A stretch of 64,000 nt of DNA, taken from assembly GCF_015218165.1 (NCBI RefSeq), contig NZ_CP048659.1:2356001-2420000 (forward strand). Direction: 5' to 3'. The notes beneath the pieces were generated by a model. It did no database searches. It worked only from the letters and a program-made list of their open reading frames with translations, and was not told where the DNA came from. This document shows, piece after piece, positions 1 through 64,000 of this stretch. The position numbers and the translations under genes were made by a program. This DNA is from Acinetobacter piscicola. Its GTDB lineage: Bacteria; Pseudomonadota; Gammaproteobacteria; Pseudomonadales; Moraxellaceae. How positions within the stretch are numbered: the first letter of the stretch is position 1; every line of letters starts with the position of its first letter.

Positions 1-2
1 GT

Positions 3-146
3 ATTCAGCAAGATATTGCGGACCAGCGCGAAAGGCTAAAAGAAGATGAAGCTGAATTAAAGAAGCGCTCAAGAACACGCTGCCAACACTGTACCAAAAT
101 GACAGCAATCAACTTGAAGCATCATAATTTTCAGATATTAGGGTGA
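3..146 (+). CDS. C-terminal fragment of a phage-like protein (cut by the window edge)
   Basis: An open frame enters from the left edge and stops at the TGA at 144-146, four bases before the next start codon. The visible 47 residues are highly charged and helical in character (QRERLKEDEAELKKR), followed by a Cys-x-x-Cys-like element (RCQHC) and a basic tail. The tight spacing and shared strand with the next two genes suggest one operon. The family cannot be named from this fragment. Confidence 0.5.
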   Translation: MQQDIADQRERLKEDEAELKKRSRTRCQHCTKMTAINLKHHNFQILG

Positions 147-150
147 TGAG

Positions 151-786
151 ATGGAAATTAATAAAGAACGTGAAGCGTTTGAGGAACATATAACAGATGC
201 AGGTCTTGTTGAATTTGCAGGGTATGGATTTGAGGTTGATGAGTGTGATGAGTATTTGCATGAACCAACTCGGGTTGCGTGGGACTCATGGCTTATCGGA
301 TTGAGAAGATCTAAAGCCCAAGCCGTACCAGAAGGGTTTGTTTTGGTGCCAAAGCTTTCAGCTAATTACTTATTTAACAAAGTGCCTGAACTTAGCTTTA
401 AGCATCAAGATGAGAAAGACACTGTTCTTTATCATTTAAATTACATGGCATCTGAGTTTAAAGAGTCTGCTAAACAATTTGTTGTTCTTGATCATGAAAA
501 ACAGAAGCGCTTTATTGGAGAAAGTGGTTCAGATCCATATCGCACAGACTTTGAAATCATTGAGCAAACTTTAAAATTAGTTGATCTTTTAGCATCATCA
601 ACAAATGTTTTTCAGCGTGATCCGAAAAGCAAAGTTTACCCCTTTGAATCTGAAAATCCACGTGTGGTGGAATGGTGGCGTACAGCTTGCAAAATTCAAG
701 AATTACTTACTGATACAGATCCTGAAAATTGCGATTTTGAGGAATTCAAAGCAATAATTGAAGCACAGGAGCAAGGGCATGAATGA
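151..786 (+). CDS. Hypothetical phage protein, 211 residues
   Basis: I do not recognise a named family. The first third is acidic and contains the pattern W-x-x-W followed by AQAVPEGFVLVPK, a phrase that recurs in small proteins of Gammaproteobacterial prophages. The rest is hydrophilic with no signal peptide or membrane segment. The start follows the previous stop by four bases, with a purine-rich GGGTGATGAG just upstream, and the 3' end overlaps the next gene's start by eight bases. Both features point to a translationally coupled phage operon. Confidence 0.6.
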   Translation: MEINKEREAFEEHITDAGLVEFAGYGFEVDECDEYLHEPTRVAWDSWLIGLRRSKAQAVPEGFVLVPKLSANYLFNKVPELSFKHQDEKDTVLYHLNYMASEFKESAKQFVVLDHEKQKRFIGESGSDPYRTDFEIIEQTLKLVDLLASSTNVFQRDPKSKVYPFESENPRVVEWWRTACKIQELLTDTDPENCDFEEFKAIIEAQEQGHE

Positions 787-1435
787 GTTAATTGTTAAAA
801 GTTCGCAGCTCACTATGTCCACTCGCTTAATTGCAGAGCTGACAGGTAAAGAGCATTTTCATGTAAAGCGTGATTGTGAAACCATGTTTAGTGAATTGGA
901 TTTAGATCCAAAGGGGTATATCCAAAACTGGATACACCCCCAAAATGGTCAAACTTATACTGAATATTTATTACCTAAAAATTTAGTGGAAACACTTATT
1001 ACTGGGTATAGCATTAAATTGCGCTATCAGGTTATTCAACGATTACATGAATTGGAGAATTGTGCTAAAAGTGCGGTTCCTCAAACTTTCTCGGAAGCAT
1101 TGCAACTTGCAGCAGATCAGGCAAAACAACTTGAACTTGCTGCGCCAAAAGTTACTTATTATGACACTGTTGTTGAGCGCTCTACCCTGCTCAATGCTTC
1201 ACAAGTTGCTCAAAAAATTAAAATGTCAGCAATCAAGATGAATAAAATTCTAGATTCGCTCAATGTTTATCATCGTGGTGTTAAGCGCGCTCGACTTTTT
1301 CAGCAATGGTTTATTGACAAGGGTTTAGGTGAAGTGAAACAGACTGAACTTGGTTTTTCACAGCCAATGTTTACTACTTTGGGTGAAGCGTGGGTTATTG
1401 AAAAGTTGGTGAGTGAGGGAGTGTTGGAGGCATGA
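779..1435 (+). CDS. Phage antirepressor, Rha-like N-terminus and KilAC-type C-terminus
   Basis: The protein of about 218 residues begins MNELIVKSSQLTMS and has an N-terminal region resembling phage Rha regulatory proteins (REHFHVKRD-like element, here KEHFHVKRDCETM, then NPQNGQTY-like and YLLPKN elements). The second half, from about residue 120, resembles the KilAC DNA-binding domain of phage antirepressors (ASQVAQKIKMSAIKMNKIL, then ARLFQQWFIDKG). Such proteins antagonise the prophage repressor or take part in lysogeny control. I chose the ATG at 779 rather than the upstream TTG at 758 because AGGAG at 767-771 sits seven bases before it. It overlaps the preceding gene by eight bases. Confidence 0.8.
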   Translation: MNELIVKSSQLTMSTRLIAELTGKEHFHVKRDCETMFSELDLDPKGYIQNWIHPQNGQTYTEYLLPKNLVETLITGYSIKLRYQVIQRLHELENCAKSAVPQTFSEALQLAADQAKQLELAAPKVTYYDTVVERSTLLNASQVAQKIKMSAIKMNKILDSLNVYHRGVKRARLFQQWFIDKGLGEVKQTELGFSQPMFTTLGEAWVIEKLVSEGVLEA

Positions 1436-1460
1436 TGGTAAAAGAAAAGGAGGAAGGTTG

Positions 1461-1742
1461 ATGGGGGTTTTTCAAATTACTGTTACAGGTGATGCGCCTC
1501 AACTTTTTATTGGTTCTGACATTGGTGGTGCAAAGATTGTAGCAATCAAGGATGTAAGTCCAAAACTTGTATCTGCATCCGAACTTGCTGAGCAATATAA
1601 TATGAGTGCTGATGTTGTCCGGGATCGTTGCGCTGAAATCAATAAAGGCACAAAAGGCAAATGCCTATACGACCCCAATCAAGCACACATCATGCTTACA
1701 GCAAAACCTGTAGCAAAAAGAGGCAGAAAGAGAGCAAATTAG
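1461..1742 (+). CDS. Small HTH-containing phage protein, possible excisionase or regulator
   Basis: This 93-residue basic protein has a helix-turn-helix-like stretch in its centre (SASELAEQYNMSADVVRDR) and a lysine/arginine-rich tail (KRGRKRAN). Its size, basic character and position directly opposite the integrase suggest an excisionase or small DNA-binding regulator, but this is inference; no Xis family signature is certain. The start at 1461 is supported by a very strong ribosome binding site (AAGGAGGAA at 1448-1456). A GTG at 1413 would overlap the antirepressor and is less likely. Confidence 0.6.
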   Translation: MGVFQITVTGDAPQLFIGSDIGGAKIVAIKDVSPKLVSASELAEQYNMSADVVRDRCAEINKGTKGKCLYDPNQAHIMLTAKPVAKRGRKRAN

Positions 1743-1753
1743 CTCTCTTTTTT
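1729..1753 (+). terminator. Rho-independent terminator between the phage operon and integrase
   Basis: AGAGAGC, a six-base loop, GCTCTCT and a run of six T. The stem begins inside the last codons of the upstream gene and ends at the integrase stop codon, so it separates two converging transcripts. Confidence 0.75.
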
Positions 1754-2765
1754 ATTCACGATCAAGCATGTCTGCAATATCATTCACGTCGGGGTTGTAG
1801 TAAGTATTCACAAGAATTTTAATGTTTTTATGCCCTGTCACTTTTGCCAAAACCTCCACAGGTAATTTCTGATTGTTTACAAACCTCGTAATAGCCTCAT
1901 GTCGAGCATCATGGAAATGAATATCCTCAAGACCTACTTTTGCCTTTCTTCGTTCCCACATTAATCGAAAAGCATTTTCAGATTGTGGAATTAATTTAAC
2001 GCCATCGTGGTTGATTAACTCTAAAAGTGCCAAAGCTTTTTTGGTTAGCGGTACATCGCGTGCATCACCATTTTTGGTTTTTGGTAAATGCACATGACGA
2101 TCATAAATATCTGACATTTTGATACCGAGTATTTCACCTCGACGCATTGCTGTTTCCAGTGCAAATAAAAATGCCCACGCTACATAATGTTCGTTTGTTG
2201 TTGGTATTTTACCCTCGACATAATCCAAGGATTTTATAATTATTTTAATCTCATCATCTCTGATTCTGCGGTGTCGAGCTTTTGGTTTTACAGGTTTCTT
2301 CACTGTTGACCACGGATTGTCATCTAGTATAAATAGCTCTTTAATTGCATAAGTAAAGACAGAACTATATAAAGCCATCTCTCGCAGCAAAGTATTAGCT
2401 CCTACTTCCTTTGCTCTTTTATTCCGCCAATTGGTCAGGTGCTTTGGTGTGATGTCGTGAATTGACATATCAGCGAGTGCACCAAATTTTAAATCGAATG
2501 GATTTAACTGTTGTTTGATATATGAAGATCCACGCATCTTCTTACCAACTTCGTCATAGTATTTATAAAAAAGTGTCTTGAATGGATAGTGCGGTTTTAC
2601 ACCCAAATCCTCGGTAACTTGATTTGCTTTGACTTCAAGTAATTTTTGCGCTGCCCATTGTTCACATTCTTTTGCTGTATCGCGTGTGGCAGATGAACGT
2701 TTGCCGTTGATCATTATTTCTATGTAATAAGCTTCACCACGCTTTCTTGGTTTCGGTAATTTCAT
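1752..2765 (-). CDS. Tyrosine recombinase/phage integrase
   Basis: This is a site-specific recombinase of the lambda integrase superfamily with the catalytic set in order: Arg in AMRRGEILG (about residue 208), a Lys in TKNGDARDVPL, His-x-x-Arg in FHDARHEAITR (285/288), His in TGHKN (312) and the nucleophile Tyr in NTYYNP (322/323). The N-terminal part is a SAM-like core-binding domain with a basic start (KLPKPRKRGEAYY). An in-frame TTG at 2777 would add four residues; I prefer the ATG at 2765. It lies downstream of tRNA-Val in the same orientation, consistent with integration at that tRNA. All catalytic residues are present, so it is probably active. Confidence 0.93.
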   Translation of the reverse strand: MKLPKPRKRGEAYYIEIMINGKRSSATRDTAKECEQWAAQKLLEVKANQVTEDLGVKPHYPFKTLFYKYYDEVGKKMRGSSYIKQQLNPFDLKFGALADMSIHDITPKHLTNWRNKRAKEVGANTLLREMALYSSVFTYAIKELFILDDNPWSTVKKPVKPKARHRRIRDDEIKIIIKSLDYVEGKIPTTNEHYVAWAFLFALETAMRRGEILGIKMSDIYDRHVHLPKTKNGDARDVPLTKKALALLELINHDGVKLIPQSENAFRLMWERRKAKVGLEDIHFHDARHEAITRFVNNQKLPVEVLAKVTGHKNIKILVNTYYNPDVNDIADMLDRE

Positions 2766-2781
2766 ATTAAAGCCCAAAATC

Positions 2782-2803
2782 TTTGACGTAAATTTGACGT
2801 AAA
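2782..2803. repeat. Perfect tandem 11-bp repeat upstream of the integrase
   Basis: TTTGACGTAAA occurs twice head to tail with no gap, starting 17 bases upstream of the chosen integrase start. The period of about one helical turn and the location suggest arm-type binding sites for Int or Xis, or an operator. This is inference from position and periodicity. Confidence 0.7.
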
Positions 2804-2873
2804 TTAAACCGCAAAATCGGTAAAAAGCGCAGATTATGCCGATATTGCGGATAATAACATATAAATCGCAGGC

Positions 2874-2916
2874 ATAAAAAAAGGGCTTTAAGTCATTGAA
2901 ATGTCTTAAAACCCTT
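2874..2916 (-). terminator. Rho-independent terminator downstream of tRNA-Val
   Basis: Read on the minus strand, AAGGG-TTTTAAG-ATG arms pair across a four-base loop with two mismatches, and the stem is followed by a run of seven T. It lies 20 bp past the tRNA 3' end and stops tRNA transcription before the integrase. Confidence 0.8.
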
Positions 2917-2936
2917 ATGCTGTAAGGCTTGTATCT

Positions 2937-3013
<77 letters not shown>

Positions 3014-3063
3014 GAGGTGCTGAGAATATTATTCATTTTTCTATCATCTGACAAGTATTAATT

Positions 3064-5058
3064 TCATCTCTTTAAATCATTCGCACACTCTTTAAGCAAA
3101 AATTTAAATTTCTGAATATCATTTTGATTTTTATCAGCTAAATACACAATTTTTTGAAACATCTCATTGGTCTGCATAAACAGTTCTGCTCGCTGTGACT
3201 GCTGAGACAAACGACTCATCCACTGTTGAAAAGTTTCAGAGATCGCTTTTTGATGGTGCACATCTAATTGGCGGTTAAAGTTCAAAATGAGTCTTTCCAC
3301 AGTCGACATTTTTTGAATATTTAAAACTTTGTTCATTCCCCAATAGAGCAACAACAGTCCCATCATTCCCAAAATTAAAACCAAGCCAAAACTGTAGCTT
3401 GATGTTAAACCCAGTTTTTTCATCCAACTATTTTGCTTCTCGGCATCATAACCCACGACTTTACTTTGCCACTGAAAGCTTGCGTAATCACTCCACACTC
3501 TGAAACTACGCAAAATCGAAGAATGTTGTAATTTTAAACTCGAATAATGCGTATCCCCAAAAATTACCTGATCATCCTTCATCATATTTTGCATGCCATT
3601 ATCCACCCGCATTGGTGCAATGATTGCTGTAGGGTCAACACGGTGCCACTTTCCTTGTACATAAACTTCCGTCCATGCATGTGCGTCGAGTTGACGAACC
3701 TCCCAACTTTGCCCATCGGGGGCAAGTTCTCCACCTTGATAACCTGTCACCACACGGGCAGGAATGCCAACATAACGCATCAGCAATGTAAAGCTTGCAG
3801 CATAATGTTCACAAAAACCTTGTTTGGATTGAAATAAAAACTCATCCATACGATTATTCGCTAACTTTCCTGGTGCAAGGGTATAAACAAATTTTTCTTT
3901 TTTATACCAATTCAATACATTATGAATATATCGTTCAGGGTTGTGTTGGCTTTGTTGATATAATTTTTGTGCTAGCTTCTGCGCTTGTACATCACGATCT
4001 AAAGGATAATTCAAACTGTTCTTTAGCATATATTGGTTTGTTACGCCATTTTCTACATCAAACCCATCATTCCCAATCCATTGCAACTGAATGGGTTGCG
4101 TTCGCTGCACCATACGCCGTGGAATAATTGACCAATCTTCACGCAAAATATATTTATTTCCCGTTGGCACTGATTTTTCTAAAGCAGTAATCCACGTTTG
4201 ACTTGGATCACTGGGCAAATATTGATAATCAAATCCTATATTTGCCACAAGAGATGGCGTCGATTTTACTTGTTGATTCACAAAACTACTGGTCCAACGT
4301 GTACCATCATAATGATCTAACACCATTGCCCGCCAATACAGTTCAGAACGTGCTGGCAGTGCTTGCATATTAGCAATAATACGAAAAGCCAAAGCGCTCG
4401 ACTGCGATAACTCCGCGAGATCACCAGGTGACATGCTATCACTAAGTCCTGTCACTGCTTTATTTTGTGGAATAGGAATCTGCCAAAGTGGCGGTAATCG
4501 TGGGAAAAATAAGAACAGTAGAATAAAAAATGGTAATGCTAAACCAATAAATTTTAAAATATGTAAAGCATCTGTTTTAAGCGATTTTAATACAGGCTGT
4601 GAAGTTTCAAAATTTACCGTTTGCACTCGATAAAGCCCAACCAAACAACTGATTAAACAACATAAAACCAATAATGCCATCCAAAAGGCTTGACTGTGTA
4701 AAAATAAACTTGCACTCACAAATAATGCAAAATTAAACAGAATAATAAAATCTCGTTTACTTTTAGTTTCTAAAGCTTTAGCAAATAAAAAAGTCGATAA
4801 AACAGCAGTGCCTGCCTCCACACCCAAAAATGTTCCAGCATCTAAATAAATAATCACTAAAGCTAAAATAGCAAAAATAATTTTGGGATATTTGGGGAAA
4901 TCAAAAATTTCATGCTGATTTTTCTTATGATAATACGCTGCTAAACCCATAATATTCAGCAAAAATAAAATTGACAATGCGATCGGCATAAATGCCACTT
5001 GTGCTAACCAAATTAAACCCAATGCACACAGAATGGAAATTTGAATGGATTTATTCAT
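3064..5058 (-). CDS. tgpA: Transglutaminase-like membrane protein TgpA
   Basis: This is a 664-residue inner-membrane protein of the DUF3488/transglutaminase TgpA family. About six hydrophobic helices fill the first 190 residues. They are followed by a periplasmic transglutaminase core with Cys in GFCEHYAASF (about 416), His in DAHAWTEVY (460) and Asp in WHRVDPT (475). One more membrane helix lies near 550-572, then a cytoplasmic tail. The ATG at 5058 is preferred over a GTG at 5067 because AGGGG lies eight bases upstream of it. It is the last gene of the moxR-DUF58-tgpA operon. In Pseudomonas TgpA is essential; its substrate is unknown. Confidence 0.92.
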   Translation of the reverse strand: MNKSIQISILCALGLIWLAQVAFMPIALSILFLLNIMGLAAYYHKKNQHEIFDFPKYPKIIFAILALVIIYLDAGTFLGVEAGTAVLSTFLFAKALETKSKRDFIILFNFALFVSASLFLHSQAFWMALLVLCCLISCLVGLYRVQTVNFETSQPVLKSLKTDALHILKFIGLALPFFILLFLFFPRLPPLWQIPIPQNKAVTGLSDSMSPGDLAELSQSSALAFRIIANMQALPARSELYWRAMVLDHYDGTRWTSSFVNQQVKSTPSLVANIGFDYQYLPSDPSQTWITALEKSVPTGNKYILREDWSIIPRRMVQRTQPIQLQWIGNDGFDVENGVTNQYMLKNSLNYPLDRDVQAQKLAQKLYQQSQHNPERYIHNVLNWYKKEKFVYTLAPGKLANNRMDEFLFQSKQGFCEHYAASFTLLMRYVGIPARVVTGYQGGELAPDGQSWEVRQLDAHAWTEVYVQGKWHRVDPTAIIAPMRVDNGMQNMMKDDQVIFGDTHYSSLKLQHSSILRSFRVWSDYASFQWQSKVVGYDAEKQNSWMKKLGLTSSYSFGLVLILGMMGLLLLYWGMNKVLNIQKMSTVERLILNFNRQLDVHHQKAISETFQQWMSRLSQQSQRAELFMQTNEMFQKIVYLADKNQNDIQKFKFLLKECANDLKR

Positions 5059-5069
5059 GTTCAACACCC

Positions 5070-6008
5070 CTAAGCCTGTGCCAACAAAGTTTTGACTTGA
5101 ATATAATGTCGCTCACCAACACCTTGCTCAATCTGTGCATGCGGTAAAATCACGCAATACGGCGTTTGGGAATGCTCACATTGATCTACCAACTCCATCA
5201 TAAAACTCAGTTTTTTTTCATGGTCTGCACTCGGCATTTGATGATATTCAATCTGCATCACATGCTGATCCACCAAATCTTCAAATTGTTTAACAAATAG
5301 TCCCTGCCCACGGGCTGCTTGTTTCCACGAAACGCTTTGTAAAGAATCTCCCAACTTAAAGTTACGCAGTTCCTTAAACTCATCTAAATCAGGGTCACCT
5401 GTATGTGAAAAGTGCTGCAAATTCTGTGAAAAAGCTTGAGCTTCAGGTGCGACCCAATAGTTTTCAGTTAAATAAATATAGGTCCACGCACGCACCAAAC
5501 CGAGCGGATACGTAGAATAAATTTGAATCGGTGGGATTTTTAATTGACCACGCTGATCTGGGATCAAATGGATTTCAAAGCTTTGTTGTTTGTCTTGAAA
5601 TAAAAAACTATGAATTTGAGCATCCTTATTTGATGCTTTGTACTCAGGATCACTGATTTTAAAATTTAAATACTTTGCGCTTGCCTGTGCTTGTTGCAAA
5701 ATAATTTTAACCTTAAAAACTTCATTAACTTTGCCAACTTCATCGACCACCACTTGTAAAGTAACACCATGCAACTGCTTAAAACTCAAATAAAAACTGA
5801 TACACAAAATCGCACTGATTAAAAAACAGAAAGCTAAAATCAGGTTATTGGCATAGTTGATTCCCGCTATAAAAGTGATGAATATTAAGACCAAATATAA
5901 AAAGCCTTGTTGGTAGATAAAAACTAAGACTTCATTTTGTTTTAATGTACGGATGCCTGTATAGCGAAAACGCAAATGTAGCCAGCGGACAAACCTTTCT
6001 TTTAACAT
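5070..6008 (-). CDS. DUF58 domain protein of the MoxR operon
   Basis: The protein has a pair of hydrophobic helices near residues 30-75 and then a soluble region with the DUF58 core, DPDLDEFKELRNFKLGDSLQSVSWKQAARGQGLFVKQF in outline (the family's conserved R-x-Y-x-x-GD-x-x-R-x-I-x-W-x-x-A pattern, here with variations). DUF58 proteins accompany MoxR ATPases and are thought to be vWA-like partners. The ATG at 6008 lies 12 bases after the moxR stop with AGGA seven bases before it; a TTG at 6023 would overlap moxR. It is followed closely by tgpA. Confidence 0.87.
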   Translation of the reverse strand: MLKERFVRWLHLRFRYTGIRTLKQNEVLVFIYQQGFLYLVLIFITFIAGINYANNLILAFCFLISAILCISFYLSFKQLHGVTLQVVVDEVGKVNEVFKVKIILQQAQASAKYLNFKISDPEYKASNKDAQIHSFLFQDKQQSFEIHLIPDQRGQLKIPPIQIYSTYPLGLVRAWTYIYLTENYWVAPEAQAFSQNLQHFSHTGDPDLDEFKELRNFKLGDSLQSVSWKQAARGQGLFVKQFEDLVDQHVMQIEYHQMPSADHEKKLSFMMELVDQCEHSQTPYCVILPHAQIEQGVGERHYIQVKTLLAQA

Positions 6009-6019
6009 GGTCAGTCCTG

Positions 6020-6979
6020 TCAACCTTTTACTGCAACTTTTTGCATCAATGCTTGTGTTTCTGCTTCGCCCAATCCAATTCGATGCGAAACCACAGCCAC
6101 AAATACCGCTTGCACATCATCCGTAATGACAAACTGACGTTTTTCAATCAGTGCATATGCTTGAGCTGCTTTCTTTAATGCCAAAAGTCCACGTGTAGAT
6201 AAGCCATGACGACCTTTACGAGTTTCTTCCGCCAAATCAAGTAAATAATCAAAAACCAAATCATTTATTGTAATTTTATTGGCATGACTTTGTAATTGCA
6301 AAATTTCCTGCTGTTCAAAAATAGATTGCAATTGGCTAATCAAATTCTGTCGTGAATCCTGCTGTAATAAGCTCTTTTCCGCAGCACGTGATGGATAGCC
6401 CAAGGATAGTCGCATGAGAAATCGATCGAGTTGAGATTCAGGTAGGCTGTAGGTTCCACTCTGGAATAATGGGTTTTGTGTGGCAATGACCCAAAATGGT
6501 TTGGGTAATTCATAACGTGTTCCATCGACCGTAACATTACCCTCCTCCATTGCCTCTAACAGTGCACTTTGAGTTTTAGGACTACAACGGTTAATTTCAT
6601 CTGCTAATAATATTTGCGTGAAAATAGGACCATATTTAAACTCAAATTGATGTTCTTTTTGGTTAAACATATTAATCCCTATCACATCACTTGCCAGCAT
6701 ATCATTGGTAAATTGAATGCGTTGAAAATCTAAGCCAGCAAGGCGTGACAAACTACTCGCGAGTGTCGTCTTCCCCAACCCTGGCAAGTCTTCAAATAAT
6801 AAATGCCCACCTGCGAGTAGGCTGCACAAAGCAAGTTTTGTTTGTTGAGGCTTATCTAAAATAATACGATTGATTTTTGTTAAGAATTGATCAATTTTTG
6901 GGTAGTATGCACCTAAATCTAAATGTTCATTTGTCTTATTTTGTTCTATAACTTTTGGTGTCGTTTTTCCCCAAATCAC
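6020..6979 (-). CDS. MoxR-family AAA+ ATPase
   Basis: This 319-residue AAA+ chaperone-type ATPase has Walker A in EDLPGLGKTTLA (about residues 62-73), Walker B in ILLADEINRCSPKTQ, the sensor/AATQNP-type element VIATQNPLFQ, and the MoxR-typical region ESQLDRFLMRLSLGYPS. MoxR proteins act with vWA/DUF58 partners to remodel or activate protein complexes, here presumably linked to the downstream TgpA. The start is a GTG preceded by GGGGAA. It is the first gene of a three-gene operon. Confidence 0.92.
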   Translation of the reverse strand: MIWGKTTPKVIEQNKTNEHLDLGAYYPKIDQFLTKINRIILDKPQQTKLALCSLLAGGHLLFEDLPGLGKTTLASSLSRLAGLDFQRIQFTNDMLASDVIGINMFNQKEHQFEFKYGPIFTQILLADEINRCSPKTQSALLEAMEEGNVTVDGTRYELPKPFWVIATQNPLFQSGTYSLPESQLDRFLMRLSLGYPSRAAEKSLLQQDSRQNLISQLQSIFEQQEILQLQSHANKITINDLVFDYLLDLAEETRKGRHGLSTRGLLALKKAAQAYALIEKRQFVITDDVQAVFVAVVSHRIGLGEAETQALMQKVAVKG

Positions 6980-7096
6980 TTTTTATTCCCCAATAAAAAT
7001 TTTAAGCAATTTGATTAACATACACGGTTTTAAGGAATACTCAAAGCGAATACAATAATGACTTCAACTTTACATAGTGTTTGTATAGAACTCTAA

Positions 7097-7120
7097 TTAA
7101 AACGGCATCTTACGATGCCA
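7097..7120 (-). terminator. Probable terminator of the cstA-ybdD operon
   Basis: On the minus strand GGCATC-GTAA-GATGCC is followed by GTTTTAATT. The T run is interrupted, so efficiency is uncertain. It lies about 30 bp past the ybdD stop. Confidence 0.55.
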
Positions 7121-7149
7121 TTCATTTCATGCGAACTAATCATAAATGA

Positions 7150-7452
7150 TTAACAAGGACACTTCTTCAAACCACCTTTTGCCGATGGATAGCGTGCATC
7201 GACACAATAACGATGAAAGGTTTTTTCATCCATCGCATCCATATCAGGATGGTGCTTTTTCATATGCTCCAGATAATTTTGATAATCAGGCACGCCCACC
7301 ATTAACCGAAAACTCTGCTGCAAACGTGTCCACAAAGTTGCGATTCTCGACCAATTTTTGGGATTAAAAATCAGGTCTTTTTGCGACATGATGGTCATTT
7401 TGATGATTTTATAAATCACCGTTTTACCACTTTTGGCAAATTTAAGATTCAT
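7150..7452 (-). CDS. YbdD/YjiX family small protein
   Basis: This 100-residue protein carries the YbdD/YjiX signature: WTRLQQSFRLMVGVPDYQNYLEHMKKHHPD, an MDEKTFHRYCVDARYP-type element and a C-terminal GLKKCPC. The family is regularly encoded directly after CstA or BtsT pyruvate/peptide transporters and appears to assist them. The start at 7452 has GAGGTAA six bases upstream and follows the cstA stop by 19 bp. The N-terminus is about 30 residues longer than in E. coli. Confidence 0.88.
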   Translation of the reverse strand: MNLKFAKSGKTVIYKIIKMTIMSQKDLIFNPKNWSRIATLWTRLQQSFRLMVGVPDYQNYLEHMKKHHPDMDAMDEKTFHRYCVDARYPSAKGGLKKCPC

Positions 7453-7471
7453 CTGACTTACCTCTCAAACA

Positions 7472-9574
7472 TTAATGTTTCGCCGAAGTTACAACCGTAT
7501 CTTCAGGGTCTGCATAAACCGCAGGCGCTTCATTTACAGTTGGTGTTGGACTCGCCAAGGCACGACGAATCACACCAATCGCAGCAAAAATCATAATAAT
7601 CGCCACAATCATAAAGAATGCACATAAAGCTGCATTAATTTGATTTGACAATACAATGGTTTGCATTTCTTCCAGTGTTTTAGCAGGTTTTAAAATCTCA
7701 CCTTTGGCAATTGCATCAGAGAATTTATTGGCTTGTGCCAAGAAACCGATTTTCGGATTTTCATGGAAGATTTTTTGCCAACCTGCAGTCATACAAGTAA
7801 TGATTAAGAAAATAGTTGGGAGAATCGTCACCCACACATATTTTTCTTTCTTCATTTTAAACAAGATGACCGTACCTAGAGTCAATGCCATCGCCGCAAG
7901 CATTTGGTTACCAATACCAAATAGTGGCCATAAGCTGTTAATACCACCGAGTGGATCGACCACACCTTGGTAAACGAAGAACCCCCAACCTGCTACTGCA
8001 ACGGCAGTTCCTAGCATATTCCCCACAAAGTTGTGTGAATTTTTAAGTGCAGGAACCACGATACCGACTGTATCTTGCACCATAAAACGACATGCACGTG
8101 TACCAGCATCTACAGCAGTTAAAATAAACAATGCTTCGAATAAAATTGCAAAGTGATACCAAAATGCCATCATTGAACGGTTATTAAAAATTTCTGTAAT
8201 AATATGTGCCATCCCAATCGCAAAAGTGGGTGCCCCCCCTGTACGAGAAAGAATCGTTGTTTCACCAACCTCTTTAGCTAAAAGCGTTAAAGTTTCTGGT
8301 GTCACCACAAAACCTAAGTTACGCACAGCTTCCGCAGCAGACTCAACCGTTGTACCCAGTACGGCAGCAGGTGCATTAATTGCAAAATATACACCCGGCT
8401 CAAGTACCGTTGCACAGATCATCGCCATGACTGCGACAAATGATTCCATCAACATACCGCCATAACCGATGACACGAATATTCACTTCATTGTCGACCAA
8501 TTTCGGGGTTGTACCTGAAGAAACTAGAGCATGGAAACCTGAAATCGCACCACAGGCAATGGTGATGAATAAGAATGGGAACATTGAACCTGCAAAGACA
8601 GGGCCTGTACCATCAACAAAATGCGTTGTAGATGGCATTTTTAGCATTGGCATCGCCACCATGATACCAATTGCTAAACCTGCAATCACACCGATCTTTA
8701 AGAAGGTAGATAAATAATCACGTGGTGCTAACAACAACCAAACTGGTAGAACCGATGCAATAAAACCATAAATGATCAATGCCCATGTTAACTGCGTACC
8801 AGTCAAGGTAAACAATGGCCCCCAATATGGGTGTGCCGCGACATCACCACCATAAATAATGGCTGCCATCATTAACACAAAACCAATAATCGACACTTCT
8901 GCGATTTTTCCCGGACGCAGATAACGCATATAAATGCCCATAAAAATGGCAATAGGAATGGTTGCAGCAATACTGAAAACACCCCATGGACTATTGGTTA
9001 ATGCCTTCACGACCACCAATGCCAAAACTGCAAGGATAATGATCATTACCCCTAAAGCACCAAGCATAACAATGACACCAGCAAATGAACCCAGTTCCTG
9101 TTTTGCCATTTCACCGAGTGAACGACCATCACGGCGTGTCGAAATGAACAAAACCAAGAAATCTTGTACTGCACCTGCAAGCACAACACCGACGAGAAGC
9201 CAGATTGTGCCAGGTAAATAACCCATTTGTGCAGCAAGAATCGGACCGACTAAAGGTCCTGCCCCTGCAATCGCTGCAAAATGGTGTCCGAATAACACAT
9301 ATTTATTGGTAGGAACATAATCCAAGCCATCTGCCAAACGGTGTGCAGGTGTGAGACGTCTGGGATTAAGTTCAAAGACTTTATTTGCAATAAATAAACT
9401 ATAAAAACGATAAGCAATGCTATACACACAAATGGCAGCTAAAACTAACCATACAGCATTGACATGTTCACCTCGACTTACAGCTAAAATTCCAAATGAG
9501 ATTGCGCCTACGATCGCAACGATAACCCATATCAGTTTTGATAATGGTCCTGATTTTTTTTGAATATTTTCCAT
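7472..9574 (-). CDS. cstA: Carbon starvation protein CstA family transporter
   Basis: This 700-residue, strongly hydrophobic protein with about 16-18 predicted helices is clearly a CstA/BtsT-family permease (GHHFAAIAGAGPLVGPILAAQMGYLPG, then RDGRSLGEMA and the GAISGFHALVSSGTTPK region). E. coli CstA and BtsT take up pyruvate or peptides. It is co-transcribed with the downstream ybdD. The 327 bp upstream region carries its promoter, but I could not identify a convincing CRP site. Confidence 0.93.
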   Translation of the reverse strand: MENIQKKSGPLSKLIWVIVAIVGAISFGILAVSRGEHVNAVWLVLAAICVYSIAYRFYSLFIANKVFELNPRRLTPAHRLADGLDYVPTNKYVLFGHHFAAIAGAGPLVGPILAAQMGYLPGTIWLLVGVVLAGAVQDFLVLFISTRRDGRSLGEMAKQELGSFAGVIVMLGALGVMIIILAVLALVVVKALTNSPWGVFSIAATIPIAIFMGIYMRYLRPGKIAEVSIIGFVLMMAAIIYGGDVAAHPYWGPLFTLTGTQLTWALIIYGFIASVLPVWLLLAPRDYLSTFLKIGVIAGLAIGIMVAMPMLKMPSTTHFVDGTGPVFAGSMFPFLFITIACGAISGFHALVSSGTTPKLVDNEVNIRVIGYGGMLMESFVAVMAMICATVLEPGVYFAINAPAAVLGTTVESAAEAVRNLGFVVTPETLTLLAKEVGETTILSRTGGAPTFAIGMAHIITEIFNNRSMMAFWYHFAILFEALFILTAVDAGTRACRFMVQDTVGIVVPALKNSHNFVGNMLGTAVAVAGWGFFVYQGVVDPLGGINSLWPLFGIGNQMLAAMALTLGTVILFKMKKEKYVWVTILPTIFLIITCMTAGWQKIFHENPKIGFLAQANKFSDAIAKGEILKPAKTLEEMQTIVLSNQINAALCAFFMIVAIIMIFAAIGVIRRALASPTPTVNEAPAVYADPEDTVVTSAKH

Positions 9575-9847
9575 TCATACCTCACATCTTGATTACAAAA
9601 GCAATTCCTTTGTTTTTATGTACGTAATACAGTTTATGTGATCCATTTCCCTGATGACTTTACTCCTTGATTTTTTATTTTCATCTACGACTTTGGCATA
9701 CAAATTGGCTCTAATATGCCCATTTAGCATGACTAGATGATGACGTTGACTTTGAGTGTACCGAACAATTTATGCCTTTTAGTAAAATCCTTATACCTTT
9801 CCATACACAAGTTGATTCAAAATCATTTGCATTCTGAAAATATCCCA
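9575..9847. other. Intergenic region upstream of cstA
   Basis: No open frame with a ribosome binding site or RNA gene was seen. The segment should hold the cstA promoter on the minus strand. A single TGTGA half-site (in TTATGTGATCC at about 9636) is present without a matching TCACA, so CRP control is not supported by sequence. Confidence 0.4.
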
Positions 9848-9877
9848 ATAAAAAAGGGATGATTTTCATCATCCCTT
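9848..9877 (-). terminator. Rho-independent terminator of efp
   Basis: AAGGGATGAT and its exact reverse complement enclose the loop TTTC. On the minus strand the stem is followed by a T run. It begins 25 bp past the efp stop codon. Confidence 0.9.
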
Positions 9878-9901
9878 CGATCATAATCTATTTTTCAACG
9901 A

Positions 9902-10471
9902 TTATGCACGTTCTAAATAATCACCTGTACGGGTATCTACACGAACGCTTTCTTCTTGCTGTACGAATAATGGAACACGTACCACAGCACCTGTTTCAAG
10001 TTTCGCAGGTTTACCGCCACCGCCAGATGTATCACCACGAACACCTGGATCAGTTTCAACAATTTTTAACACCACGAAGTTTGGTGCATTCACTGTTAAA
10101 GGTACGCCATTGAACAACATGATCGTACATTTTTCATTTGAATCATCTTTTAACCATTTTGCAGCATCACCCATTGCAGTTTTATCTGCCGCGATCTGTT
10201 CAAATGTTACAGGATCCATGAAGTTCCACATTTCACCATCGTTATATAGATAGTCCATTTCAACTTCTACGATGTCTGCAGCTTCTAATGAGTCGCCTGA
10301 TTTAAAAGTTTTTTCTAAAACTTTACCAGAACGTAAGTTACGTAATTTTACACGGTTAAACGCTTGACCTTTACCAGGTTTAACGTATTCATTTTCCATG
10401 ATTGCGCATGGGTTACCGTCAAGCATGACCTTAAGGCCTGACTTGAAATCATTTGTAGAATAATAGGCCAT
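9902..10471 (-). CDS. efp: Elongation factor P
   Basis: This 189-residue protein has the standard EF-P length and layout: an N-terminal KOW-like domain and two OB-fold domains. The modified lysine is in the conserved loop VKPGKGQAF (about residue 34), and the C-terminus contains the [10 protein letters not shown] ending. EF-P relieves ribosome stalling at polyproline stretches. The lysine in the PGKGQ context is the one beta-lysylated by EpmA/EpmB; epmB is divergently encoded next door, while epmA is not in the window. Confidence 0.97.
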
Positions 10472-10844
10472 GAAAGGCTCACTCCAAACTTTAATCTTAA
10501 TCTATTAACACAGTCCAAACCGTGTTAGAGAACGTACAACAACAAAAAAAGTGCTTAGCAAAAGCTAAAATTGTCATTTTAGAATATTGTAAATGAGCAA
10601 GTAGTCATGAAGCAATGTTAAATTCTTCTGTTACACTGTAAAACTGGCTGATCATCATGCATACAGACACAAATAAACACTATTTATCCTTGATCTTGTT
10701 CACGTTAAAATCAACTCTTGCTGGGATGTAAAACTAGGAACGATAGATTAATTCGTTACACATTTATATCAATTTTCAAGGTTTTATACAGCATCACGAT
10801 GTGAAACCGTGTTTGACCCTCAACTTTTTCAACTAGTATGTGGC
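10472..10844. other. Divergent promoter region efp/epmB
   Basis: About 370 bp separate the efp and epmB starts and should contain both promoters. I see no RNA gene or convincing extra reading frame. A GTG at 10809 in frame with epmB lies inside this segment, and the true epmB start could be there. Confidence 0.4.
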
Positions 10845-11861
10845 ATGATAAACTATTTATACCAAGAGCAAAACTGGCAATCTCAAATGAATCAGTTAAT
10901 TACTGATCCTCATGAGCTGCTCGATATTTTACAACTTTCACCTGAACAATTGTTATCAGGCGCAATTTTAGCCAGTGAACAGTTTAAATTACGTGTGCCA
11001 CGTGCTTTTGTTGCAAAAATGCAAAAGTCGAATCCATTCGACCCACTCCTATTGCAAGTTTTGCCACATCATTTAGAACTTGAAGAACATGCGGGCTTTG
11101 TTACAGATCCTTTGGGGGAAGAAGCTGCCAATCAATTGGCTGGGGTATTACATAAATACAAATCTCGTTTTTTATTGACCCTGACAGGCGCATGTGCAAT
11201 ACATTGTCGTTATTGCTTCCGCCGTCATTTTCCCTATCAAGAGAATTTGCCTAAAAATGAGGATTGGCAGCATATCAAAAATTACTTACTCAATCATCCT
11301 GACATTAATGAAGTGATTTTAAGTGGTGGAGATCCGCTGACTTTATCCAATCGTAAATTAGCGCTATGGTTAGAACGTCTTGAATCTTTGCAACAAATTA
11401 AGATTTTAAGAATTCACTCACGTGTCCCGATTGTTATTCCTGAAAGAATCGATGAGGAATTAACTTACTTATTGAAAAACAGTCGGCTACGTGTCATCCT
11501 AGTGGTGCATGCTAATCATGCTGCGGAACTTGATTCAACGACTTGTAGTAAACTTTCAAGTTTGGTTCAACAGCAAGTTTTGGTTTTAAACCAATCTGTG
11601 TTGCTTAAAGGTGTGAATGATTCCACAGAAGTGTTGGTTGAACTCAGTCAACGCTTGTTTGAGGCAGGTGTATTACCGTATTATTTACATGTATTAGACA
11701 AAGTTAAAGGTGCACATCACTTTGATCTACAAGCAGATACCATTGATCAGATTTATACAGATCTTCTGGCCAACCTCCCTGGATATTTAGTTCCAAAGTT
11801 GGTTCGAGAGATTGCGGGAGAGAAAAATAAAACACCGCTGTTTGGGGCTATAACTTTTTAG
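10845..11861 (+). CDS. epmB: EF-P (R)-beta-lysylation protein EpmB (lysine 2,3-aminomutase family)
   Basis: This radical SAM enzyme converts L-alpha-lysine to (R)-beta-lysine for attachment to EF-P. The 4Fe-4S motif C-x3-C-x2-C is visible in CAIHCRYCFRRHFPY (about residues 117-124), and the PLP/SAM core includes VILSGGDPLTLSN and RIHSRVPIVIP. The C-terminus ends with GYLVPKLVREIAGEKNKTPL, matching E. coli EpmB. The ATG at 10845 places the N-terminus like E. coli's; an in-frame GTG at 10809 is an alternative, and neither has a strong ribosome binding site. It is followed 27 bp later by the PilZ gene on the same strand. Confidence 0.93.
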   Translation: MINYLYQEQNWQSQMNQLITDPHELLDILQLSPEQLLSGAILASEQFKLRVPRAFVAKMQKSNPFDPLLLQVLPHHLELEEHAGFVTDPLGEEAANQLAGVLHKYKSRFLLTLTGACAIHCRYCFRRHFPYQENLPKNEDWQHIKNYLLNHPDINEVILSGGDPLTLSNRKLALWLERLESLQQIKILRIHSRVPIVIPERIDEELTYLLKNSRLRVILVVHANHAAELDSTTCSKLSSLVQQQVLVLNQSVLLKGVNDSTEVLVELSQRLFEAGVLPYYLHVLDKVKGAHHFDLQADTIDQIYTDLLANLPGYLVPKLVREIAGEKNKTPLFGAITF

Positions 11862-11888
11862 ATTTCTTTAAATGAGTTTAATATAAAT

Positions 11889-13643
11889 ATGATAAATAAG
11901 GAAATTTCCAATATTTTCCACTCTTCAACGGTTTTAAATCGTGAACAGTTAAGCTTCTCCTCGGCTTCAGTAGAAGCACTGCACCAATGGGTGTCAGGCT
12001 TATCCATCATGAAGTTAGGAGATACGTCTGAAGCTTTGTTAAATGCGATGTATGAAATTGCAGAATTAAATTGCTCAGAAACTTTACGTTTTGATTTATT
12101 GCAAGTATTGCATCCGAGCATCGAAAATGTGCTCATTGGTTTAGAAAAATACTTTCTAGATCAAGGCTTATCACATTCTGATCGCAATGAGCACATTATT
12201 GAGCTCACCACTTTGATGCGCGCTTTTTTTGTGAAAATTTATGTCAATATTGCACACCGTAGTTCACAACAACTTACACAGCAAAAATATTCGATTTTGA
12301 AATTTGCTCAAAATCGTAGTTTTAAAACGGCACGTATTTTAGCAAATTATTATGCTTTACAACAACTGGGATTGTTATTAACCCAACAGCAAATGTTATA
12401 TAGCCCTGCACTTTCTCATCAGTGGCAAACCATTCATCAACTATATGAATTGGCATTGAAAAATAATGAGCTGCTCATTAATGTCAATCATTTACAGGGT
12501 ACACATTTTTCTGTGCAAAACATCCAACAAGCTTATGCACAAGTTTTGTTATTAGATGTATTTAATACGCATCAGATTCGTCCAAATGAGATTCAGGCAC
12601 TTTATGAATGCAGTCTAGATTGGGCGAAATTAGCACAAATTTTACCCCGTGAAAGTTCACTTTCTCGCTATATTGTAGATACGAGCAAAGACCACTCTCC
12701 GATTTACAATCGTAAGCATCATGAAGATTTTAAGCCCAATGTTTTTATTTCAACGCAACAATTACTTGAACATATTAATGACACGATTCAAAATGAATCT
12801 GCATATTTGTCTGCAAATGAAAAAGATCATTTATCCTCAGCTTTAAAGTTTCATGTTCTCAATGTGTTAGGGACTCACTCTGAACGTCAACATGAACGTT
12901 ATGAATATTCTGCACAGTTAGAAATTTGCTTTACCTTACAAACTGCACATTTTTATTTGTCTCATGCTAAGAATTTTGATGAAACCTTACAACTCAAACA
13001 AAATTTCAGTTTTAGATCCGAAACCAATTTACAAGGCAATATTTCAAATAACGCGCATGATACCTCGCAAACGCAAAAAATTAAGCAGCTTGACCGTGAA
13101 GTTAAACAAATTTATCAAGCCGAAGTCTTAGATATCAGTATTAATGGTTATCGTATTGCTTGGTCAGGTGAAGTACCGAAAAATTTACGTACAGGTGAAC
13201 TGATTTTAGTCAGTGAAACACAACAAAATAAATGGAAATGTGCAGTCATTCGTTGGATTAAACAAGCCGAGCGCAAAAGCTATGAGGTCGGCGTGGAAAT
13301 TTTGTCACAGGATATCTATCCTTGTGCTATTAAAGTGCCTTCTGAGATTAATAGTTATATTTATCAACCTTGTTTATTGGTACAAACAGATCAAGATGAA
13401 CTGACAAAATTATCTTTAGTTTTACCGAATTTACCGAATTTTAAAGAACAACAAGCGTTGCACTTACGTTTTAATCATCAAGAAATTAAAGTGTATTTAT
13501 TGAAGTCCTTATTTATTTCACAGAGTTTTGTGCAGTTTGATTTTGAATTGCTCAATGATGAAGAGCAGCTCTTGATTGACCAGTTTATCCAACAACAATT
13601 ATATGATTCAAATCATCATGACTTATGGGACAGTTTGAAGTGA
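11889..13643 (+). CDS. Large PilZ-domain protein
   Basis: The protein has 584 residues. The first ~390 are mostly helical with no recognised family. From about 398 to 500 there is a PilZ-like c-di-GMP binding domain: the DxSxxG motif is present (DISING, about 414-419), but the upstream arginine motif is degenerate (REVKQ instead of RxxxR), so nucleotide binding is uncertain. No signal peptide or membrane helix is seen. It overlaps the downstream FimX-like gene by 19 bp, suggesting translational coupling and a joint function in c-di-GMP-dependent type IV pilus or twitching control. That function is inference. Confidence 0.75.
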   Translation: MINKEISNIFHSSTVLNREQLSFSSASVEALHQWVSGLSIMKLGDTSEALLNAMYEIAELNCSETLRFDLLQVLHPSIENVLIGLEKYFLDQGLSHSDRNEHIIELTTLMRAFFVKIYVNIAHRSSQQLTQQKYSILKFAQNRSFKTARILANYYALQQLGLLLTQQQMLYSPALSHQWQTIHQLYELALKNNELLINVNHLQGTHFSVQNIQQAYAQVLLLDVFNTHQIRPNEIQALYECSLDWAKLAQILPRESSLSRYIVDTSKDHSPIYNRKHHEDFKPNVFISTQQLLEHINDTIQNESAYLSANEKDHLSSALKFHVLNVLGTHSERQHERYEYSAQLEICFTLQTAHFYLSHAKNFDETLQLKQNFSFRSETNLQGNISNNAHDTSQTQKIKQLDREVKQIYQAEVLDISINGYRIAWSGEVPKNLRTGELILVSETQQNKWKCAVIRWIKQAERKSYEVGVEILSQDIYPCAIKVPSEINSYIYQPCLLVQTDQDELTKLSLVLPNLPNFKEQQALHLRFNHQEIKVYLLKSLFISQSFVQFDFELLNDEEQLLIDQFIQQQLYDSNHHDLWDSLK

Positions 13644-15865
13644 GAAATTTATTATTATCTAAAAAGTTAAAACTCTCTGAAACACGAGTACTGATTATTG
13701 ATGACAATCAAATTCGATATAATTCATTAATGGAACTTTTTGCAAGTAAAGAACATTTAGCACAAGGTCTGCTATTAGATGACTTAAAAAGTTTTGAAAA
13801 ACAACTCAATACGTCTTGGGACTTAATCATTTTTGGTCGTGCTTATGATTTAAAAATGGAACAAGTCATCACCTTGATTCAAAACTCTGAACAAATCAAT
13901 ATTCCTGTCATTTTATTACGCCCAACAGAGTATCAACCTGAACAATATGAATATTTTATTCATAAAGGGATCTATGACATTATCGATTTAACAGCACCTG
14001 AGCATTGTTATATCAGCTTAGTCCGTGCATTATCTTATAGTCGTGCGCTTCAGTCTAAACAACATTTACTCAAAGACTTAGAAAGTGCTAAGACCCAAGC
14101 ACAAAGCTTAGTTGAAGAACAACATAAAGCCTGTGCTGTACTTGAGGAAGGTATACATACGCAAGCAAACCCTGAATATTTACAACTTTTCGGTTTAAAA
14201 CGTGAAGATGATATTATTGGTTTGCCTGTTTTAGATATTTTAAAACCTGAAGATTTGAACGATTTTAAAAATCGTTTTAAGAAAATTACCCAAGGACAGT
14301 TCGATTACGCACGTTTTGATATTCAAACTCTCAACCAAAATGCAAAAACACAAAATCCTTTAAAAATTGAGTTTTTACCAGGTTCAGAAGAAGATGTCTT
14401 ACATCTCACGATTGAAATGTCTTCTCAAAACGATCAAGTGGCAGGACATACCTCTACAAGGGCTCAAACTTTTTCACAGCTTCAACGTGCGATGATTGAC
14501 CAACCTGCTAAAGTAAATGCGCTGATTGTGTTTAGTTTGGCACAATGCCCAAATGAAGTTCTCAATTTAACTTGGCAAAATATTTCACGTTACTTTGAAG
14601 GAATTCAAAAATTTATCAAAGAACAAACCAATCAAACTGTGCTTCAAATTGATGTTGGTGTCTATGGTATTCTATTACAAGCAGGTTCGGATACATTATT
14701 AGAATCACGCATCTCTAACTTAAACGTTTTGCAAAAACCCCAGTTACTTGAAATTGATCAAAAAACTTATCAATTTTATCTAAAAATTGGTTGTGCTGTG
14801 ATTGATACAGATCAGTTTAATGAAGCGCATTTTTCCGCATTATTGATTCAAGCGTATAATTCACGATTGTCAACTCAACCATCTGAATCAGATTTACAAA
14901 TGAGTGCGTCTCTACACACTACACAAATTGAACTGACCCCATTGCTGCATGAAGAAATTCGTCTTGAAGAAACCGCACCATACAATATCCCCGCATTAGA
15001 AAGCATAACACTGGCACAAGATATTCAAATAATACCAACAGCAAATATCAGTCTAGAAACGCCAAGCATCGCTGAGGAAAAAATTGTACCGACCACAGTA
15101 CAACTCACAGATTCACCTATTCTACGCCAAATTGCGGAAAAATTAGAACAAGGTGAAATTCGTATTAAATACCAACAACTTTATGATAAACAAGATACCA
15201 ATCTGTATACTTATGAAGTCACAAGTGGTTTTATTTATGAGAATCACTGGAAAAAAATCAGCAATTTGGTTGAACTCGATGATGACGTTGAATTATCCAT
15301 TAAATTAGACCGTTGGATTTTGGTTGAAGCCTGTAAGCAACTACATAACTTTATCCATCAATGCCCGACGGCAAAAATCATTGTTAATTTAAACCGCCAT
15401 GTTTTATTCCATGACAAACAATTCCCTGAACTTATTGCTAAGCTCATTACCATTGTTGGAAGTCGAACAGCGCATCCTATTATTCTACAGTTTGATGAAG
15501 AGGATATTGCTAAAAACATCATTGAAGCACAAAAAAATATTTCGATACTACGTGAATATGGCGCTGATATTGCCATTCGTCGTTTTGGCTCTACGATTTC
15601 AAGCGAAGCGATCTTAAAGCAAAGTGATATTACCCATTTCACCCTAGATGAAAAATATACACATATGCTAGACAAAGAGACCACAACGCAATCATTGCAA
15701 GAAATGATTCATAAATATATAGAAATCAGACCTGTAGAGTTTTTATTGACTCATTTAGATGATATGAACTCTTTTGCAAATGCATGGAATGTAGATGTAC
15801 GTTTCTTACAGGGTGAATACTTCCAAAAGAAATTGGATCAATTGACAGACGTACAAGATCAATAA
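13625..15865 (+). CDS. FimX-like degenerate GGDEF/EAL c-di-GMP receptor
   Basis: The 746 residues divide into a receiver-like N-terminus (RVLIIDDNQIRYNSLMELF, about 21-140), a PAS-like segment (about 160-270), a GGDEF-like region with no GGDEF motif (about 285-410), a linker, and an EAL-like domain (about 500-740). The catalytic E-A-L is replaced by EVT (YTYEVTSGF, near 531) and other metal-binding residues are not evident, so phosphodiesterase activity is unlikely. This REC-PAS-GGDEF-EAL layout with dead catalytic sites matches FimX, the c-di-GMP receptor of type IV pilus assembly in Pseudomonas and Xanthomonas, where it works with a PilZ protein. A PilZ gene lies immediately upstream and overlaps it. 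Confidence 0.8.
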   Translation: MGQFEVRNLLLSKKLKLSETRVLIIDDNQIRYNSLMELFASKEHLAQGLLLDDLKSFEKQLNTSWDLIIFGRAYDLKMEQVITLIQNSEQINIPVILLRPTEYQPEQYEYFIHKGIYDIIDLTAPEHCYISLVRALSYSRALQSKQHLLKDLESAKTQAQSLVEEQHKACAVLEEGIHTQANPEYLQLFGLKREDDIIGLPVLDILKPEDLNDFKNRFKKITQGQFDYARFDIQTLNQNAKTQNPLKIEFLPGSEEDVLHLTIEMSSQNDQVAGHTSTRAQTFSQLQRAMIDQPAKVNALIVFSLAQCPNEVLNLTWQNISRYFEGIQKFIKEQTNQTVLQIDVGVYGILLQAGSDTLLESRISNLNVLQKPQLLEIDQKTYQFYLKIGCAVIDTDQFNEAHFSALLIQAYNSRLSTQPSESDLQMSASLHTTQIELTPLLHEEIRLEETAPYNIPALESITLAQDIQIIPTANISLETPSIAEEKIVPTTVQLTDSPILRQIAEKLEQGEIRIKYQQLYDKQDTNLYTYEVTSGFIYENHWKKISNLVELDDDVELSIKLDRWILVEACKQLHNFIHQCPTAKIIVNLNRHVLFHDKQFPELIAKLITIVGSRTAHPIILQFDEEDIAKNIIEAQKNISILREYGADIAIRRFGSTISSEAILKQSDITHFTLDEKYTHMLDKETTTQSLQEMIHKYIEIRPVEFLLTHLDDMNSFANAWNVDVRFLQGEYFQKKLDQLTDVQDQ

Positions 15866-15923
15866 CTATTCAAAAATCGGGGATATTACGATAAACCCGA
15901 TTTTAAACTCAATATAGAGTCAT

Positions 15924-15951
15924 AAAAAAACGGGCAAATGCCCGTTTTTTT
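15924..15951. terminator. Bidirectional terminator between fimX-like gene and rpmE
   Basis: AAAACGGGC-AAAT-GCCCGTTTT with an A run on the left and a T run on the right. It serves both converging genes. Confidence 0.93.
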
Positions 15952-15963
15952 GGTTTTGCTGTA

Positions 15964-16191
15964 TTAACCACGTTTGATAGAACGTGACATACCTGCAAAA
16001 CGTTGTTTGAATTTGTCGATACGACCGCCAGTGTCAACATTCTTCTGTTTACCAGTATAGAATGGGTGACAAGCAGAACATACGTCTAGGTAAATTGTTT
16101 CTTTACCTAAAGCAGAACGAGTTTCAATGACGTTACCGCATGAACAAGTAGCAACTAATTTTTCGTATTTTGGGTGAATATCGGCGCGCAT
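15964..16191 (-). CDS. rpmE: 50S ribosomal protein bL31
   Basis: This 75-residue protein begins [12 protein letters not shown] and carries zinc-ligand cysteines (CSCGN near residues 16-18 and [11 protein letters not shown] near 37-40), so it is the zinc-binding C+ form of bL31. The ATG at 16191 is preceded by TAGGAGAA and gives the family's normal start; the longer open frame from 16242 would add 17 unrelated residues. A structured leader of about 170 bases precedes it. Confidence 0.97.
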
Positions 16192-16385
16192 GGTCGATTC
16201 TCCTAAGTTAAGAAAGGTTTTGCTGTCATCGCAATTAACCACTCTCAGTTTAAATGCTGAGGCAAGGTTGAATAAATTAAAAAATTAATTCAACAGGCTA
16301 ACACCATAACAGACCATTTCTTTTGAGCCCACCGAGACTATAAGTGTCAGAGCTAAGCACAACAAGTGGGCAGTATTATACGGCA
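16192..16385 (-). promoter_or_regulatory. rpmE promoter and long structured 5' leader
   Basis: A TATAAT -10 element lies at about 16375-16380 on the minus strand, with a possible TTCGCA -35 eighteen bases upstream. The predicted leader of roughly 170 bases contains an outer pair GCCCAC/GTGGGC (about 16327-16373) and a near-palindromic AT-rich hairpin at 16267-16294 (GTTGAAT/ATTCAAC arms). Leaders that regulate bL31 synthesis are known in several bacterial groups. Whether this one does is inference. Confidence 0.55.
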
Positions 16386-16412
16386 ATTTTTATAAATATG
16401 CGAATAATTAAA

Positions 16413-17411
16413 TTACCATCCCGATTCTTGTTCTTTAGCGGTACTGTTACGCTTAGACCAATAGTTTGCAATCACACCACAAACCATTAACTGAATCTGA
16501 TGAAAAATCATAATGGGCAATACAATCATCCCAAGCGGCTGTCCAATAAATAAAATTTGCGCCATCGGCACACCACTAGCCAGCGTTTTCTTCGAACTGC
16601 AGAAGAAAATTGCGATCTGATCTTGTTTGTTAAAGCCCAACCATTTTGGAATATAAAATGCCAGAAACATAATAATGGTCAAAAAAACTGAACATACTAA
16701 TGTTAAATAAAACAACGTCGTCCAGCTCACTTGATGCCACAATCCTGCCACCACTGCACCACTGAATGCACCATAGACCACCATTAAAATGGTTCCTTGG
16801 TCAAAAGTACGTACGATACTTGGTGCTTTTTGCATATATGGAAATACATAAGGTCGTAGTAACTGTCCAGCAATAAAAGGCACAAGTAATAGCAAAGTAA
16901 TTTCAATAATCGATGAGGTTGGATCATAGTCATGTTTAGACTGACCAAAAATAAAAAAACTCACTAAAATTGGGGTAATAAACATACCAATTAAATTAGA
17001 AAAGGATGCACTACAAACTGCTGCTGCTACATTTCCTTTGGCAACAGAGGTAAAAGCAATCGATGACTGTACTGTAGATGGTAAAAAACACATAAACAGG
17101 AAGCCCCAATATAACGCCTGTCCAAGTAGTGGCAATAAAATTGGTTTAGCCAATAAACCTAAAATTGGAAAGACAGCAAAGGTAAATGCAAAAACCACTG
17201 CATGTAATCTCCAATGCAACACGCCTTCTATAATGGCTTCTCTAGAGAGCTTAGCACCATGCAAAAAGAATAAAATGGCAATCGCAATCGTGGTAATTTT
17301 ACCAAAAATATCTGCAACTTGCCCATGAACAGGCAAAAAAGTCGCTAAAACTACCATCACAATTAAAAGAATGGTGAAGCGATCTAAGGCTAGTATTTTT
17401 AACATATTCAT
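16413..17411 (-). CDS. Bile acid:sodium symporter (SBF/YfeH-like) family transporter
   Basis: This 332-residue integral membrane protein has about ten hydrophobic helices and the features of the SBF-like YfeH group: FLPSTVQSSIAFTSVAKGN in the first half, and the second-half helix pair FFCSSKKTLASGVPMAQILF. Members move organic anions with sodium; the substrate here is unknown. The ATG at 17411 is preferred because AGGA lies eight bases upstream; the ATG at 17420 overlaps that ribosome binding site. A large hairpin with a T run lies about 40 bp upstream and either ends gloA transcription or attenuates this gene. Confidence 0.85.
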   Translation of the reverse strand: MNMLKILALDRFTILLIVMVVLATFLPVHGQVADIFGKITTIAIAILFFLHGAKLSREAIIEGVLHWRLHAVVFAFTFAVFPILGLLAKPILLPLLGQALYWGFLFMCFLPSTVQSSIAFTSVAKGNVAAAVCSASFSNLIGMFITPILVSFFIFGQSKHDYDPTSSIIEITLLLLVPFIAGQLLRPYVFPYMQKAPSIVRTFDQGTILMVVYGAFSGAVVAGLWHQVSWTTLFYLTLVCSVFLTIIMFLAFYIPKWLGFNKQDQIAIFFCSSKKTLASGVPMAQILFIGQPLGMIVLPIMIFHQIQLMVCGVIANYWSKRNSTAKEQESGW

Positions 17412-17449
17412 TGTGAACATCCTGTCTTATCTATGAATTGGATCGGCAT

Positions 17450-17505
17450 TAAAAAAGCTCAGCAAGATGAACTTACCTAAAGGTAAACTTCAATCCTACT
17501 GAGCT
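17450..17505 (-). terminator. Long hairpin with T run upstream of the SBF transporter
   Basis: On the minus strand AGCTCAG...CTGAGCT enclose an inner stem (TTTACC/GGTAA) with few mismatches, and a run of six T follows. It sits 110 bp past the gloA stop and 40 bp before the transporter start. The simplest reading is the gloA terminator; attenuation of the transporter is possible. Confidence 0.75.
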
Positions 17506-17618
17506 CAGCAAATTAAGCTACTTTTTACACTAAATGTTCAGTATTTAATTCTGACACTTAAGTATTAATGAAAGTGTTTTAAATCTCGTCATGAACCACA
17601 TATAAAAGTCGTGATAAC

Positions 17619-18023
17619 TTAATTATTACGTGCATTAGCGTCTTGTTGAATTAACTCGATTTTATAACCATCTGGATCTTCTACAAAGGCAATTACAGTC
17701 ACGCCGCCTTTCATTGGACCAGCTTCACGTACCACATTGCCCCCACGAGCTTTGATTGCTTCACATGCTTGATAAGCATCATCGACAGCAATCGCAATAT
17801 GACCATAGGCATTGCCTAATTCATAACTTGTCGTATCCCAATTATGAGTTAACTCAAGTACGGTATGATTTTCTTCATCACCATAACCCACAAAAGCTAA
17901 AGTAAAACGACCTTCCTCATAGTCACGTTTACGAAGCAATGTCATTCCAAGTACTTCAGTATAGAACTTTAACGATTGTTCTAAATTGCCTACACGTAAC
18001 ATGGTATGTAGCATGCGCATCAT
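17619..18023 (-). CDS. gloA: Lactoylglutathione lyase (glyoxalase I)
   Basis: This enzyme isomerises the methylglyoxal-glutathione hemithioacetal to S-lactoylglutathione in the cytoplasm. The 134-residue protein has the normal bacterial length. Metal ligands expected in the family are present: His in RMLHTMLRV near the start, Glu in TVLELTHNW, His in GHIAIAVDD and Glu in GYKIELIQ. It begins with a double ATG preceded by GGGA. Confidence 0.95.
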
Positions 18024-18174
18024 TGTATTCCCGTTGGTGAAATCATTCAGATCAATATAGGCAAAACTGACTAAAATTTCAATTTATAGCCTTAGAGTAC
18101 GATGAGAATACACACCTATTTGCTATTTATTAAGCATGAAAAAGTGAGTTGCCCTATCCTCATCATCTGCACAT

Positions 18175-18208
18175 AAAAAAGCTCATTTCATCATCGGATA
18201 AAATGAGC
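18175..18208 (-). terminator. Rho-independent terminator of ampG
   Basis: On the minus strand GCTCATTT and AAATGAGC arms enclose a 12-base loop and are followed by six T. It lies about 45 bp past the ampG stop. Confidence 0.85.
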
Positions 18209-18251
18209 TCATCATTAAAATAAAAATAACTTAGTGACTAAAATGCATATG

Positions 18252-20423
18252 TTAGGAATGATGTGACTGTTGATGCTCTTTTAACAGCTTCGCCACCCAA
18301 ACCACCAAAATTAAGATCGGAATACCAATAAATGTGGTCATCAAGAAAAATTTTGGATAACCAATATTACTCACGATCGTCCCTGAATACCCGCCTAAAA
18401 TTTTCGGTGTTAAAGTCATTAACGAGCTAAAAATCGCATATTGCACTGCTGTAAATGAAACACTGGTCAAACTAGAAAGGAAAGCGATAAATGCTGCACC
18501 TGCCAAACCTGATGCCATATTATCCACAATAATTGCAAAATATAACCAACCTGAGCTATACGGTTCAATCAGCTTCCCTTTAATTTCAACGCTATCATCA
18601 CCATTTACTTTGACTGCTTGAATAGGATTGACATCCATCGCTAAAGTACCTTGTGTCTCAGCAATTTTATAACCTGTTTGTGTACTAAGCGGTTCACTTG
18701 CCTGTTTAAAATTCACTGAAGCTGTAATGGTTTTAGTCGGAGAGTTTTGCAAAGTTTGCGCGTCAATTGAACCTGTAAAGACCCCATCTTTGTCTAATTT
18801 TGCAGGGAATTCTTGCGTATCCAGTTTTAAAGTAATGGGTTGTTCATCCACTAAACCTGCCGCATCTACACCAAGTAATTGTCCTTTAACGACAATATTT
18901 TGCTTTAACTCAACCTGCGAGAGCGTGTTATCGCTGCTGATCGGCAATAGTTGAATTTGTGCTGTGCCATTATCCTGTAAATAGGGCATCGTCACATGAA
19001 CACGTTCTGATTGGTCTTGATAATGTGAACTAATTTTTAACTCAGATGCTGCAGCTAAAGCTTGACTCGGCACTTGAACTTTCCAATACCCGACTTCATC
19101 AGGTGTGGCTTGAAATTGTTGCTGCCCCACTTGCACAGTCACTTGATCCATCGGTTTGCCTGATTTGACTAAACCAATAAAAATCAAATTGGTTGAGCTC
19201 GCAAGTACGGCGCCGACAAACATCAATTTCATGATATTCATACGTTGAGCAAGCAAACCACCTAAAAAACCACCAACCAAACTAAAGATCACGCCATAAA
19301 TTTTAACTGCTTCAGCAATTTGTTCTTTCGTAAAGTTTAAATCTTGGTAATACACATTCGAAATAACACCTGCAATGATGTCAGAAATACGATAAAAACC
19401 AATCAATAACAATAAAACTAATGCAAGTTTGACCCCATAACGCTTAAAGAAGTCTGCAATTGGATTCACCCATGTTTCATGTGCCATTTGCTTGTTCACA
19501 GCGCCCAACTGAATCAATAGATAGGCGGCAAAAACAGCAACTGCACCTGAACCAATGAAACGGATTGCTTCCACCGCAAATAATAAGAAACTGTCTTTAA
19601 TGGTGAATTGTTCAATTAAAGCAGATGTAAACCAACCTGATAAAATGTAACTGGCTACAAAACTACTGACCGCCACAAAAAAAACAGCAACCAAACGGAA
19701 ATAATCTGTACGCTGATAATCTTTATGTACACGATTCACCTGCGGTTCACGTATGCTTAATGTGGTCACAATCCCTACACACATCACAGCAGCCATGGCT
19801 AAATAGGTATATTTCCACGCCTCATAAATATAATTACCTTTGGCTGTGCCCAGTTTAGCTGCTAAAAATAATGCGCCCGCACCAGCAATAATCATCCCGA
19901 TGCGATAACCTGCATTATAAGTAGATGCCAAAACTGTTTGCATTTCTGTTTCAGCCAGCTCAATACGATAAGCATCAATCACAATATCTTGTGTTGCTGC
20001 AGAAAAACCGAGTAAAACCGCACCTGCTGCCATCTGATATAAATAGCTCTGTCCAAGCGCAGGGTCAGAAAACGCCATAATACAAATCGCACAAATAATC
20101 AGGATTTGTGCCATTAACAACCAAGCACGTCTACGTCCTAATTTTTTGGTCAGTATAGGCAGTGGAATTTCATCAATTAAGGGTGCCCACACAAATTTAA
20201 ATGAATAGCCGAGAGCAGCCCAACTAAAAAAAGTCACCGCACTTTTATCAATGCCTGCTTCACCTAACCACAAAGACAAACTTGAAAAGATCAGTAGAAT
20301 CGGTATCCCTGCTGAAAAACCAAGGAACAACATGATCAAAGCACGGCGATCTAAAAATGCTTGGAAAGCAGATTTCCAGCCTGTTTTTTGCTCAGGCAAT
20401 TGAGCTGAGTTTTGCGTAGACAT
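18252..20423 (-). CDS. ampG: AmpG-family muropeptide MFS transporter with inserted beta-rich domain
   Basis: AmpG imports GlcNAc-anhydroMurNAc peptides from the periplasm for cell-wall recycling and influences beta-lactamase induction. The N-terminal half has the family's typical sequence (FLGFSAGIPILLIFSSLSLWL, KFVWAPLIDEIPLP, GRRRAWLL, SAATQDIVIDAYRIE). At 723 residues it is over 200 longer than E. coli AmpG. The excess is mainly residues 422-622: a hydrophilic, threonine/valine-rich stretch placed between two membrane helices and resembling one or two Ig-like beta domains. Helices resume at SSGWLYFAIIVDNMASGLAG. The gene is divergent from the Lon-like protease. The function of the insert is unknown. 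Confidence 0.88.
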   Translation of the reverse strand: MSTQNSAQLPEQKTGWKSAFQAFLDRRALIMLFLGFSAGIPILLIFSSLSLWLGEAGIDKSAVTFFSWAALGYSFKFVWAPLIDEIPLPILTKKLGRRRAWLLMAQILIICAICIMAFSDPALGQSYLYQMAAGAVLLGFSAATQDIVIDAYRIELAETEMQTVLASTYNAGYRIGMIIAGAGALFLAAKLGTAKGNYIYEAWKYTYLAMAAVMCVGIVTTLSIREPQVNRVHKDYQRTDYFRLVAVFFVAVSSFVASYILSGWFTSALIEQFTIKDSFLLFAVEAIRFIGSGAVAVFAAYLLIQLGAVNKQMAHETWVNPIADFFKRYGVKLALVLLLLIGFYRISDIIAGVISNVYYQDLNFTKEQIAEAVKIYGVIFSLVGGFLGGLLAQRMNIMKLMFVGAVLASSTNLIFIGLVKSGKPMDQVTVQVGQQQFQATPDEVGYWKVQVPSQALAAASELKISSHYQDQSERVHVTMPYLQDNGTAQIQLLPISSDNTLSQVELKQNIVVKGQLLGVDAAGLVDEQPITLKLDTQEFPAKLDKDGVFTGSIDAQTLQNSPTKTITASVNFKQASEPLSTQTGYKIAETQGTLAMDVNPIQAVKVNGDDSVEIKGKLIEPYSSGWLYFAIIVDNMASGLAGAAFIAFLSSLTSVSFTAVQYAIFSSLMTLTPKILGGYSGTIVSNIGYPKFFLMTTFIGIPILILVVWVAKLLKEHQQSHHS

Positions 20424-20605
20424 TCGGTTGTTATTTTCTGCAAAATGAAATAATGCTATTCAACCGCTTAATGCAAATGGTTTCAATCACTTTTATGAAA
20501 CCAAGCTGCAAATTTGTTGTTATTTACAACATCAATGCTTGATCTTTTAGGGTAAACCTGTATACCTTAAAGCTTTCAACTTCTATTTAGTTTTGGATTT
20601 CACCT

Positions 20606-23251
20606 GTGACCCAAAGACACGACCAATTAAGTTCAACCACTGTTTCAACTGTAACCACAACAAATCATTCAAAACAAATCGAATCCACTTTAACTTCAGT
20701 CTTTGACCAGACGGAAATTCAAAATACCTTGACGAAAACAGCCTTAAAACCTGAACAGCTGACGCATATTCCCAACAGTTCCAATATTCCATTTTCCACC
20801 AAACGCATTAAACCGCTAAATAATTTCTTAGGTCAAGATCGCGCTCGTGCTTCGGTTGAAGCAGGTATTGCCCTACCTTATTCAGGCTACAATATTTTTG
20901 CGGTGGGTACAGCAGGTTTAGGTAAACGCACCATGATTAAGCGTTTACTTCAACAACACGCCAAAACCATGCCAACCCCTGATGACTGGGTTTATGTCAA
21001 TAATTTTAAAAATGCACGTCAGCCTTTGGCCCTCTGTTTTCCCGCAGGACAAGGCAGTAAATTCCAAACGTTGCTGCATCAAGCTTGGCAAACCATTTTA
21101 AAACAACTTGAACGTCGTTTTAGTGCTGAAACTTATCACAATCGCATTGAACAAATTCGTCAAATTACAGGCAATGAACAACAACAAGCTTTGGTTGAAC
21201 TCACCAAAGAAGGTGAAATTTTAGATTTAAAACTCATCAATCGCCATGATGAGCATATGTTTGTACCTGTGCATTATGTGGATGACAAAATTCAAGAAAT
21301 GTCACAAGAAGACATGAATGCACTCAGCAATAAAGAACGTTCAGAAATCAATGCCAATATTCGCTATATGGATAAAAAACTGGAACGTCTAGGCTTACAA
21401 CTTGGCGACCTTGAAGATGATGCCCGCGACCAAGTGTCTGAGCTCAACCGTGATATTGCTAAACAAGTCATCATTCCACGTATGGAACAAATTTTAAATA
21501 AATTTGAGGCTGTGCAAGGTTTAGAACAATACTTAAAACTGTACGCACAAGATATCATCGACAATGTTGAAACGGTGATTGACCAAGAAGGTGTTGAGTT
21601 TTCTCCTTCTTTATTTAATCGAGTACCTGCCCGCTATCAAGCCAATGTGGTGATTAGCAATAAAGCCAATTCAGGTGCACCCGTCATCTTTGAAGATTTC
21701 CCAACCCATTACAATTTATTGGGTCATGTAGAACAACTCACGCAAAATGGCACCATTACTACAGATTTCACCTTGATTCGCCCTGGCACTTTACACCAAG
21801 CCAATGGCGGTTTTTTGATGCTTGAAGCAGAACAGCTGCTTGAACAACCCTATGCATGGCAAGGTTTAAAACGTGCTTTAAAATCTGGACAACTCAAACT
21901 TTCATCGCTTGAGCATATGCTGACGTTAACCGGGAGTATTTCCATTGAGCCTGCATCTATTCCTCTGAATCTCAAAGTTATTTTAATGGCTGAACCTGAA
22001 ATTTATTATGAGATTTTAGAAGTAGAACCCGAATTAGGCAGTGTATTTAAAATTCGTGCTGATTTCACAGACACGTTGCAACGCAATGATGAAAATGAAC
22101 AAGCCTATATGCAATTGATTGCTGATTATGTTCAGCAAGATAAATTATTGCCTTTTGACCGCTCTGCCTTATCTGCACTACTGACAGATTCGAGCCGCCA
22201 AGCAGAAGACCAAAGCTCCTTATCGCTACATGCTTCAACTTTAGGTGATTTGATTCGTGAATCACATCACCATGCTGTACAGCAACAAGAAAAAATGGTG
22301 ACAGCGCAGCATATCAATACCGCATTAAAACATCGTCAATATCGCTTAGGCTATTTGAGAGAATTATATTGGCAAGATCTATCACGTGGGACACAACTGA
22401 TTGAAACCAAAGGTCACCGTTTAGGACAAATCAATGCACTTTCAGTGATTCAATATGCCGATGTTGAATTTGGCTTACCTTCACGCCTAACTGCCTCAGT
22501 CTATCAAGGCGGCGGAGATATTTTAGACATCGAACGCAGTGTAGAACTCGGTGGTTCACTCCATGCCAAAGGTGTGTTACTCATGTCGAGTTTCCTTAAA
22601 GCACATTTTGGTCGTGAACAAATTTTACATTTCTCTGCTGCACTTGCCTTTGAACAAAGCTATGGTCAAGTGGATGGTGATAGTGCAACGGTTGCCGAAT
22701 TATCTGCACTCATTTCTGCGATCAGCCAACTGCCGATTGACCAATCTTGGGCGATTACGGGTTCAATGAACCAACTCGGTCAAGTACAACCAATTGGCGG
22801 TGTGAATGCCAAAATCGAAGGCTTCTTTGATGCTTGTAAATTACAAGGCTTCACAGGCAAACAAGGCGTGATTATTCCTCGTCAAAACATGCAGCATTTA
22901 ATGCTTAGACAAGATGTGATTGATGCCGTGACACAAGGACAATTTCACATTCATGCGATTGATACCATTGACCAAGCCTTAGAAATTTTAATGGCACGCC
23001 CTGTCGGCACACTCGATAAAAAAGGTCGTTATAGCAAAGGCTCGATTTATGCAGCAGTAATGGCTCAACTTGAATATTGGCAAGCACTTGAAGATGGTGT
23101 CGAAATCGAGGAAGAGCCAAAGAAAAAGAACAAAAAAAAGAAGAAAAATAAAGAAAAATCTGCCAAGAAAAAAGCCGTTGAATCATCTATTGAAAGCAAG
23201 GATGAAGTGATGGCTGAAGCAAATACTATGACGCAAGCAGAAGCAGACTAA
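20606..23251 (+). CDS. Lon-like ATP-dependent protease (AAA_32/LonC-type)
   Basis: The 881-residue protein has an N-terminal nucleotide-binding region with an atypical Walker A (AVGTAGLGKRTMIKRLL, about residues 112-128), a helical insertion, and FLMLEAEQLLEQPYAW as Walker B region. A Lon-type protease domain starts near 590, with the catalytic serine in QVDGDSATVAELSALI and lysine in PIGGVNAKIEGFFDAC. The last 60 residues are a highly lysine-rich tail (KKKNKKKKKNKEKSAKKK). It starts at GTG with a weak GGA upstream. Substrates are unknown. The Lys residue in GLGKR is kept, so ATP binding is likely. Confidence 0.9.
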   Translation: MTQRHDQLSSTTVSTVTTTNHSKQIESTLTSVFDQTEIQNTLTKTALKPEQLTHIPNSSNIPFSTKRIKPLNNFLGQDRARASVEAGIALPYSGYNIFAVGTAGLGKRTMIKRLLQQHAKTMPTPDDWVYVNNFKNARQPLALCFPAGQGSKFQTLLHQAWQTILKQLERRFSAETYHNRIEQIRQITGNEQQQALVELTKEGEILDLKLINRHDEHMFVPVHYVDDKIQEMSQEDMNALSNKERSEINANIRYMDKKLERLGLQLGDLEDDARDQVSELNRDIAKQVIIPRMEQILNKFEAVQGLEQYLKLYAQDIIDNVETVIDQEGVEFSPSLFNRVPARYQANVVISNKANSGAPVIFEDFPTHYNLLGHVEQLTQNGTITTDFTLIRPGTLHQANGGFLMLEAEQLLEQPYAWQGLKRALKSGQLKLSSLEHMLTLTGSISIEPASIPLNLKVILMAEPEIYYEILEVEPELGSVFKIRADFTDTLQRNDENEQAYMQLIADYVQQDKLLPFDRSALSALLTDSSRQAEDQSSLSLHASTLGDLIRESHHHAVQQQEKMVTAQHINTALKHRQYRLGYLRELYWQDLSRGTQLIETKGHRLGQINALSVIQYADVEFGLPSRLTASVYQGGGDILDIERSVELGGSLHAKGVLLMSSFLKAHFGREQILHFSAALAFEQSYGQVDGDSATVAELSALISAISQLPIDQSWAITGSMNQLGQVQPIGGVNAKIEGFFDACKLQGFTGKQGVIIPRQNMQHLMLRQDVIDAVTQGQFHIHAIDTIDQALEILMARPVGTLDKKGRYSKGSIYAAVMAQLEYWQALEDGVEIEEEPKKKNKKKKKNKEKSAKKKAVESSIESKDEVMAEANTMTQAEAD

Positions 23252-23278
23252 AAAGTCATAAAGTTAAGTCCATAAACA

Positions 23279-23307
23279 AAGCCCCTGATCAATGCAGGGG
23301 CTTTTTT
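23279..23307. terminator. Terminator between the Lon-like protease and pstB
   Basis: GCCCCTG-ATCAATG-CAGGGGC followed by six T on the plus strand. The upstream A-rich side may also let it work for pstB transcription on the minus strand. Confidence 0.9.
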
Positions 23308-23337
23308 ATTAATTTAGTCAATTCTAAAACGACATGA

Positions 23338-24252
23338 TTAACCAAAACGACCTGTAATATAAGCTTCTGTTAATTGATGATCTGGTTGCGTAAATACTTT
23401 TTCAGTTGAGTTGACTTCAATCAAATCACCCAAATGGAAATATGCTGTACGGTCAGATACACGTGCAGCTTGTTGCATCGAGTGAGTCACGATTGCAATG
23501 GTATATTGATTAGACAACTCAGAAATTAACTCTTCCACTTTTGCCGTTGCAATTGGATCTAGTGCAGAACATGGTTCATCCATCAAAATCACTTCAGGAC
23601 TCACCGCAATGGTACGTGCAATACACAAACGTTGTTGCTGACCACCTGATAAACCTGTACCTGGTTGGTTTAAACGATCTTTTACTTCATCCCATAGACC
23701 TGCTTTACGCAAACTATTTTCAACAATTTCTTCCATATCGTATTTGTCACGTGCCAAACCATGCAGTTTTGGACCATATGCGACATTGTCAAAAATTGAT
23801 TTTGGGAATGGGTTTGGTTTTTGGAAAACCATCCCAACTTGTGCACGAAGTAGCACCACATCAAGGTTTGGATCATAGATATCTTGATTATCTAAGGTCA
23901 CTTTACCCGTAACACGGCAACCATCAATGGTGTCATTCATACGATTAAGTGTACGTAAGAATGTTGATTTACCACAACCTGATGGTCCAATAAATGCAAT
24001 GACTTCATTCTCATAGATTTTTAAGTCAATTCCTTTAATTGCTTCAAAATCACCATAATAAACATGGGTATCTTCAGCACTGATTTTTACAGTTGTCGCT
24101 GGTTCTTTTTTAGAGCTGCTATTTGAGTCAAATTGTGAAACGAACGAAGTCGTTGGACGTTTTTGCTCAGTTTGTTGAGATGTATATTGTGTGTGATCTT
24201 GATTCACTGACGGATCCTTTTCTAAGGAATTTTTAATATCTAGAATACTCAT
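23338..24252 (-). CDS. pstB: Phosphate ABC transporter ATP-binding protein
   Basis: PstB is the ATPase of the high-affinity phosphate importer. The protein shows Walker [10 protein letters not shown], the ABC signature [13 protein letters not shown], Walker [14 protein letters not shown] and the switch His in VTHSMQQ. It has about 45 extra, polar, low-complexity residues at the N-terminus relative to E. coli ([19 protein letters not shown]). It is the last gene of pstSCAB, 13 bp after pstA. No phoU follows, unlike in E. coli. Confidence 0.97.
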
Positions 24253-24265
24253 AGTTTGTTCTCAA

Positions 24266-25660
24266 TTACCAGCGTACTTCAAACTTCTTACGCAACCAAA
24301 TTGCAAGACTATTCAGTAAAATCATTAAGGCAAGTAAAACAATAATGGCAGCCGCTGTACGCCCTTCAAAGAAGTTACGCAGTTCATTGCCTTGCCATAA
24401 AAAGATTTGTACAGGTAAAGCTGTTGATTGATCTAAAGGTGTTGCAGGAATATTGGCAACAAATGCGCTCATGCCAATCAACAATAATGGTGCAGTTTCA
24501 CCGAGTGCTTGTGCCACACCAATAATCGCACCCGTTAAAATACCTGGTAAAGCCAAGGGTAAAACATGATGGAAAATAGTTTGTACACGTGATGCACCCA
24601 AACCTAAAGCTGCCTGACGAATCGAAGGTGGAACTGCTTTTAATGATGCACGTGTGGTAATAATAACGGTTGGTAAAGTCATTAAACTTAACACCAAACC
24701 ACCAACCAATGGTGCAGAAATTGGCATGTGCATCCAACTAACAAAGATCGATGCGCCGAGTAAACCGAAGACAATCGAAGGAACAGCAGCCAAGTTATTG
24801 ATATTCACTTCAATAACATCGGTTAACCAGTTTTGTTTAGCAAATTCTTCAAGGTAAATCGCAGATGCTACCCCAATAGGTATTGAGATAAAAATCACAA
24901 TCAACATCATGAACAATGAGCCCATGAATGCGCCCGCTAAACCTGCTGTTGCAGGTGAACTACGTGAATCTGGGTTGGTGAATAACTGCATATTAAAGGT
25001 ACGATCTATATCACCTGATGCACTCATCGAATCGGCTAACTTACGTACTTCAGGGCTTAATTGTTGCTGATCATCTGGTAAATTACGATCAATATTGCCT
25101 GCAAGCCAGACATCTACATTGGCATCAGCCAAGACTTTGACATCTTTCTTTTGACCAATCAATGCAGGATCTTGCATCACCATATCACGTAAACGATAAG
25201 CTTCAGAACTGGTGTAAATACTGCCCAATTCATCACGATGTGCTGCCAGCTTTGGATCTTTTGCAATCATGCCATTTACAAGTAATGCATCCCAATCCAC
25301 CATGCCCATTTTAGTTTGCCAATCAACAAAACGTTCTTGAAACTGTGCAGGAGATTCATTTTGAGATTGGGTCGGCGGTGGTCCTACATCAATTATTTTT
25401 GGATCAAAATAAACAGGAATATTCACACTTGCTTGCCAAAATGCAGGTAGACCTTTGGCTAAAATACTACCAAAGAGTAATACAACAAATGCAAGACCAA
25501 TGATCACTGACGCTAAACCAAAAAATCGAAATGATTTTTCAGTACGATGACGTGATGCCAACGATTTTTCAATTTTTGCTTTACGTTTTTGACGTAATTC
25601 TTCTGCCACACGAGGATCAAATACATTTTGATCCACTGGAGATGTATTTGATGTACTCAT
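24266..25660 (-). CDS. pstA: Phosphate ABC transporter permease PstA
   Basis: This is one of the two membrane subunits of the phosphate importer. The C-terminal 250 residues hold the permease domain with the coupling motif region ALGLGASRVQTIFHHVLPLALPG. The N-terminal part contains one membrane helix (about 45-75) and a large hydrophilic segment of about 150 residues, the DUF3333-type extension known in long PstA proteins. The length is 464 residues against about 296 in E. coli. The start overlaps the pstC stop by four bases, a translational coupling arrangement. Confidence 0.94.
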   Translation of the reverse strand: MSTSNTSPVDQNVFDPRVAEELRQKRKAKIEKSLASRHRTEKSFRFFGLASVIIGLAFVVLLFGSILAKGLPAFWQASVNIPVYFDPKIIDVGPPPTQSQNESPAQFQERFVDWQTKMGMVDWDALLVNGMIAKDPKLAAHRDELGSIYTSSEAYRLRDMVMQDPALIGQKKDVKVLADANVDVWLAGNIDRNLPDDQQQLSPEVRKLADSMSASGDIDRTFNMQLFTNPDSRSSPATAGLAGAFMGSLFMMLIVIFISIPIGVASAIYLEEFAKQNWLTDVIEVNINNLAAVPSIVFGLLGASIFVSWMHMPISAPLVGGLVLSLMTLPTVIITTRASLKAVPPSIRQAALGLGASRVQTIFHHVLPLALPGILTGAIIGVAQALGETAPLLLIGMSAFVANIPATPLDQSTALPVQIFLWQGNELRNFFEGRTAAAIIVLLALMILLNSLAIWLRKKFEVRW

Positions 25661-27036
25661 TCGTATTGCTCACGGTATTTACGCACAATATAAAGTGCAA
25701 CAATATTTAACCCTAAGGTAATGACAAAGAGGGTCAAACCTAAAGCAAATGCCACCAATGCTTGTGGACTTGCGAAGTCTGTATCCCCTGTTAATTGATT
25801 AACAATGGTGACCGTCACAGTTGAAACCGCTTCAAGCGGATTGACATGCAATAAAGGACTATTGCCAGCTGCAAGTACCACGATCATAGTTTCACCAATT
25901 GCACGTGATGCAGCCAGTAAGAATGCACCAATGATACCCGGCAATGCAGCAGGCATCACCACACGGCGAATGGTTTCAGATTTGGTTGCACCCAGTCCCA
26001 AAGAACCATCACGTAAAGCACTTGGTACTTGGGTAATAATGTCATCCGATAATGAAGAAACAAATGGAATAATCATGATGCCCATGACAAAACCTGCAGT
26101 TAATGCACTCGTTGCATTAATATTCAGTCCAACCAGATCACCTGCCATTTTAAAAAATGGTCCAATGATCATTAAGGCAAAAACGCCATATACGATGGTT
26201 GGAATACCCGCCAAAATCTCAATTGCAGGTTTTGCCCACGCACGTAAGCGCGGTGAGGCATATTCGGCTAAATAAATTGCAATCATTAAACCCACAGGTA
26301 CAGCAACAAGAAGTGCCACGATACTAACCATGAGTGTGCCCCACAGCAGTGGTAATAGCCCATAACTTCCTTCTGCACTTCCTGAGGTACTAAAACCAGG
26401 ATTCCACTCTGTACCTAAGAAAAAGTCTAAAGGACTCACAAATTGGAAGAAACGCATCGCTTCACTAAACATTGACATCACGATGCCAACGGTTGTTAAA
26501 ATCGCAACACCTGAACAGAGTGCTAATGCAACATTAATCGTTTTTTCAACTTGGTTACGTGCTCTGTATTGTTTTTCGACACGTTTTTTTGCCCAAACTA
26601 AACCAAGCAATGCTGCACAGATCACCACTGCAAACTTGGCAAACGCGCCAATCGTTTGAACTTTCTTTAATTCTGCAGCTGCCGCAACTTCGTATGCAGC
26701 TGGTGTATCACTCACCCCGAAACCAGAAGCAATGGCTTTGACACGCTCAACGAGAACTTGAATACTGGCATGATCTGAAGATGCAACAATTGATGCAGGA
26801 ACATGATTTAAAATAATTTGTTTTAATAGATTCGGTTCAACCAGATTCCATACCACTAAAATCAAAAATGCAGGGATACCACACCATAATGCAACCAATG
26901 CACCATAGTAGCCTGGACGTGAGTGTAAGGTAGCTGAATTTTTCCCCTTACCCGCGATGTTTCGACTTTTACTTAAACCAATTTGATACGCGATTGCTAC
27001 GAGAGCCAATAACACGCCAATAAGTAGCAGATTCAT
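25657..27036 (-). CDS. pstC: Phosphate ABC transporter permease PstC
   Basis: This is the second membrane subunit of the phosphate importer. The C-terminal permease domain carries GSLGLGATKSETIRRVVMPAALPGIIG, the coupling loop, and the preceding IPTIVYGVFALMIIGPFF segment. The N-terminal 170 residues contain two or three hydrophobic helices and a hydrophilic segment not present in the shorter E. coli protein (459 versus 319 residues). It follows pstS with a 100-bp gap that contains a hairpin/terminator, which should lower its expression relative to pstS. Confidence 0.94.
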   Translation of the reverse strand: MNLLLIGVLLALVAIAYQIGLSKSRNIAGKGKNSATLHSRPGYYGALVALWCGIPAFLILVVWNLVEPNLLKQIILNHVPASIVASSDHASIQVLVERVKAIASGFGVSDTPAAYEVAAAAELKKVQTIGAFAKFAVVICAALLGLVWAKKRVEKQYRARNQVEKTINVALALCSGVAILTTVGIVMSMFSEAMRFFQFVSPLDFFLGTEWNPGFSTSGSAEGSYGLLPLLWGTLMVSIVALLVAVPVGLMIAIYLAEYASPRLRAWAKPAIEILAGIPTIVYGVFALMIIGPFFKMAGDLVGLNINATSALTAGFVMGIMIIPFVSSLSDDIITQVPSALRDGSLGLGATKSETIRRVVMPAALPGIIGAFLLAASRAIGETMIVVLAAGNSPLLHVNPLEAVSTVTVTIVNQLTGDTDFASPQALVAFALGLTLFVITLGLNIVALYIVRKYREQYE

Positions 27037-27086
27037 GCATTCTCCACCGTTTTCTCAATGTCATACTTGAAAAAACACTGCTTAGC

Positions 27087-27119
27087 AAAAAACGCTAATG
27101 GCAGTTTCCTACCATTAGC
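27087..27119 (-). terminator. Intra-operon terminator or attenuator between pstS and pstC
   Basis: On the minus strand GCTAATGG and CCATTAGC arms are followed by GTTTTTT. A partial terminator here would give more PstS than membrane subunits, as is usual for binding-protein transporters. Confidence 0.75.
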
Positions 27120-27136
27120 CTTTTCATCTTTAAAAA

Positions 27137-28162
27137 TTACTTAACACCCTTACCTGCTTTAAATGCTGCAAGCACTTTTGCACGCTCAGCATCAGACATA
27201 GAAATTAGACCTGCTCTTTCTAACTTAGACCCTTTACCTGATACTTTCTTGCTTAAGAAGAACTCAGCAAACTGTGGTAAGCCTTTGATTGATTTCAAGT
27301 GTTCACCCTTCACATAGAAGAATAATGGGCGAGATACTGGGTATGAACCATTAAGAATTGTTTGCTCAGATGGAGAAACATTATTTACTGTTGCAACACG
27401 TAATTTGTCACGGTTTTGATCATAGAAACCTAAACCAAATACACCCACAGCACTTGGAGATGTTTTTAAACGTGCTAATGTTTCAGTGTAATCACCAGAA
27501 ATTTCAATCACTTTTCCATCTTTACGGAAATTAGAACATGTTTTCTTTAATGCATCTTTATCTAAGTTTTTGAACGCCTGATAAGTTTCACAACCAGCAT
27601 CCACCATTTTTTCTTGGAATACTTCACGTGTACCGTGATTTGATGCAGGGATGACTAAAGTAATTGGCTCATTTGGTAGCGCTTTGTCAATTTGATTCCA
27701 ACGTGTATATGGGTTTGGTACCATTTTACCATTTGAAGGTAATTCAGCTGCTAAAGCTGCAAATACATGTTGTGGACGTAATTTGTAAGCTGCTTTATGT
27801 GAATTTGAAGCAAATACGATACCATCATAACCAATTTTGATTTCTAAAATTTGATTTACGCCTGCTTTCTTACATGCAGCAATTTCAGTGTCTTTAATTT
27901 TACGAGAAGCGTTTGCGATATCAATCGTATTGTCGCCCACACCCGAACAGAATTGTTTTAAACCAGCAGATGAACCACCAGAACCAACAACAGGTGCTTT
28001 AAACTGTGGGAATGTATTACCAAATTCTTCAGCAACAATACTTGCGTATGGAAGTACTGTTGAAGAACCAGCAATTTGAATCGTATCACGAGCTGCGTGT
28101 GTTGTAGATGCTACTGCTGCCCCTGAAACTGCTAAAGCAATTGCGATATGATTTAAGCGCAT
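27137..28162 (-). CDS. pstS: Phosphate ABC transporter substrate-binding protein PstS
   Basis: This is the periplasmic phosphate-binding protein. It has a Sec signal peptide (MRLNHIAIALAVSGAAVASTTHA, cleavage probably after AHA) and the family's phosphate-binding signatures, including IAGSSTVLPYASIVAEEF and VVGSGGSSAGLKQFCSG. The length of 341 residues fits the PstS family. It is the first gene of pstSCAB, with an array of PhoB half-sites about 90 bp upstream, so it should be induced by phosphate starvation. Confidence 0.96.
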   Translation of the reverse strand: MRLNHIAIALAVSGAAVASTTHAARDTIQIAGSSTVLPYASIVAEEFGNTFPQFKAPVVGSGGSSAGLKQFCSGVGDNTIDIANASRKIKDTEIAACKKAGVNQILEIKIGYDGIVFASNSHKAAYKLRPQHVFAALAAELPSNGKMVPNPYTRWNQIDKALPNEPITLVIPASNHGTREVFQEKMVDAGCETYQAFKNLDKDALKKTCSNFRKDGKVIEISGDYTETLARLKTSPSAVGVFGLGFYDQNRDKLRVATVNNVSPSEQTILNGSYPVSRPLFFYVKGEHLKSIKGLPQFAEFFLSKKVSGKGSKLERAGLISMSDAERAKVLAAFKAGKGVK

Positions 28163-28729
28163 TCTTTTCTCTCTTTCTTAATTGCAATTATAAGTACTTA
28201 AATTCCACAATGGCGTACTTTTTGGATAACTGCATTTTGATTTTAAAATATGACAAATAAGTTACAGCTTTATGACGCTTTTATGATAATTAATGACTTG
28301 TTTTTGATTTAATTAAAATTCTTTAAAATTCAATGTGTAAAGACATTTTACTCAATATTTATTTTTCTCATATTTTTTGATTTGAATTGTAACCCTTCAT
28401 GAAAGCGTCATGATGATCTAAGTCAAACTAATAGTAAATAGGATGCAATACAACATATCTTTTAGCACTTTTAGATGATTATGGGATCAATTACATCAAA
28501 ATCTTAAAATCTAATATGAAACATAGGCAATGATATTAAAAGAGCTTCTATTAATTTGAAAAAACGACTCAATGCCTTTTTAGATTTTCCTTTGCATCTC
28601 GAAGAAAAGGGAATTTAAAGCCATCGGCTTTCTCAAAAAATGATATAAATTCAGCAGCATGACTTAAAACCTGTTCCTATATTTTCATTTTCAAGCCATG
28701 TGCTTTTAAGATTTATTCTATTGTGATCA
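28163..28729. other. Intergenic region upstream of pstS
   Basis: Apart from the Pho box array (28250-28289) I see no gene. A second, weaker and oppositely oriented PhoB-like pair (CCTTCAT-GAAA-GCGTCAT) lies at 28394-28411. The remainder is AT-rich without an RNA gene I can identify. Confidence 0.45.
28250..28289 (-). promoter_or_regulatory. Pho box array with four PhoB half-sites upstream of pstS
   Basis: Read on the minus strand: TTATCAT, AAAA, GCGTCAT, AAAG, CTGTAAC, TTAT, TTGTCAT. The four heptamers are spaced exactly 11 bp apart and each matches the PhoB half-site CTGTCAT at five or six of seven positions. This is a PhoB-activated promoter arrangement about 90 bp upstream of the pstS start. 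Confidence 0.88.
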
Positions 28730-29518
28730 CTAAAAAACTTCTCTAATTTCCACATTGGGATCATAAGCATCCAAACGCTTTGCCAAAACATGTAAATGCC
28801 GAGTGGGTACAGCAGGAAATAAATGATGCTCAACATGATAAAACATGTTGTACGTCACAACTCGCTTAAATTCATTTCTCACAGTTCGTGCCATATAAAT
28901 ATGATCTTCAGTATCATGATGCACCGTCCACACTGCAAAAAATGCTGTCATACATTGCCCAATCAACATTGCAACAACGTGATATTTCAAAATGGTGACA
29001 TCTAAAATAAAAAACACCGCAATCACTAAAATAATATTTGCTAAAAGTTCAGCACTCATCCATTTTCTTTGTGTTTTTGTCCCAACAGCAAATGCCTTTT
29101 TATGTAACATAATTGGAAAAAATGGCCCAAATAAAAATGCTTGCCACCATTTCATACGTGCACTTTTGGCTTCAACATCTTCATCTTGCATACAAAATTG
29201 GTGATGACGTAAATGATTAATTTGCACAGCATGCATTGAACCTAACATGACAATACTTAGTATCCACATCACCCAATGTGTTTTTTCTCGGCTTATTCCA
29301 AGCGCAAAATGAAAAGCATTATGCACTTGACGTAAGCCTGTTAAAAAAAACATAAATGAACACAATAATGCCAATGGATACCAAGCCAAATACGCAAAAG
29401 CCAAAGATGCACATAACCAAGGTATTGAAATCAATAATTCAGAAATAACGTCTCTTGTTCGTAAATGTACTAAATCTTTCCATTGCACGACTTTTAATAA
29501 ATATTGCTGATCATTCAT
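28730..29518 (-). CDS. Membrane fatty acid desaturase/hydroxylase-like protein
   Basis: This 262-residue integral membrane di-iron enzyme of the fatty acid desaturase family has the three histidine boxes: HNAFH (HxxxH), HLRHH (HxxHH) and HVEHH (HxxHH), with further His in VHHDTEDH. About four membrane helices are visible. It probably modifies a membrane lipid or a hydrophobic substrate; the substrate cannot be determined. No operon partner overlaps, and the next gene upstream is 80 bp away. Confidence 0.87.
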   Translation of the reverse strand: MNDQQYLLKVVQWKDLVHLRTRDVISELLISIPWLCASLAFAYLAWYPLALLCSFMFFLTGLRQVHNAFHFALGISREKTHWVMWILSIVMLGSMHAVQINHLRHHQFCMQDEDVEAKSARMKWWQAFLFGPFFPIMLHKKAFAVGTKTQRKWMSAELLANIILVIAVFFILDVTILKYHVVAMLIGQCMTAFFAVWTVHHDTEDHIYMARTVRNEFKRVVTYNMFYHVEHHLFPAVPTRHLHVLAKRLDAYDPNVEIREVF

Positions 29519-29597
29519 TTTTATAAATTTTTATAAAGAGAATTAGGTGACTATAAAATGAACAAATCTTCATTGCAAGCTCAAATATTCTTTCAGA

Positions 29598-30380
29598 CTA
29601 TTCTATTTTTTGTCGACTCATAATTTGCTCACTTAACATACGGTAAATATGAGTCAAATAAGGTTGTTGTGAAGCAGCTAACATTGCTTCATGCATATTC
29701 AAAATCACATGGTCTCCACGCATGGCAGGACCTGTTTGCATCAATCTAGGTTCATTTTGAACAGCTTTTTGAGCGGTTTCTAAAATCAAAGGAGACAATA
29801 AACTAAAATCTACCTGTTGAGCATCAAGAACTTGTTTTGCCATGTCATAACATGCATTGCTAAAATTACAAGCAAATACAGCAGCTAAATGTAAACTCAA
29901 ACGCTGCTCTGAAGAATAGAGATAAACTCTATTACTTAGGCTATTTGCTAATATTTCTAGTTTTTGTTGACTCGCTGCTGCCTGTGCTTCAATAAATAAA
30001 GGGGTATTTTCCCAGTCAATTTCACGTTCAAAACTGAAGGTTTGTAAAGGATAAAATACGCCTACATTCTCATAATGGTCAGCCAATACTTTTAAATGTG
30101 TACTTCCAGAACTATGTACAACCAGTGTATTTTTTAAATAAGGTTTAAGCTGCTGTATCACCTGCGCAATGGCTTGATCACTTACAGCAATGACACATAA
30201 GTCTATATTATCTTGAAACTCTTGAAGATGATGGATTGCTTCTGCTTGCACAAGACTGGCAAGTTTTTGTGCATTTTCAAAATGAGTACTAAAAATTTGT
30301 ACGATTTGATACTGCCGAGCAAAAGCCTGTGCCAAATGGGTTGCAACTCGCCCCGAACCAATAAAACTTATACGCATCAT
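29598..30380 (-). CDS. DUF2520 Rossmann-fold protein
   Basis: The protein has an N-terminal dinucleotide-binding motif (ISFIGSGRVATHLAQAF) and an F420/ketopantoate-reductase-like Rossmann domain, then a C-terminal helical domain typical of DUF2520 (LAAVFACNFSNACYDMA and ETAQKAVQNEPRLMQTGPAMRGD). DUF2520 proteins are presumed NAD(P)-dependent oxidoreductases of unknown substrate. Double ATG start. It lies between a desaturase and an OmpA-like gene, all on the minus strand, but gaps and a terminator argue against a single operon. Confidence 0.85.
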   Translation of the reverse strand: MMRISFIGSGRVATHLAQAFARQYQIVQIFSTHFENAQKLASLVQAEAIHHLQEFQDNIDLCVIAVSDQAIAQVIQQLKPYLKNTLVVHSSGSTHLKVLADHYENVGVFYPLQTFSFEREIDWENTPLFIEAQAAASQQKLEILANSLSNRVYLYSSEQRLSLHLAAVFACNFSNACYDMAKQVLDAQQVDFSLLSPLILETAQKAVQNEPRLMQTGPAMRGDHVILNMHEAMLAASQQPYLTHIYRMLSEQIMSRQKIE

Positions 30381-30446
30381 GTCAATTTCTCAATTTTAGA
30401 CTTTATTTCTAGCTGCATATTTTCAAGATAATCTAAAATGAAAGCA

Positions 30447-30478
30447 AATAAAAACGAGCGACCTAAATCGCCCGTTTT
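30447..30478 (-). terminator. Rho-independent terminator of the OmpA-like gene
   Basis: On the minus strand AAAACG and CGTTTT arms with an inner GCG/CGC pair enclose a short loop, followed by a T-rich tail. It starts 15 bp past the stop codon. Confidence 0.75.
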
Positions 30479-30492
30479 AATGCTATTGCCGA

Positions 30493-31971
30493 TTATTGCG
30501 TTTTTTCTTCAACCCCGTTGTTATCTACTTCACGCACTGTACCTGTTTCAGTATTAATCACTTCAAACTCAATGCGGCGATTTTTAAATTGCCCTTCTTT
30601 GGTTGCATTATCTGCGACAGGTTGGTCTTGTCCAAAACCTTGCGCTTGTAATTTACTTGGGTCTACACCTTTTGCAACCAAATAATCTACAACCGATTTC
30701 GCTCGTTTTTGTGATAATGCTTTATTGGCTTCGGCATTTCCTGTCGAGTCGGTATAGCCTTTTACAACCAATTGTACATTCGGTACTTTATTCATTAATG
30801 CTGCGGCTTGGTCTAATACTGACTTATTCACATCAGGAATCTCAGCAGATGCTGTCGCAAAGTTAATGATCTGTAAGTTTAATGCAGTCGCAATATCTAA
30901 GGGACGAACTTGATTTGGGTCAATATTGCTCAAAGCCGCTTTCGCTTTGTCAATGCTGCTTGTCACCGCCGCACCCTCATCTAAACTTGCTGCTTCACCC
31001 ACAACGACTTGCACATCTTTAACCAACGGTGTGATTTTATCTGCTAACGCTTTTAAACTCGCAGTATCTGCACCTTGTAAACTGATTTGATTTCCTGTCC
31101 ACACCAAATTGACATTTGGTACACCTTTCAACAACTTTAATACACTCACTAAAGCATTCTGATCCACTAAAGCTGCATTAAAATTATTACTTGAATCTAC
31201 GCCACAACCATTTTGATGGCTAAAAATTTGTTTGACTTCTTTTTGTAAAATATCAATATACTTTGCATCACCGATTTTTGCCTGACATGTGACTAATGCA
31301 CCTGCTTGGTCTGTTGAGATTTGGAAATATGCAGGTTGCTGACTAGAACTTGTCATTGTGCTATTGGTAACAGGTGTTGGCTCTTCTGTCTTACAACTAC
31401 GTAATAACCAAAAAGCCAGAAACAATAGAATTAATAAAGCAATTAATGCTGGCCAGAAGCTTGATTTTTTCTTTTCCTCCACAACAGGTGTTGGTGTAAC
31501 TGGAGGAACAGCCTGTGATGTGGTATTTGCTGTTGCAGCTAAAGTACCTAGCCCTAAAGCGGCTAAAATCCCTCGCGCCCAAGGGGCTAAACCAGTAGAA
31601 ATTGCATCATAATTTTGTTCTAAAAAATGCTGTATCACTACAGGGTCATGAGAGCCTGCTTCATCTTCTAATACATTTAATGTTGCTGGAATTGACCGAT
31701 TTAAAACATTTTCAATGTCATGATGAGGGACGTGTTGACCCACGCTCTCTACATACTGCTCCTTCAACGTACTTTGTGTATGAAATAAATCAGCTAATCT
31801 CGGATTTAAATTATTTTGAAGGGCAGAAATTAAATTAGGATTTGCTTTTAAAATCGCTAACAAAAAAGGAAAAAACTCAGCCAATGCTGTACTTTTTTCT
31901 GTTAAATATGTTGTTTCACCTTTTAATACGATCGGGGTCACTCTTTCTTTCAATAATGAAATCAGATCCAT
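30493..31971 (-). CDS. OmpA-family protein with internal transmembrane helix
   Basis: The 492-residue protein has no N-terminal signal peptide. Residues 1-150 form a soluble region I do not recognise. A proline/threonine-rich linker (QAVPPVTPTPVVEEKK) precedes a single hydrophobic helix (FWPALIALLILLFLAFWLL, about 175-193). The remaining part contains two BON-like segments (about 210-330) and a C-terminal OmpA/MotB peptidoglycan-binding domain with NFATASAEI, GYTDSTGNAEANKALSQKRA and FKNRRIEFEV. The topology suggests an N-in inner-membrane protein that reaches peptidoglycan. The ATG at 31971 has GAGGAG seven bases upstream; the GTG at 31986 overlaps it. Confidence 0.85.
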   Translation of the reverse strand: MDLISLLKERVTPIVLKGETTYLTEKSTALAEFFPFLLAILKANPNLISALQNNLNPRLADLFHTQSTLKEQYVESVGQHVPHHDIENVLNRSIPATLNVLEDEAGSHDPVVIQHFLEQNYDAISTGLAPWARGILAALGLGTLAATANTTSQAVPPVTPTPVVEEKKKSSFWPALIALLILLFLAFWLLRSCKTEEPTPVTNSTMTSSSQQPAYFQISTDQAGALVTCQAKIGDAKYIDILQKEVKQIFSHQNGCGVDSSNNFNAALVDQNALVSVLKLLKGVPNVNLVWTGNQISLQGADTASLKALADKITPLVKDVQVVVGEAASLDEGAAVTSSIDKAKAALSNIDPNQVRPLDIATALNLQIINFATASAEIPDVNKSVLDQAAALMNKVPNVQLVVKGYTDSTGNAEANKALSQKRAKSVVDYLVAKGVDPSKLQAQGFGQDQPVADNATKEGQFKNRRIEFEVINTETGTVREVDNNGVEEKTQ

Positions 31972-32161
31972 TTCTATACTCCTCACATGAGATTTTATTT
32001 GTTATGTAAATTTTTTATAACCTACATGAGTATGCGCTTAAAAAACCATCATTTTCTTTAAGTTTTGTTATTTTCCTTAAACTTATATAAATATCGAATG
32101 GCGTATTCCCTCACTAGAAACAAAACAAATTCCCCCTAACAACGTCTTCTTCTTTTCATTT

Positions 32162-32560
32162 TCAATTGAGCCCTTCGTGGAATTTTTTAGCCTCATCTAA
32201 AATCTCAAACCATACAGCTTTATAGTCAGTAAAAGCATGTGATGCAATATGTGCACTTAATGGTTCATTGATGATTCCAACTCTTAAACGAACGAGCTCT
32301 GGTAAATCTAAACGCACACTAAATAAAGGTGAGCCACATACTTTACAAAACACGCGTTTTTTATTCTCAGTAGCAAAATATTCTGAAAATAATGCTTGCC
32401 TCTGTAAAATTTCTAAGTATTTAGTTTCAATGGGTGCAATGGCAACAAAAGCTGAACCTTGTGCTTTTTGACATTGCCCGCAATGACAAACGAACACTTG
32501 AGGAATTTCTGTATTAATTTTAAGTTGAATTCCGCCACAGAGACATGAAGCTGTATACAT
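32162..32560 (-). CDS. GFA family (CENP-V/GFA domain) protein
   Basis: This 132-residue zinc-binding protein has the conserved cysteine pattern of the GFA fold: CLCGGIQ near residue 6, CHCGQCQKAQGSAF near 26-31, and CKVCGSPLF near 77-80. The family was named for the glutathione-dependent formaldehyde-activating enzyme, but most members have no known substrate. It appears to be a single-gene unit. Confidence 0.88.
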   Translation of the reverse strand: MYTASCLCGGIQLKINTEIPQVFVCHCGQCQKAQGSAFVAIAPIETKYLEILQRQALFSEYFATENKKRVFCKVCGSPLFSVRLDLPELVRLRVGIINEPLSAHIASHAFTDYKAVWFEILDEAKKFHEGLN

Positions 32561-32651
32561 AATTTCATCATTTTAATTTATTTGGATTCAAACTAGATTA
32601 GCTCACATTGATGTAAATGAAAGTATGATCCATAGAGAAAATTTTGATTAT

Positions 32652-33425
32652 TTATTTACAATCACTTTCTCGATACACTTTTAAAGCTTCAATTTCAGCA
32701 TAAATCAGTTGCTGTAAATCATCACGAAACTGAATCATATCTTCCATCGTTTCAATCTGATCAATACTTAAACGTGGCATAAATTTAAAATAAAATGGAA
32801 TTCGTTTGGGGATAATATGCCTTGGAATCGAAGGAATCACCTCGCCATTTCTCAAAAATGAACCTATTTTAGGATTGGATAAAATTTTATTAAACCATTT
32901 TTGTCTAAGCAATACGTTGACATCAAAACCCAGCTCAAAAACTTCATCCCCACCCAAAGCCACAAATGGCGCAATGTCATAGCCAAATTCCTGCGCCAGT
33001 TTTAAAAAGCCATAGCGTTGTTTCCAAATGAGTTGATAAGCTTCGCCTTTTCGTTTAATGACTTCACGACCACCACCAGGAAAAACCAAAATAGAATAGC
33101 CTTGTTGCATCGCCTGTCTAGCAAATTCTCGAGTTCCGTCTATCCCTCCGACTCGCTTAACCATTCCTTTCCAAATTGGAATATGAAAATGCATATGATC
33201 TGCCAAACTGACAATGGCAATTTTATGTTCATTATATAAATAGTCGATGAGAATCGGAGAATCTAGCACGCCATAAATGGTATGGTTTCCCACATACATG
33301 GCAGGTTTTTGAGGATTGAGATTTTCTGCGCCTAAAAAAGTGGGACGAAAATAAAAACGTTGCAATGCACTGATTGCACGTAATAATTTGGAATTATGTT
33401 TAATTTCTAATTGTTTTTTTACCAT
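32652..33425 (-). CDS. Lysophospholipid/glycerol acyltransferase family protein
   Basis: This 257-residue acyltransferase has the NH-rich motif in VGNHTIYGVLDSPILID and a second block VFPGGGREV. The H-to-D spacing is longer than the classical HxxxxD, closer to the DAGAT/phytyl ester synthase-like branch. It probably transfers an acyl group to a glycerolipid or wax-type acceptor at the membrane. The substrate is not predictable. A helix-prone C-terminus follows. It starts at ATG with no close upstream partner. Confidence 0.82.
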   Translation of the reverse strand: MVKKQLEIKHNSKLLRAISALQRFYFRPTFLGAENLNPQKPAMYVGNHTIYGVLDSPILIDYLYNEHKIAIVSLADHMHFHIPIWKGMVKRVGGIDGTREFARQAMQQGYSILVFPGGGREVIKRKGEAYQLIWKQRYGFLKLAQEFGYDIAPFVALGGDEVFELGFDVNVLLRQKWFNKILSNPKIGSFLRNGEVIPSIPRHIIPKRIPFYFKFMPRLSIDQIETMEDMIQFRDDLQQLIYAEIEALKVYRESDCK

Positions 33426-33469
33426 ACTGTATCCCTACAAAAACTTCAATAATTCCATATTTATACCAG

Positions 33470-33575
33470 AAGTCCCCTCTCCTTTTAGGAGAGGGCTAGG
33501 GAGAGGTTTTAATTAAATCAAGCTCCCTCATCCTCTTGCTGACTTTCAGTCCTCATCCCCAAGGAGAAGGGACTT
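33470..33575. repeat. REP/MITE-like palindromic element
   Basis: The outer arms AAGTCCCCTCTCC (33470-33482) and GGAGAAGGGACTT (33563-33575) match as inverted repeats at 12 of 13 positions. An inner short palindrome CTCTCC-TTTTA-GGAGAG follows the left arm. The composition (CT/AG-rich blocks) resembles the dispersed intergenic repeats common in Gammaproteobacterial genomes. No gene is present between the arms. Confidence 0.7.
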
Positions 33576-33635
33576 TTAATCTATATTTCATAACAATTAC
33601 GTATAAGTATTCACGCAAGATCTGTTATGAATAAA

Positions 33636-34751
33636 TCAAACCACATGCTTTTGCACAAGAATCGAACCTACCGAATAACCCGCACCAAATGAACACAGTA
33701 CGCCATATTCACCATCATTGACCTGATCTGCAGTCCGATGCAACGCAATGATCACACCTGCAGAAGATGTATTGGCAAATTCATCCAAAATAATTGGCAC
33801 TAAATCAGGATCAGCTTCCGCCACTTGTTTACCCACAATCAGTTTTAAAATCAATTCATTCATATTGGCATTGGCTTGATGCAACCAGAAACGCTTCACA
33901 TTTTCAGGCTGAATGCTGTTCTTTTCCAATTGAGTAGAAATGATTTTCGCAACCAATGGGCAAACTTCTTTAAAGACTTTACGACCATCCTGACGGAATT
34001 GTTTATCATCACGAGAGGTCAGTTCTGAACCATTCAGGAAACCAAAGTTATTGCGGATATTGTTTGAAAATTGCGTGAATAAGTGCGTATCCACAATTTC
34101 AAAACCTGTCTTAGTTTCAGTGTCTTCAATGATCGACGCTGTTGCCACATCACCAAAAATAAAGTGACAATCACGTGAACGATAGTCCGTATGACCTGAA
34201 GTAATTTCTACATTGACCAACAACACACGGCGCGCACCTGTTTTCACTGCATCATAGGCTTGTTTTAAACCAAAAGTTGCCGCAGAACATGCAACATTCA
34301 TATCATAAGCATAGCCTTGAATACCCAGCGCAGTTTGGATTTCAATTGCAACCGCAGGATATGCACGTTGTAAATTTGAACATGCTAAAATTACCACATC
34401 GATATCTTCAGCCGTCACACCCGCATTTTCCATCGCTTGCTTGGCTGCAATCACGCCCCATTCTGCCTGAATAGAAAGCTCATCTTCTGAACGTTCTTCC
34501 AAACGTGGACGTAAACGATTAATATCCAACACACCTGATTTCTCAATCACATAACGGCGTTTGACACCTGATGCTTTTTCAATAAATTCTGCACTCGAAC
34601 CGCGACGTGCAACGACTTCGCCTGCTTCAATTTTTTCAGCATTTTCACTGTTAAATTGTTCTACATAAGCATTTAAGCTTTCAACCAATTCTTCATTGGT
34701 AATGATTTCCTCGGGATGATACAAGCCTGTTCCTGTAATACGGATGCCCAT
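33636..34751 (-). CDS. Beta-ketoacyl-ACP synthase III-like enzyme
   Basis: This 371-residue thiolase-fold enzyme carries the FabH/OleA-type catalytic residues: Cys in [10 protein letters not shown] (about 155), His in [12 protein letters not shown] and Asn in FANTSSAG. The family condenses an acyl-CoA with malonyl-ACP to start fatty acid synthesis, although paralogs use other acyl chains. The length is slightly above E. coli FabH (317), with an N-terminal insertion rich in charged residues (about 30-90). The ATG at 34751 has AAGGAG five bases upstream, so the longer form from 34775 is rejected. It is followed closely by hrpA upstream on the same strand (47 bp gap). Confidence 0.88.
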
Positions 34752-34798
34752 GGAAAACTCCTTTTCTAAATTCACAAATATTTCAAATTATTTCTATT

Positions 34799-37700
34799 CT
34801 AACTGATTCCAAGCTTTTCCCATACTTTTTGTATACGAGTTGCTGAAATTGGCATCTTGGTTTTCATCGGTTGAGAGAATAAAGAAATCCGTAACTCTTC
34901 CACCATAAAATACACATCTTTAACACGTGGATCCTGTTTAAACTTAAACAATTTATCCATCCACGGATCAACTTCTTTGATTGCAGCATCATCTCGACTA
35001 AGATTATTCGGCAAACGATCCAAACGCAATAACAATGCTTTTAAATAACGTGGATATTCTTGCCAAATGTCAGCTGATTTTGTATAGACAAAATTCGCCA
35101 AACTCATCAAATCGAGTTGATCTTCAATATCATCCATATTTTTGCCAAATACATCCTGATCCAGCATCAGCAACTGCTGACGAATCTGTTGCCACTGAAT
35201 ATAAATGTCACTGATCAGTTTCAATGCTTCCTGACCATGACTTAAAAATGACTTTTTCACATCTGCTGTTAATGTCGTAAATTCTTCTGCATTAATGGGT
35301 AACTTTTCAATACTCATTTGTAAGGTTGCATAGACCAACATTTGCTCAAGCTGAGCGCGATCACCCAGTGGGGAATAGGCAAGCGCTAAAGGTTTGGAAA
35401 TTTGCTTTTTCAACTGACGAATCAAATCACCCAATTGCATATGAATCAGGCGAATTACACCCTCACGATGTTGTTTAATCGCTTCATCCTGATCATTAAA
35501 GGTTTGAATCACCACACCCGACTCATCTTTAGAATCAAGTTGGGCAAATACTTTGGTTGCCACCAATGCCTGATACTGCTTCACCACCACGCCTGTGACT
35601 TTTTGCGAGGCTTCAAACACAAACTGCTCAGGAAACGTTTTAAACTCACCTTTCAACTGTTTGACAGGACTATGGGTTTCAGTGCGACAACGTGCTTTCA
35701 ACTCGTCAAGATCACGTCCTTTTTCAATCAATTTGCCTTTTTCATCAATGACTTTAATGAATGGAATCAGGTATTGATCAATACGTTCAAACGAAAAATC
35801 TTTGGCAATAATTTGCTCGCCACGCAATTGAAATGCTAAAAAGTCGAAAATATGCTCACGTAAATGCTGTGCATCTACCGCTTGCATCAATTTTTTTGCT
35901 GTATCAGGAATCGGCACCAAGTTACGGCGTTTATCTTTAGGCAAAGCTTTTAATAAGGCTTCGATTAAATCCTGACGCCATCCCGGAATTCCCCACGACC
36001 AAATATTTTCATCGACTTGTGGCAAGGCTTGTACAGGAATTTTGACTGTCGCCCCATCTTCATCATGACTTGGATCAAAACGGTAACTGGCTGCTAAACG
36101 TAACTGACCATTATGCAAGTAGTCTGGAAACTGTTGCGTCGTTGGACGATCATTCATCCACAAATCATCATCATCGACAAACAAATAACGTGGATTTTTT
36201 GGCTCTACTGTTGCACGCCAATCTTCAAAACTACGTCGACTGGCAATTTCAGCAGGTACTTTAGAAGCATAAAATTGATAAATGGTCTCTTCATCCACCA
36301 CCAAATCACGGCGACGCAATTTGTCTTCAACGCGTTCAACTTCTTCAAGTTTCAGTAAATTGTGTTTTAAGAATGGCGGTGTCGTACCCAAATTTCCTGT
36401 GGTCAAAGCATCACGTAAGAAAATTTCATGTGCCGCAGGCTGATCCACCTTTTCATAGTTGGTGGCACGTTTTGGTTCAATGATTAAACCAAACAGTGAA
36501 ATTTGATCATAAGCATTCACCACACCCGGTTTTTTTGCCCAATGTGGTTCAAAGTAATGATGTTTTAGCAAATTCGGTGCAGCCAGCAAGATCCATTCTG
36601 GCTCAATTTTTGCCAAAGTTCGCAGATAAACTTGTGAGGTTTCAACCATTTCAAATGCCATCACCCATGGGGTATTGGTCTTATGTAAAGTTGATGCAGG
36701 GAAAATACGTGCTTTTTGCTGACGTACTGCCATAAATGTATTACGTTCATCGGTTTTATTGGCAATAAAAGACAATAACCCGGTCAGCAACGCACGATGT
36801 AAATTCTCATAACTGGCTTTCTTTTCATTGAAAGACAATTTTAACCCTTGTGCTAAATCGAGTAATTGCTCATGGGTTTTCTTCCATTCACGCAGACGCA
36901 ACCAACTTAAAAAATGCTGTTTTGCGAAATTACGACGCTTATTTTCACTTAAATTTTCACGGTTCTCAGCCAATGTATTCCATAATTTGATATAGAATAA
37001 AAAGTCTGAATCCGCTTCTTTAAATAAGGCATGCTTTTGATCCGCTTGCATTTGCTTATCAGCAGGACGTTCTCTTGGATCTTGTACAGCAAGGGCGGCA
37101 ACGATAATGAGGACTTCATTCAATACCCCAAAATGCGCACCACCTAAAATCATCCGAGCAAGACGTGGGTCAATTGGCATTTTCGCCATTTGCAAACCAA
37201 TTTTGGTCAAATCATCTTTTTGTTCGTTATAAGCCCCCAACTCAATCAAAAGCTTACGACCATCATTCACTAAACGATGGTCAGGCGGCTCAATAAAATC
37301 AAAAGATTCAACTGAACCAAGCCCTAAACTTTGCATCTGTAAAATCACCGATGCCAAATTGGTTCGTTTAATTTCAGGCTCAGTAAATTCAGGACGACTT
37401 TGGAAGTCTTCCTCGCTATATAAACGAATACACACGCCCGGTGCAATACGACCACAACGCCCTTTACGTTGATTGGCAGCAGCTTGAGAAATTGCTTCAA
37501 TCGGCAAGCGTTGCACACGAGAACGGTAGTTATAACGTGAAATACGGGCAAACCCGCTATCAATCACATAGCGAATATTGGGAACAGTTAAAGCCGTTTC
37601 TGCAACGTTGGTGGCGATAATAATTCGACGTCCACCACCTGATGGATTAAAGATTTTTTGTTGTTCTGCCAGTGCTAGACGTGCATACAAGGGCAAAATT

Positions 37701-38653
37701 TGAGTATGTTTAGGACCATACTTTTGTAAAGTTTCCTGTAATTCCCGGATTTCTTGTTCTGTACTGGCAAATATTAGAATATCGGCATGTTCAGGATGCC
37801 CTTTACTTTCCGCATCATGAAAACATTCTTCTACCGCACTGACCACCGCACGCGGTAGATTTTCTTCAAAATCATCAAAGTCATCATCATCACTACCGCC
37901 GATTGTCATTTCTGAAATTGGACGATAACGGACTTCTACAGGAAAACTACGCCCTTCAACTTCAAAAATCGGTGCATCATTAAAATACTGACTAAAACGA
38001 TTGACGTCCAAAGTTGCAGAGGTAATGATAATTTTTAGATCAGGGCGTTTTTTTACAATCGTTTTTAAATAGCCCATGATGAAGTCAATATTGAGCGAAC
38101 GCTCATGTGCTTCATCAATAATAATGGTGTCATATTTATTTAAATAACGGTCATTGGACAGTTCAGCCAACAAAATCCCATCCGTCATCAAACGAACGAT
38201 TGAATCATTCGAGCCTTGTTCATTAAAACGGACTTTAAAAGAAATCGATTCACCAAGCTTTTGCCCGACTTCTTCTGCAATACGTTGTGACACGCTTCGT
38301 GCAGCTAGTCGACGCGGTTGAGTATGACCAATCATACCTGTCAGGCCACGCCCGGCGAGCATCGCAATCTGAGGGAGCTGAGTGGTTTTACCTGAACCCG
38401 TTTCCCCTGCCACAATGATGATTTGATTATTTTGAATCGCCTTGATCAATCTGTCTGCATATTGTGTAACAGGCAAATCCTGATTCAGTTTAATCGTCGG
38501 TAAACTCGCCAGTCGTTTTTTGACTTGCTGATTAGATTTTTCAAATAATTCTTGAAATTTTTCAGGATTCGCCTCTTTGCCTTTTTTCAGCCGACTTAAA
38601 CGATGACGATCCCGAACCATGACCAATTGATCGACATTAAACTGATTTGGCAC
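34799..38653 (-). CDS. hrpA: ATP-dependent RNA helicase HrpA
   Basis: This 1284-residue DEAH-box helicase has motif I VAGETGSGKTTQ, motif Ia TQPRRLAARS, motif II DEAH (IIIDEAHERSLN), motif III SATL and motif VI QRKGRCGRIAPG, followed by the helicase-associated and OB-fold regions and the long DUF3418 C-terminal part found in HrpA. It takes part in ribosome/RNA surveillance in E. coli. Start GTG preceded by TAGGA. The length and motifs fit the family. Confidence 0.96.
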   Translation of the reverse strand: MPNQFNVDQLVMVRDRHRLSRLKKGKEANPEKFQELFEKSNQQVKKRLASLPTIKLNQDLPVTQYADRLIKAIQNNQIIIVAGETGSGKTTQLPQIAMLAGRGLTGMIGHTQPRRLAARSVSQRIAEEVGQKLGESISFKVRFNEQGSNDSIVRLMTDGILLAELSNDRYLNKYDTIIIDEAHERSLNIDFIMGYLKTIVKKRPDLKIIITSATLDVNRFSQYFNDAPIFEVEGRSFPVEVRYRPISEMTIGGSDDDDFDDFEENLPRAVVSAVEECFHDAESKGHPEHADILIFASTEQEIRELQETLQKYGPKHTQILPLYARLALAEQQKIFNPSGGGRRIIIATNVAETALTVPNIRYVIDSGFARISRYNYRSRVQRLPIEAISQAAANQRKGRCGRIAPGVCIRLYSEEDFQSRPEFTEPEIKRTNLASVILQMQSLGLGSVESFDFIEPPDHRLVNDGRKLLIELGAYNEQKDDLTKIGLQMAKMPIDPRLARMILGGAHFGVLNEVLIIVAALAVQDPRERPADKQMQADQKHALFKEADSDFLFYIKLWNTLAENRENLSENKRRNFAKQHFLSWLRLREWKKTHEQLLDLAQGLKLSFNEKKASYENLHRALLTGLLSFIANKTDERNTFMAVRQQKARIFPASTLHKTNTPWVMAFEMVETSQVYLRTLAKIEPEWILLAAPNLLKHHYFEPHWAKKPGVVNAYDQISLFGLIIEPKRATNYEKVDQPAAHEIFLRDALTTGNLGTTPPFLKHNLLKLEEVERVEDKLRRRDLVVDEETIYQFYASKVPAEIASRRSFEDWRATVEPKNPRYLFVDDDDLWMNDRPTTQQFPDYLHNGQLRLAASYRFDPSHDEDGATVKIPVQALPQVDENIWSWGIPGWRQDLIEALLKALPKDKRRNLVPIPDTAKKLMQAVDAQHLREHIFDFLAFQLRGEQIIAKDFSFERIDQYLIPFIKVIDEKGKLIEKGRDLDELKARCRTETHSPVKQLKGEFKTFPEQFVFEASQKVTGVVVKQYQALVATKVFAQLDSKDESGVVIQTFNDQDEAIKQHREGVIRLIHMQLGDLIRQLKKQISKPLALAYSPLGDRAQLEQMLVYATLQMSIEKLPINAEEFTTLTADVKKSFLSHGQEALKLISDIYIQWQQIRQQLLMLDQDVFGKNMDDIEDQLDLMSLANFVYTKSADIWQEYPRYLKALLLRLDRLPNNLSRDDAAIKEVDPWMDKLFKFKQDPRVKDVYFMVEELRISLFSQPMKTKMPISATRIQKVWEKLGIS

Positions 38654-38736
38654 AGATAGATTTTCCTAAAGATAAATTTTGAACGAAACATTTTACGCTG
38701 TAAGCGTTTTGAATAAAAGATGAATTGAATTTGCTT

Positions 38737-39162
38737 TCAGATTTTAAATAAATAGAGAGCTACAAAAAGCCAATACAGATAAAAAAGCACAGTAGTCACA
38801 GCTAAAATAAAATGACCGCAAAGAAAAATACTGTCATACATCACTTGATAAAAAGGTGCTGTAAAAAACATATTCATTGGCATTGCAAGGCACACGAGTA
38901 AGAACACATTGATGACCAAAAACCAAATTTTAGTTTGAGTAAAACCGAGAAAAATAGCAAAAAATAGTCCGATGATTCCTGCAAAAACAAAAAGTAAAGG
39001 CTCATCTGATGTAAAGCCATTCAGTTGACGAAAATAGGTTACGCCTTCAACACCATAACCTGTTACACAAAAAGCGTTATCATAAACAAATGCGACAAAG
39101 GTACTCAGTGAAGCAATCATCAATATAGAAATAGCAAGAAAATGATATTTTTTCGCAGTCAT
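38737..39162 (-). CDS. Small membrane protein, paralog 1 of three
   Basis: This 141-residue protein has four hydrophobic helices and no recognised domain. Conserved positions shared with the next two genes include an early C-x-Gly segment after the first helix (AFCVTGYGVEG), an inter-helix segment with a hydrophobic stretch (FAGIIGLFFAIFLGF) and a YDSIFLCGHF element before the last helix. The three genes are consecutive on the same strand, so they look like an old tandem duplication. Function unknown. Confidence 0.7.
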   Translation of the reverse strand: MTAKKYHFLAISILMIASLSTFVAFVYDNAFCVTGYGVEGVTYFRQLNGFTSDEPLLFVFAGIIGLFFAIFLGFTQTKIWFLVINVFLLVCLAMPMNMFFTAPFYQVMYDSIFLCGHFILAVTTVLFYLYWLFVALYLFKI

Positions 39163-39172
39163 TGCTCTATTC

Positions 39173-39631
39173 TCAATACGCTGAAATATTGATATATATC
39201 AAATTTAAAATCATAAAAATCAATTGACAAATTAGACATTCAAGCAACCAAACATTGTCACAATATTTTATACTGTCATGAATAATGAGATTGAGTGGAA
39301 TCACCACCATACTTAAACAAAAGAATTGCAACAGGCACAATGTAGTCAATAATCTAATGAACCACGGACGAGAAAGTCTGAAAAAATATAAAGGAGAAAA
39401 GATCAAACCCAACAGTCCCGCAGCACCAAAAACTGCAGCATCATCAATTTCAGAACCTTGAATTTCATGAAAGTGGGTCAAAATACCTTCTTCATAAAAG
39501 CTCATGACACACAGACCCGCATCTTCAACTTGCAAAGCACAATAACTAGCCAAATATAAGAAAACTAAAATGATGATTTTATAGGTATTAATTTCAAATA
39601 TGTTTGTATTTTTAAAATTCATGAAAAACAA
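39173..39631 (-). CDS. Small membrane protein, paralog 2 of three
   Basis: This 152-residue protein has four helices with the same layout as its neighbours: C-x-Met segment after the first helix (GLCVMSFYEEG), the GAAGLLGLIFSPLYFF helix, and HDSIKYCDNVW. It overlaps the upstream paralog by 20 bp (39612-39631), implying translational coupling. The downstream paralog begins 10 bp past its stop. Function unknown. Confidence 0.7.
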   Translation of the reverse strand: MFFMNFKNTNIFEINTYKIIILVFLYLASYCALQVEDAGLCVMSFYEEGILTHFHEIQGSEIDDAAVFGAAGLLGLIFSPLYFFRLSRPWFIRLLTTLCLLQFFCLSMVVIPLNLIIHDSIKYCDNVWLLECLICQLIFMILNLIYINISAY

Positions 39632-40055
39632 ACACTAAACTTAAAATAAAAAAGAGTAATTCTCCAATCACCCACGCCAACAGCCAATAATTTTGACAAT
39701 ACACAATACTGTCATAGACCAAGCCAAAGACTGAAGGTGAATCGATCATACTACTCAGGAAAATCGTTTGCAGAAGAATCAGTGTGACAAAAAACAACAG
39801 ATACCATCCCCGATGATAAGACCACAGTAAGGGGATCAAGAAAATCAATGCCGTCATGGCGCTCATATCAAATATATTCGGATCTTTGCTGATGCCCCCA
39901 TTCAATTCGTCCAATGACCAAACGGTATTCTGCCCCATATATTCATACAGACAGAATGTACTGTTTCCTCCCAACATACATAATGCTGCGATCAGCAAAG
40001 CCAATACAGCAACAATGCGAATACTTTGATCAATGATCATTTTATACAATTTCAT
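39612..40055 (-). CDS. Small membrane protein, paralog 3 of three
   Basis: This 147-residue protein has four predicted helices, CLYEYMG after the first helix, a DMSAMTALIFLIPLLW helix and YDSIVYCQNYWLLAWV near the end. The YDSIxxC-type motif before the last helix is the best shared marker of this family of three. It is first in transcription order. No family name recognised. Confidence 0.7.
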   Translation of the reverse strand: MKLYKMIIDQSIRIVAVLALLIAALCMLGGNSTFCLYEYMGQNTVWSLDELNGGISKDPNIFDMSAMTALIFLIPLLWSYHRGWYLLFFVTLILLQTIFLSSMIDSPSVFGLVYDSIVYCQNYWLLAWVIGELLFFILSLVFVFHEF

Positions 40056-40394
40056 GCCAAACCATGAGCATCTTATCTGAATAAAATATATACACTAAAA
40101 TATTTTTTATTTCTTTTTTGCAACCATCCCCTTGAAAAGTGCTGTCACTGGCTGCATGTTATTGAGATATTTAATTCGATTGTTTTGTCATTCAATTAAC
40201 ATATTTTTAATATATTAATCAGTATTGAAAATAGTTTTGTATGAACAAAATGATCTTTTGAAGAAATAGTTCTAGTGCTTGGTTAATTCGTTTTTTCCGA
40301 TATTAACCATAAAAAAATACTATTTCCCCAATAAAGAAATATACTTTATGCTAATTCCATAAATTAGATACTCACTTCAATCATGGAGATAATG
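40056..40394. other. Intergenic region upstream of ahpC
   Basis: AT-rich segment holding the promoter of ahpC and of the membrane-protein trio. I see no clear gene. I looked for an OxyR site (ATAG-N7-CTAT pattern) and found no convincing match. Confidence 0.4.
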
Positions 40395-40958
40395 ATGAGC
40401 TTAATTAATACTGAAGTTAAACCATTTAAAGCACAAGCGTTCCAAAACGGTCAATTCATCGAAGTTACAGAAGCTGATCTTAAAGGTAAATGGTCTGTAG
40501 TTTTCTTCTATCCAGCAGACTTCACTTTCGTTTGCCCAACTGAACTTGGCGACCTTGCTGACAACTATGCTGAATTCCAAAAATTAGGTGTTGAAATCTA
40601 CTCAGTTTCTACTGACACTCACTTCACGCATAAAGCTTGGCATGATTCTTCTGAAGAAATCAAAAAAATTCAATACGTAATGGTTGGCGATCCGACTTGG
40701 ACACTTGCTAAAAACTTCGAAGTATTAATCGAAGCTGATGGTCTTGCTGATCGTGGTACTTTCGTTATCGATCCAGAAGGAAAAATCCAAATCATCGAAA
40801 TCAATGCTGGTGGTATTGGTCGTGATGCTTCTGAACTTCTTCGTAAAGTTAAAGCTGCTCAATACGTACATGCTCACCCAGGTGAAGTATGTCCTGCTAA
40901 ATGGAAAGAAGGCGAAGCAACTCTTGCTCCTTCAATCGACTTAGTTGGTAAAATCTAA
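40395..40958 (+). CDS. ahpC: Alkyl hydroperoxide reductase subunit C (peroxiredoxin)
   Basis: This 187-residue 2-Cys peroxiredoxin reduces hydrogen peroxide and organic hydroperoxides. The peroxidatic Cys is in [11 protein letters not shown] (about residue 47) and the resolving Cys in [10 protein letters not shown] near the C-terminus. The length matches E. coli AhpC exactly. The ATG at 40395 (MSLINTEV) is preferred, with GGAG six bases upstream, over in-frame ATGs at 40383 and 40392. Codon use is typical of a highly expressed gene. Its reductase partner ahpF lies about 16 kb away. A decayed copy of its 3' end lies at 50820-50970. Confidence 0.97.
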
Positions 40959-40981
40959 TTTTTATTAGATCATACCGATTC

Positions 40982-41011
40982 AAAAAACCACGCTTTTAGC
41001 GTGGTTTTTTA
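40982..41011. terminator. Bidirectional terminator after ahpC
   Basis: AAAAAACCACGC-TTTTA-GCGTGGTTTTTT. It serves ahpC and the converging Rieske oxygenase gene. Confidence 0.93.
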
Positions 41012-41079
41012 TTGAACTCAATCTATTTTGCACTATACATTTAAAGACAAGCACGAAAATTTATTCTACCCACTCAGCT

Positions 41080-42135
41080 TTAAACTGTATAATTTTTACT
41101 CAAACCCCATTCAGCCAAAATACGGCGGTACATGGTAGAAGAACGATCTGCCTCAAAATGCGCCTCCATACTGATGTCTAAAGGTAACTCTTCAGGCTTT
41201 TGAGCTTCAACCATCTCTTGATCTTCAGCAAAAATCTGCGCATTAAAGTCATAAACTGCCTGTAAATCACCTGTTGTATCAAAATTACGGGTTAAAGGTA
41301 CAAATAAACGTGTCTTATTATGCGATACAGGACAACACGCATTTAAAATTTTTAAAATACCGTGATGAGGAAAATGTACTGTTAATACTGCCGAAAATGG
41401 GGGATAAACATCAAAAATGCGTTCCCATAAAAAACCCTCAGGTGCTAAATGTTGCATGCCATGCGGATAATTACTCACATTACTCACATAGTTCGTATGC
41501 AAACCATAGTCCGTCCTTTCGGTTGAATATTTAGGGACAACTTGATTTTCCCGATCAGCAAAAGCTTGATGATGTACCCAAGCAAAATGCGCAACATCAA
41601 TAAAACCTTCCAACTGGCGTCCACTCGAACCTGCAATATCAACATATGGCGGTAAAATCGCTTGATGTCCTTCTGCTTCCCACGTATCTAGCACGGGTAA
41701 ATTTGCCAAACTTTCATCACGCCCTAAAATACTGGTCCAAACCAAACCATATTTGATCACAACTGGAAATTTGCTCAGTGAAAAACGTTCAGAAATCTTG
41801 GTGAGTTCAGGTTGAGCTGGAATTTTGATGCATTTTCCAGCTTCATCAAAATGTAAACCATGATAAGGACAAATAATCGTCTCACCTTCGACCCAGCCTT
41901 TACTCAAAGGGACACCGCGATGAGGACAAATATCACGAACCAAATAAATCTGACCATTTTCAGTTTGATATAGCGCCAAATTCAGATCCAATAATGTCAC
42001 TTGCTGCGGTTGCTGACTGACATCTTCCACGCGAGCCACAGGATACCAATGTTGCGCCAATATTGACCAATCTTGATCATTAAACTGGCTATGACAAGGT
42101 TTGTTCGGAAGCTGAAGCATCGGAATGGCATTCAT
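41080..42135 (-). CDS. hpxD: Rieske [2Fe-2S] oxygenase alpha subunit, HpxD-like
   Basis: The N-terminal Rieske domain has CPHRG and CPYHG (C-x-H and C-x2-H ligands). The catalytic domain has the mononuclear iron ligands D-x2-H-x4-H in IDVAHFAWVHHQ. Proteins of this type act with a reductase. In Klebsiella the HpxD oxygenase with HpxE reductase converts hypoxanthine to xanthine, and the surrounding urate/allantoin genes and the neighbouring LysR regulator support this role here. The substrate remains inference. No HpxE-like reductase is present in the window, so it would be supplied from elsewhere. Divergent from the LysR gene. Confidence 0.75.
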   Translation of the reverse strand: MNAIPMLQLPNKPCHSQFNDQDWSILAQHWYPVARVEDVSQQPQQVTLLDLNLALYQTENGQIYLVRDICPHRGVPLSKGWVEGETIICPYHGLHFDEAGKCIKIPAQPELTKISERFSLSKFPVVIKYGLVWTSILGRDESLANLPVLDTWEAEGHQAILPPYVDIAGSSGRQLEGFIDVAHFAWVHHQAFADRENQVVPKYSTERTDYGLHTNYVSNVSNYPHGMQHLAPEGFLWERIFDVYPPFSAVLTVHFPHHGILKILNACCPVSHNKTRLFVPLTRNFDTTGDLQAVYDFNAQIFAEDQEMVEAQKPEELPLDISMEAHFEADRSSTMYRRILAEWGLSKNYTV

Positions 42136-42201
42136 AAATTGGCTCTTTTAAAAGATATTTGTTCTATTGAGCAGTGTGGAATACATCCTTATTTTCGTCT
42201 A

Positions 42202-42229
42202 TTAGAATGATTTATATGATTCATTCTAA
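42202..42229. promoter_or_regulatory. Perfect inverted repeat between hpxD-like and LysR genes, probable LysR operator
   Basis: TTAGAATGA and TCATTCTAA are exact reverse complements, separated by ten bases. The site lies between two divergent genes, the standard location for a LysR-type regulator site. Confidence 0.75.
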
Positions 42230-42294
42230 AAATCAGAACACTCAGGCATTAAAATTGCTTAGTACTTGATGAGAAAGATTTATTTTAAGGAAAA

Positions 42295-43245
42295 ATGATG
42301 GTACTGCCTTTTTCCCGCTTTACTGAATATTTTATGGTGGTTGCGCAAACAGGGAGCTTACGTAAAGCAGCCGATCAACTTTATATTTCTGTTTCCGCGG
42401 TACATCGACAAATCGTATTAGCTGAAGAAGAGTTAGGCATTGCATTATTTGAACGCTTGCCGAATGGGCTCAAACTGACTTTGGCCGGAGAGCTTTTATT
42501 TGCAGATGTTTTAAATTGGCAAAAAGATTTTAAAATCACCCAAAAACGTTTAAATGAAATACAAGGTTTACAACGTGGTGCCATCGATTTTGGCATTATT
42601 TCAGCAATGAGTGACAGTTTTATCAGTACTGTCATCCATTCCATGCATCAACAATATCCGTGGATTAATTTCAATATTCATGTCATGGAAAGTGACCAAG
42701 TTGCGCATGCTGTCATGAATGCTGAGCTGGATTTTGGCATCATTCTTAATCCTAAACAGCAACATCAATTACAAATCAATAGTTTTATCGAATTACCCTT
42801 GGGATTTCTCATTCCCAAATCGCACCCTTTAGCCAACAAAGCCAAAATCTATTTTTCAGATATCTTGGAATGCACACATATTTTACCTGCTGCTCCCTTG
42901 ATTATTCATGACTTAGTGGTTTCGTTATATAAAAAGCACGATTTTAATCCGCCCCATAAAATCCAATGTAACGATATTCGCATGATGATTTCTTTACTCA
43001 AACAAAATTTAGGCATCGGCATGATGAGTTATCTCGATGCTGATCCTTATATTGAACAAGGTGAATTTATATTTCGTCCAATCTCTGAAAATGGTCTACA
43101 CATGATCACAGTTGCATTATGCGTTGCACCAAAACGGCAACTTTCCAAAATTTCTCAGATCATGATGAATCAAAGCATTGAACACATGGAAGTACTCAAA
43201 TCGCACATACAGCAGTATTTTCAACAAGAAACCCAGCTTTCCTGA
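42295..43245 (+). CDS. LysR-type transcriptional regulator (HpxR-like)
   Basis: The N-terminal HTH is complete (GSLRKAADQLYISVSAVHRQIVLAEEELGIALFERLP) and is followed by a periplasmic-binding-like effector domain (about 90-300). It is divergent from the Rieske oxygenase and probably regulates that gene and perhaps puuE, which follows 120 bp downstream. In Klebsiella a LysR regulator (HpxR) controls hpxDE. AAGG lies upstream of the double ATG start. Effector unknown, presumably a purine. Confidence 0.87.
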   Translation: MMVLPFSRFTEYFMVVAQTGSLRKAADQLYISVSAVHRQIVLAEEELGIALFERLPNGLKLTLAGELLFADVLNWQKDFKITQKRLNEIQGLQRGAIDFGIISAMSDSFISTVIHSMHQQYPWINFNIHVMESDQVAHAVMNAELDFGIILNPKQQHQLQINSFIELPLGFLIPKSHPLANKAKIYFSDILECTHILPAAPLIIHDLVVSLYKKHDFNPPHKIQCNDIRMMISLLKQNLGIGMMSYLDADPYIEQGEFIFRPISENGLHMITVALCVAPKRQLSKISQIMMNQSIEHMEVLKSHIQQYFQQETQLS

Positions 43246-43365
43246 CTCAACCCAATCACATAAATATTTAACTTTAGATCTTTATGCATGAAATCAAAAC
43301 ATTCAATAACCTCATTTCAGATGATCCTTTTCTGACGTGAATACAGCATAATTTAAGGCATTGCT

Positions 43366-44331
43366 ATGAAAGACGCTCCAAACACTATTCATCAATCCGC
43401 AAAATATCCACGAGATATGATCGGTTATGCAGACCATCCTCCACACGCACAATGGCCCAACCAAGCTAAAATTGCCGTCCAATTTGTTCTCAACTATGAA
43501 GAAGGTGGGGAAAAACATATTTTGCATGGTGATGAAGGTTCAGAACAATTTTTATCTGAAATGAGTGGTGTAGAAAGCTACCCTGCTCGCCATCTGTCGA
43601 TGGATTCAATTTATGAATATGGTTCACGTGTTGGTTTTTGGCGTATTCAGCAAGAATTTGCCAAACGCAATCTGCCATTAACAATTTTTGCTGTTGCTAT
43701 GGCTTTACAACGTAACCCTCGTGTGGTCGAAACCATTAAACAGCACCAATATGACGTTGTTTCACATGGACTACGTTGGCTACATTATCAAAATATTGAC
43801 ATCGAAACTGAACAAGCCCATATGGCTGAAGCGATACAAATTTTAACGGAACTATTTGGTGAAATGCCCACAGGTTGGTATACAGGTCGTGATAGTCCCA
43901 ATACACGTCAATTATTGGCTGAATATCATCATATTCAATATGATAGTGATTATTATGGTGATGACTTGCCTTTTTGGACAACACTCTGTAATCAACAAGG
44001 GCGCACTCGTCCACACCTGATTATTCCCTATACTTTAGACAGCAATGACATGAAATTTGCTTCACCGACAGGTTTTAATCGCAGTGAAGATTTTTTTGAA
44101 TATTTAAAAGATGCTTTTGATGTTTTATATGCAGAAGGTGCAACGCATCCGAAAATGCTATCGATCGGAATGCATTGTCGGATTTTAGGTCGCCCTGCCC
44201 GTTTTAAAGCCTTACAAAAGTTTTTAGACTATATCCAAAGTCATCAACATGTCTGGATTTGCACTCGGCAAGAGATTGCAGAACATTGGTATCAATATCA
44301 TCCATATTCAGCCGATGCTACAGATGAATGA
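43366..44331 (+). CDS. puuE: Allantoinase PuuE (polysaccharide deacetylase-like)
   Basis: This 321-residue enzyme is of the polysaccharide deacetylase/NodB fold that hydrolyses allantoin to allantoate. Recognisable elements are YPRDMIGYADHPPHAQWPN, HGLRWLHYQNI and WYTGRDSPNTR, typical of bacterial PuuE. It is metal-independent in the family, unlike the amidohydrolase-type allantoinase. It is on the same strand as and 120 bp downstream of the LysR gene and ends in a strong terminator. It acts after UraH/UraD and before Alc. Confidence 0.93.
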   Translation: MKDAPNTIHQSAKYPRDMIGYADHPPHAQWPNQAKIAVQFVLNYEEGGEKHILHGDEGSEQFLSEMSGVESYPARHLSMDSIYEYGSRVGFWRIQQEFAKRNLPLTIFAVAMALQRNPRVVETIKQHQYDVVSHGLRWLHYQNIDIETEQAHMAEAIQILTELFGEMPTGWYTGRDSPNTRQLLAEYHHIQYDSDYYGDDLPFWTTLCNQQGRTRPHLIIPYTLDSNDMKFASPTGFNRSEDFFEYLKDAFDVLYAEGATHPKMLSIGMHCRILGRPARFKALQKFLDYIQSHQHVWICTRQEIAEHWYQYHPYSADATDE

Positions 44332-44345
44332 ACTTAGGCTCGAAA

Positions 44346-44391
44346 TAAAAATACCGACTTCAAGACGTGTGCTTGAAGTCGGTATTTTTTT
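44346..44391. terminator. Strong terminator between puuE and allA
   Basis: Sixteen-base perfect stem (AATACCGACTTCAAG and its complement) with a seven-base loop and a T run on the plus strand, T-rich on the minus strand too. It insulates two converging operons. Confidence 0.95.
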
Positions 44392-44496
44392 GCAATAAAT
44401 CATTTGAAACATGCCGCTATACAACTTTATAACATGTATTAAACCGTGTTCAAAAATGATGAGCGAGTACAGATAAACGGGGGATGATTTAAGAAC

Positions 44497-45039
44497 CTAC
44501 TTGTTCAATATTTGTAATGCCTCAATATCTACTACATCTACTGCCCAATACGGTTGTGATAATGAATGAATATCACAATTTTGTCCTGTCCCAATTCGAT
44601 CAACGACCAAAAAATCACTTGGGCACTCCAACGTCATCAAAGGATGATGCCAAACACCGACATGATAATTCACACCTTGCTGCCCATTACTGATAAATGC
44701 CTGAATCTGTTGTTCATTAGGTTGATTATCATTTAAACAGGGGGCAACAACCAAAATAAATGGCTGTTGATGCAAAGGAATAAATGCCTGTGAACCTAAA
44801 GGATGCCTTTCCAACATTTTAACTTGAAAAGGAAGCTGGGTGACGTGTAAATTGCGGAAAATACTCATGCCAACCTCAGCATTTTCTCCAACTATTTTTG
44901 CCAATGCCAAAGCATGATAGCGCTCGGTTAAACCTTGATTGATTGGAAAAAAATCATTTCCTTGGATCTCAATCACATCACCAAATTGCGCAAATTTTTC
45001 TTGAGTTAAGCGCTGTATTATGATTTGCTTTTCAATCAT
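44497..45039 (-). CDS. allA: Ureidoglycolate lyase
   Basis: This enzyme splits ureidoglycolate to glyoxylate and urea, the last step of allantoin use. The match to E. coli AllA is clear: KFAQFGDVIE, LTERYHALALA, ERHPLGSQAFIP, ISNGQQGVNYHVGVWHHPL and FLVVDRIGTGQNCDI. The ATG at 45039 gives the same N-terminal length as E. coli; longer forms starting at 45057 or 45099 are possible but unsupported. It follows alc by about 60 bp on the same strand, and the two probably form an operon. Confidence 0.93.
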   Translation of the reverse strand: MIEKQIIIQRLTQEKFAQFGDVIEIQGNDFFPINQGLTERYHALALAKIVGENAEVGMSIFRNLHVTQLPFQVKMLERHPLGSQAFIPLHQQPFILVVAPCLNDNQPNEQQIQAFISNGQQGVNYHVGVWHHPLMTLECPSDFLVVDRIGTGQNCDIHSLSQPYWAVDVVDIEALQILNK

Positions 45040-45102
45040 CTGCCTTTGCTCTTTCATTTTATTTTCAATCACTTTAGAAGTAAGGTGATCCATGCACAAA
45101 AA

Positions 45103-46107
45103 TCAGGACTGAACCCTTCCCCATAAACGAATACGACTGATTCCACCATCAGGAATCATATTGACCCGAATATAATTTACTTTTTTCTGCTGTAAAATTT
45201 CGGTACTAAACTCCGCCACACAATCCATACTTAACGGTTGTTGTTCAAGTAAAAATGACCAAAACATACTTTGTGGGACCAATTGCGCATCCGTTGCATC
45301 TTCGACATAAGCGGCTTGAATCGAACAAAATGCGGGGAAATTGCCTTTAAAATGTGCGGTATCAATATCAATTTTTTCAACTTGTCCTGCTTGCCCCAAA
45401 GCAATAATGCACCAATCAAATCCAGGAGCTCTACGTCGTTTGGTTTCCCAACCATCTCCCATATTTAATCCAGCTTCAGGGCTGAGTAAATTATTCGGAT
45501 GCCCAAAATGCGCATCACTAAAGGCCACGATTCGTCCTCCATTTTTCAGCCCGATCAAATCAATTTGTTGTGTCACATCTACATGCTCCATCACCACGCT
45601 GCCGTACACTTTTAAACGTGCAATTCCACCATCAGGAAAAATATTGAGCCGAATATGAGTGATTTTATGTGGCACACAATCAAAAAAATGGTGCTGATCA
45701 GGCAATAAATTTGAGTTTTCTAATAAGACAATCCATTTTGCACCTTCGAGCGCACCATCAGGTGCATAACAGCCTTCAATCGATGCCGAAGCTGGATAGT
45801 TGCCTGTAAAAAATGAAGTATCGATATCAAAACCTGACACCATCCCCGTCACACCTAAACGGACGATACACCAGTCATAACCTGCTTCTCGTTTGCGTCG
45901 TGTTTCCCAACCATCCATCCATTTACCATGCGCATCGTATTTCCCCTCAATAAATTGCGGCAATGCACTGTGTAATATTCTTTCTGCTTGCGCAAAAAAC
46001 TCATCAGAACAACTGACAATGGTTGCACCAATACGCTCATCGGCAAGATTGGTAAGTTTCTGTAAATGCGTAGGTAAAGTAATCGCTTTTGCAATATGCA
46101 CAGTCAT
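45103..46107 (-). CDS. alc: Allantoicase
   Basis: Allantoicase hydrolyses allantoate to ureidoglycolate and urea. The protein has the two repeated halves of the family, visible in the twin blocks MDGWETRRKREAGYDWCIVRLG and GDGWETKRRRAPGFDWCIIALG, and in paired FDIDTSFFTGNYPA/IDIDTAHFKGNFPA and YIRVNMIPDGGISRIRLWG. Length of 334 residues is normal. It is first in an alc-allA operon. The operator-like palindrome at 46157 lies between it and the divergent GntR gene. Confidence 0.95.
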   Translation of the reverse strand: MTVHIAKAITLPTHLQKLTNLADERIGATIVSCSDEFFAQAERILHSALPQFIEGKYDAHGKWMDGWETRRKREAGYDWCIVRLGVTGMVSGFDIDTSFFTGNYPASASIEGCYAPDGALEGAKWIVLLENSNLLPDQHHFFDCVPHKITHIRLNIFPDGGIARLKVYGSVVMEHVDVTQQIDLIGLKNGGRIVAFSDAHFGHPNNLLSPEAGLNMGDGWETKRRRAPGFDWCIIALGQAGQVEKIDIDTAHFKGNFPAFCSIQAAYVEDATDAQLVPQSMFWSFLLEQQPLSMDCVAEFSTEILQQKKVNYIRVNMIPDGGISRIRLWGRVQS

Positions 46108-46156
46108 AGGTCAGTCCTAAACGTTATTTTCATTGTGTTATGCAAAATCTAGTCCA

Positions 46157-46171
46157 ACTGGTCTGACCTGT
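46157..46171. promoter_or_regulatory. Putative GntR operator, site A
   Basis: ACTGGTCTGACCTGT lies between divergent alc and gntR. It differs from the site before uraD at only one of 15 positions and shares the GGT-N3-ACC core with the site before hpxO. This supports a common regulator, probably the neighbouring GntR protein. Confidence 0.75.
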
Positions 46172-46259
46172 TATAAAAATTTATTTTTTATCGTGCCCAT
46201 CAATACTGATTTAAATTTTGTGTAGAATAATCATGCTATTTAAATTTTAGGCTAAATGT

Positions 46260-46979
46260 ATGATAAATCCACACGCCGTGCTCAATGGAAAAACATCTCA
46301 GGTCACTGAGCAAGCTGTGGAGCTTATTCACCAACGTATACAACAAGGCATTTACCCTATAGGCGCTGCATTGCCTGCTCAACGTGAACTTGCAACTCAG
46401 TTTGGCATCAGTCGTGCCTCATTACGAGAAGCTTTAACGCGTTTAGCCGCTTTAGGTTTATTAGAAATCAAAGCAGGTAAAGGGGTCTATGTGATTGCTC
46501 AGCATAGTCAAATGGCTGAACAATGGGATCTTGAATATCCTGTTTCACTCAAAGATTTTTATCAATTACGCTATATTCTCGAAAGTTTTTGTGCGTTACT
46601 TGCTTGTGAATATTTAAGTGAGCAAGACAAAGCGACACTTCAGCAATATGAGCAACGACTTGAAGCGTCTATTCATGAGAAAAATTGGCAGGCAGCATCT
46701 GAATATGACTATGCTTTTCATCAATATATAATTGAGTTAAGTCATAACCAGACTATTATTCAAACCCTTAAATTACACATCGATCACATTAAAAAAAGTC
46801 AAATTTTACCGTTTACTCAAGCCAATTTAGCTTTTAAAACCATTCAAGAACATAAGTTGATTTTACAAGCCTTATGTCAACAAGATGGTTTAGCTGCTGA
46901 AAAAGCCATGCGAGCACATATTATTGGTGCAGCTCAAAGAGCAGGTGTATATTTTTCACGCTACGACAACACAATATAA
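46260..46979 (+). CDS. GntR-family transcriptional regulator, FadR/FCD subfamily
   Basis: The N-terminal winged HTH (QQGIYPIGAALPAQRELATQFGISRASLREALTRLAALGLLEIKAGKGVYV) is followed by an FCD-type helical effector domain (about 95-230). It lies between alc-allA and hpxO-uraD-uraH, and its probable operators occur at 46157, 47089 and 48409. It likely represses the urate/allantoin genes in response to a ureide or urate metabolite, as HpxS does in Klebsiella. The ligand is unknown. Confidence 0.88.
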   Translation: MINPHAVLNGKTSQVTEQAVELIHQRIQQGIYPIGAALPAQRELATQFGISRASLREALTRLAALGLLEIKAGKGVYVIAQHSQMAEQWDLEYPVSLKDFYQLRYILESFCALLACEYLSEQDKATLQQYEQRLEASIHEKNWQAASEYDYAFHQYIIELSHNQTIIQTLKLHIDHIKKSQILPFTQANLAFKTIQEHKLILQALCQQDGLAAEKAMRAHIIGAAQRAGVYFSRYDNTI

Positions 46980-47088
46980 TCCGCAATTACTCAATTCACC
47001 TCATTCCCTAAAACATGCACTTTTTTGCTTCAAAATTTGAGCAGTAAGTCCATATTTCAAATTTTCTGCTTCGTCATAAGGCAATTTT

Positions 47089-47103
47089 ACTGGTAAGACC
47101 AGT
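47089..47103. promoter_or_regulatory. Putative GntR operator, site B
   Basis: ACTGGTAAGACCAGT, a perfect inverted repeat (ACTGGT/ACCAGT) around AAG, lies about 80 bp before hpxO. An additional ACCAGT half-site follows three bases later. Confidence 0.75.
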
Positions 47104-47181
47104 AAAACCAGTGATTAAAAATTGGCACGCTTCTCGCTTAATACTGTTTAGAAATTTTGATAATGATTGAAGGTCTAAATA

Positions 47182-48339
47182 ATGAAAATTGCGATTATTG
47201 GTGCAGGAATGGGCGGTTTAACCGCAGGTATTGCCTTAAAAAAATTTGGGCATCAAGTCACTATTTATGAACAAGCCGCAGAAATTTTACCTGTTGGTGC
47301 TGCGATTTCACTTTGGTCTAATGGGGTGAAATGCCTCAATTATTTGGGTTTAACCGATCAAATTCAGGCCTTAGGTGGGCAAATGGATACACTCGCCTAT
47401 GTGGATGGACTGAGTCAAAAAACCATGACTCAATTTAGTTTAACACCGCTATATCAAGAAGTTGGACAACGTGCCTATCCTGTGGCTAGAGCCGATTTAC
47501 AACATTTATTGATGCAATATTTTGGGCTTGATGACATTCAGCTTGGAATGAAAATGACAGATATTTCCTCCCATCCCGACCATGTCAATATTCATTTTGA
47601 AGATGGTACAGAGATCACAGCCGACTTACTCATTGGTGCAGATGGTACACATTCACTCACACGTCAATTTGTCCTAGGCTATCAAGTTGAGCGTCGCTAC
47701 GCAGGATATGTCAATTGGAATGGACTAGTTGAGATCAATGAAAATATTGCTCCTGCCACACAATGGACGACATTTATTGGCGAAGGAAAGCGTGTCTCTC
47801 TCATGCCTGTAGCACAAAATCGTTTTTATTTCTTCTTTGATGTTCCTCTTGAACTTGGACAACCCAATCAGCGTGAAGGATACAAACAAGATTTAAAAAA
47901 ATATTTTTCTGAATGGTGTGAACCTGTACAAACATTGATTGATCATTTAGATGAACAAAAAACCAACCGTGTCGAAATCCATGATATCGAACCTTTTATG
48001 AATTTCTATAAAGATCGTGTCGTACTCCTCGGTGATGCAGCTCACAGCACAACACCTGATATTGGTCAAGGAGGTTGCCAAGCGATGGAAGATGCGATTT
48101 ATCTCGCACGTGCCCTACAAATCAATACCTTTGGACTGGAAGATACTTTGGCTCGTTATCAGAATAAACGTAATGATCGTACAAAAGAAATGGTTTTAAG
48201 AGCACGTAAACGCTGTGATGTTACCCACATGAAAGACCCAGCAATAACCCAAGAATGGTATCAATCTTTATATCAAGAACAAGGCAATCATATTATGCAA
48301 GGTATTATCAGTAATATTGTGGGTAATCCACTCGATTGA
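47182..48339 (+). CDS. hpxO: FAD-dependent urate hydroxylase
   Basis: This flavoprotein monooxygenase oxidises urate to 5-hydroxyisourate. FAD-binding motifs are present: [15 protein letters not shown] at the N-terminus and [26 protein letters not shown] near residue 275-300, plus the [12 protein letters not shown] element. Length of 385 residues matches HpxO of Klebsiella. This pathway replaces cofactor-free uricase. It is first of a plus-strand run with uraD, uraH and the permease; operator sites lie before it and before uraD. AAGG precedes the ATG. Confidence 0.93.
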
Positions 48340-48408
48340 TTCATCATTCTACCGATCTTAAAAATCAATGATCACTCAAAATGGCATAGTCATTGCGTAT
48401 TTAAAATA

Positions 48409-48423
48409 TCTGGTCTGACCTGT
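48409..48423. promoter_or_regulatory. Putative GntR operator, site C
   Basis: TCTGGTCTGACCTGT lies about 35 bp before uraD. It is identical to site A apart from the first base. Confidence 0.78.
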
Positions 48424-48455
48424 CAGACATTAAAATAAGTCGAAGTGGAACAAAT

Positions 48456-48956
48456 ATGCATTTAGAAACATTTAATCAACTCGAAGCCCATGAAGCTCAC
48501 ATTGTTTTAAAAGCTTGCGTACATATTCCGCGTTGGATATCAGATCTTAGCGATCAGCGACCTTATGCGGCTTTAGAACAGTTATATCAAACTGCTGACC
48601 AACATGCCTTAACTTGGCAATGGGCGGAAATTGCGGCAGCTTTGGCACTACATCCCCGCATTGGCGAAAAAAAAGCAGCAGTACAGCTATCTGAAAAAGA
48701 ACAACAATTTTCTCAACATGAGCAAGCTCAGGTCAGCACAGATGAAGAATTACAACAAGCACTTTATCAAGGTAACTTAGCGTATGAGCATAAATTTGGA
48801 CATATTTTTTTAATACGAGCTGCTGGTCGTACTGGACAGGAAATATTATCAGCACTACAACACAGGTTAAAAAATACGTTTGAAAAAGAACAAGTTGAAG
48901 TCAAAAAACAATTGACTGAAATCGCAATGTTGCGCTTAAAACAGGAGATTCAATAA
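48456..48956 (+). CDS. uraD: 2-oxo-4-hydroxy-4-carboxy-5-ureidoimidazoline (OHCU) decarboxylase
   Basis: This 166-residue, mostly helical protein decarboxylates OHCU to S-allantoin. Family features are LHPRIGEKKA with the catalytic His and Glu region, YEHKFGHIFLIRAAGRTGQEIL, and the typical length. It is directly followed by uraH without a gap. A putative operator precedes it. Confidence 0.93.
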   Translation: MHLETFNQLEAHEAHIVLKACVHIPRWISDLSDQRPYAALEQLYQTADQHALTWQWAEIAAALALHPRIGEKKAAVQLSEKEQQFSQHEQAQVSTDEELQQALYQGNLAYEHKFGHIFLIRAAGRTGQEILSALQHRLKNTFEKEQVEVKKQLTEIAMLRLKQEIQ

Positions 48957-49292
48957 ATGTTAACCATCAGTACACATATTTTAAATGCTTCTCTGGGTCA
49001 GCCTGCGCCGCAAGTTTTAGTGAAATTATTTTACATTCAAGCCGATCAAAGTACTTTAGTTGATCAACAATTTACCAATGCTGATGGTCGGATTCAGACA
49101 TTTCAAATCGATCAAACACCATGTGGCAGTTACCAATTATGCTTTGAAGTTGCAGCATATTTCCAATCTTTAAATGTGGACAGTTTTTACCCGAAAGTCT
49201 GTATCGATTTTTATGTAAAAGACATTGAGCAACATTATCATGTCCCGTTATTAATCAGCCCATTCTCTTATTCCACTTACCGTGGTAGCTAA
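48957..49292 (+). CDS. uraH: 5-hydroxyisourate hydrolase (transthyretin-like)
   Basis: This 111-residue protein of the transthyretin-like family hydrolyses 5-hydroxyisourate to OHCU. The signatures are THILNASLGQPAPQVLVKL at the start, GRIQTF in the middle and the C-terminal tetrapeptide YRGS that forms the active site. The start codon touches the uraD stop (TAAATG), and AGGAG lies inside the end of uraD, so the two are translated as a unit. Confidence 0.96.
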   Translation: MLTISTHILNASLGQPAPQVLVKLFYIQADQSTLVDQQFTNADGRIQTFQIDQTPCGSYQLCFEVAAYFQSLNVDSFYPKVCIDFYVKDIEQHYHVPLLISPFSYSTYRGS

Positions 49293-49343
49293 TCTCTTGT
49301 AACTCAGCGGAAAAATGATGATTTAAATTTAAGGAACTCCCCC

Positions 49344-50717
49344 ATGCATCACGATAAAACACAAACTCACGATGAGAATAGCCTCAGTGCTGAACATGAA
49401 AATTTAGGCATGCACAAAAATATCATGTATGGTTTGCAGCATGTATTAACCATGTATGGCGGTATTATTGCTCCACCTTTAATCATTGGTTCGGCTGCTG
49501 GTTTAGATGCAACAGAAATTGGATTATTGGTTGCTGCTGCACTTTTTGTAGGTGGTCTTGCAACAATTCTACAAACGATTGGTTTTAAACACTTTGGTGC
49601 AAAACTTCCAATTGTTCAAGGGGTTTCTTTCGCAGGGGTTGCCACAATTTTAGCCATTGTCAGCACAGGTAGTGGACTTGCATCTGCCTTTGGTGCCGTG
49701 ATTATCGCATCGGTCATTGGCTTATTACTCACGCCTTTTTTCGCAAAAATTATTCGGTTTTTCCCTCCTGTTGTGACTGGATGTGTGATTACCATGATTG
49801 GTATTTCACTGATCCCTGTTGCCATTCGCTGGATTATGGGGGGAAATCCTCAAGCTGCGAATTGGGGTGATCCGACCAATGTCGGCTTAGCGGTACTTAC
49901 TTTAGCCATTGTCATCATTTTTAGTATGCTTCAACACCAAATTCTACGCCGCCTTGCGATCCTTATTGCCATTGTACTGGGTACACTGTTTGCCTATATG
50001 ACAGGTTTTGCTGATTTTTCACATGTCACCACTGGGGCAGTATTTGCCTTACCCAGTTTTTTTCATTTTGGTGCACCTGTGTTTGAGTTTTCTGCCATTT
50101 TAGCCATGGTGATCGTCACCTTAGTCATTATGACTGAAACCACAGCAGATATTATTGCCATTGGAGAAATTGTAGACACTCCAATAGATGCGAAACGCAT
50201 CGGTGATGGCTTACGTGCTGATATGTTATCTAGTGCTATTTCCCCTATTTTCGGTTCATTTATGCAAACAGCTTTTGCACAAAATGTAGGTTTAGTTGCA
50301 ATTACAGGCATTAAAAGCCGCTTTGTTGTGGCGACAGCAGGCTGTATTTTAATTGTTTTAGGTTTATTACCCATCGTTGGACGTTTAGTCGCAGCCATTC
50401 CACTACCTGTTTTAGGTGGTGCAGGCATTGTGTTATTTGGTACTGTTGCTGCAAGTGGAATCCGCACGCTGGCAAAAGTCGACTATGACAATCATAAAAA
50501 CCTCATTATTGTGGCAACTTCACTTGCAATTGGCATGATTCCGATTATAAATCATGAATTTTACGCACAATTTCCAACTTGGGTCAAAACTTTACTGCAT
50601 TCTGGCATCAGTTCAGCTTGTCTCAGTGCTATCTTACTGAATATTATTTTTAACCATTTACCCTTTACCAAAAAAACACCCAATGTGACTACTTTAACGG
50701 TAAATTCAAGTCATTAA
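49344..50717 (+). CDS. Uracil-xanthine/urate permease (NCS2 family)
   Basis: This 457-residue nucleobase transporter has about 12-14 hydrophobic helices. NCS2 features include MYGLQHVLTMYGGIIAPPLIIG, the ...MTETTADIIAIGEIV motif region with QNVGLVAITGIKSR further on. Its position after hpxO-uraD-uraH indicates uptake of urate or xanthine. The ribosome binding site AAGGAA is eight bases upstream. It probably ends the operon; a hairpin but no clear T run follows. Confidence 0.9.
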   Translation: MHHDKTQTHDENSLSAEHENLGMHKNIMYGLQHVLTMYGGIIAPPLIIGSAAGLDATEIGLLVAAALFVGGLATILQTIGFKHFGAKLPIVQGVSFAGVATILAIVSTGSGLASAFGAVIIASVIGLLLTPFFAKIIRFFPPVVTGCVITMIGISLIPVAIRWIMGGNPQAANWGDPTNVGLAVLTLAIVIIFSMLQHQILRRLAILIAIVLGTLFAYMTGFADFSHVTTGAVFALPSFFHFGAPVFEFSAILAMVIVTLVIMTETTADIIAIGEIVDTPIDAKRIGDGLRADMLSSAISPIFGSFMQTAFAQNVGLVAITGIKSRFVVATAGCILIVLGLLPIVGRLVAAIPLPVLGGAGIVLFGTVAASGIRTLAKVDYDNHKNLIIVATSLAIGMIPIINHEFYAQFPTWVKTLLHSGISSACLSAILLNIIFNHLPFTKKTPNVTTLTVNSSH

Positions 50718-50781
50718 CTGATCTATAGTCAATGTAAATACAAACAATGCAAATTATAAACTGGTATCTGTCGTGATATTT

Positions 50782-50814
50782 CTAAACTATTTTTTAAAGT
50801 TAAAAATAGTTTAG
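50782..50814 (+). other. AT-rich hairpin downstream of the permease gene
   Basis: CTAAACTATTTTT and its exact reverse complement AAAAATAGTTTAG enclose seven bases. No T run follows, so it is not a classic terminator, but it may still mark the end of the permease transcript. Confidence 0.4.
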
Positions 50815-50819
50815 TGTTG

Positions 50820-50970
50820 TACATACATTCAAGTGAAGTTGCCCTACTCAATGGAAAAAAGACAACGCTACTTTAGCTCCTTCAATCGACTAGACAGGTA
50901 AAATCTAATTATTCATTTGAATGAATTAGATTGAACTCATAAAAAACTACGCTTTTAGGGGAGTTTTTGA
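50820..50970 (+). pseudogene. Decayed copy of the ahpC 3' end and terminator
   Basis: The segment aligns with the last ~75 bases of ahpC and its terminator. Exact matches include GCTCCTTCAATCGACT and GGTAAAATCTAATT, and the AAAACTACGCTTTTAG stem base resembles ACCACGCTTTTAG of the real terminator. A one-base deletion breaks the frame and a TAG follows the ATCGAC codons. It is a relic, not a gene. It lies about 10 kb from the intact ahpC in the same orientation, just beyond the purine cluster. Confidence 0.85.
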
Positions 50971-50994
50971 ATTATTTTAAGCATAACGTTCTCG

Positions 50995-51074
50995 TCATTG
51001 GATCGGTGTTAGGCCTTTATATTTTTTAAATAAGCGAATAAAAAACCAGTATTTTTATAAGCTAGTTGTTTAAC
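50995..51074 (-). pseudogene. Relic of an AraC-family regulator C-terminus
   Basis: Read on the minus strand, the sequence encodes FFIRLFKKYKGLTPIQ and then a stop, the characteristic C-terminal part of the AraC HTH (FxRxFKKxxGxTPxxY). Upstream, in another frame, KQLAYKNTG fits the preceding helix, so a frameshift or deletion separates them. The remainder of the gene is gone. Confidence 0.65.
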
Positions 51075-51119
51075 AATGATGTCATTATTATTAAAAACTC
51101 AATGAATTAATACTTCAAA

Positions 51120-51183
51120 AATTATTTATAACTAAAAGTGAATATCATTTATTTTTATTACAGTTTTTTAGTTATAAATAATT
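51120..51183. repeat. Perfect 18-bp inverted repeat
   Basis: AATTATTTATAACTAAAA at 51120-51137 and its exact reverse complement at 51166-51183, separated by 28 bases. No gene overlaps it. It could be a small non-autonomous element, an operator or a transcript hairpin. Confidence 0.7.
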
Positions 51184-51303
51184 AAATACTACCCTAACAT
51201 ACTGTACAGAAAATATTGAATAAATGTATAATTTATTTACAACCAAAATAGTTGGTTTTGTTTCCATATTTTAGTTAAATATCATATATAAGATCTTAGA
51301 TAA

Positions 51304-51310
51304 TATGCAA
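51304..51310. repeat. Left target-site duplication of the IS
   Basis: TATGCAA immediately before the left terminal repeat, matching the same seven bases at 52049-52055. Confidence 0.7.
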
Positions 51311-52048
51311 GGGGCTTAGGAAGCAAACATATCTAAATTATATGGTAACTTCCTAATATGAAACATAAAAATAGATACTATTTACGTTCTAAAATTACAG
51401 AAGCGAAATTCAGACAGATTATTCACTTTTTTGCCATGGATTTTACTGCTACAGACACCGCTGAATTAACCAATATTTCTGTCCGATCCATCAATTCGAT
51501 CTTCATCAAAATTCGTCATAAAATAGCCCAAGCTTGTGAAGAGGTTTCTCCTTTTGAAGGTGTGGTTGAGCTTGATGAATCTTACTTTGGGGCACGTCGT
51601 GTTCGTGGTAAACGGGGACGTGGTGCTTCAGGAAAAACTATCGTTTTTGGACTGTTAAAACGAGAAGGTAATGTCTACACAGAAATTATACCCGATTGCT
51701 CCAAAGCCACGCTGCAAGGGATTGTCAGAGGTCATATTGAGCTGGACTCAGTGATTAATACTGATGGATGGCGTGGTTATGATGGTCTGGTAGATTTGGG
51801 CTTCAATAAACATCTACGTGTTAATCATGGCAACAATGAGTTTGCATGTGGTGATCGGCATATAAACGGGATTGAATCATTTTGGGGATATGCAAAAAAG
51901 CGTTTAATTAAATTCAATGGAATTGACAAGAAAATGTTTTATCTGCATCTTAAAGAGACGGAGTATCGCTTCAATCATCGGCACAATAATTTGTACCTCA
52001 ATTTGCTTAAACTACTCCGTGAAAATCCTCTTTAGCTTCCTAAGCCCC
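51311..52048 (+). mobile_element. IS1595-family insertion sequence, 738 bp
   Basis: The element ends in perfect 14-bp inverted repeats (GGGGCTTAGGAAGC at 51311-51324 and its complement at 52035-52048). It is flanked by TATGCAA on both sides. It carries one transposase gene. Because the repeats, target duplication and gene are all intact, insertion is probably recent. It separates the following 581-residue gene from its original upstream sequence. Confidence 0.92.
51358..52035 (+). CDS. IS1595-family (ISXO2-like) transposase
   Basis: This 225-residue transposase has the catalytic residues Asp in ELDESYFG (about 73), Asp in INTDGWRGYD (136) and Glu in HINGIESFWGYAKKRL (173). The basic KRGRGASGK segment lies between the first two. 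An N-terminal zinc ribbon, present in some IS1595 members, is absent; this fits the short ISPna2-like group. It is full length and has no internal stop. Start codon ATG without a recognisable Shine-Dalgarno sequence. Confidence 0.92.
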   Translation: MKHKNRYYLRSKITEAKFRQIIHFFAMDFTATDTAELTNISVRSINSIFIKIRHKIAQACEEVSPFEGVVELDESYFGARRVRGKRGRGASGKTIVFGLLKREGNVYTEIIPDCSKATLQGIVRGHIELDSVINTDGWRGYDGLVDLGFNKHLRVNHGNNEFACGDRHINGIESFWGYAKKRLIKFNGIDKKMFYLHLKETEYRFNHRHNNLYLNLLKLLRENPL

Positions 52049-52055
52049 TATGCAA
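52049..52055. repeat. Right target-site duplication of the IS, containing the next gene's start codon
   Basis: TATGCAA directly after the right terminal repeat. The ATG inside it starts the 581-residue gene. Confidence 0.7.
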
Positions 52056-53795
52056 AACTATATCCCTTTTCAACTGAGAACACTTGTTATACAAATTGAT
52101 CCTTCATTAGATATGTATTGGGAAGATAACTTAAGAACCATTTTCACCAAAATAGATCCAAAAGATCAAGAAAATATTTTTCAACAAATTCTACAACCCA
52201 AAGATATTCGCTGGGATCGTGAACAACATCGTTTCTCCCACCATATAAGAAATGATTTAGAAAGTATTATTAAACAAATCCCTCACACAGGCATGAAAAC
52301 TCTTGCTCAAAAAATTTTACTGTCTCTAGAACAATTAAAGCAATATAACAGTGTCATAGAAGTTGCGGATTATTTAGAAAGTATTCTTAATCAAATTGAT
52401 AAAATTGATGTTGAAGAAAATATTGAATTACAACGTTTAAAATTAAGCATTCGAAAAGAATTTATTTATGCAGCTGGTGCTATTATCAAAAATAAATCTG
52501 AACTCATTATTCCTCCAAATTATCGAAATTTAACTTTAGAATGCGTCAAATCGTTTATTTTAGAAGTCTATCTTAAACAACAGTTATTAGGTTTTTGGTT
52601 CAAAACATTACGTCCACGTCATTTAAAAGGGCAATCCCATCCATTATTTAACGAACATTTACTGAAAGAACAAAAAATTCGCCAACTTGAAGTCGTCAAA
52701 ACCTCCAAATTTATTTTTGCACTCGCACCTAGTCGTGACCTTAATGTAAATCCTTTTTCAATCCGTCGTTTCTTGTTAGAAGAAAAAATTGCTTTTTCTC
52801 ATAATGTTTACTTAAATGGCGTTGCTTTTGACTTAACACAGCTTCAAGACAATAATGCTACCACGACTTTTTTAGAACAAATCATTCGGATTATTACAAT
52901 AGAAAAACTTATTTCCCAACAAATCATTGACTTAATTGATAAGTTTGAACTATATAGTGTTAACCATCTTTTCCCTCTTCTATTTCAACCTCTTGATGCA
53001 TCAGGACTTATTGCTGAAAAAGTGGTACAACAACGTTTGTGGGATTTTGAGCAGATGTTGAGTGTCAATATTTTAGAACCTTTAGAAAATGCTCTACGTC
53101 ATATCATGCAAAATAACGATGAAGCAGAATATTTATTTATTAGTATGCGTCAATTACTTGCAGATATTATTAGTTATTACAAAGATTTTCAGAGCCAACC
53201 AGCAATTATGTTTGATCAGCAAGCTGATCTTTTTTCAGCGCGATTAACAGCATATCTCACTCTCATTTCTAAACGTAAATATGATGTTTTTGTAGTTTCA
53301 ACAGATGAAGACTGGCTTAAAGCAATAGAATTGATTTCTGAGCCTATTGCTCAACTCAAGACAGTTTGTAAAGATGGTCTTGATCAAAATAAAGTTCTAG
53401 TTACAGAAATCAAAGAAAAACAAAGAAGTTTAAAAGAAAAGGAAAACTCTTTTTTCAGCAAAATATTAAATAACCAAGCTAAAGTTCAGGCCCAACTTGA
53501 TGATTTAAAACATCAGACTTTTACTTTAAAAGAAAATACTTATTTTGAAATTGTACGTATCCCTAAAAAATACCCATCGATGACAGTATATTTAGAGTTT
53601 GAGTCTCTGATCTCACTTAATGATAAAGAGCGGCATTATGCTTTCCCAACTGGGAAAAATTGGATTACACGTCTTCCTATTCTTGTTCAATTACCTGAAG
53701 ATCGAAGTTTATTCAACCCACAAGAACTTTATCGAACAATGGAGTTTGATTTAAGTAAAATGAATCAAAAGTGGACAGCAACTATGGGAGTATAA
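52050..53795 (+). CDS. Hypothetical protein, 581 residues, start codon at the IS junction
   Basis: I do not recognise the family. The protein is cytoplasmic in character, rich in helices and charged residues, with no signal peptide or membrane helix. A region of Leu/Lys/Glu-rich heptads (about 455-490, LVTEIKEKQRSLKEKENSFF and onward) could form a coiled coil, and a beta-rich C-terminus follows (FEIVRIPKKYPSMTVYLEFE). No catalytic motif is evident. The IS lies immediately upstream, so the native ribosome binding site and promoter were displaced; no Shine-Dalgarno sequence is visible now. The frame is intact and ends with a terminator. Confidence 0.75.
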   Translation: MQNYIPFQLRTLVIQIDPSLDMYWEDNLRTIFTKIDPKDQENIFQQILQPKDIRWDREQHRFSHHIRNDLESIIKQIPHTGMKTLAQKILLSLEQLKQYNSVIEVADYLESILNQIDKIDVEENIELQRLKLSIRKEFIYAAGAIIKNKSELIIPPNYRNLTLECVKSFILEVYLKQQLLGFWFKTLRPRHLKGQSHPLFNEHLLKEQKIRQLEVVKTSKFIFALAPSRDLNVNPFSIRRFLLEEKIAFSHNVYLNGVAFDLTQLQDNNATTTFLEQIIRIITIEKLISQQIIDLIDKFELYSVNHLFPLLFQPLDASGLIAEKVVQQRLWDFEQMLSVNILEPLENALRHIMQNNDEAEYLFISMRQLLADIISYYKDFQSQPAIMFDQQADLFSARLTAYLTLISKRKYDVFVVSTDEDWLKAIELISEPIAQLKTVCKDGLDQNKVLVTEIKEKQRSLKEKENSFFSKILNNQAKVQAQLDDLKHQTFTLKENTYFEIVRIPKKYPSMTVYLEFESLISLNDKERHYAFPTGKNWITRLPILVQLPEDRSLFNPQELYRTMEFDLSKMNQKWTATMGV

Positions 53796-53815
53796 ATTCA
53801 TTTCCATATTTTACT

Positions 53816-53852
53816 AAGCTTTGTATTCCATCAATGAATACGAAGCTTTTTT
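53816..53852 (+). terminator. Terminator of the 581-residue protein gene
   Basis: AAGCTT-GTATTC and GAATAC-AAGCTT arms (one mismatch) followed by a T run. Confidence 0.85.
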
Positions 53853-53952
53853 ATTACAAATCTGCAATACATTCATTGATTCAAATAGACTACTTTCAAC
53901 GTATACAGAAAATATTTTTCTGTAAAAACAATCAGAAATGAAGGGGTTGCTT

Positions 53953-54159
53953 ATGGGATCAATGATTACCGTGACTTCTTGGAAGTACAATGCTTCTTCG
54001 CGGTATTTGAAAATTTTTTATAACAATGGTTCTGGTGAACTTTACCATCCTGTACCAGAATTTATTTATGATAATTTACTTCGATGTAGTGATAAAACAG
54101 CCTTTGTACATAAATATTTAGAATATGACTTACATTTTAAAAGGCTTTTGATTTTATAA
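53953..54159 (+). CDS. KTSC-domain small protein
   Basis: This 68-residue protein resembles the KTSC domain: WKYNASSRYLKIFYNNGSGELYHPVPEFIYDNLLRCSDKTAFVHKYL, with strand-strand-VP-helix order. The domain is named for its presence at the C-terminus of some lysyl-tRNA synthetases and is thought to bind nucleic acid. The ATG at 53953 is six bases after AAGGGG; the ATG at 53938 overlaps it and has none. Single-gene unit. Confidence 0.78.
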   Translation: MGSMITVTSWKYNASSRYLKIFYNNGSGELYHPVPEFIYDNLLRCSDKTAFVHKYLEYDLHFKRLLIL

Positions 54160-54193
54160 TTTATACATTTATTCAAATCATTATTTTTTAATA

Positions 54194-54218
54194 GATCAGG
54201 GAACTTCCTTCCCTGATC
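54194..54218. other. Perfect hairpin between the KTSC and methyltransferase genes
   Basis: GATCAGGGAA and TTCCCTGATC arms with a five-base loop. No T run on either side, so it is not a typical terminator, but it sits between converging genes. Confidence 0.5.
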
Positions 54219-54272
54219 TCGATGATGCCAACTGAATAAAATTAAAGTTGGCAATGTTATAAGTTCAAACTT

Positions 54273-54866
54273 TTACTTTTTAAATGTCACCACAAATAAA
54301 CCTGCACCAATTGGCAAAGTCGTAGTCATAAAACGTTCATCTTTTTTGACTTCAGCAATAAAACTCTTTACTTCAGCAGCATGTGAAATCACATTGTCTA
54401 CGATCAACACGCCGCCCTGTTCCGAAATCATTTTTTGCAAATATACCCAATAATTTAGATATGCCTCACGCTCCGCATCTAATAAAATAAAATCATATTT
54501 TTCTGCTGCATTGGCTAGAAACTGTTCTGCATCTCCTACCCAAAAATCAATAACATCATCGACCTGTAATTCTTTTGCATAACTCTTGGCTTGTTCAGTA
54601 CGGCATTCTTCAATTTCAAGCGTTGTTATTTTTCCCCCTGTAACTTGTGCTGCATCTGCTAACCATAAAGTTGAATAACCTGTCGACGTGCCGATTTCTA
54701 AAATACGTTTAGACTGCTGAATTCGAATCTGCATGGCGAGAAATAATGCCGACTCTGGCTCTATATTTCGATAACGCTTGATACGCTCACATTGCGTAGC
54801 ATCAAATTTGATAAAGGATTGGTATAACTCATTTAATCGTTGTAAAAATGGGCTACTTAAACTCAT
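54273..54866 (-). CDS. Class I SAM-dependent O-methyltransferase
   Basis: This 197-residue protein is of the catechol O-methyltransferase-like family. The SAM site is in RILEIGTSTGYSTLWLADA, and the DFILLDAEREAYLNYW metal/acid region and LIVDNVISHAAEV follow. The substrate is unknown. It is divergently or convergently isolated; the next upstream gene is 130 bp away. Confidence 0.9.
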   Translation of the reverse strand: MSLSSPFLQRLNELYQSFIKFDATQCERIKRYRNIEPESALFLAMQIRIQQSKRILEIGTSTGYSTLWLADAAQVTGGKITTLEIEECRTEQAKSYAKELQVDDVIDFWVGDAEQFLANAAEKYDFILLDAEREAYLNYWVYLQKMISEQGGVLIVDNVISHAAEVKSFIAEVKKDERFMTTTLPIGAGLFVVTFKK

Positions 54867-54993
54867 ATTCAGATCATCCTCATCTTTTCTATTCGTATTA
54901 TTTCAATTATTTACGTCATTCCAATGACAACTATACCTTATATTTAATTCCTGTTATTCAAGTATTTTCTATGCAAATAATTTGTAGCAATGC

Positions 54994-55206
54994 TTAGACT
55001 TTATGTAAGAATTCAAAACGAGAGACGATTTGACCATTTTCCAATTCGACAGTTTCTTTAAACATATCAAGCGGTCTCACCCAAATCGAATAATCGTCAT
55101 ATAAACACTGATAAACGACCAATTTTTCTTGTGTTTCACTATGCTGTGCAACATGCAATACTTGATATAGCTTGCCCTTATAATGACGATAAATACCCTG
55201 TTCCAT
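54994..55206 (-). CDS. DUF1653 family small protein
   Basis: This 70-residue protein matches the DUF1653 outline: GIYRHYKGKLYQVLHVAQHSETQEKLVVYQCLYDDYSIWVRPLDMF. The family is small, beta-rich and of unknown function. It starts at ATG. Confidence 0.85.
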   Translation of the reverse strand: MEQGIYRHYKGKLYQVLHVAQHSETQEKLVVYQCLYDDYSIWVRPLDMFKETVELENGQIVSRFEFLHKV

Positions 55207-55272
55207 GTGCCTTCACTACTTAATAAAAGGTCAGTATAAAGTTAAGCATTACGCTATACAAATTTTAATCAC

Positions 55273-55301
55273 AAAAAATCCGCTACGAGAGCGGATTTTT
55301 T
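55273..55301. terminator. Terminator after the first Roadblock gene
   Basis: AAAAAATCCGCT-ACGAG-AGCGGATTTTTT, symmetric, with T runs on both strands. Confidence 0.93.
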
Positions 55302-55312
55302 GAAACTCTAAC

Positions 55313-55669
55313 TCAAGAGAAATCTAATTCTTTTTCAAAACCTTTTAACTCGTGACGAGCCATTGCTAAGTTTGATTTAGAACGATCTAATACCAAATAA
55401 AGGAATAGATTTTCATTTGTTTCTAAAGGACGGATTAAATGATATTGTTTACCTAAAGTAATCAAAATATCTTCAATTTGGTCATCTAATTTTAATGCTT
55501 TTGCAACTTTACGTTTAGCACGAACAACTTCTGTATTACCAGCAGCAGCTAGTTCTAAATCAATTCCTGCACCTGCTGTTGCAAGTGATAAACCGCTTTC
55601 ACTGTCAACGAGTGCAGCACAAACAAAACCATCAATATCTGATAAAGGTTCTAAAGTAATACGAGCCAT
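55313..55669 (-). CDS. Roadblock/LC7 domain protein 1
   Basis: This 118-residue protein has the Roadblock/LC7 outline: [22 protein letters not shown], then helix-rich [23 protein letters not shown] and a final beta-rich [13 protein letters not shown]. Such proteins usually regulate small Ras-like GTPases such as MglA. The ATG at 55669 follows GGGGAA by five bases; 55681 and 55699 are less supported. A second Roadblock gene lies 264 bp upstream on the same strand. No GTPase is encoded nearby. Confidence 0.78.
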
Positions 55670-55933
55670 AGGATTCCCCATTGTTTTCTTGTTTAACATG
55701 TTATTTTGCTATAGTGATATTCTTACAATATCATTACAGCGATCCACACTCGATCGTTAATCGAGCTCTTTCTTAAAAACTAATATTGAGTTTCTTTAAT
55801 GTTATCCACATCAATATTAAATTTTTATCTCTACTTAATTTTTAACTACTATATCAATATATAACTGTCTGTATATAGTTTATTTTGAAATTTTTTAGTC
55901 CACACATTCATTCATACAAACATTGAATAAAAT

Positions 55934-56341
55934 TCAATATTTCACCAAACTTTCAACAGTTTCTTTGGTTTCATACAACATCTGTCCAATTAAAATATCT
56001 TTCGATGTTAAGGATACTAAAACCATTGGATATTGCGCATGAGGTACTGCCGTTAAGAGTGCTTTACCATTATCAGCATCCAACGTAATCGTTTGACAAC
56101 CTACAAGATTAATTTCAGAAATAAATGCGGTGACCATCGCTAAAATAGAACTACTAACTGCCGCAATTTTACTTGAGTTAGCCACATTTTTTTTATTTGC
56201 CAAGGCTATCTCAAATCCATCTGAAGAACACAGCATCACAAAATCCACACCAGAAACGCTGTTCAGCAGTTCTCGGATTTTTTGTTCCCCATATTTTGCA
56301 AAGTCTTCTGGAATTTTTCTTGATAGATTTACATCTAACAT
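55934..56341 (-). CDS. Roadblock/LC7 domain protein 2
   Basis: This 135-residue protein resembles the Roadblock fold: helix (KIRELLNSVSGVDFVMLCSSDGFEIAL), then SSILAMVTAFISEINL, and a C-terminal beta-hairpin with ALLTAVPHAQYPMVLVSLTSKD. It is more distant from the consensus than protein 1. With protein 1 it could form a heterodimer, although no partner GTPase is present in the window. The intergenic gap is AT-rich. Confidence 0.68.
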   Translation of the reverse strand: MLDVNLSRKIPEDFAKYGEQKIRELLNSVSGVDFVMLCSSDGFEIALANKKNVANSSKIAAVSSSILAMVTAFISEINLVGCQTITLDADNGKALLTAVPHAQYPMVLVSLTSKDILIGQMLYETKETVESLVKY

Positions 56342-56745
56342 AATCCACCTATAAATTTATTTAAATTAATACACTTTTCATAGATTTTTTTTCCATGATT
56401 AAGTTGTTAATTTATTATTCGCCCCAATTAATGCAAAATATATCACATATTTTGTAATTTAAAATATATTTATCACATATATTTTAGTAAATTTCAGTTA
56501 TTTTTTTCTGCTCTTTATGAGCACATTAAAATAAATTAATTTATTTTTCTACTTTTCTAACACAATTATGTAGAAGAAATAAACATAAGTACCTTATCAT
56601 TACTTCACTTATATAAAATTAAAATACAATTAAAATAAAATCGAAAAAACAGATTATTAAAATAAAAACAAACTGTTTTACCTGTTAATGATTTTAGCTT
56701 ACTATAAGCTCAATGAATAAATTTACTCCCTTGGAGATTGTTAGC
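56342..56745. other. AT-rich intergenic region upstream of ahpF
   Basis: Very AT-rich, with no open frame supported by a ribosome binding site. It should contain the promoters of ahpF and of Roadblock protein 2. No convincing OxyR site was found. Confidence 0.4.
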
Positions 56746-58311
56746 ATGTTAGATACAAATACTTCTGCTCAATTAAAAACGTTGTTAGAGCGTCTCGAAA
56801 GCCCAATCGAAATTGTTGCTTCTTTAAATGGTTCTGATAAATCAGACAAGATTAAAGAATTGGTGACAGAAATTGCTGCACTATCTGATCAAGTGACTGC
56901 ACGTTTTGATGGTCAAAATGATCGTAAACCAAGTTTTGGTATCGCGAAAGTTGGTGAGCAACCACGTGTATATTTTGCTGGCTTACCAATGGGGCATGAG
57001 TTCACATCTTTAATTCTTGCCTTATTACAAGTCTCTGGTTATGCACCTAAAGTTTCAGATGAAATTTTGGCTCAAGTGAAAGGTTTAAACTTAACAGCAA
57101 ACTTTGATGTATTTGTATCTTTAAGTTGCCATAACTGTCCAGATGTTGTTCAAGCATTGAACTTGATTGCGATCAATAACCCAGGTACAACCGCGACTAT
57201 GATTGATGGTGCTTTCTTCCAAGATGAAGTTGAAGAACGCAAAATCATGGCTGTACCAATGGTCTTCCAAAATGGTGAACACATTGGCCAAGGTCGTATG
57301 ACATTGGAAGAGATTGTTGCTAAATTGGATACAGGTGCGGCGGCAAAAGATGCAGAAAAATTAAATGCCAAAGATGCATTTGATGTACTCGTGATTGGTG
57401 GTGGACCTGCAGGTGCGACTTCCGCTGTATATGCTGCGCGTAAAGGGATCCGTACAGGTGTTGTATCTGAACGCTTTGGTGGTCAGGTGATGGATACTAT
57501 GGACATTGAAAACTTTATTTCAGTGCAAAAAACACAAGGTCCTAAATTTGCAGCTGATATGGAAGCCCATGTCCGTGAATACGGTGTGGACATCATGAAC
57601 TTACAGAAAGTAAAACATATTGTTGGTGCAGACCAAACTGCCAATGGTTTAGTCGAAATTGAACTTGAAAATGGTGCTAAACTTGAATCGAAAACTGTGA
57701 TCCTATCTACAGGTGCACGTTGGAGAGAAATGAATGTTCCTGGTGAGAAAGAGTATAAAACACGTGGTGTTGCCTACTGCCCTCACTGTGACGGTCCACT
57801 CTTCAAAGGTAAACGTGTTGCGGTCATCGGTGGTGGTAACTCAGGTGTTGAAGCAGCAATCGACCTTGCTGGTATTGTTGAACATGTCACGTTAGTGGAG
57901 TTTGATACTAAATTACGTGCAGACCAAGTGCTTCAAGACAAATTGAACAGCTTACCAAATACCACTGTGATTATGAATGCGCTTTCAACTGAAGTGGTTG
58001 GTGATGGTTCACAAGTGACTGCATTGAAATACAAAGATCGTGCAACGGATGAGATCAAAACGATTGAATTGGCTGGAATCTTTGTACAAATCGGTTTATT
58101 ACCAAATACTGACTTCTTGAAAGACACAGCAGTTGAACTTTCAAACCGCAATGAAATTGTCGTCAATGATCGTAACGAAACCAATGTCAAAGGTGTATTT
58201 GCTGCAGGTGACTGTACGACTGTTCCTTATAAACAAATCATTATTGCCTCAGGTGAAGGTGCGAAAGCAGCATTGTCTGCATTTGATTATATCATTCGTT
58301 CAGGACAATAA
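56746..58311 (+). CDS. ahpF: Alkyl hydroperoxide reductase subunit F
   Basis: This NADH-dependent flavoprotein disulfide reductase recycles AhpC. It has the N-terminal thioredoxin-like domain with SCHNC (about 128-131), an FAD/NADH-binding region ([21 protein letters not shown]) and the second CxxC in [10 protein letters not shown] (about 344-347), then [20 protein letters not shown]. With the ATG at 56746 the length is 521 residues, exactly as in E. coli; the ORF extends 11 codons further upstream but without support. GGAG lies upstream. AhpC is encoded 16 kb away. Confidence 0.97.
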
Positions 58312-58484
58312 TATTTTCAAAGTTACAGCATAATCCAATCAATCAGCTCTTTATTTTTAGAAATGAAGAGCTTTTATATTTTTGCGACATTAACAATTTT
58401 TAATATTCATTTCTCATTATTTTGTTTATATTGAAAATATCCATATGTTTGGATGAAAAATAATAGGTTAAGAAGGTAAAACAA

Positions 58485-58829
58485 ATGAATAAATTACTTG
58501 TTGCTCTAGGTCTTGCTGCTACCGTTGCACTTGTGGGTTGTAATAAAGACAAAGCACCTGAAACAGGTGCATCAACTGGTGAACATTTAGAAAATGCTGC
58601 CCAACAAGCAGGTCACGATGTTGCAAATGCAACTGAGAATGCTGCTAACGCAACTGCAACTGCTGTAGACAATGCTGCAAGCGCAACTGTTGATGCTGCA
58701 AATCATGCTGCAACGGCGACCGCTCATGCTGCTGATGCTACTGTAGATGCTGCAAAAGATGCAACTGCTGCAACTGCTGGTGCAGTTGAGCAAGGTGCTG
58801 CAAATGTAAAAGAAGCTGCTAAAAACTAA
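58485..58829 (+). CDS. Small alanine-rich lipoprotein
   Basis: This 114-residue protein has a signal peptide with lipobox LVGC, lipid attachment at Cys19, and a mature part made almost entirely of Ala, Asp, Thr and Asn/His in short repeats (ATENAANATATAVDNAAS, then ATVDAANHAATATAHAAD and so on). The amphipathic, repeat-like composition recalls LEA-type or entericidin-like stress proteins. It probably sits in the outer or inner membrane facing the periplasm. Strong terminator follows. Confidence 0.8.
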   Translation: MNKLLVALGLAATVALVGCNKDKAPETGASTGEHLENAAQQAGHDVANATENAANATATAVDNAASATVDAANHAATATAHAADATVDAAKDATAATAGAVEQGAANVKEAAKN

Positions 58830-58843
58830 AATCATTCCAACAA

Positions 58844-58870
58844 TAAAAAAACTCCTGCGGGAGTTTTTTT
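58844..58870. terminator. Terminator of the lipoprotein gene
   Basis: AAAAAAACTCC-TGC-GGGAGTTTTTTT, an almost perfect symmetric stem with a three-base loop. Confidence 0.92.
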
Positions 58871-58952
58871 ATGATCAAAATCGAATAAAGTATTTGATTT
58901 TTATGTGTGTTCTACTATATTGATAAGAATATTTCTCATTTGAATATATACT

Positions 58953-59654
58953 ATGTCATATCTCCCCCATCATGAGCATCATTTAATCCAACGCGCAGGT
59001 TGGCTTCGTGCCGCAGTTTTAGGGGCAAATGATGGCATCATTTCCGTCACAAGTTTAGTTGTTGGAATGGCAGCAAGCGGTGCATCCGCACAAACACTAT
59101 TTATTACTTGTGTAGCAGGTCTAATTTCTGGTGCAACCTCAATGGCAGCAGGTGAATATATTTCAGTTAAATCTCAAGTGGATATTGAAGAAGCAGATTT
59201 AGCTGTTGAAGCAAGAGAGTTAGCCAGAAATCCTCATCATGAACTTAAGGAACTGACTCAAATTTATATCCAACGAGGCTTAACGCCTGAACTTGCACAT
59301 GAAGTTGCAGTACAACTGAGTGAAAAAGATGCCCTCGAAGCCCATGCTCGGGATGAAATTGGTATCAATGAAATGACGACAGCCAAACCATTGCAAGCCG
59401 CAGGCTCTTCTGCACTTTCATTTTCATTGGGTGCGCTATGTCCAATGTTAGCAATACTCCTCAGTCCTGAACAGTGGATGGCACAAATTGTAATGGTTGT
59501 GGGCATTCTTTCTTTAGCAATTTTAGGTGCGTTATCTAGCTATTTTGCAGGTACTTCGATGTTCCGTGGTAGTGCCCGTGTTACGGTTTGGGGATTAATT
59601 GCTATGCTCTTTGCCATGTGGATCGGTTCTTTATTTGATGTCACTCCACTGTAA
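58953..59654 (+). CDS. VIT1/CCC1-family membrane protein
   Basis: This 233-residue protein has the features of the vacuolar iron transporter family: LRAAVLGANDGIISVTSLVVGMAASG at the start, ISGATSMAAGEYISVKSQVDIEEADL, then a charged cytoplasmic helix and further helices. Bacterial members are presumed iron/manganese transporters. It has about five membrane helices. Start ATG. No operon partner is clear. Confidence 0.88.
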   Translation: MSYLPHHEHHLIQRAGWLRAAVLGANDGIISVTSLVVGMAASGASAQTLFITCVAGLISGATSMAAGEYISVKSQVDIEEADLAVEARELARNPHHELKELTQIYIQRGLTPELAHEVAVQLSEKDALEAHARDEIGINEMTTAKPLQAAGSSALSFSLGALCPMLAILLSPEQWMAQIVMVVGILSLAILGALSSYFAGTSMFRGSARVTVWGLIAMLFAMWIGSLFDVTPL

Positions 59655-59795
59655 AACATTTTATTATCAGAATATCTTATTTATACCATCAGATATTCTC
59701 AATTAAATACTTCATAATATGTGATTATTCAATATATTAATCACATAATTATCACTTAAAATACGCTCACTCAATTCGTTATATTTACTACTCCC

Positions 59796-61007
59796 ATGTC
59801 TATTGTTGCAGCGAAATCCGATCGATCAAATTCTTCGGTTTGGGTCGCATTTATTCTTATCATTTTAGGCACCTTAGGTGCTTATCATGTTGTTGGTACC
59901 ACACAAGCACTGTTATTTTTAATTGGCGGTGCTTTAGGTATGACCTTATATCATGCTTCTTTTGGTTTTACCTCCAGTTGGCGTGTCTTTTTAAACGAAC
60001 GCCGTGGACGTGGTTTACGTGCACAAATGATCATGCTTGCTGTAGCGGTATTATTATTTTTCCCTGCACTTGGTGCAGGAGAGTTATTTGGCAATCCTGT
60101 CAAAGGCAATGTCAATCCTGTGTCTATCTCCGTCATGATCGGTGCTTTTATTTTTGGGATCGGCATGCAACTCGGCGGTGGCTGTGCTTCTGGTACACTC
60201 TATACGGTAGGAGGTGGTAGCGCACGTATGGTGGTCACACTCATCTTCTTTTGTTTAGGTTCTTTGATCGCAACATCGCATTTGGATTGGTGGTTTAATC
60301 TACCTCATCTTGCACCTATTTCATTGGTACACAGTTTGGGAGTGATACCTGCGCTTGTACTGAATCTTGTCATTTTTTCTATCATTGCTGCAATTACAAT
60401 TTATGTTGAGAAAAAACGTCATGGTCAATTGGAATCAGAACCTGAAACCAAGCAACGCGGCTTTCGTCGTTTTTTACGTGGACCTTGGCCTTTGGTGTGG
60501 GGTGGTATTATTCTCACTTTACTTAACTTTGCTACCTTAGCATTGGCGGGTCGTCCATGGGGTGTCACCTCTGCACTTGCTGTTTGGGCTGCAAAAACTG
60601 CAAGTTTTGTAGGTGTCGATGTCGCATCTTGGGCATATTGGCAACAAGCTTCAAATGCTAAAGCTTTAACACAGTCCCTGTGGTTTGATGTCACCTCAAT
60701 GATGAATTTTGGCATCATGCTTGGTGCATTACTTGCAGCAAGTTTGGCTGGAAAATTTGCACCAAATTTAAATATTCCAAAACGTTCATTACTTGCTGCT
60801 GTACTCGGCGGTTTAATGTTGGGTTACGGCGCACGTTTGGCATATGGTTGTAATATTGGTGCGTATTTTAGTGGTATTGCATCAGGTAGTTTACATGGTT
60901 GGCTATGGCTCGTTTTTGCATTTATAGGCAATAGTGTCGGGGTAAAACTGCGCCCGACGTTCTTTCCAAATGAAAAACCCCTGCCAACCAAACTCAGCGG
61001 ATGTTAG
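59796..61007 (+). CDS. YeeE/YedE-family sulfur (thiosulfate) transporter
   Basis: This 403-residue protein with about nine or ten hydrophobic helices has two sulfur-transport repeats, each with conserved Gly/Cys segments: GMQLGGGCASGTLYTVGGGS and GYGARLAYGCNIGAYFSGIASGSLHGW. The Cys in each half is characteristic of YeeE-type thiosulfate channels. A terminator follows. Confidence 0.9.
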   Translation: MSIVAAKSDRSNSSVWVAFILIILGTLGAYHVVGTTQALLFLIGGALGMTLYHASFGFTSSWRVFLNERRGRGLRAQMIMLAVAVLLFFPALGAGELFGNPVKGNVNPVSISVMIGAFIFGIGMQLGGGCASGTLYTVGGGSARMVVTLIFFCLGSLIATSHLDWWFNLPHLAPISLVHSLGVIPALVLNLVIFSIIAAITIYVEKKRHGQLESEPETKQRGFRRFLRGPWPLVWGGIILTLLNFATLALAGRPWGVTSALAVWAAKTASFVGVDVASWAYWQQASNAKALTQSLWFDVTSMMNFGIMLGALLAASLAGKFAPNLNIPKRSLLAAVLGGLMLGYGARLAYGCNIGAYFSGIASGSLHGWLWLVFAFIGNSVGVKLRPTFFPNEKPLPTKLSGC

Positions 61008-61022
61008 CTACTCAGTGCCATT

Positions 61023-61052
61023 AAAAAATGCCCATCAGAGTGGGCATTTTTT
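61023..61052. terminator. Terminator between the YeeE gene and the DNA-metabolism operon
   Basis: AAAAAATGCCCA-TCAGAG-TGGGCATTTTTT, symmetric and bidirectional. Confidence 0.93.
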
Positions 61053-61071
61053 AACAGATTAAAATTATGAT

Positions 61072-61851
61072 TTATAGTATTTTTTCATTTAAATAGCGCC
61101 AATAACGTTTTGGCACATATTGAATATGCAACTTCATGTTTTGTCGTGCTTGAATATTGACACTATTAAAATAATCTTTCCAAAGTTTGTCATATAAAAC
61201 TTCTTCATCGTCCAATTCAATCGTAAAATTCTGACTTGATCCAATCATATTATTTGAGTCAATTTCACACGCATTCATCTGGATTTGATGGATTTCATTT
61301 AAATCATAGTAAATCCCATATTTACGCTGCTCATCATAAATCAACCATTTTTGATCTTGATAACGGGCTTTAAAATGCCGCTCGATTAAAGGTAGCACAT
61401 TAAAATCGGGTTTAATCAAACTTAAAAATAAAGCATCTTTACACTTTTTAAATCTTACAAAAGCTTCCATGCGGTGCTTTTCACGTCCAACTTGTTTTGC
61501 CCATTTTGATAAAGCTAAAACTGAAGGATGCCCATAATTTTGATCAATATTTTTTTGTGATGAAAATACATAGACACTAAAATTGAATAAATGCTGAAAA
61601 GCTTCTGCATTTTCAGATAAAAAAGTGTAATAAAAGTTTCTTAATGCACTTATGGAAATTTTTTGCTTTAAACCTTGCCACACCCGCTGCGCTTGCACAT
61701 CATCTGAAGGTACAACAATGGTATCACCCAATAAGCTATTTTGTGATTGAGCTTGATGACAAATTTCAATCTCAAATTCTTTAAATTGAAATGCTCGAAA
61801 TACACAGCACAATAGTCCCGTGAGTGTTCCATCAAAAATATAAATTGTCAT
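61072..61851 (-). CDS. Putative DNA metabolism protein (TIGR03915-like partner of the radical SAM protein)
   Basis: This 259-residue protein resembles the family seen next to TIGR03916 radical SAM proteins and sometimes fused to a uracil-DNA glycosylase-like domain. Visible features are YIFDGTLTGLLCCVFRAF at the start, VLALSKWAKQVGREKHRMEAFVRFK, and YVPKRYWRYLNEK at the end. The uracil-DNA glycosylase domain of fused homologs is not present in this length. The start codon overlaps the stop of the radical SAM gene by one base, so the two form an operon. Function inferred, not shown. Confidence 0.78.
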   Translation of the reverse strand: MTIYIFDGTLTGLLCCVFRAFQFKEFEIEICHQAQSQNSLLGDTIVVPSDDVQAQRVWQGLKQKISISALRNFYYTFLSENAEAFQHLFNFSVYVFSSQKNIDQNYGHPSVLALSKWAKQVGREKHRMEAFVRFKKCKDALFLSLIKPDFNVLPLIERHFKARYQDQKWLIYDEQRKYGIYYDLNEIHQIQMNACEIDSNNMIGSSQNFTIELDDEEVLYDKLWKDYFNSVNIQARQNMKLHIQYVPKRYWRYLNEKIL

Positions 61852-63110
61852 TAAAAACCAAAACCTAACTGTGGCGAAAGTTGTTTCTGGTATTTCGAGT
61901 GACCTGACTGCAAAATCTGTTGACGAATTTGGCTTGGTAACTGCTGCTTTAAAAATTTCGGCGTATCTACACAGTAAATAAAATGTTGTGCGCGATTATA
62001 AGCCACACCTAAACGTTTCAATTGATCAATATGAATTTTACCAAACCGCCGTGCCTGCACAATTTTTTTTGCGGAACGTACACCAATACCAGGTACACGT
62101 AAAATCATTCGATAATCGGCAGTATTAATATCCACAGGAAATTGTTCCGGATGCCTTAACGCCCAACCTAGCTTAGGATCAACATCCAAATCCAAATAAG
62201 GATGCTGATCATCGACAATTTCAGTGGCATCAAAACCATAAAAACGCATTAACCAATCAGATTGATACAAGCGATTTTCACGTAGTAATGGGGGCGCTGA
62301 GCCAATGGCAGGTAACATTTTTTCATCATCATTAATAGGAATATAACCTGAAAAATATACGCGTTTTAAGTTAAATGCTTTGTAATGATGATCTGCCATT
62401 AAAATAATATCTTGATCTGTTTCGTGATGTGCACCAATCACCATTTGCGTGGTCTGACCCGCTGGCACAAATTTAGGTACAGATTTAATCATTTTTCGCT
62501 CATCTTTCAATTGAATGAGACGATCACGCACAATTCCTAAATCTTTTTGAACTTCTTGATGGGTTTTTTCAGGTGCAAATTTCTTCAGTCCTGCTTCTGT
62601 CGGCATTTCCAAGTTAATACTCATACGGTCTACATATAAACCCGCTTCATGAATAATCTCAGACGAGGCACCTGGAATGGTTTTGAGATGAATATAGCCG
62701 TTAAAATTTTCTTCAAGTCTGAGTTTTTTAACCACTTGTAGCATACGTTCCATCGTAAAATCCGCCGACTTAAAGATCCCTGAACTCAGAAATAATCCTT
62801 CAATATAATTACGACGATAAAAATTAATGGTGAGGTCCACCACCTCTTGTACAGTAAAAGAAGCTCGTTTCACATCATTAGAACGCCTAGACACACAATA
62901 AGAACAGTCATAAATACAGACATTTGAAAACAAAATTTTGAGTAGAGAAACACAACGACCATCTTCGGTATAACTATGACATATACCTGAGCCTGTGTTC
63001 CCTAAACCTTTTTCTTTATTTTTGCGATTGCTGCCACTCGACGAACATGACACATCATATTTGGCAGCATCAGCTAAAATCTGTAATTTTTCACTGATAC
63101 GATCAGACAT
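61851..63110 (-). CDS. Radical SAM protein, putative DNA modification/repair (TIGR03916-like)
   Basis: This 419-residue protein has the radical SAM cluster motif C-x3-C-x2-C in FSNVCIYDCSYC (Cys 65, 69, 72). Further cysteines at about 22, 44 and 53 may bind an additional cluster. A helix-hairpin-helix DNA-binding element occurs near 325-367 (ILRVPGIGVRSAKKIVQARRFG). That combination suggests a radical-mediated reaction on nucleic acid. It is the first gene of the pair. Confidence 0.85.
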   Translation of the reverse strand: MSDRISEKLQILADAAKYDVSCSSSGSNRKNKEKGLGNTGSGICHSYTEDGRCVSLLKILFSNVCIYDCSYCVSRRSNDVKRASFTVQEVVDLTINFYRRNYIEGLFLSSGIFKSADFTMERMLQVVKKLRLEENFNGYIHLKTIPGASSEIIHEAGLYVDRMSINLEMPTEAGLKKFAPEKTHQEVQKDLGIVRDRLIQLKDERKMIKSVPKFVPAGQTTQMVIGAHHETDQDIILMADHHYKAFNLKRVYFSGYIPINDDEKMLPAIGSAPPLLRENRLYQSDWLMRFYGFDATEIVDDQHPYLDLDVDPKLGWALRHPEQFPVDINTADYRMILRVPGIGVRSAKKIVQARRFGKIHIDQLKRLGVAYNRAQHFIYCVDTPKFLKQQLPSQIRQQILQSGHSKYQKQLSPQLGFGF

Positions 63111-63314
63111 ACATTGTCACCTGTTTTGCTTAAGGGTAATGTATTATAAAATTCATAGGCAAGATCATGTGTTCTCTTATCTTTTGAACGTCGTATTGTG
63201 TCGTTTTAAATTTTAAGTATGAGTGGATAAACATTTCATGACTAAATAACGATTATTATTTGCCATCCTTCATCTAGTTCAGCTAATTTAGGAATATCTT
63301 GAAGGAGCACAGTG

Positions 63315-64000
63315 ATGAATATATTAGAACGCTTAGGAATCCGGCACCCTATTTTTTTAGCCCCAATGGCAGGTGTTTCCACACCTGAATTGGCAGCCGA
63401 AGTGGCAAATCAAGGAGGTCTTGGCTCACTGGGTTTAGGGGCAAATTCAGTCAGTGCTGCTCGTGAGCAAATCTTAAAAACCCAAGAGTTGACAAGTTTG
63501 CCCTTTCAAGTGAACTTTTTTTGCCATCAGCCTGAAGCATTGAATGAAACAGCAAATCAAAGATGGATTGAACATTTAAAACCTGAATTTGCAAAGTTTA
63601 ATGCAGAAGCGCCACAAGATTTGAAATGCATTTACCCTAGTTTTCTGGACAATGATGATTTTTTAAATTTAGTTTTGCAGACACAACCCAAAGCCGTTAG
63701 TTTTCATTTTGGCATTCCACATGCTTATCAAATTCAACAATTAAAAGATGCAAATATTATTACCATGGTGTCTGCCACCAATCTTGCAGAAGCCAAAGCC
63801 ATCGAAGCAGCAGGTATTGATATCATCATTGCACAAGGTGTAGAAGCAGGTGGGCATCGTGGTATTTTTAATCCTGATTTGGATGGTGCAATTAAAACTT
63901 TTGATCTCATTCAACTGATTAAAAAATACTGTCAGACACCTGTCGTCGCTGCGGGCGGTATTATGAACGGTCAACAAGCCAAACAAGCACTGAACTTGGG
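63315..64000 (+). CDS. Nitronate monooxygenase (2-nitropropane dioxygenase-like), truncated at the window edge
   Basis: The open frame begins MNILERLGIRHPIFLAPMAG with AAGGAG upstream and stays open to the edge (228 codons). It is of the NPD/nitronate monooxygenase family: PMAGVSTPELAAEVANQGGLGSLG, VSFHFGIP and AQGVEAGGHRG are typical, with FMN-binding residues in the (VVAA)GGI element. It oxidises alkyl nitronates; the natural substrate may be propionate 3-nitronate. The 3' end is outside the window. Confidence 0.93.
   Translation, partial: MNILERLGIRHPIFLAPMAGVSTPELAAEVANQGGLGSLGLGANSVSAAREQILKTQELTSLPFQVNFFCHQPEALNETANQRWIEHLKPEFAKFNAEAPQDLKCIYPSFLDNDDFLNLVLQTQPKAVSFHFGIPHAYQIQQLKDANIITMVSATNLAEAKAIEAAGIDIIIAQGVEAGGHRGIFNPDLDGAIKTFDLIQLIKKYCQTPVVAAGGIMNGQQAKQALNL

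Follow-up and report, generated by a model that had tools for sequence, protein, structure and literature searches.

How did genes for urate breakdown come to lie between an intact ahpC gene and a degraded duplicate of that gene's own end? The question is raised by a 64,000-nucleotide stretch of the Acinetobacter piscicola chromosome (contig NZ_CP048659.1, positions 2,356,001 to 2,420,000), hereafter the window, in which the original prediction had seen an island of about 10 kb inserted behind ahpC, with a relic marking its far junction (Table 1).

The ahpC-tail repeat on which this idea was built proved to be real. Local alignment of 40783-41009 with 50736-50968 scored 172, against a mean of 33 and a maximum of 59 in 500 dinucleotide shuffles; 167 of the 219 aligned bases are identical, with 52 mismatches and 22 gap columns (~76% identity), and the two segments remain collinear over ~230 bp, across the stop codon and the terminator. 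The blocks GCTCCTTCAATCGACT and GGTAAAATCTAATT are present exactly in both places and in the orientation of the intact gene, as had been stated. The relic is indeed a copy of the ahpC end and its terminator, but its size is ~230 bp instead of ~150, and the ahpC part amounts to 176 nt instead of ~75. A repeat search returned three pairs (40890-40963 and 50840-50913, 78%; 40811-40853 and 50762-50804, 79%; and, at the terminator, 40982-41009 and 50941-50968, 86%), all with a start-to-start spacing of 9950-9959.

This second copy starts after 18 nt past the uacT stop and has stop codons in all three forward frames. By fold computation its terminator stem reaches -6.0 kcal/mol (z -1.72) versus -17.8 kcal/mol (z -6.85) for the intact copy, a weakening that led us to reject a retained terminator function. 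A different hairpin lies just upstream of this stem. No other gene in the genome matches the relic better than ahpC, whereas a better match would have told against the original prediction: the best match is the adjacent ahpC (5.5e-18), and an ahpC paralogue was rejected as the source because its match is much weaker (3.1e-8). At none of 62 other loci (49 of them read over the full 6 kb) did a search downstream of ahpC reveal a second tail of the gene; the best score there was 45, against the 172 of the relic.

The relic is old and dates roughly from the time when this lineage and the closest species sampled parted. On an ahpC tree comprising 65 of the 67 loci gathered, the window's own ahpC and the relic, the latter has a branch of 4.6 changes per site and its placement is meaningless. 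Site counts tend to draw it toward its own clade over distant species (e.g., 19:3 versus L047 and 11:1 versus L038), in 65 comparisons that are non-independent and uncorrected and by which its own ahpC is inseparable from that of G122 or G062. Since the relic is no closer to its own ahpC than to that of G122 (three decidable sites agree with the former and eight of 11 with the latter, p 0.23), it is not demonstrated that the present ahpC was simply duplicated in place.

Between ahpC and the relic there are ten genes, three on the minus and seven on the plus strand, and the purine/urate block fills the whole interval in both directions, just as predicted. HpxO, UraH, UraD, PuuE, allantoicase, ureidoglycolate lyase and the permease each scored above at least one NCBIfam cut-off, as expected of a uric acid or purine catabolism module; the ureidoglycolate lyase falls under the cut-offs of the seven other listed models for this enzyme. 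In this pathway urate is converted to allantoin by HpxO, UraH and UraD, allantoin to allantoate by PuuE, and allantoate to urea and ureidoglycolate by allantoicase, after which ureidoglycolate lyase yields glyoxylate and urea. The enzymes most likely do this standard urate-to-glyoxylate job, with the permease (which we named uacT after published modules) importing the substrate, while the Rieske oxygenase presumably has an HpxD-like role in hypoxanthine/xanthine oxidation. The block does not deviate in base composition (GC 0.387 versus 0.380 upstream; GC3 0.297 versus 0.302), as a horizontally acquired island might be expected to, and none of its ten genes encodes an integrase.

Table 1. Features of the ahpC-ahpF region, in window coordinates.
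Feature	Position	Strand	Remarks
ahpC (alkyl hydroperoxide reductase C), intact	40383..40958	+	ORF; left border of the proposed insertion
Intrinsic terminator of ahpC, intact copy	40982..41010	+	40975-41015 folds at -17.8 kcal/mol, z -6.85
Left junction zone	41013..41079		No match above shuffled level in relatives' ahpC downstream DNA; none by eye in cluster relatives
Rieske oxygenase (PF00355 + VanA_C)	41080..42135	-	87-89% aa in L216/L217/L218
LysR-type regulator	42295..43245	+	Profile matches
puuE allantoinase	43366..44331	+	TIGR03212 486.5 bits, cut-off 424.6
Ureidoglycolate lyase	44497..45099	-	NF009932 174.1 bits, cut-off 160
Allantoicase (alc)	45103..46107	-	TIGR02961 432 bits, cut-off 277.9
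GntR/FCD-family regulator	46260..46979	+	Profile match
hpxO FAD-dependent urate hydroxylase	47182..48339	+	NF033623 624.7 bits, cut-off 500
uraD OHCU decarboxylase	48456..48956	+	TIGR03180 184 bits, cut-off 139.4
uraH hydroxyisourate hydrolase	48957..49292	+	TIGR02962 129.9 bits, cut-off 87.45
Urate/xanthine-type permease (NCS2)	49344..50717	+	TIGR03173 xanthine permease 502.5 bits, cut-off 414.15
Relic: degenerate duplicate of last 176 nt of ahpC + terminator	50736..50968	+	Right border; repeats, alignment, broken frames, weakened terminator stem
IS1595-family insertion	51311..52048	+	Transposase 51358-52035; 14-bp inverted ends; TATGCAA both sides (ends by eye)
Gene without Pfam match	52050..53795	+	Closest relative (78%) at a contig end of sister genome G072
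First flank common to relatives' ahpC-omt interval	53851..54162		About 80-88% in nearest ones
O-methyltransferase (omt)	54273..54866	-	Conserved neighbour downstream of ahpC
ahpF-like gene (Pyr_redox_2 + Thioredoxin_3)	56713..58311	+	Right anchor; presumably ahpF

According to the available text of PMC10117892, uric acid modules occur in Acinetobacter on plasmids as well as chromosomes (pCl107, pA297-3, the A. baumannii chromosome and A. baylyi CAG70179-CAG70185) and share the pathway genes of the window (puuE, uraD/uao, uraH/hiuH, uacT, allA, alc and hpxO), whereas the copy described here is chromosomal, of another sequence type and situated behind ahpC. Its uraD-uraH-uacT genes share the strand of hpxO, which they do in none of the 13 loci compared. 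A plasmid collection gave 21 matches; the 20 that were listed are 72-75% identical and cover 5-13% of the query, falling in alc or hpxO wherever a feature is annotated, and none of the 21 is a near copy above 80%.

All 149 genus genomes searched contain an ahpC match at E <= 0.001. The 67 loci gathered include three (L031, L033 and L032) that are identical to another locus, leaving 64 distinct ones with ahpC beside hrpA; three of these have less than 1 kb downstream (L034, L123 and L198), so that 61 are readable for at least 1 kb past ahpC, and a further ten are without the omt/ahpF anchor, leaving 51 anchored. The cluster adjoins ahpC at none of the 61 readable loci and precedes the anchor at none of the 51, and thus does not sit beside ahpC in nearly all species, a circumstance named at the outset as one that would speak against an insertion. 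The distribution of the cluster is patchy, as expected of an acquired island: an allantoicase of the window's type is found in 29 of 175 genomes (28 besides the window's own), and of the five nearest relatives by hrpA, four (G072, G122, G063 and G092) yielded no match to this enzyme, and the allantoicase of G086 is of another type (63%). Allantoicase identity is at most 84% across the 175 genomes. The best relative of the cluster among 13 genomes compared shares 82% of amino acids over 1684 columns from six proteins, and the comparisons turned up neither a close donor nor one sharing the compact gene order.

The right flank is less simple. The sequence after 50970 had been expected directly behind ahpC in genomes lacking the cluster, and this did not hold: 50969-51357 scored at best 95 against the 4.5 kb downstream of ahpC in relatives, with a shuffled maximum of 110. 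Because the content of the ahpC-ahpF interval varies, the shared flank resumes only at ~53851, past the insertion sequence and a variable gene (at 52050). The latter was not seen immediately behind ahpC in another species; in G022 (L145), ahpC is followed by the conserved short flank, then by a relative of this gene (57%) and then by omt. An endonuclease-V-like gene (named by eye) lies 0.5-0.9 kb behind ahpC in G086, G092, G122, G063, G048 and G078 and has no match in the window's genome; a stop codon falls inside the matched stretch in four of the seven genomes having the gene. Its absence here could have other causes, as G072 is also without it at this place (a 48% match lies elsewhere). With ORF families counted at 60 of the 64 loci, the ahpC-ahpF interval appears to be a site of high gene turnover. 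The IS1595-family element is a later insertion, unrelated to the block. We rejected it as the carrier, as it is the only insertion sequence, lies outside the relic and is bounded by ends and short direct repeats of its own; its presence on one side only, with the other matches far away in the genome, does not fit a composite transposon or an IS-borne unit.

The idea of an island behind ahpC thus stands on the empty sites (0 of 61), the patchy cluster and the duplicated ahpC end, and fails in what it foretold of the downstream sequence. Against it weigh also the native composition of the block, the lack of an integrase among its genes, a relic no closer to its own ahpC than to that of G122, and the search for a donor, which gave none. 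Starting from what is observed directly, namely the repeated ahpC end, the sites that lack the cluster, its patchy occurrence and the absence at this site of the near relatives' gene, we consider it probable that an ancestor acquired the ~9.7-kb purine block behind ahpC and that the relic was left at its far end. The block (about 41016-50735) would have entered the naturally variable ahpC-ahpF interval in such a way that the left side kept the whole of ahpC and its terminator, and the right end was fused to a truncated second ahpC end (the last ~176 nt plus the terminator), which would have decayed freely since. Cluster and relic would have arrived in one event, and a gene present here in near relatives may have been lost with it. 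The route may have been additive recombination of the incoming DNA with the ahpC end, i.e., a single crossover involving a homologous segment that had lost part of its length. Such a crossover would be expected to leave two copies of the ahpC end, one of them truncated, with an allele mosaic of donor and recipient; the two copies are present, and the branch of the relic is too long for a mosaic to be resolved. The block itself would be an ordinary gene acquisition.

Homology-facilitated illegitimate recombination was reportedly described by de Vries and Wackernagel in 2002. Integrase islands restore the 3' end of the gene that they enter, and their targets include tRNA genes, dusA and trmE. 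Like the integrase islands at gene 3' ends covered in the available part of PMC8409611, the block lies at the 3' end of a gene, and that end recurs at its far side, but it carries no integrase in its ten genes, has a duplication of ~230 bp and is not recurrent at ahpC in other species, the 62 other loci being devoid of a second tail. Another likeness is offered by single crossovers in E. coli that involve a homologous segment with part of it deleted, for which the available text of PMC3240628 gives partial target duplications of 109-950 bp: here too the target gene end is intact on one side of the insertion and truncated on the other, and the duplication is inside that range, although the E. 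coli case is an experiment and the window an old, decayed footprint from which we infer the mechanism.

Other histories can be envisaged. The ahpC tail may have been duplicated first, or have come with DNA carrying the gene at 52050, and the purine block may have entered later between the intact terminator and the relic. Such a course would accommodate the finding that, save for the 57% relative in G022, neither 50969-51310 nor this gene lies behind ahpC in the relatives read, that G072 has the gene (78%) but no allantoicase, and that the relic agrees with the ahpC of G122 at most decidable sites. It is nevertheless rather unlikely, since it requires one extra event, no genome was seen with ahpC, the relic and the gene at 52050 and no cluster, and the second tail is confined to the window among the loci searched. 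More doubtful still is the broader notion that the ahpC-ahpF interval is a general Acinetobacter capture site, where crossovers at the ahpC end add incoming DNA, and that the relic is a naturally preserved footprint of additive integration during transformation.

We regard as improbable that the cluster is a vertically inherited, long-standing resident of the region, which a local rearrangement brought up to ahpC and which the sister species have lost. For 15 genomes, hrpA and a window-type allantoicase were listed on a single contig. The side and the orientation of the cluster are the same in 12 of the 15, at 75-120 kb from hrpA (by eye), and the nearest (G064, ~19 kb) has it starting 7.4 kb behind the same-locus ahpC, past ahpF; the cluster may therefore have moved locally instead of being imported from another species. 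The hrpA identity to such lineages, about 84-87% aa, is likewise close to the cluster divergence. However, independent losses would be needed for the four near relatives without any allantoicase, the cluster is ~700 kb from hrpA in two of the 15, and, as it lies beyond ahpF in G064 and before ahpF in the window, a simple deletion cannot give the window's order. That the repeat is chance similarity or the remnant of an unrelated gene, as its modest identity and gap columns might suggest, is next to impossible, being refuted by the shuffle controls, the 62-locus search and the collinearity through stop codon and terminator.

On the reading that we favour, the insertion of the purine block behind ahpC, a datable remnant of the target gene in the insertion scar would show how a catabolic pathway can settle in the chromosome with neither an integrase nor transposons on its sides, and the locus provides one testable case of how a uric-acid module, elsewhere also plasmid-borne, may have turned into a chromosomal trait.

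The decayed repeat of the ahpC 3' end noted on the far side of the purine genes is borne out by alignment. The relic is collinear with 40783-41009, which comprises the last 176 coding nucleotides of intact ahpC including the stop, together with the terminator, and the two share 167 of 219 aligned bases with 22 gap columns (alignment score 172, against at most 59 in 500 shuffles). Mismatches affect 17/56, 9/57 and 17/57 of the first, second and third codon positions, respectively, and 9/49 positions after the stop. Each forward reading frame of the relic contains stop codons, and 18 nucleotides separate the relic's start from the stop of uacT. A second AhpC paralogue (protein identity 91%) is encoded elsewhere in the genome, at G000:C1:3602021-3602581.

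Features around ahpC (window positions)
Feature	Position	Description
Three tandem small ORFs between hrpA and ahpC	38737-40055	similar look, membrane-like by eye
Intact ahpC	40383-40958	strong terminator downstream
Purine cluster	41080-50717	ten genes, in order: Rieske oxygenase, LysR, PuuE, ureidoglycolate lyase, allantoicase, GntR, HpxO, UraD, UraH, permease
Rieske/VanA_C oxygenase	41080-42135	
Relic of ahpC 3' end	50736-50968	
IS1595-type element	51311-52048	complete; transposase PF12762, perfect 14-bp ends, TATGCAA direct repeats on both sides
Gene 52050	52050-53795	581-aa protein, no Pfam match
omt (O-methyltransferase)	54273-54866 (-)	
ahpF-like gene	56713-58311 (+)	

Empty sites were sought among 67 Acinetobacter loci with ahpC beside hrpA, reduced to 64 as three were identical to another locus; at least 1 kb of downstream sequence was available in 61, of which 51 also reach omt or ahpF. 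Cluster genes were found between ahpC and the first of these anchors in 0 of the 51. Any downstream match to a cluster family was limited to 3 of the 61 loci: two are distant LysR proteins (25-26%), and the third, in genome G064, consists of RieskeOx, lysR and puuE 7.4-9.7 kb off, past ahpF. Allantoicase itself was detected at E <= 1e-165 in 29 of 175 genus genomes, including the present one. In 15 of the 28 others hrpA is listed on the same contig, at ~75-120 kb in 12, ~700 kb in two and ~19 kb in G064 (distances read by eye from an incomplete hrpA list), while in the other 13 it is on a different contig or unlisted. Among the five closest relatives by hrpA, namely G072 (90% nucleotide identity) and G122, G086, G092 and G063 (86-87%), allantoicase is confined to G086, where it belongs to a different type (63%). 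At five loci (L192-L195 and L217, in G006, G027, G003, G028 and G064) the usual AhpC is replaced by one only 68-69% identical, and relatives of the small ORFs preceding ahpC are limited, among the 67 loci, to L111, L112, L113, L114, L115/L031, L116 and L132.

The original prediction also held that, in genomes lacking the cluster, the sequence beyond 50970 would come immediately after ahpC. As worded this fails, since the arrangement was absent from all loci tested, likely because of turnover in the ahpC-ahpF stretch. Crude clustering of this stretch in 60 of the 64 loci gave 92 ORF families, 53 of them single (9 kb was used where no ahpF was found, so that some genes lie outside the interval proper). 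Directly right of the relic are ~340 bp of AT-rich DNA, and the IS1595-type element sits at the start codon of gene 52050, which has matches at E <= 1e-20 in 71 of 175 genus genomes, its own included, at several different locations; the DNA common to the relatives' ahpC-omt interval resumes past this gene, at 53851. A diverged copy of the element (74%) lies at G000:C1:2980681, with a tail match (85%) ~790 bp beyond it. Immediately after ahpC, G086, G092, G122, G063, G048 and G078 share one pair of ORF families. One member of the pair looks endonuclease-V-like by eye; nothing in the present genome matches it at E <= 0.001, and its matched stretch contains a stop codon in G092, G122 and G078, as well as in G072, where it lies elsewhere in the genome. 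Resident DNA behind ahpC may have been lost from the present genome. In the sister genome G072 (locus L116), ahpC is followed by dusA-like and integrase-like genes, both assigned by eye, and a rearrangement or island may occupy the same place; the dusA-like family recurs further downstream in six other loci, and the G072 copy of gene 52050 is divided between two contig ends.

The cluster is ordinary in content. Each of the seven pathway genes passed at least one NCBIfam cut-off, and the Rieske protein and two regulators, which passed none, were assigned through Pfam. Relative orientation within RieskeOx-lysR-puuE (complete in G141, G064 and G021) and alLA-alC-gntR-hpxO is conserved in lineages with a similar cluster. 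Elsewhere, puuE and the ureidoglycolate lyase gene are separated by ~6-8 kb of other genes (seven loci with both in one stretch; ~12 kb in G141), and uacT-uraH-uraD lies on the strand opposite hpxO in 13 of 13 loci showing both; the window cluster is compact, with the uacT-uraH-uraD sub-block inverted relative to those loci. The junction of puuE with the ureidoglycolate lyase gene is compact in G097 too, but no uacT block was found within the stretch read there. The Rieske/VanA_C oxygenase, also beside LysR and PuuE in G141, G064 and G021, may perform the hypoxanthine/xanthine-oxidising step, by analogy with HpxD.

The relic differs from its own ahpC by p = 0.237 (Jukes-Cantor 0.285), and fourfold sites of hrpA by 0.354 between the present genome and G072 (corrected 0.479, half 0.24), the corresponding half for G122 being 0.31. 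For a neutral relic and a near-unchanged ahpC, the duplication would be roughly as old as the G072 split, perhaps slightly older, although divergence is trimmed by local alignment and rates may differ; G072 could therefore have lost what was once present. The relic could not be placed by tree. At columns where the present ahpC differs from that of other species (65 dependent comparisons, uncorrected), it sides with its own gene against several distant species (19:3 for L047, 11:1 for L038, 25:8 for G064) but not against near ones (own:other 3:8 for G122, 4:6 for G063, 2:4 for G062 and 3:1 for G072, none significant), and thus probably derives from some ahpC of the wider clade, possibly the present gene itself. 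Had foreign DNA entered by a simple single crossover, one copy would be expected to carry foreign alleles, and these were seen in neither; we infer a crossover mechanism by analogy with E. coli, for which one study describes partial duplications of 109-950 bp (PMC3240628).

The observation behind the original prediction stands, and an island inserted behind ahpC is the best reading of it, with the order of events and the route tentative. Among the open-licence papers listed on purine and urate catabolism and on insertions at ahpC, no title or abstract opening dealt with this insertion; in a 2022 paper, uric acid modules are reported from Acinetobacter plasmids, along with distinct chromosomal ones (PMC10117892). 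The repeat and block form a genuine insertion scar of some age whose content is ordinary, namely a metabolic module of known type at a new location.
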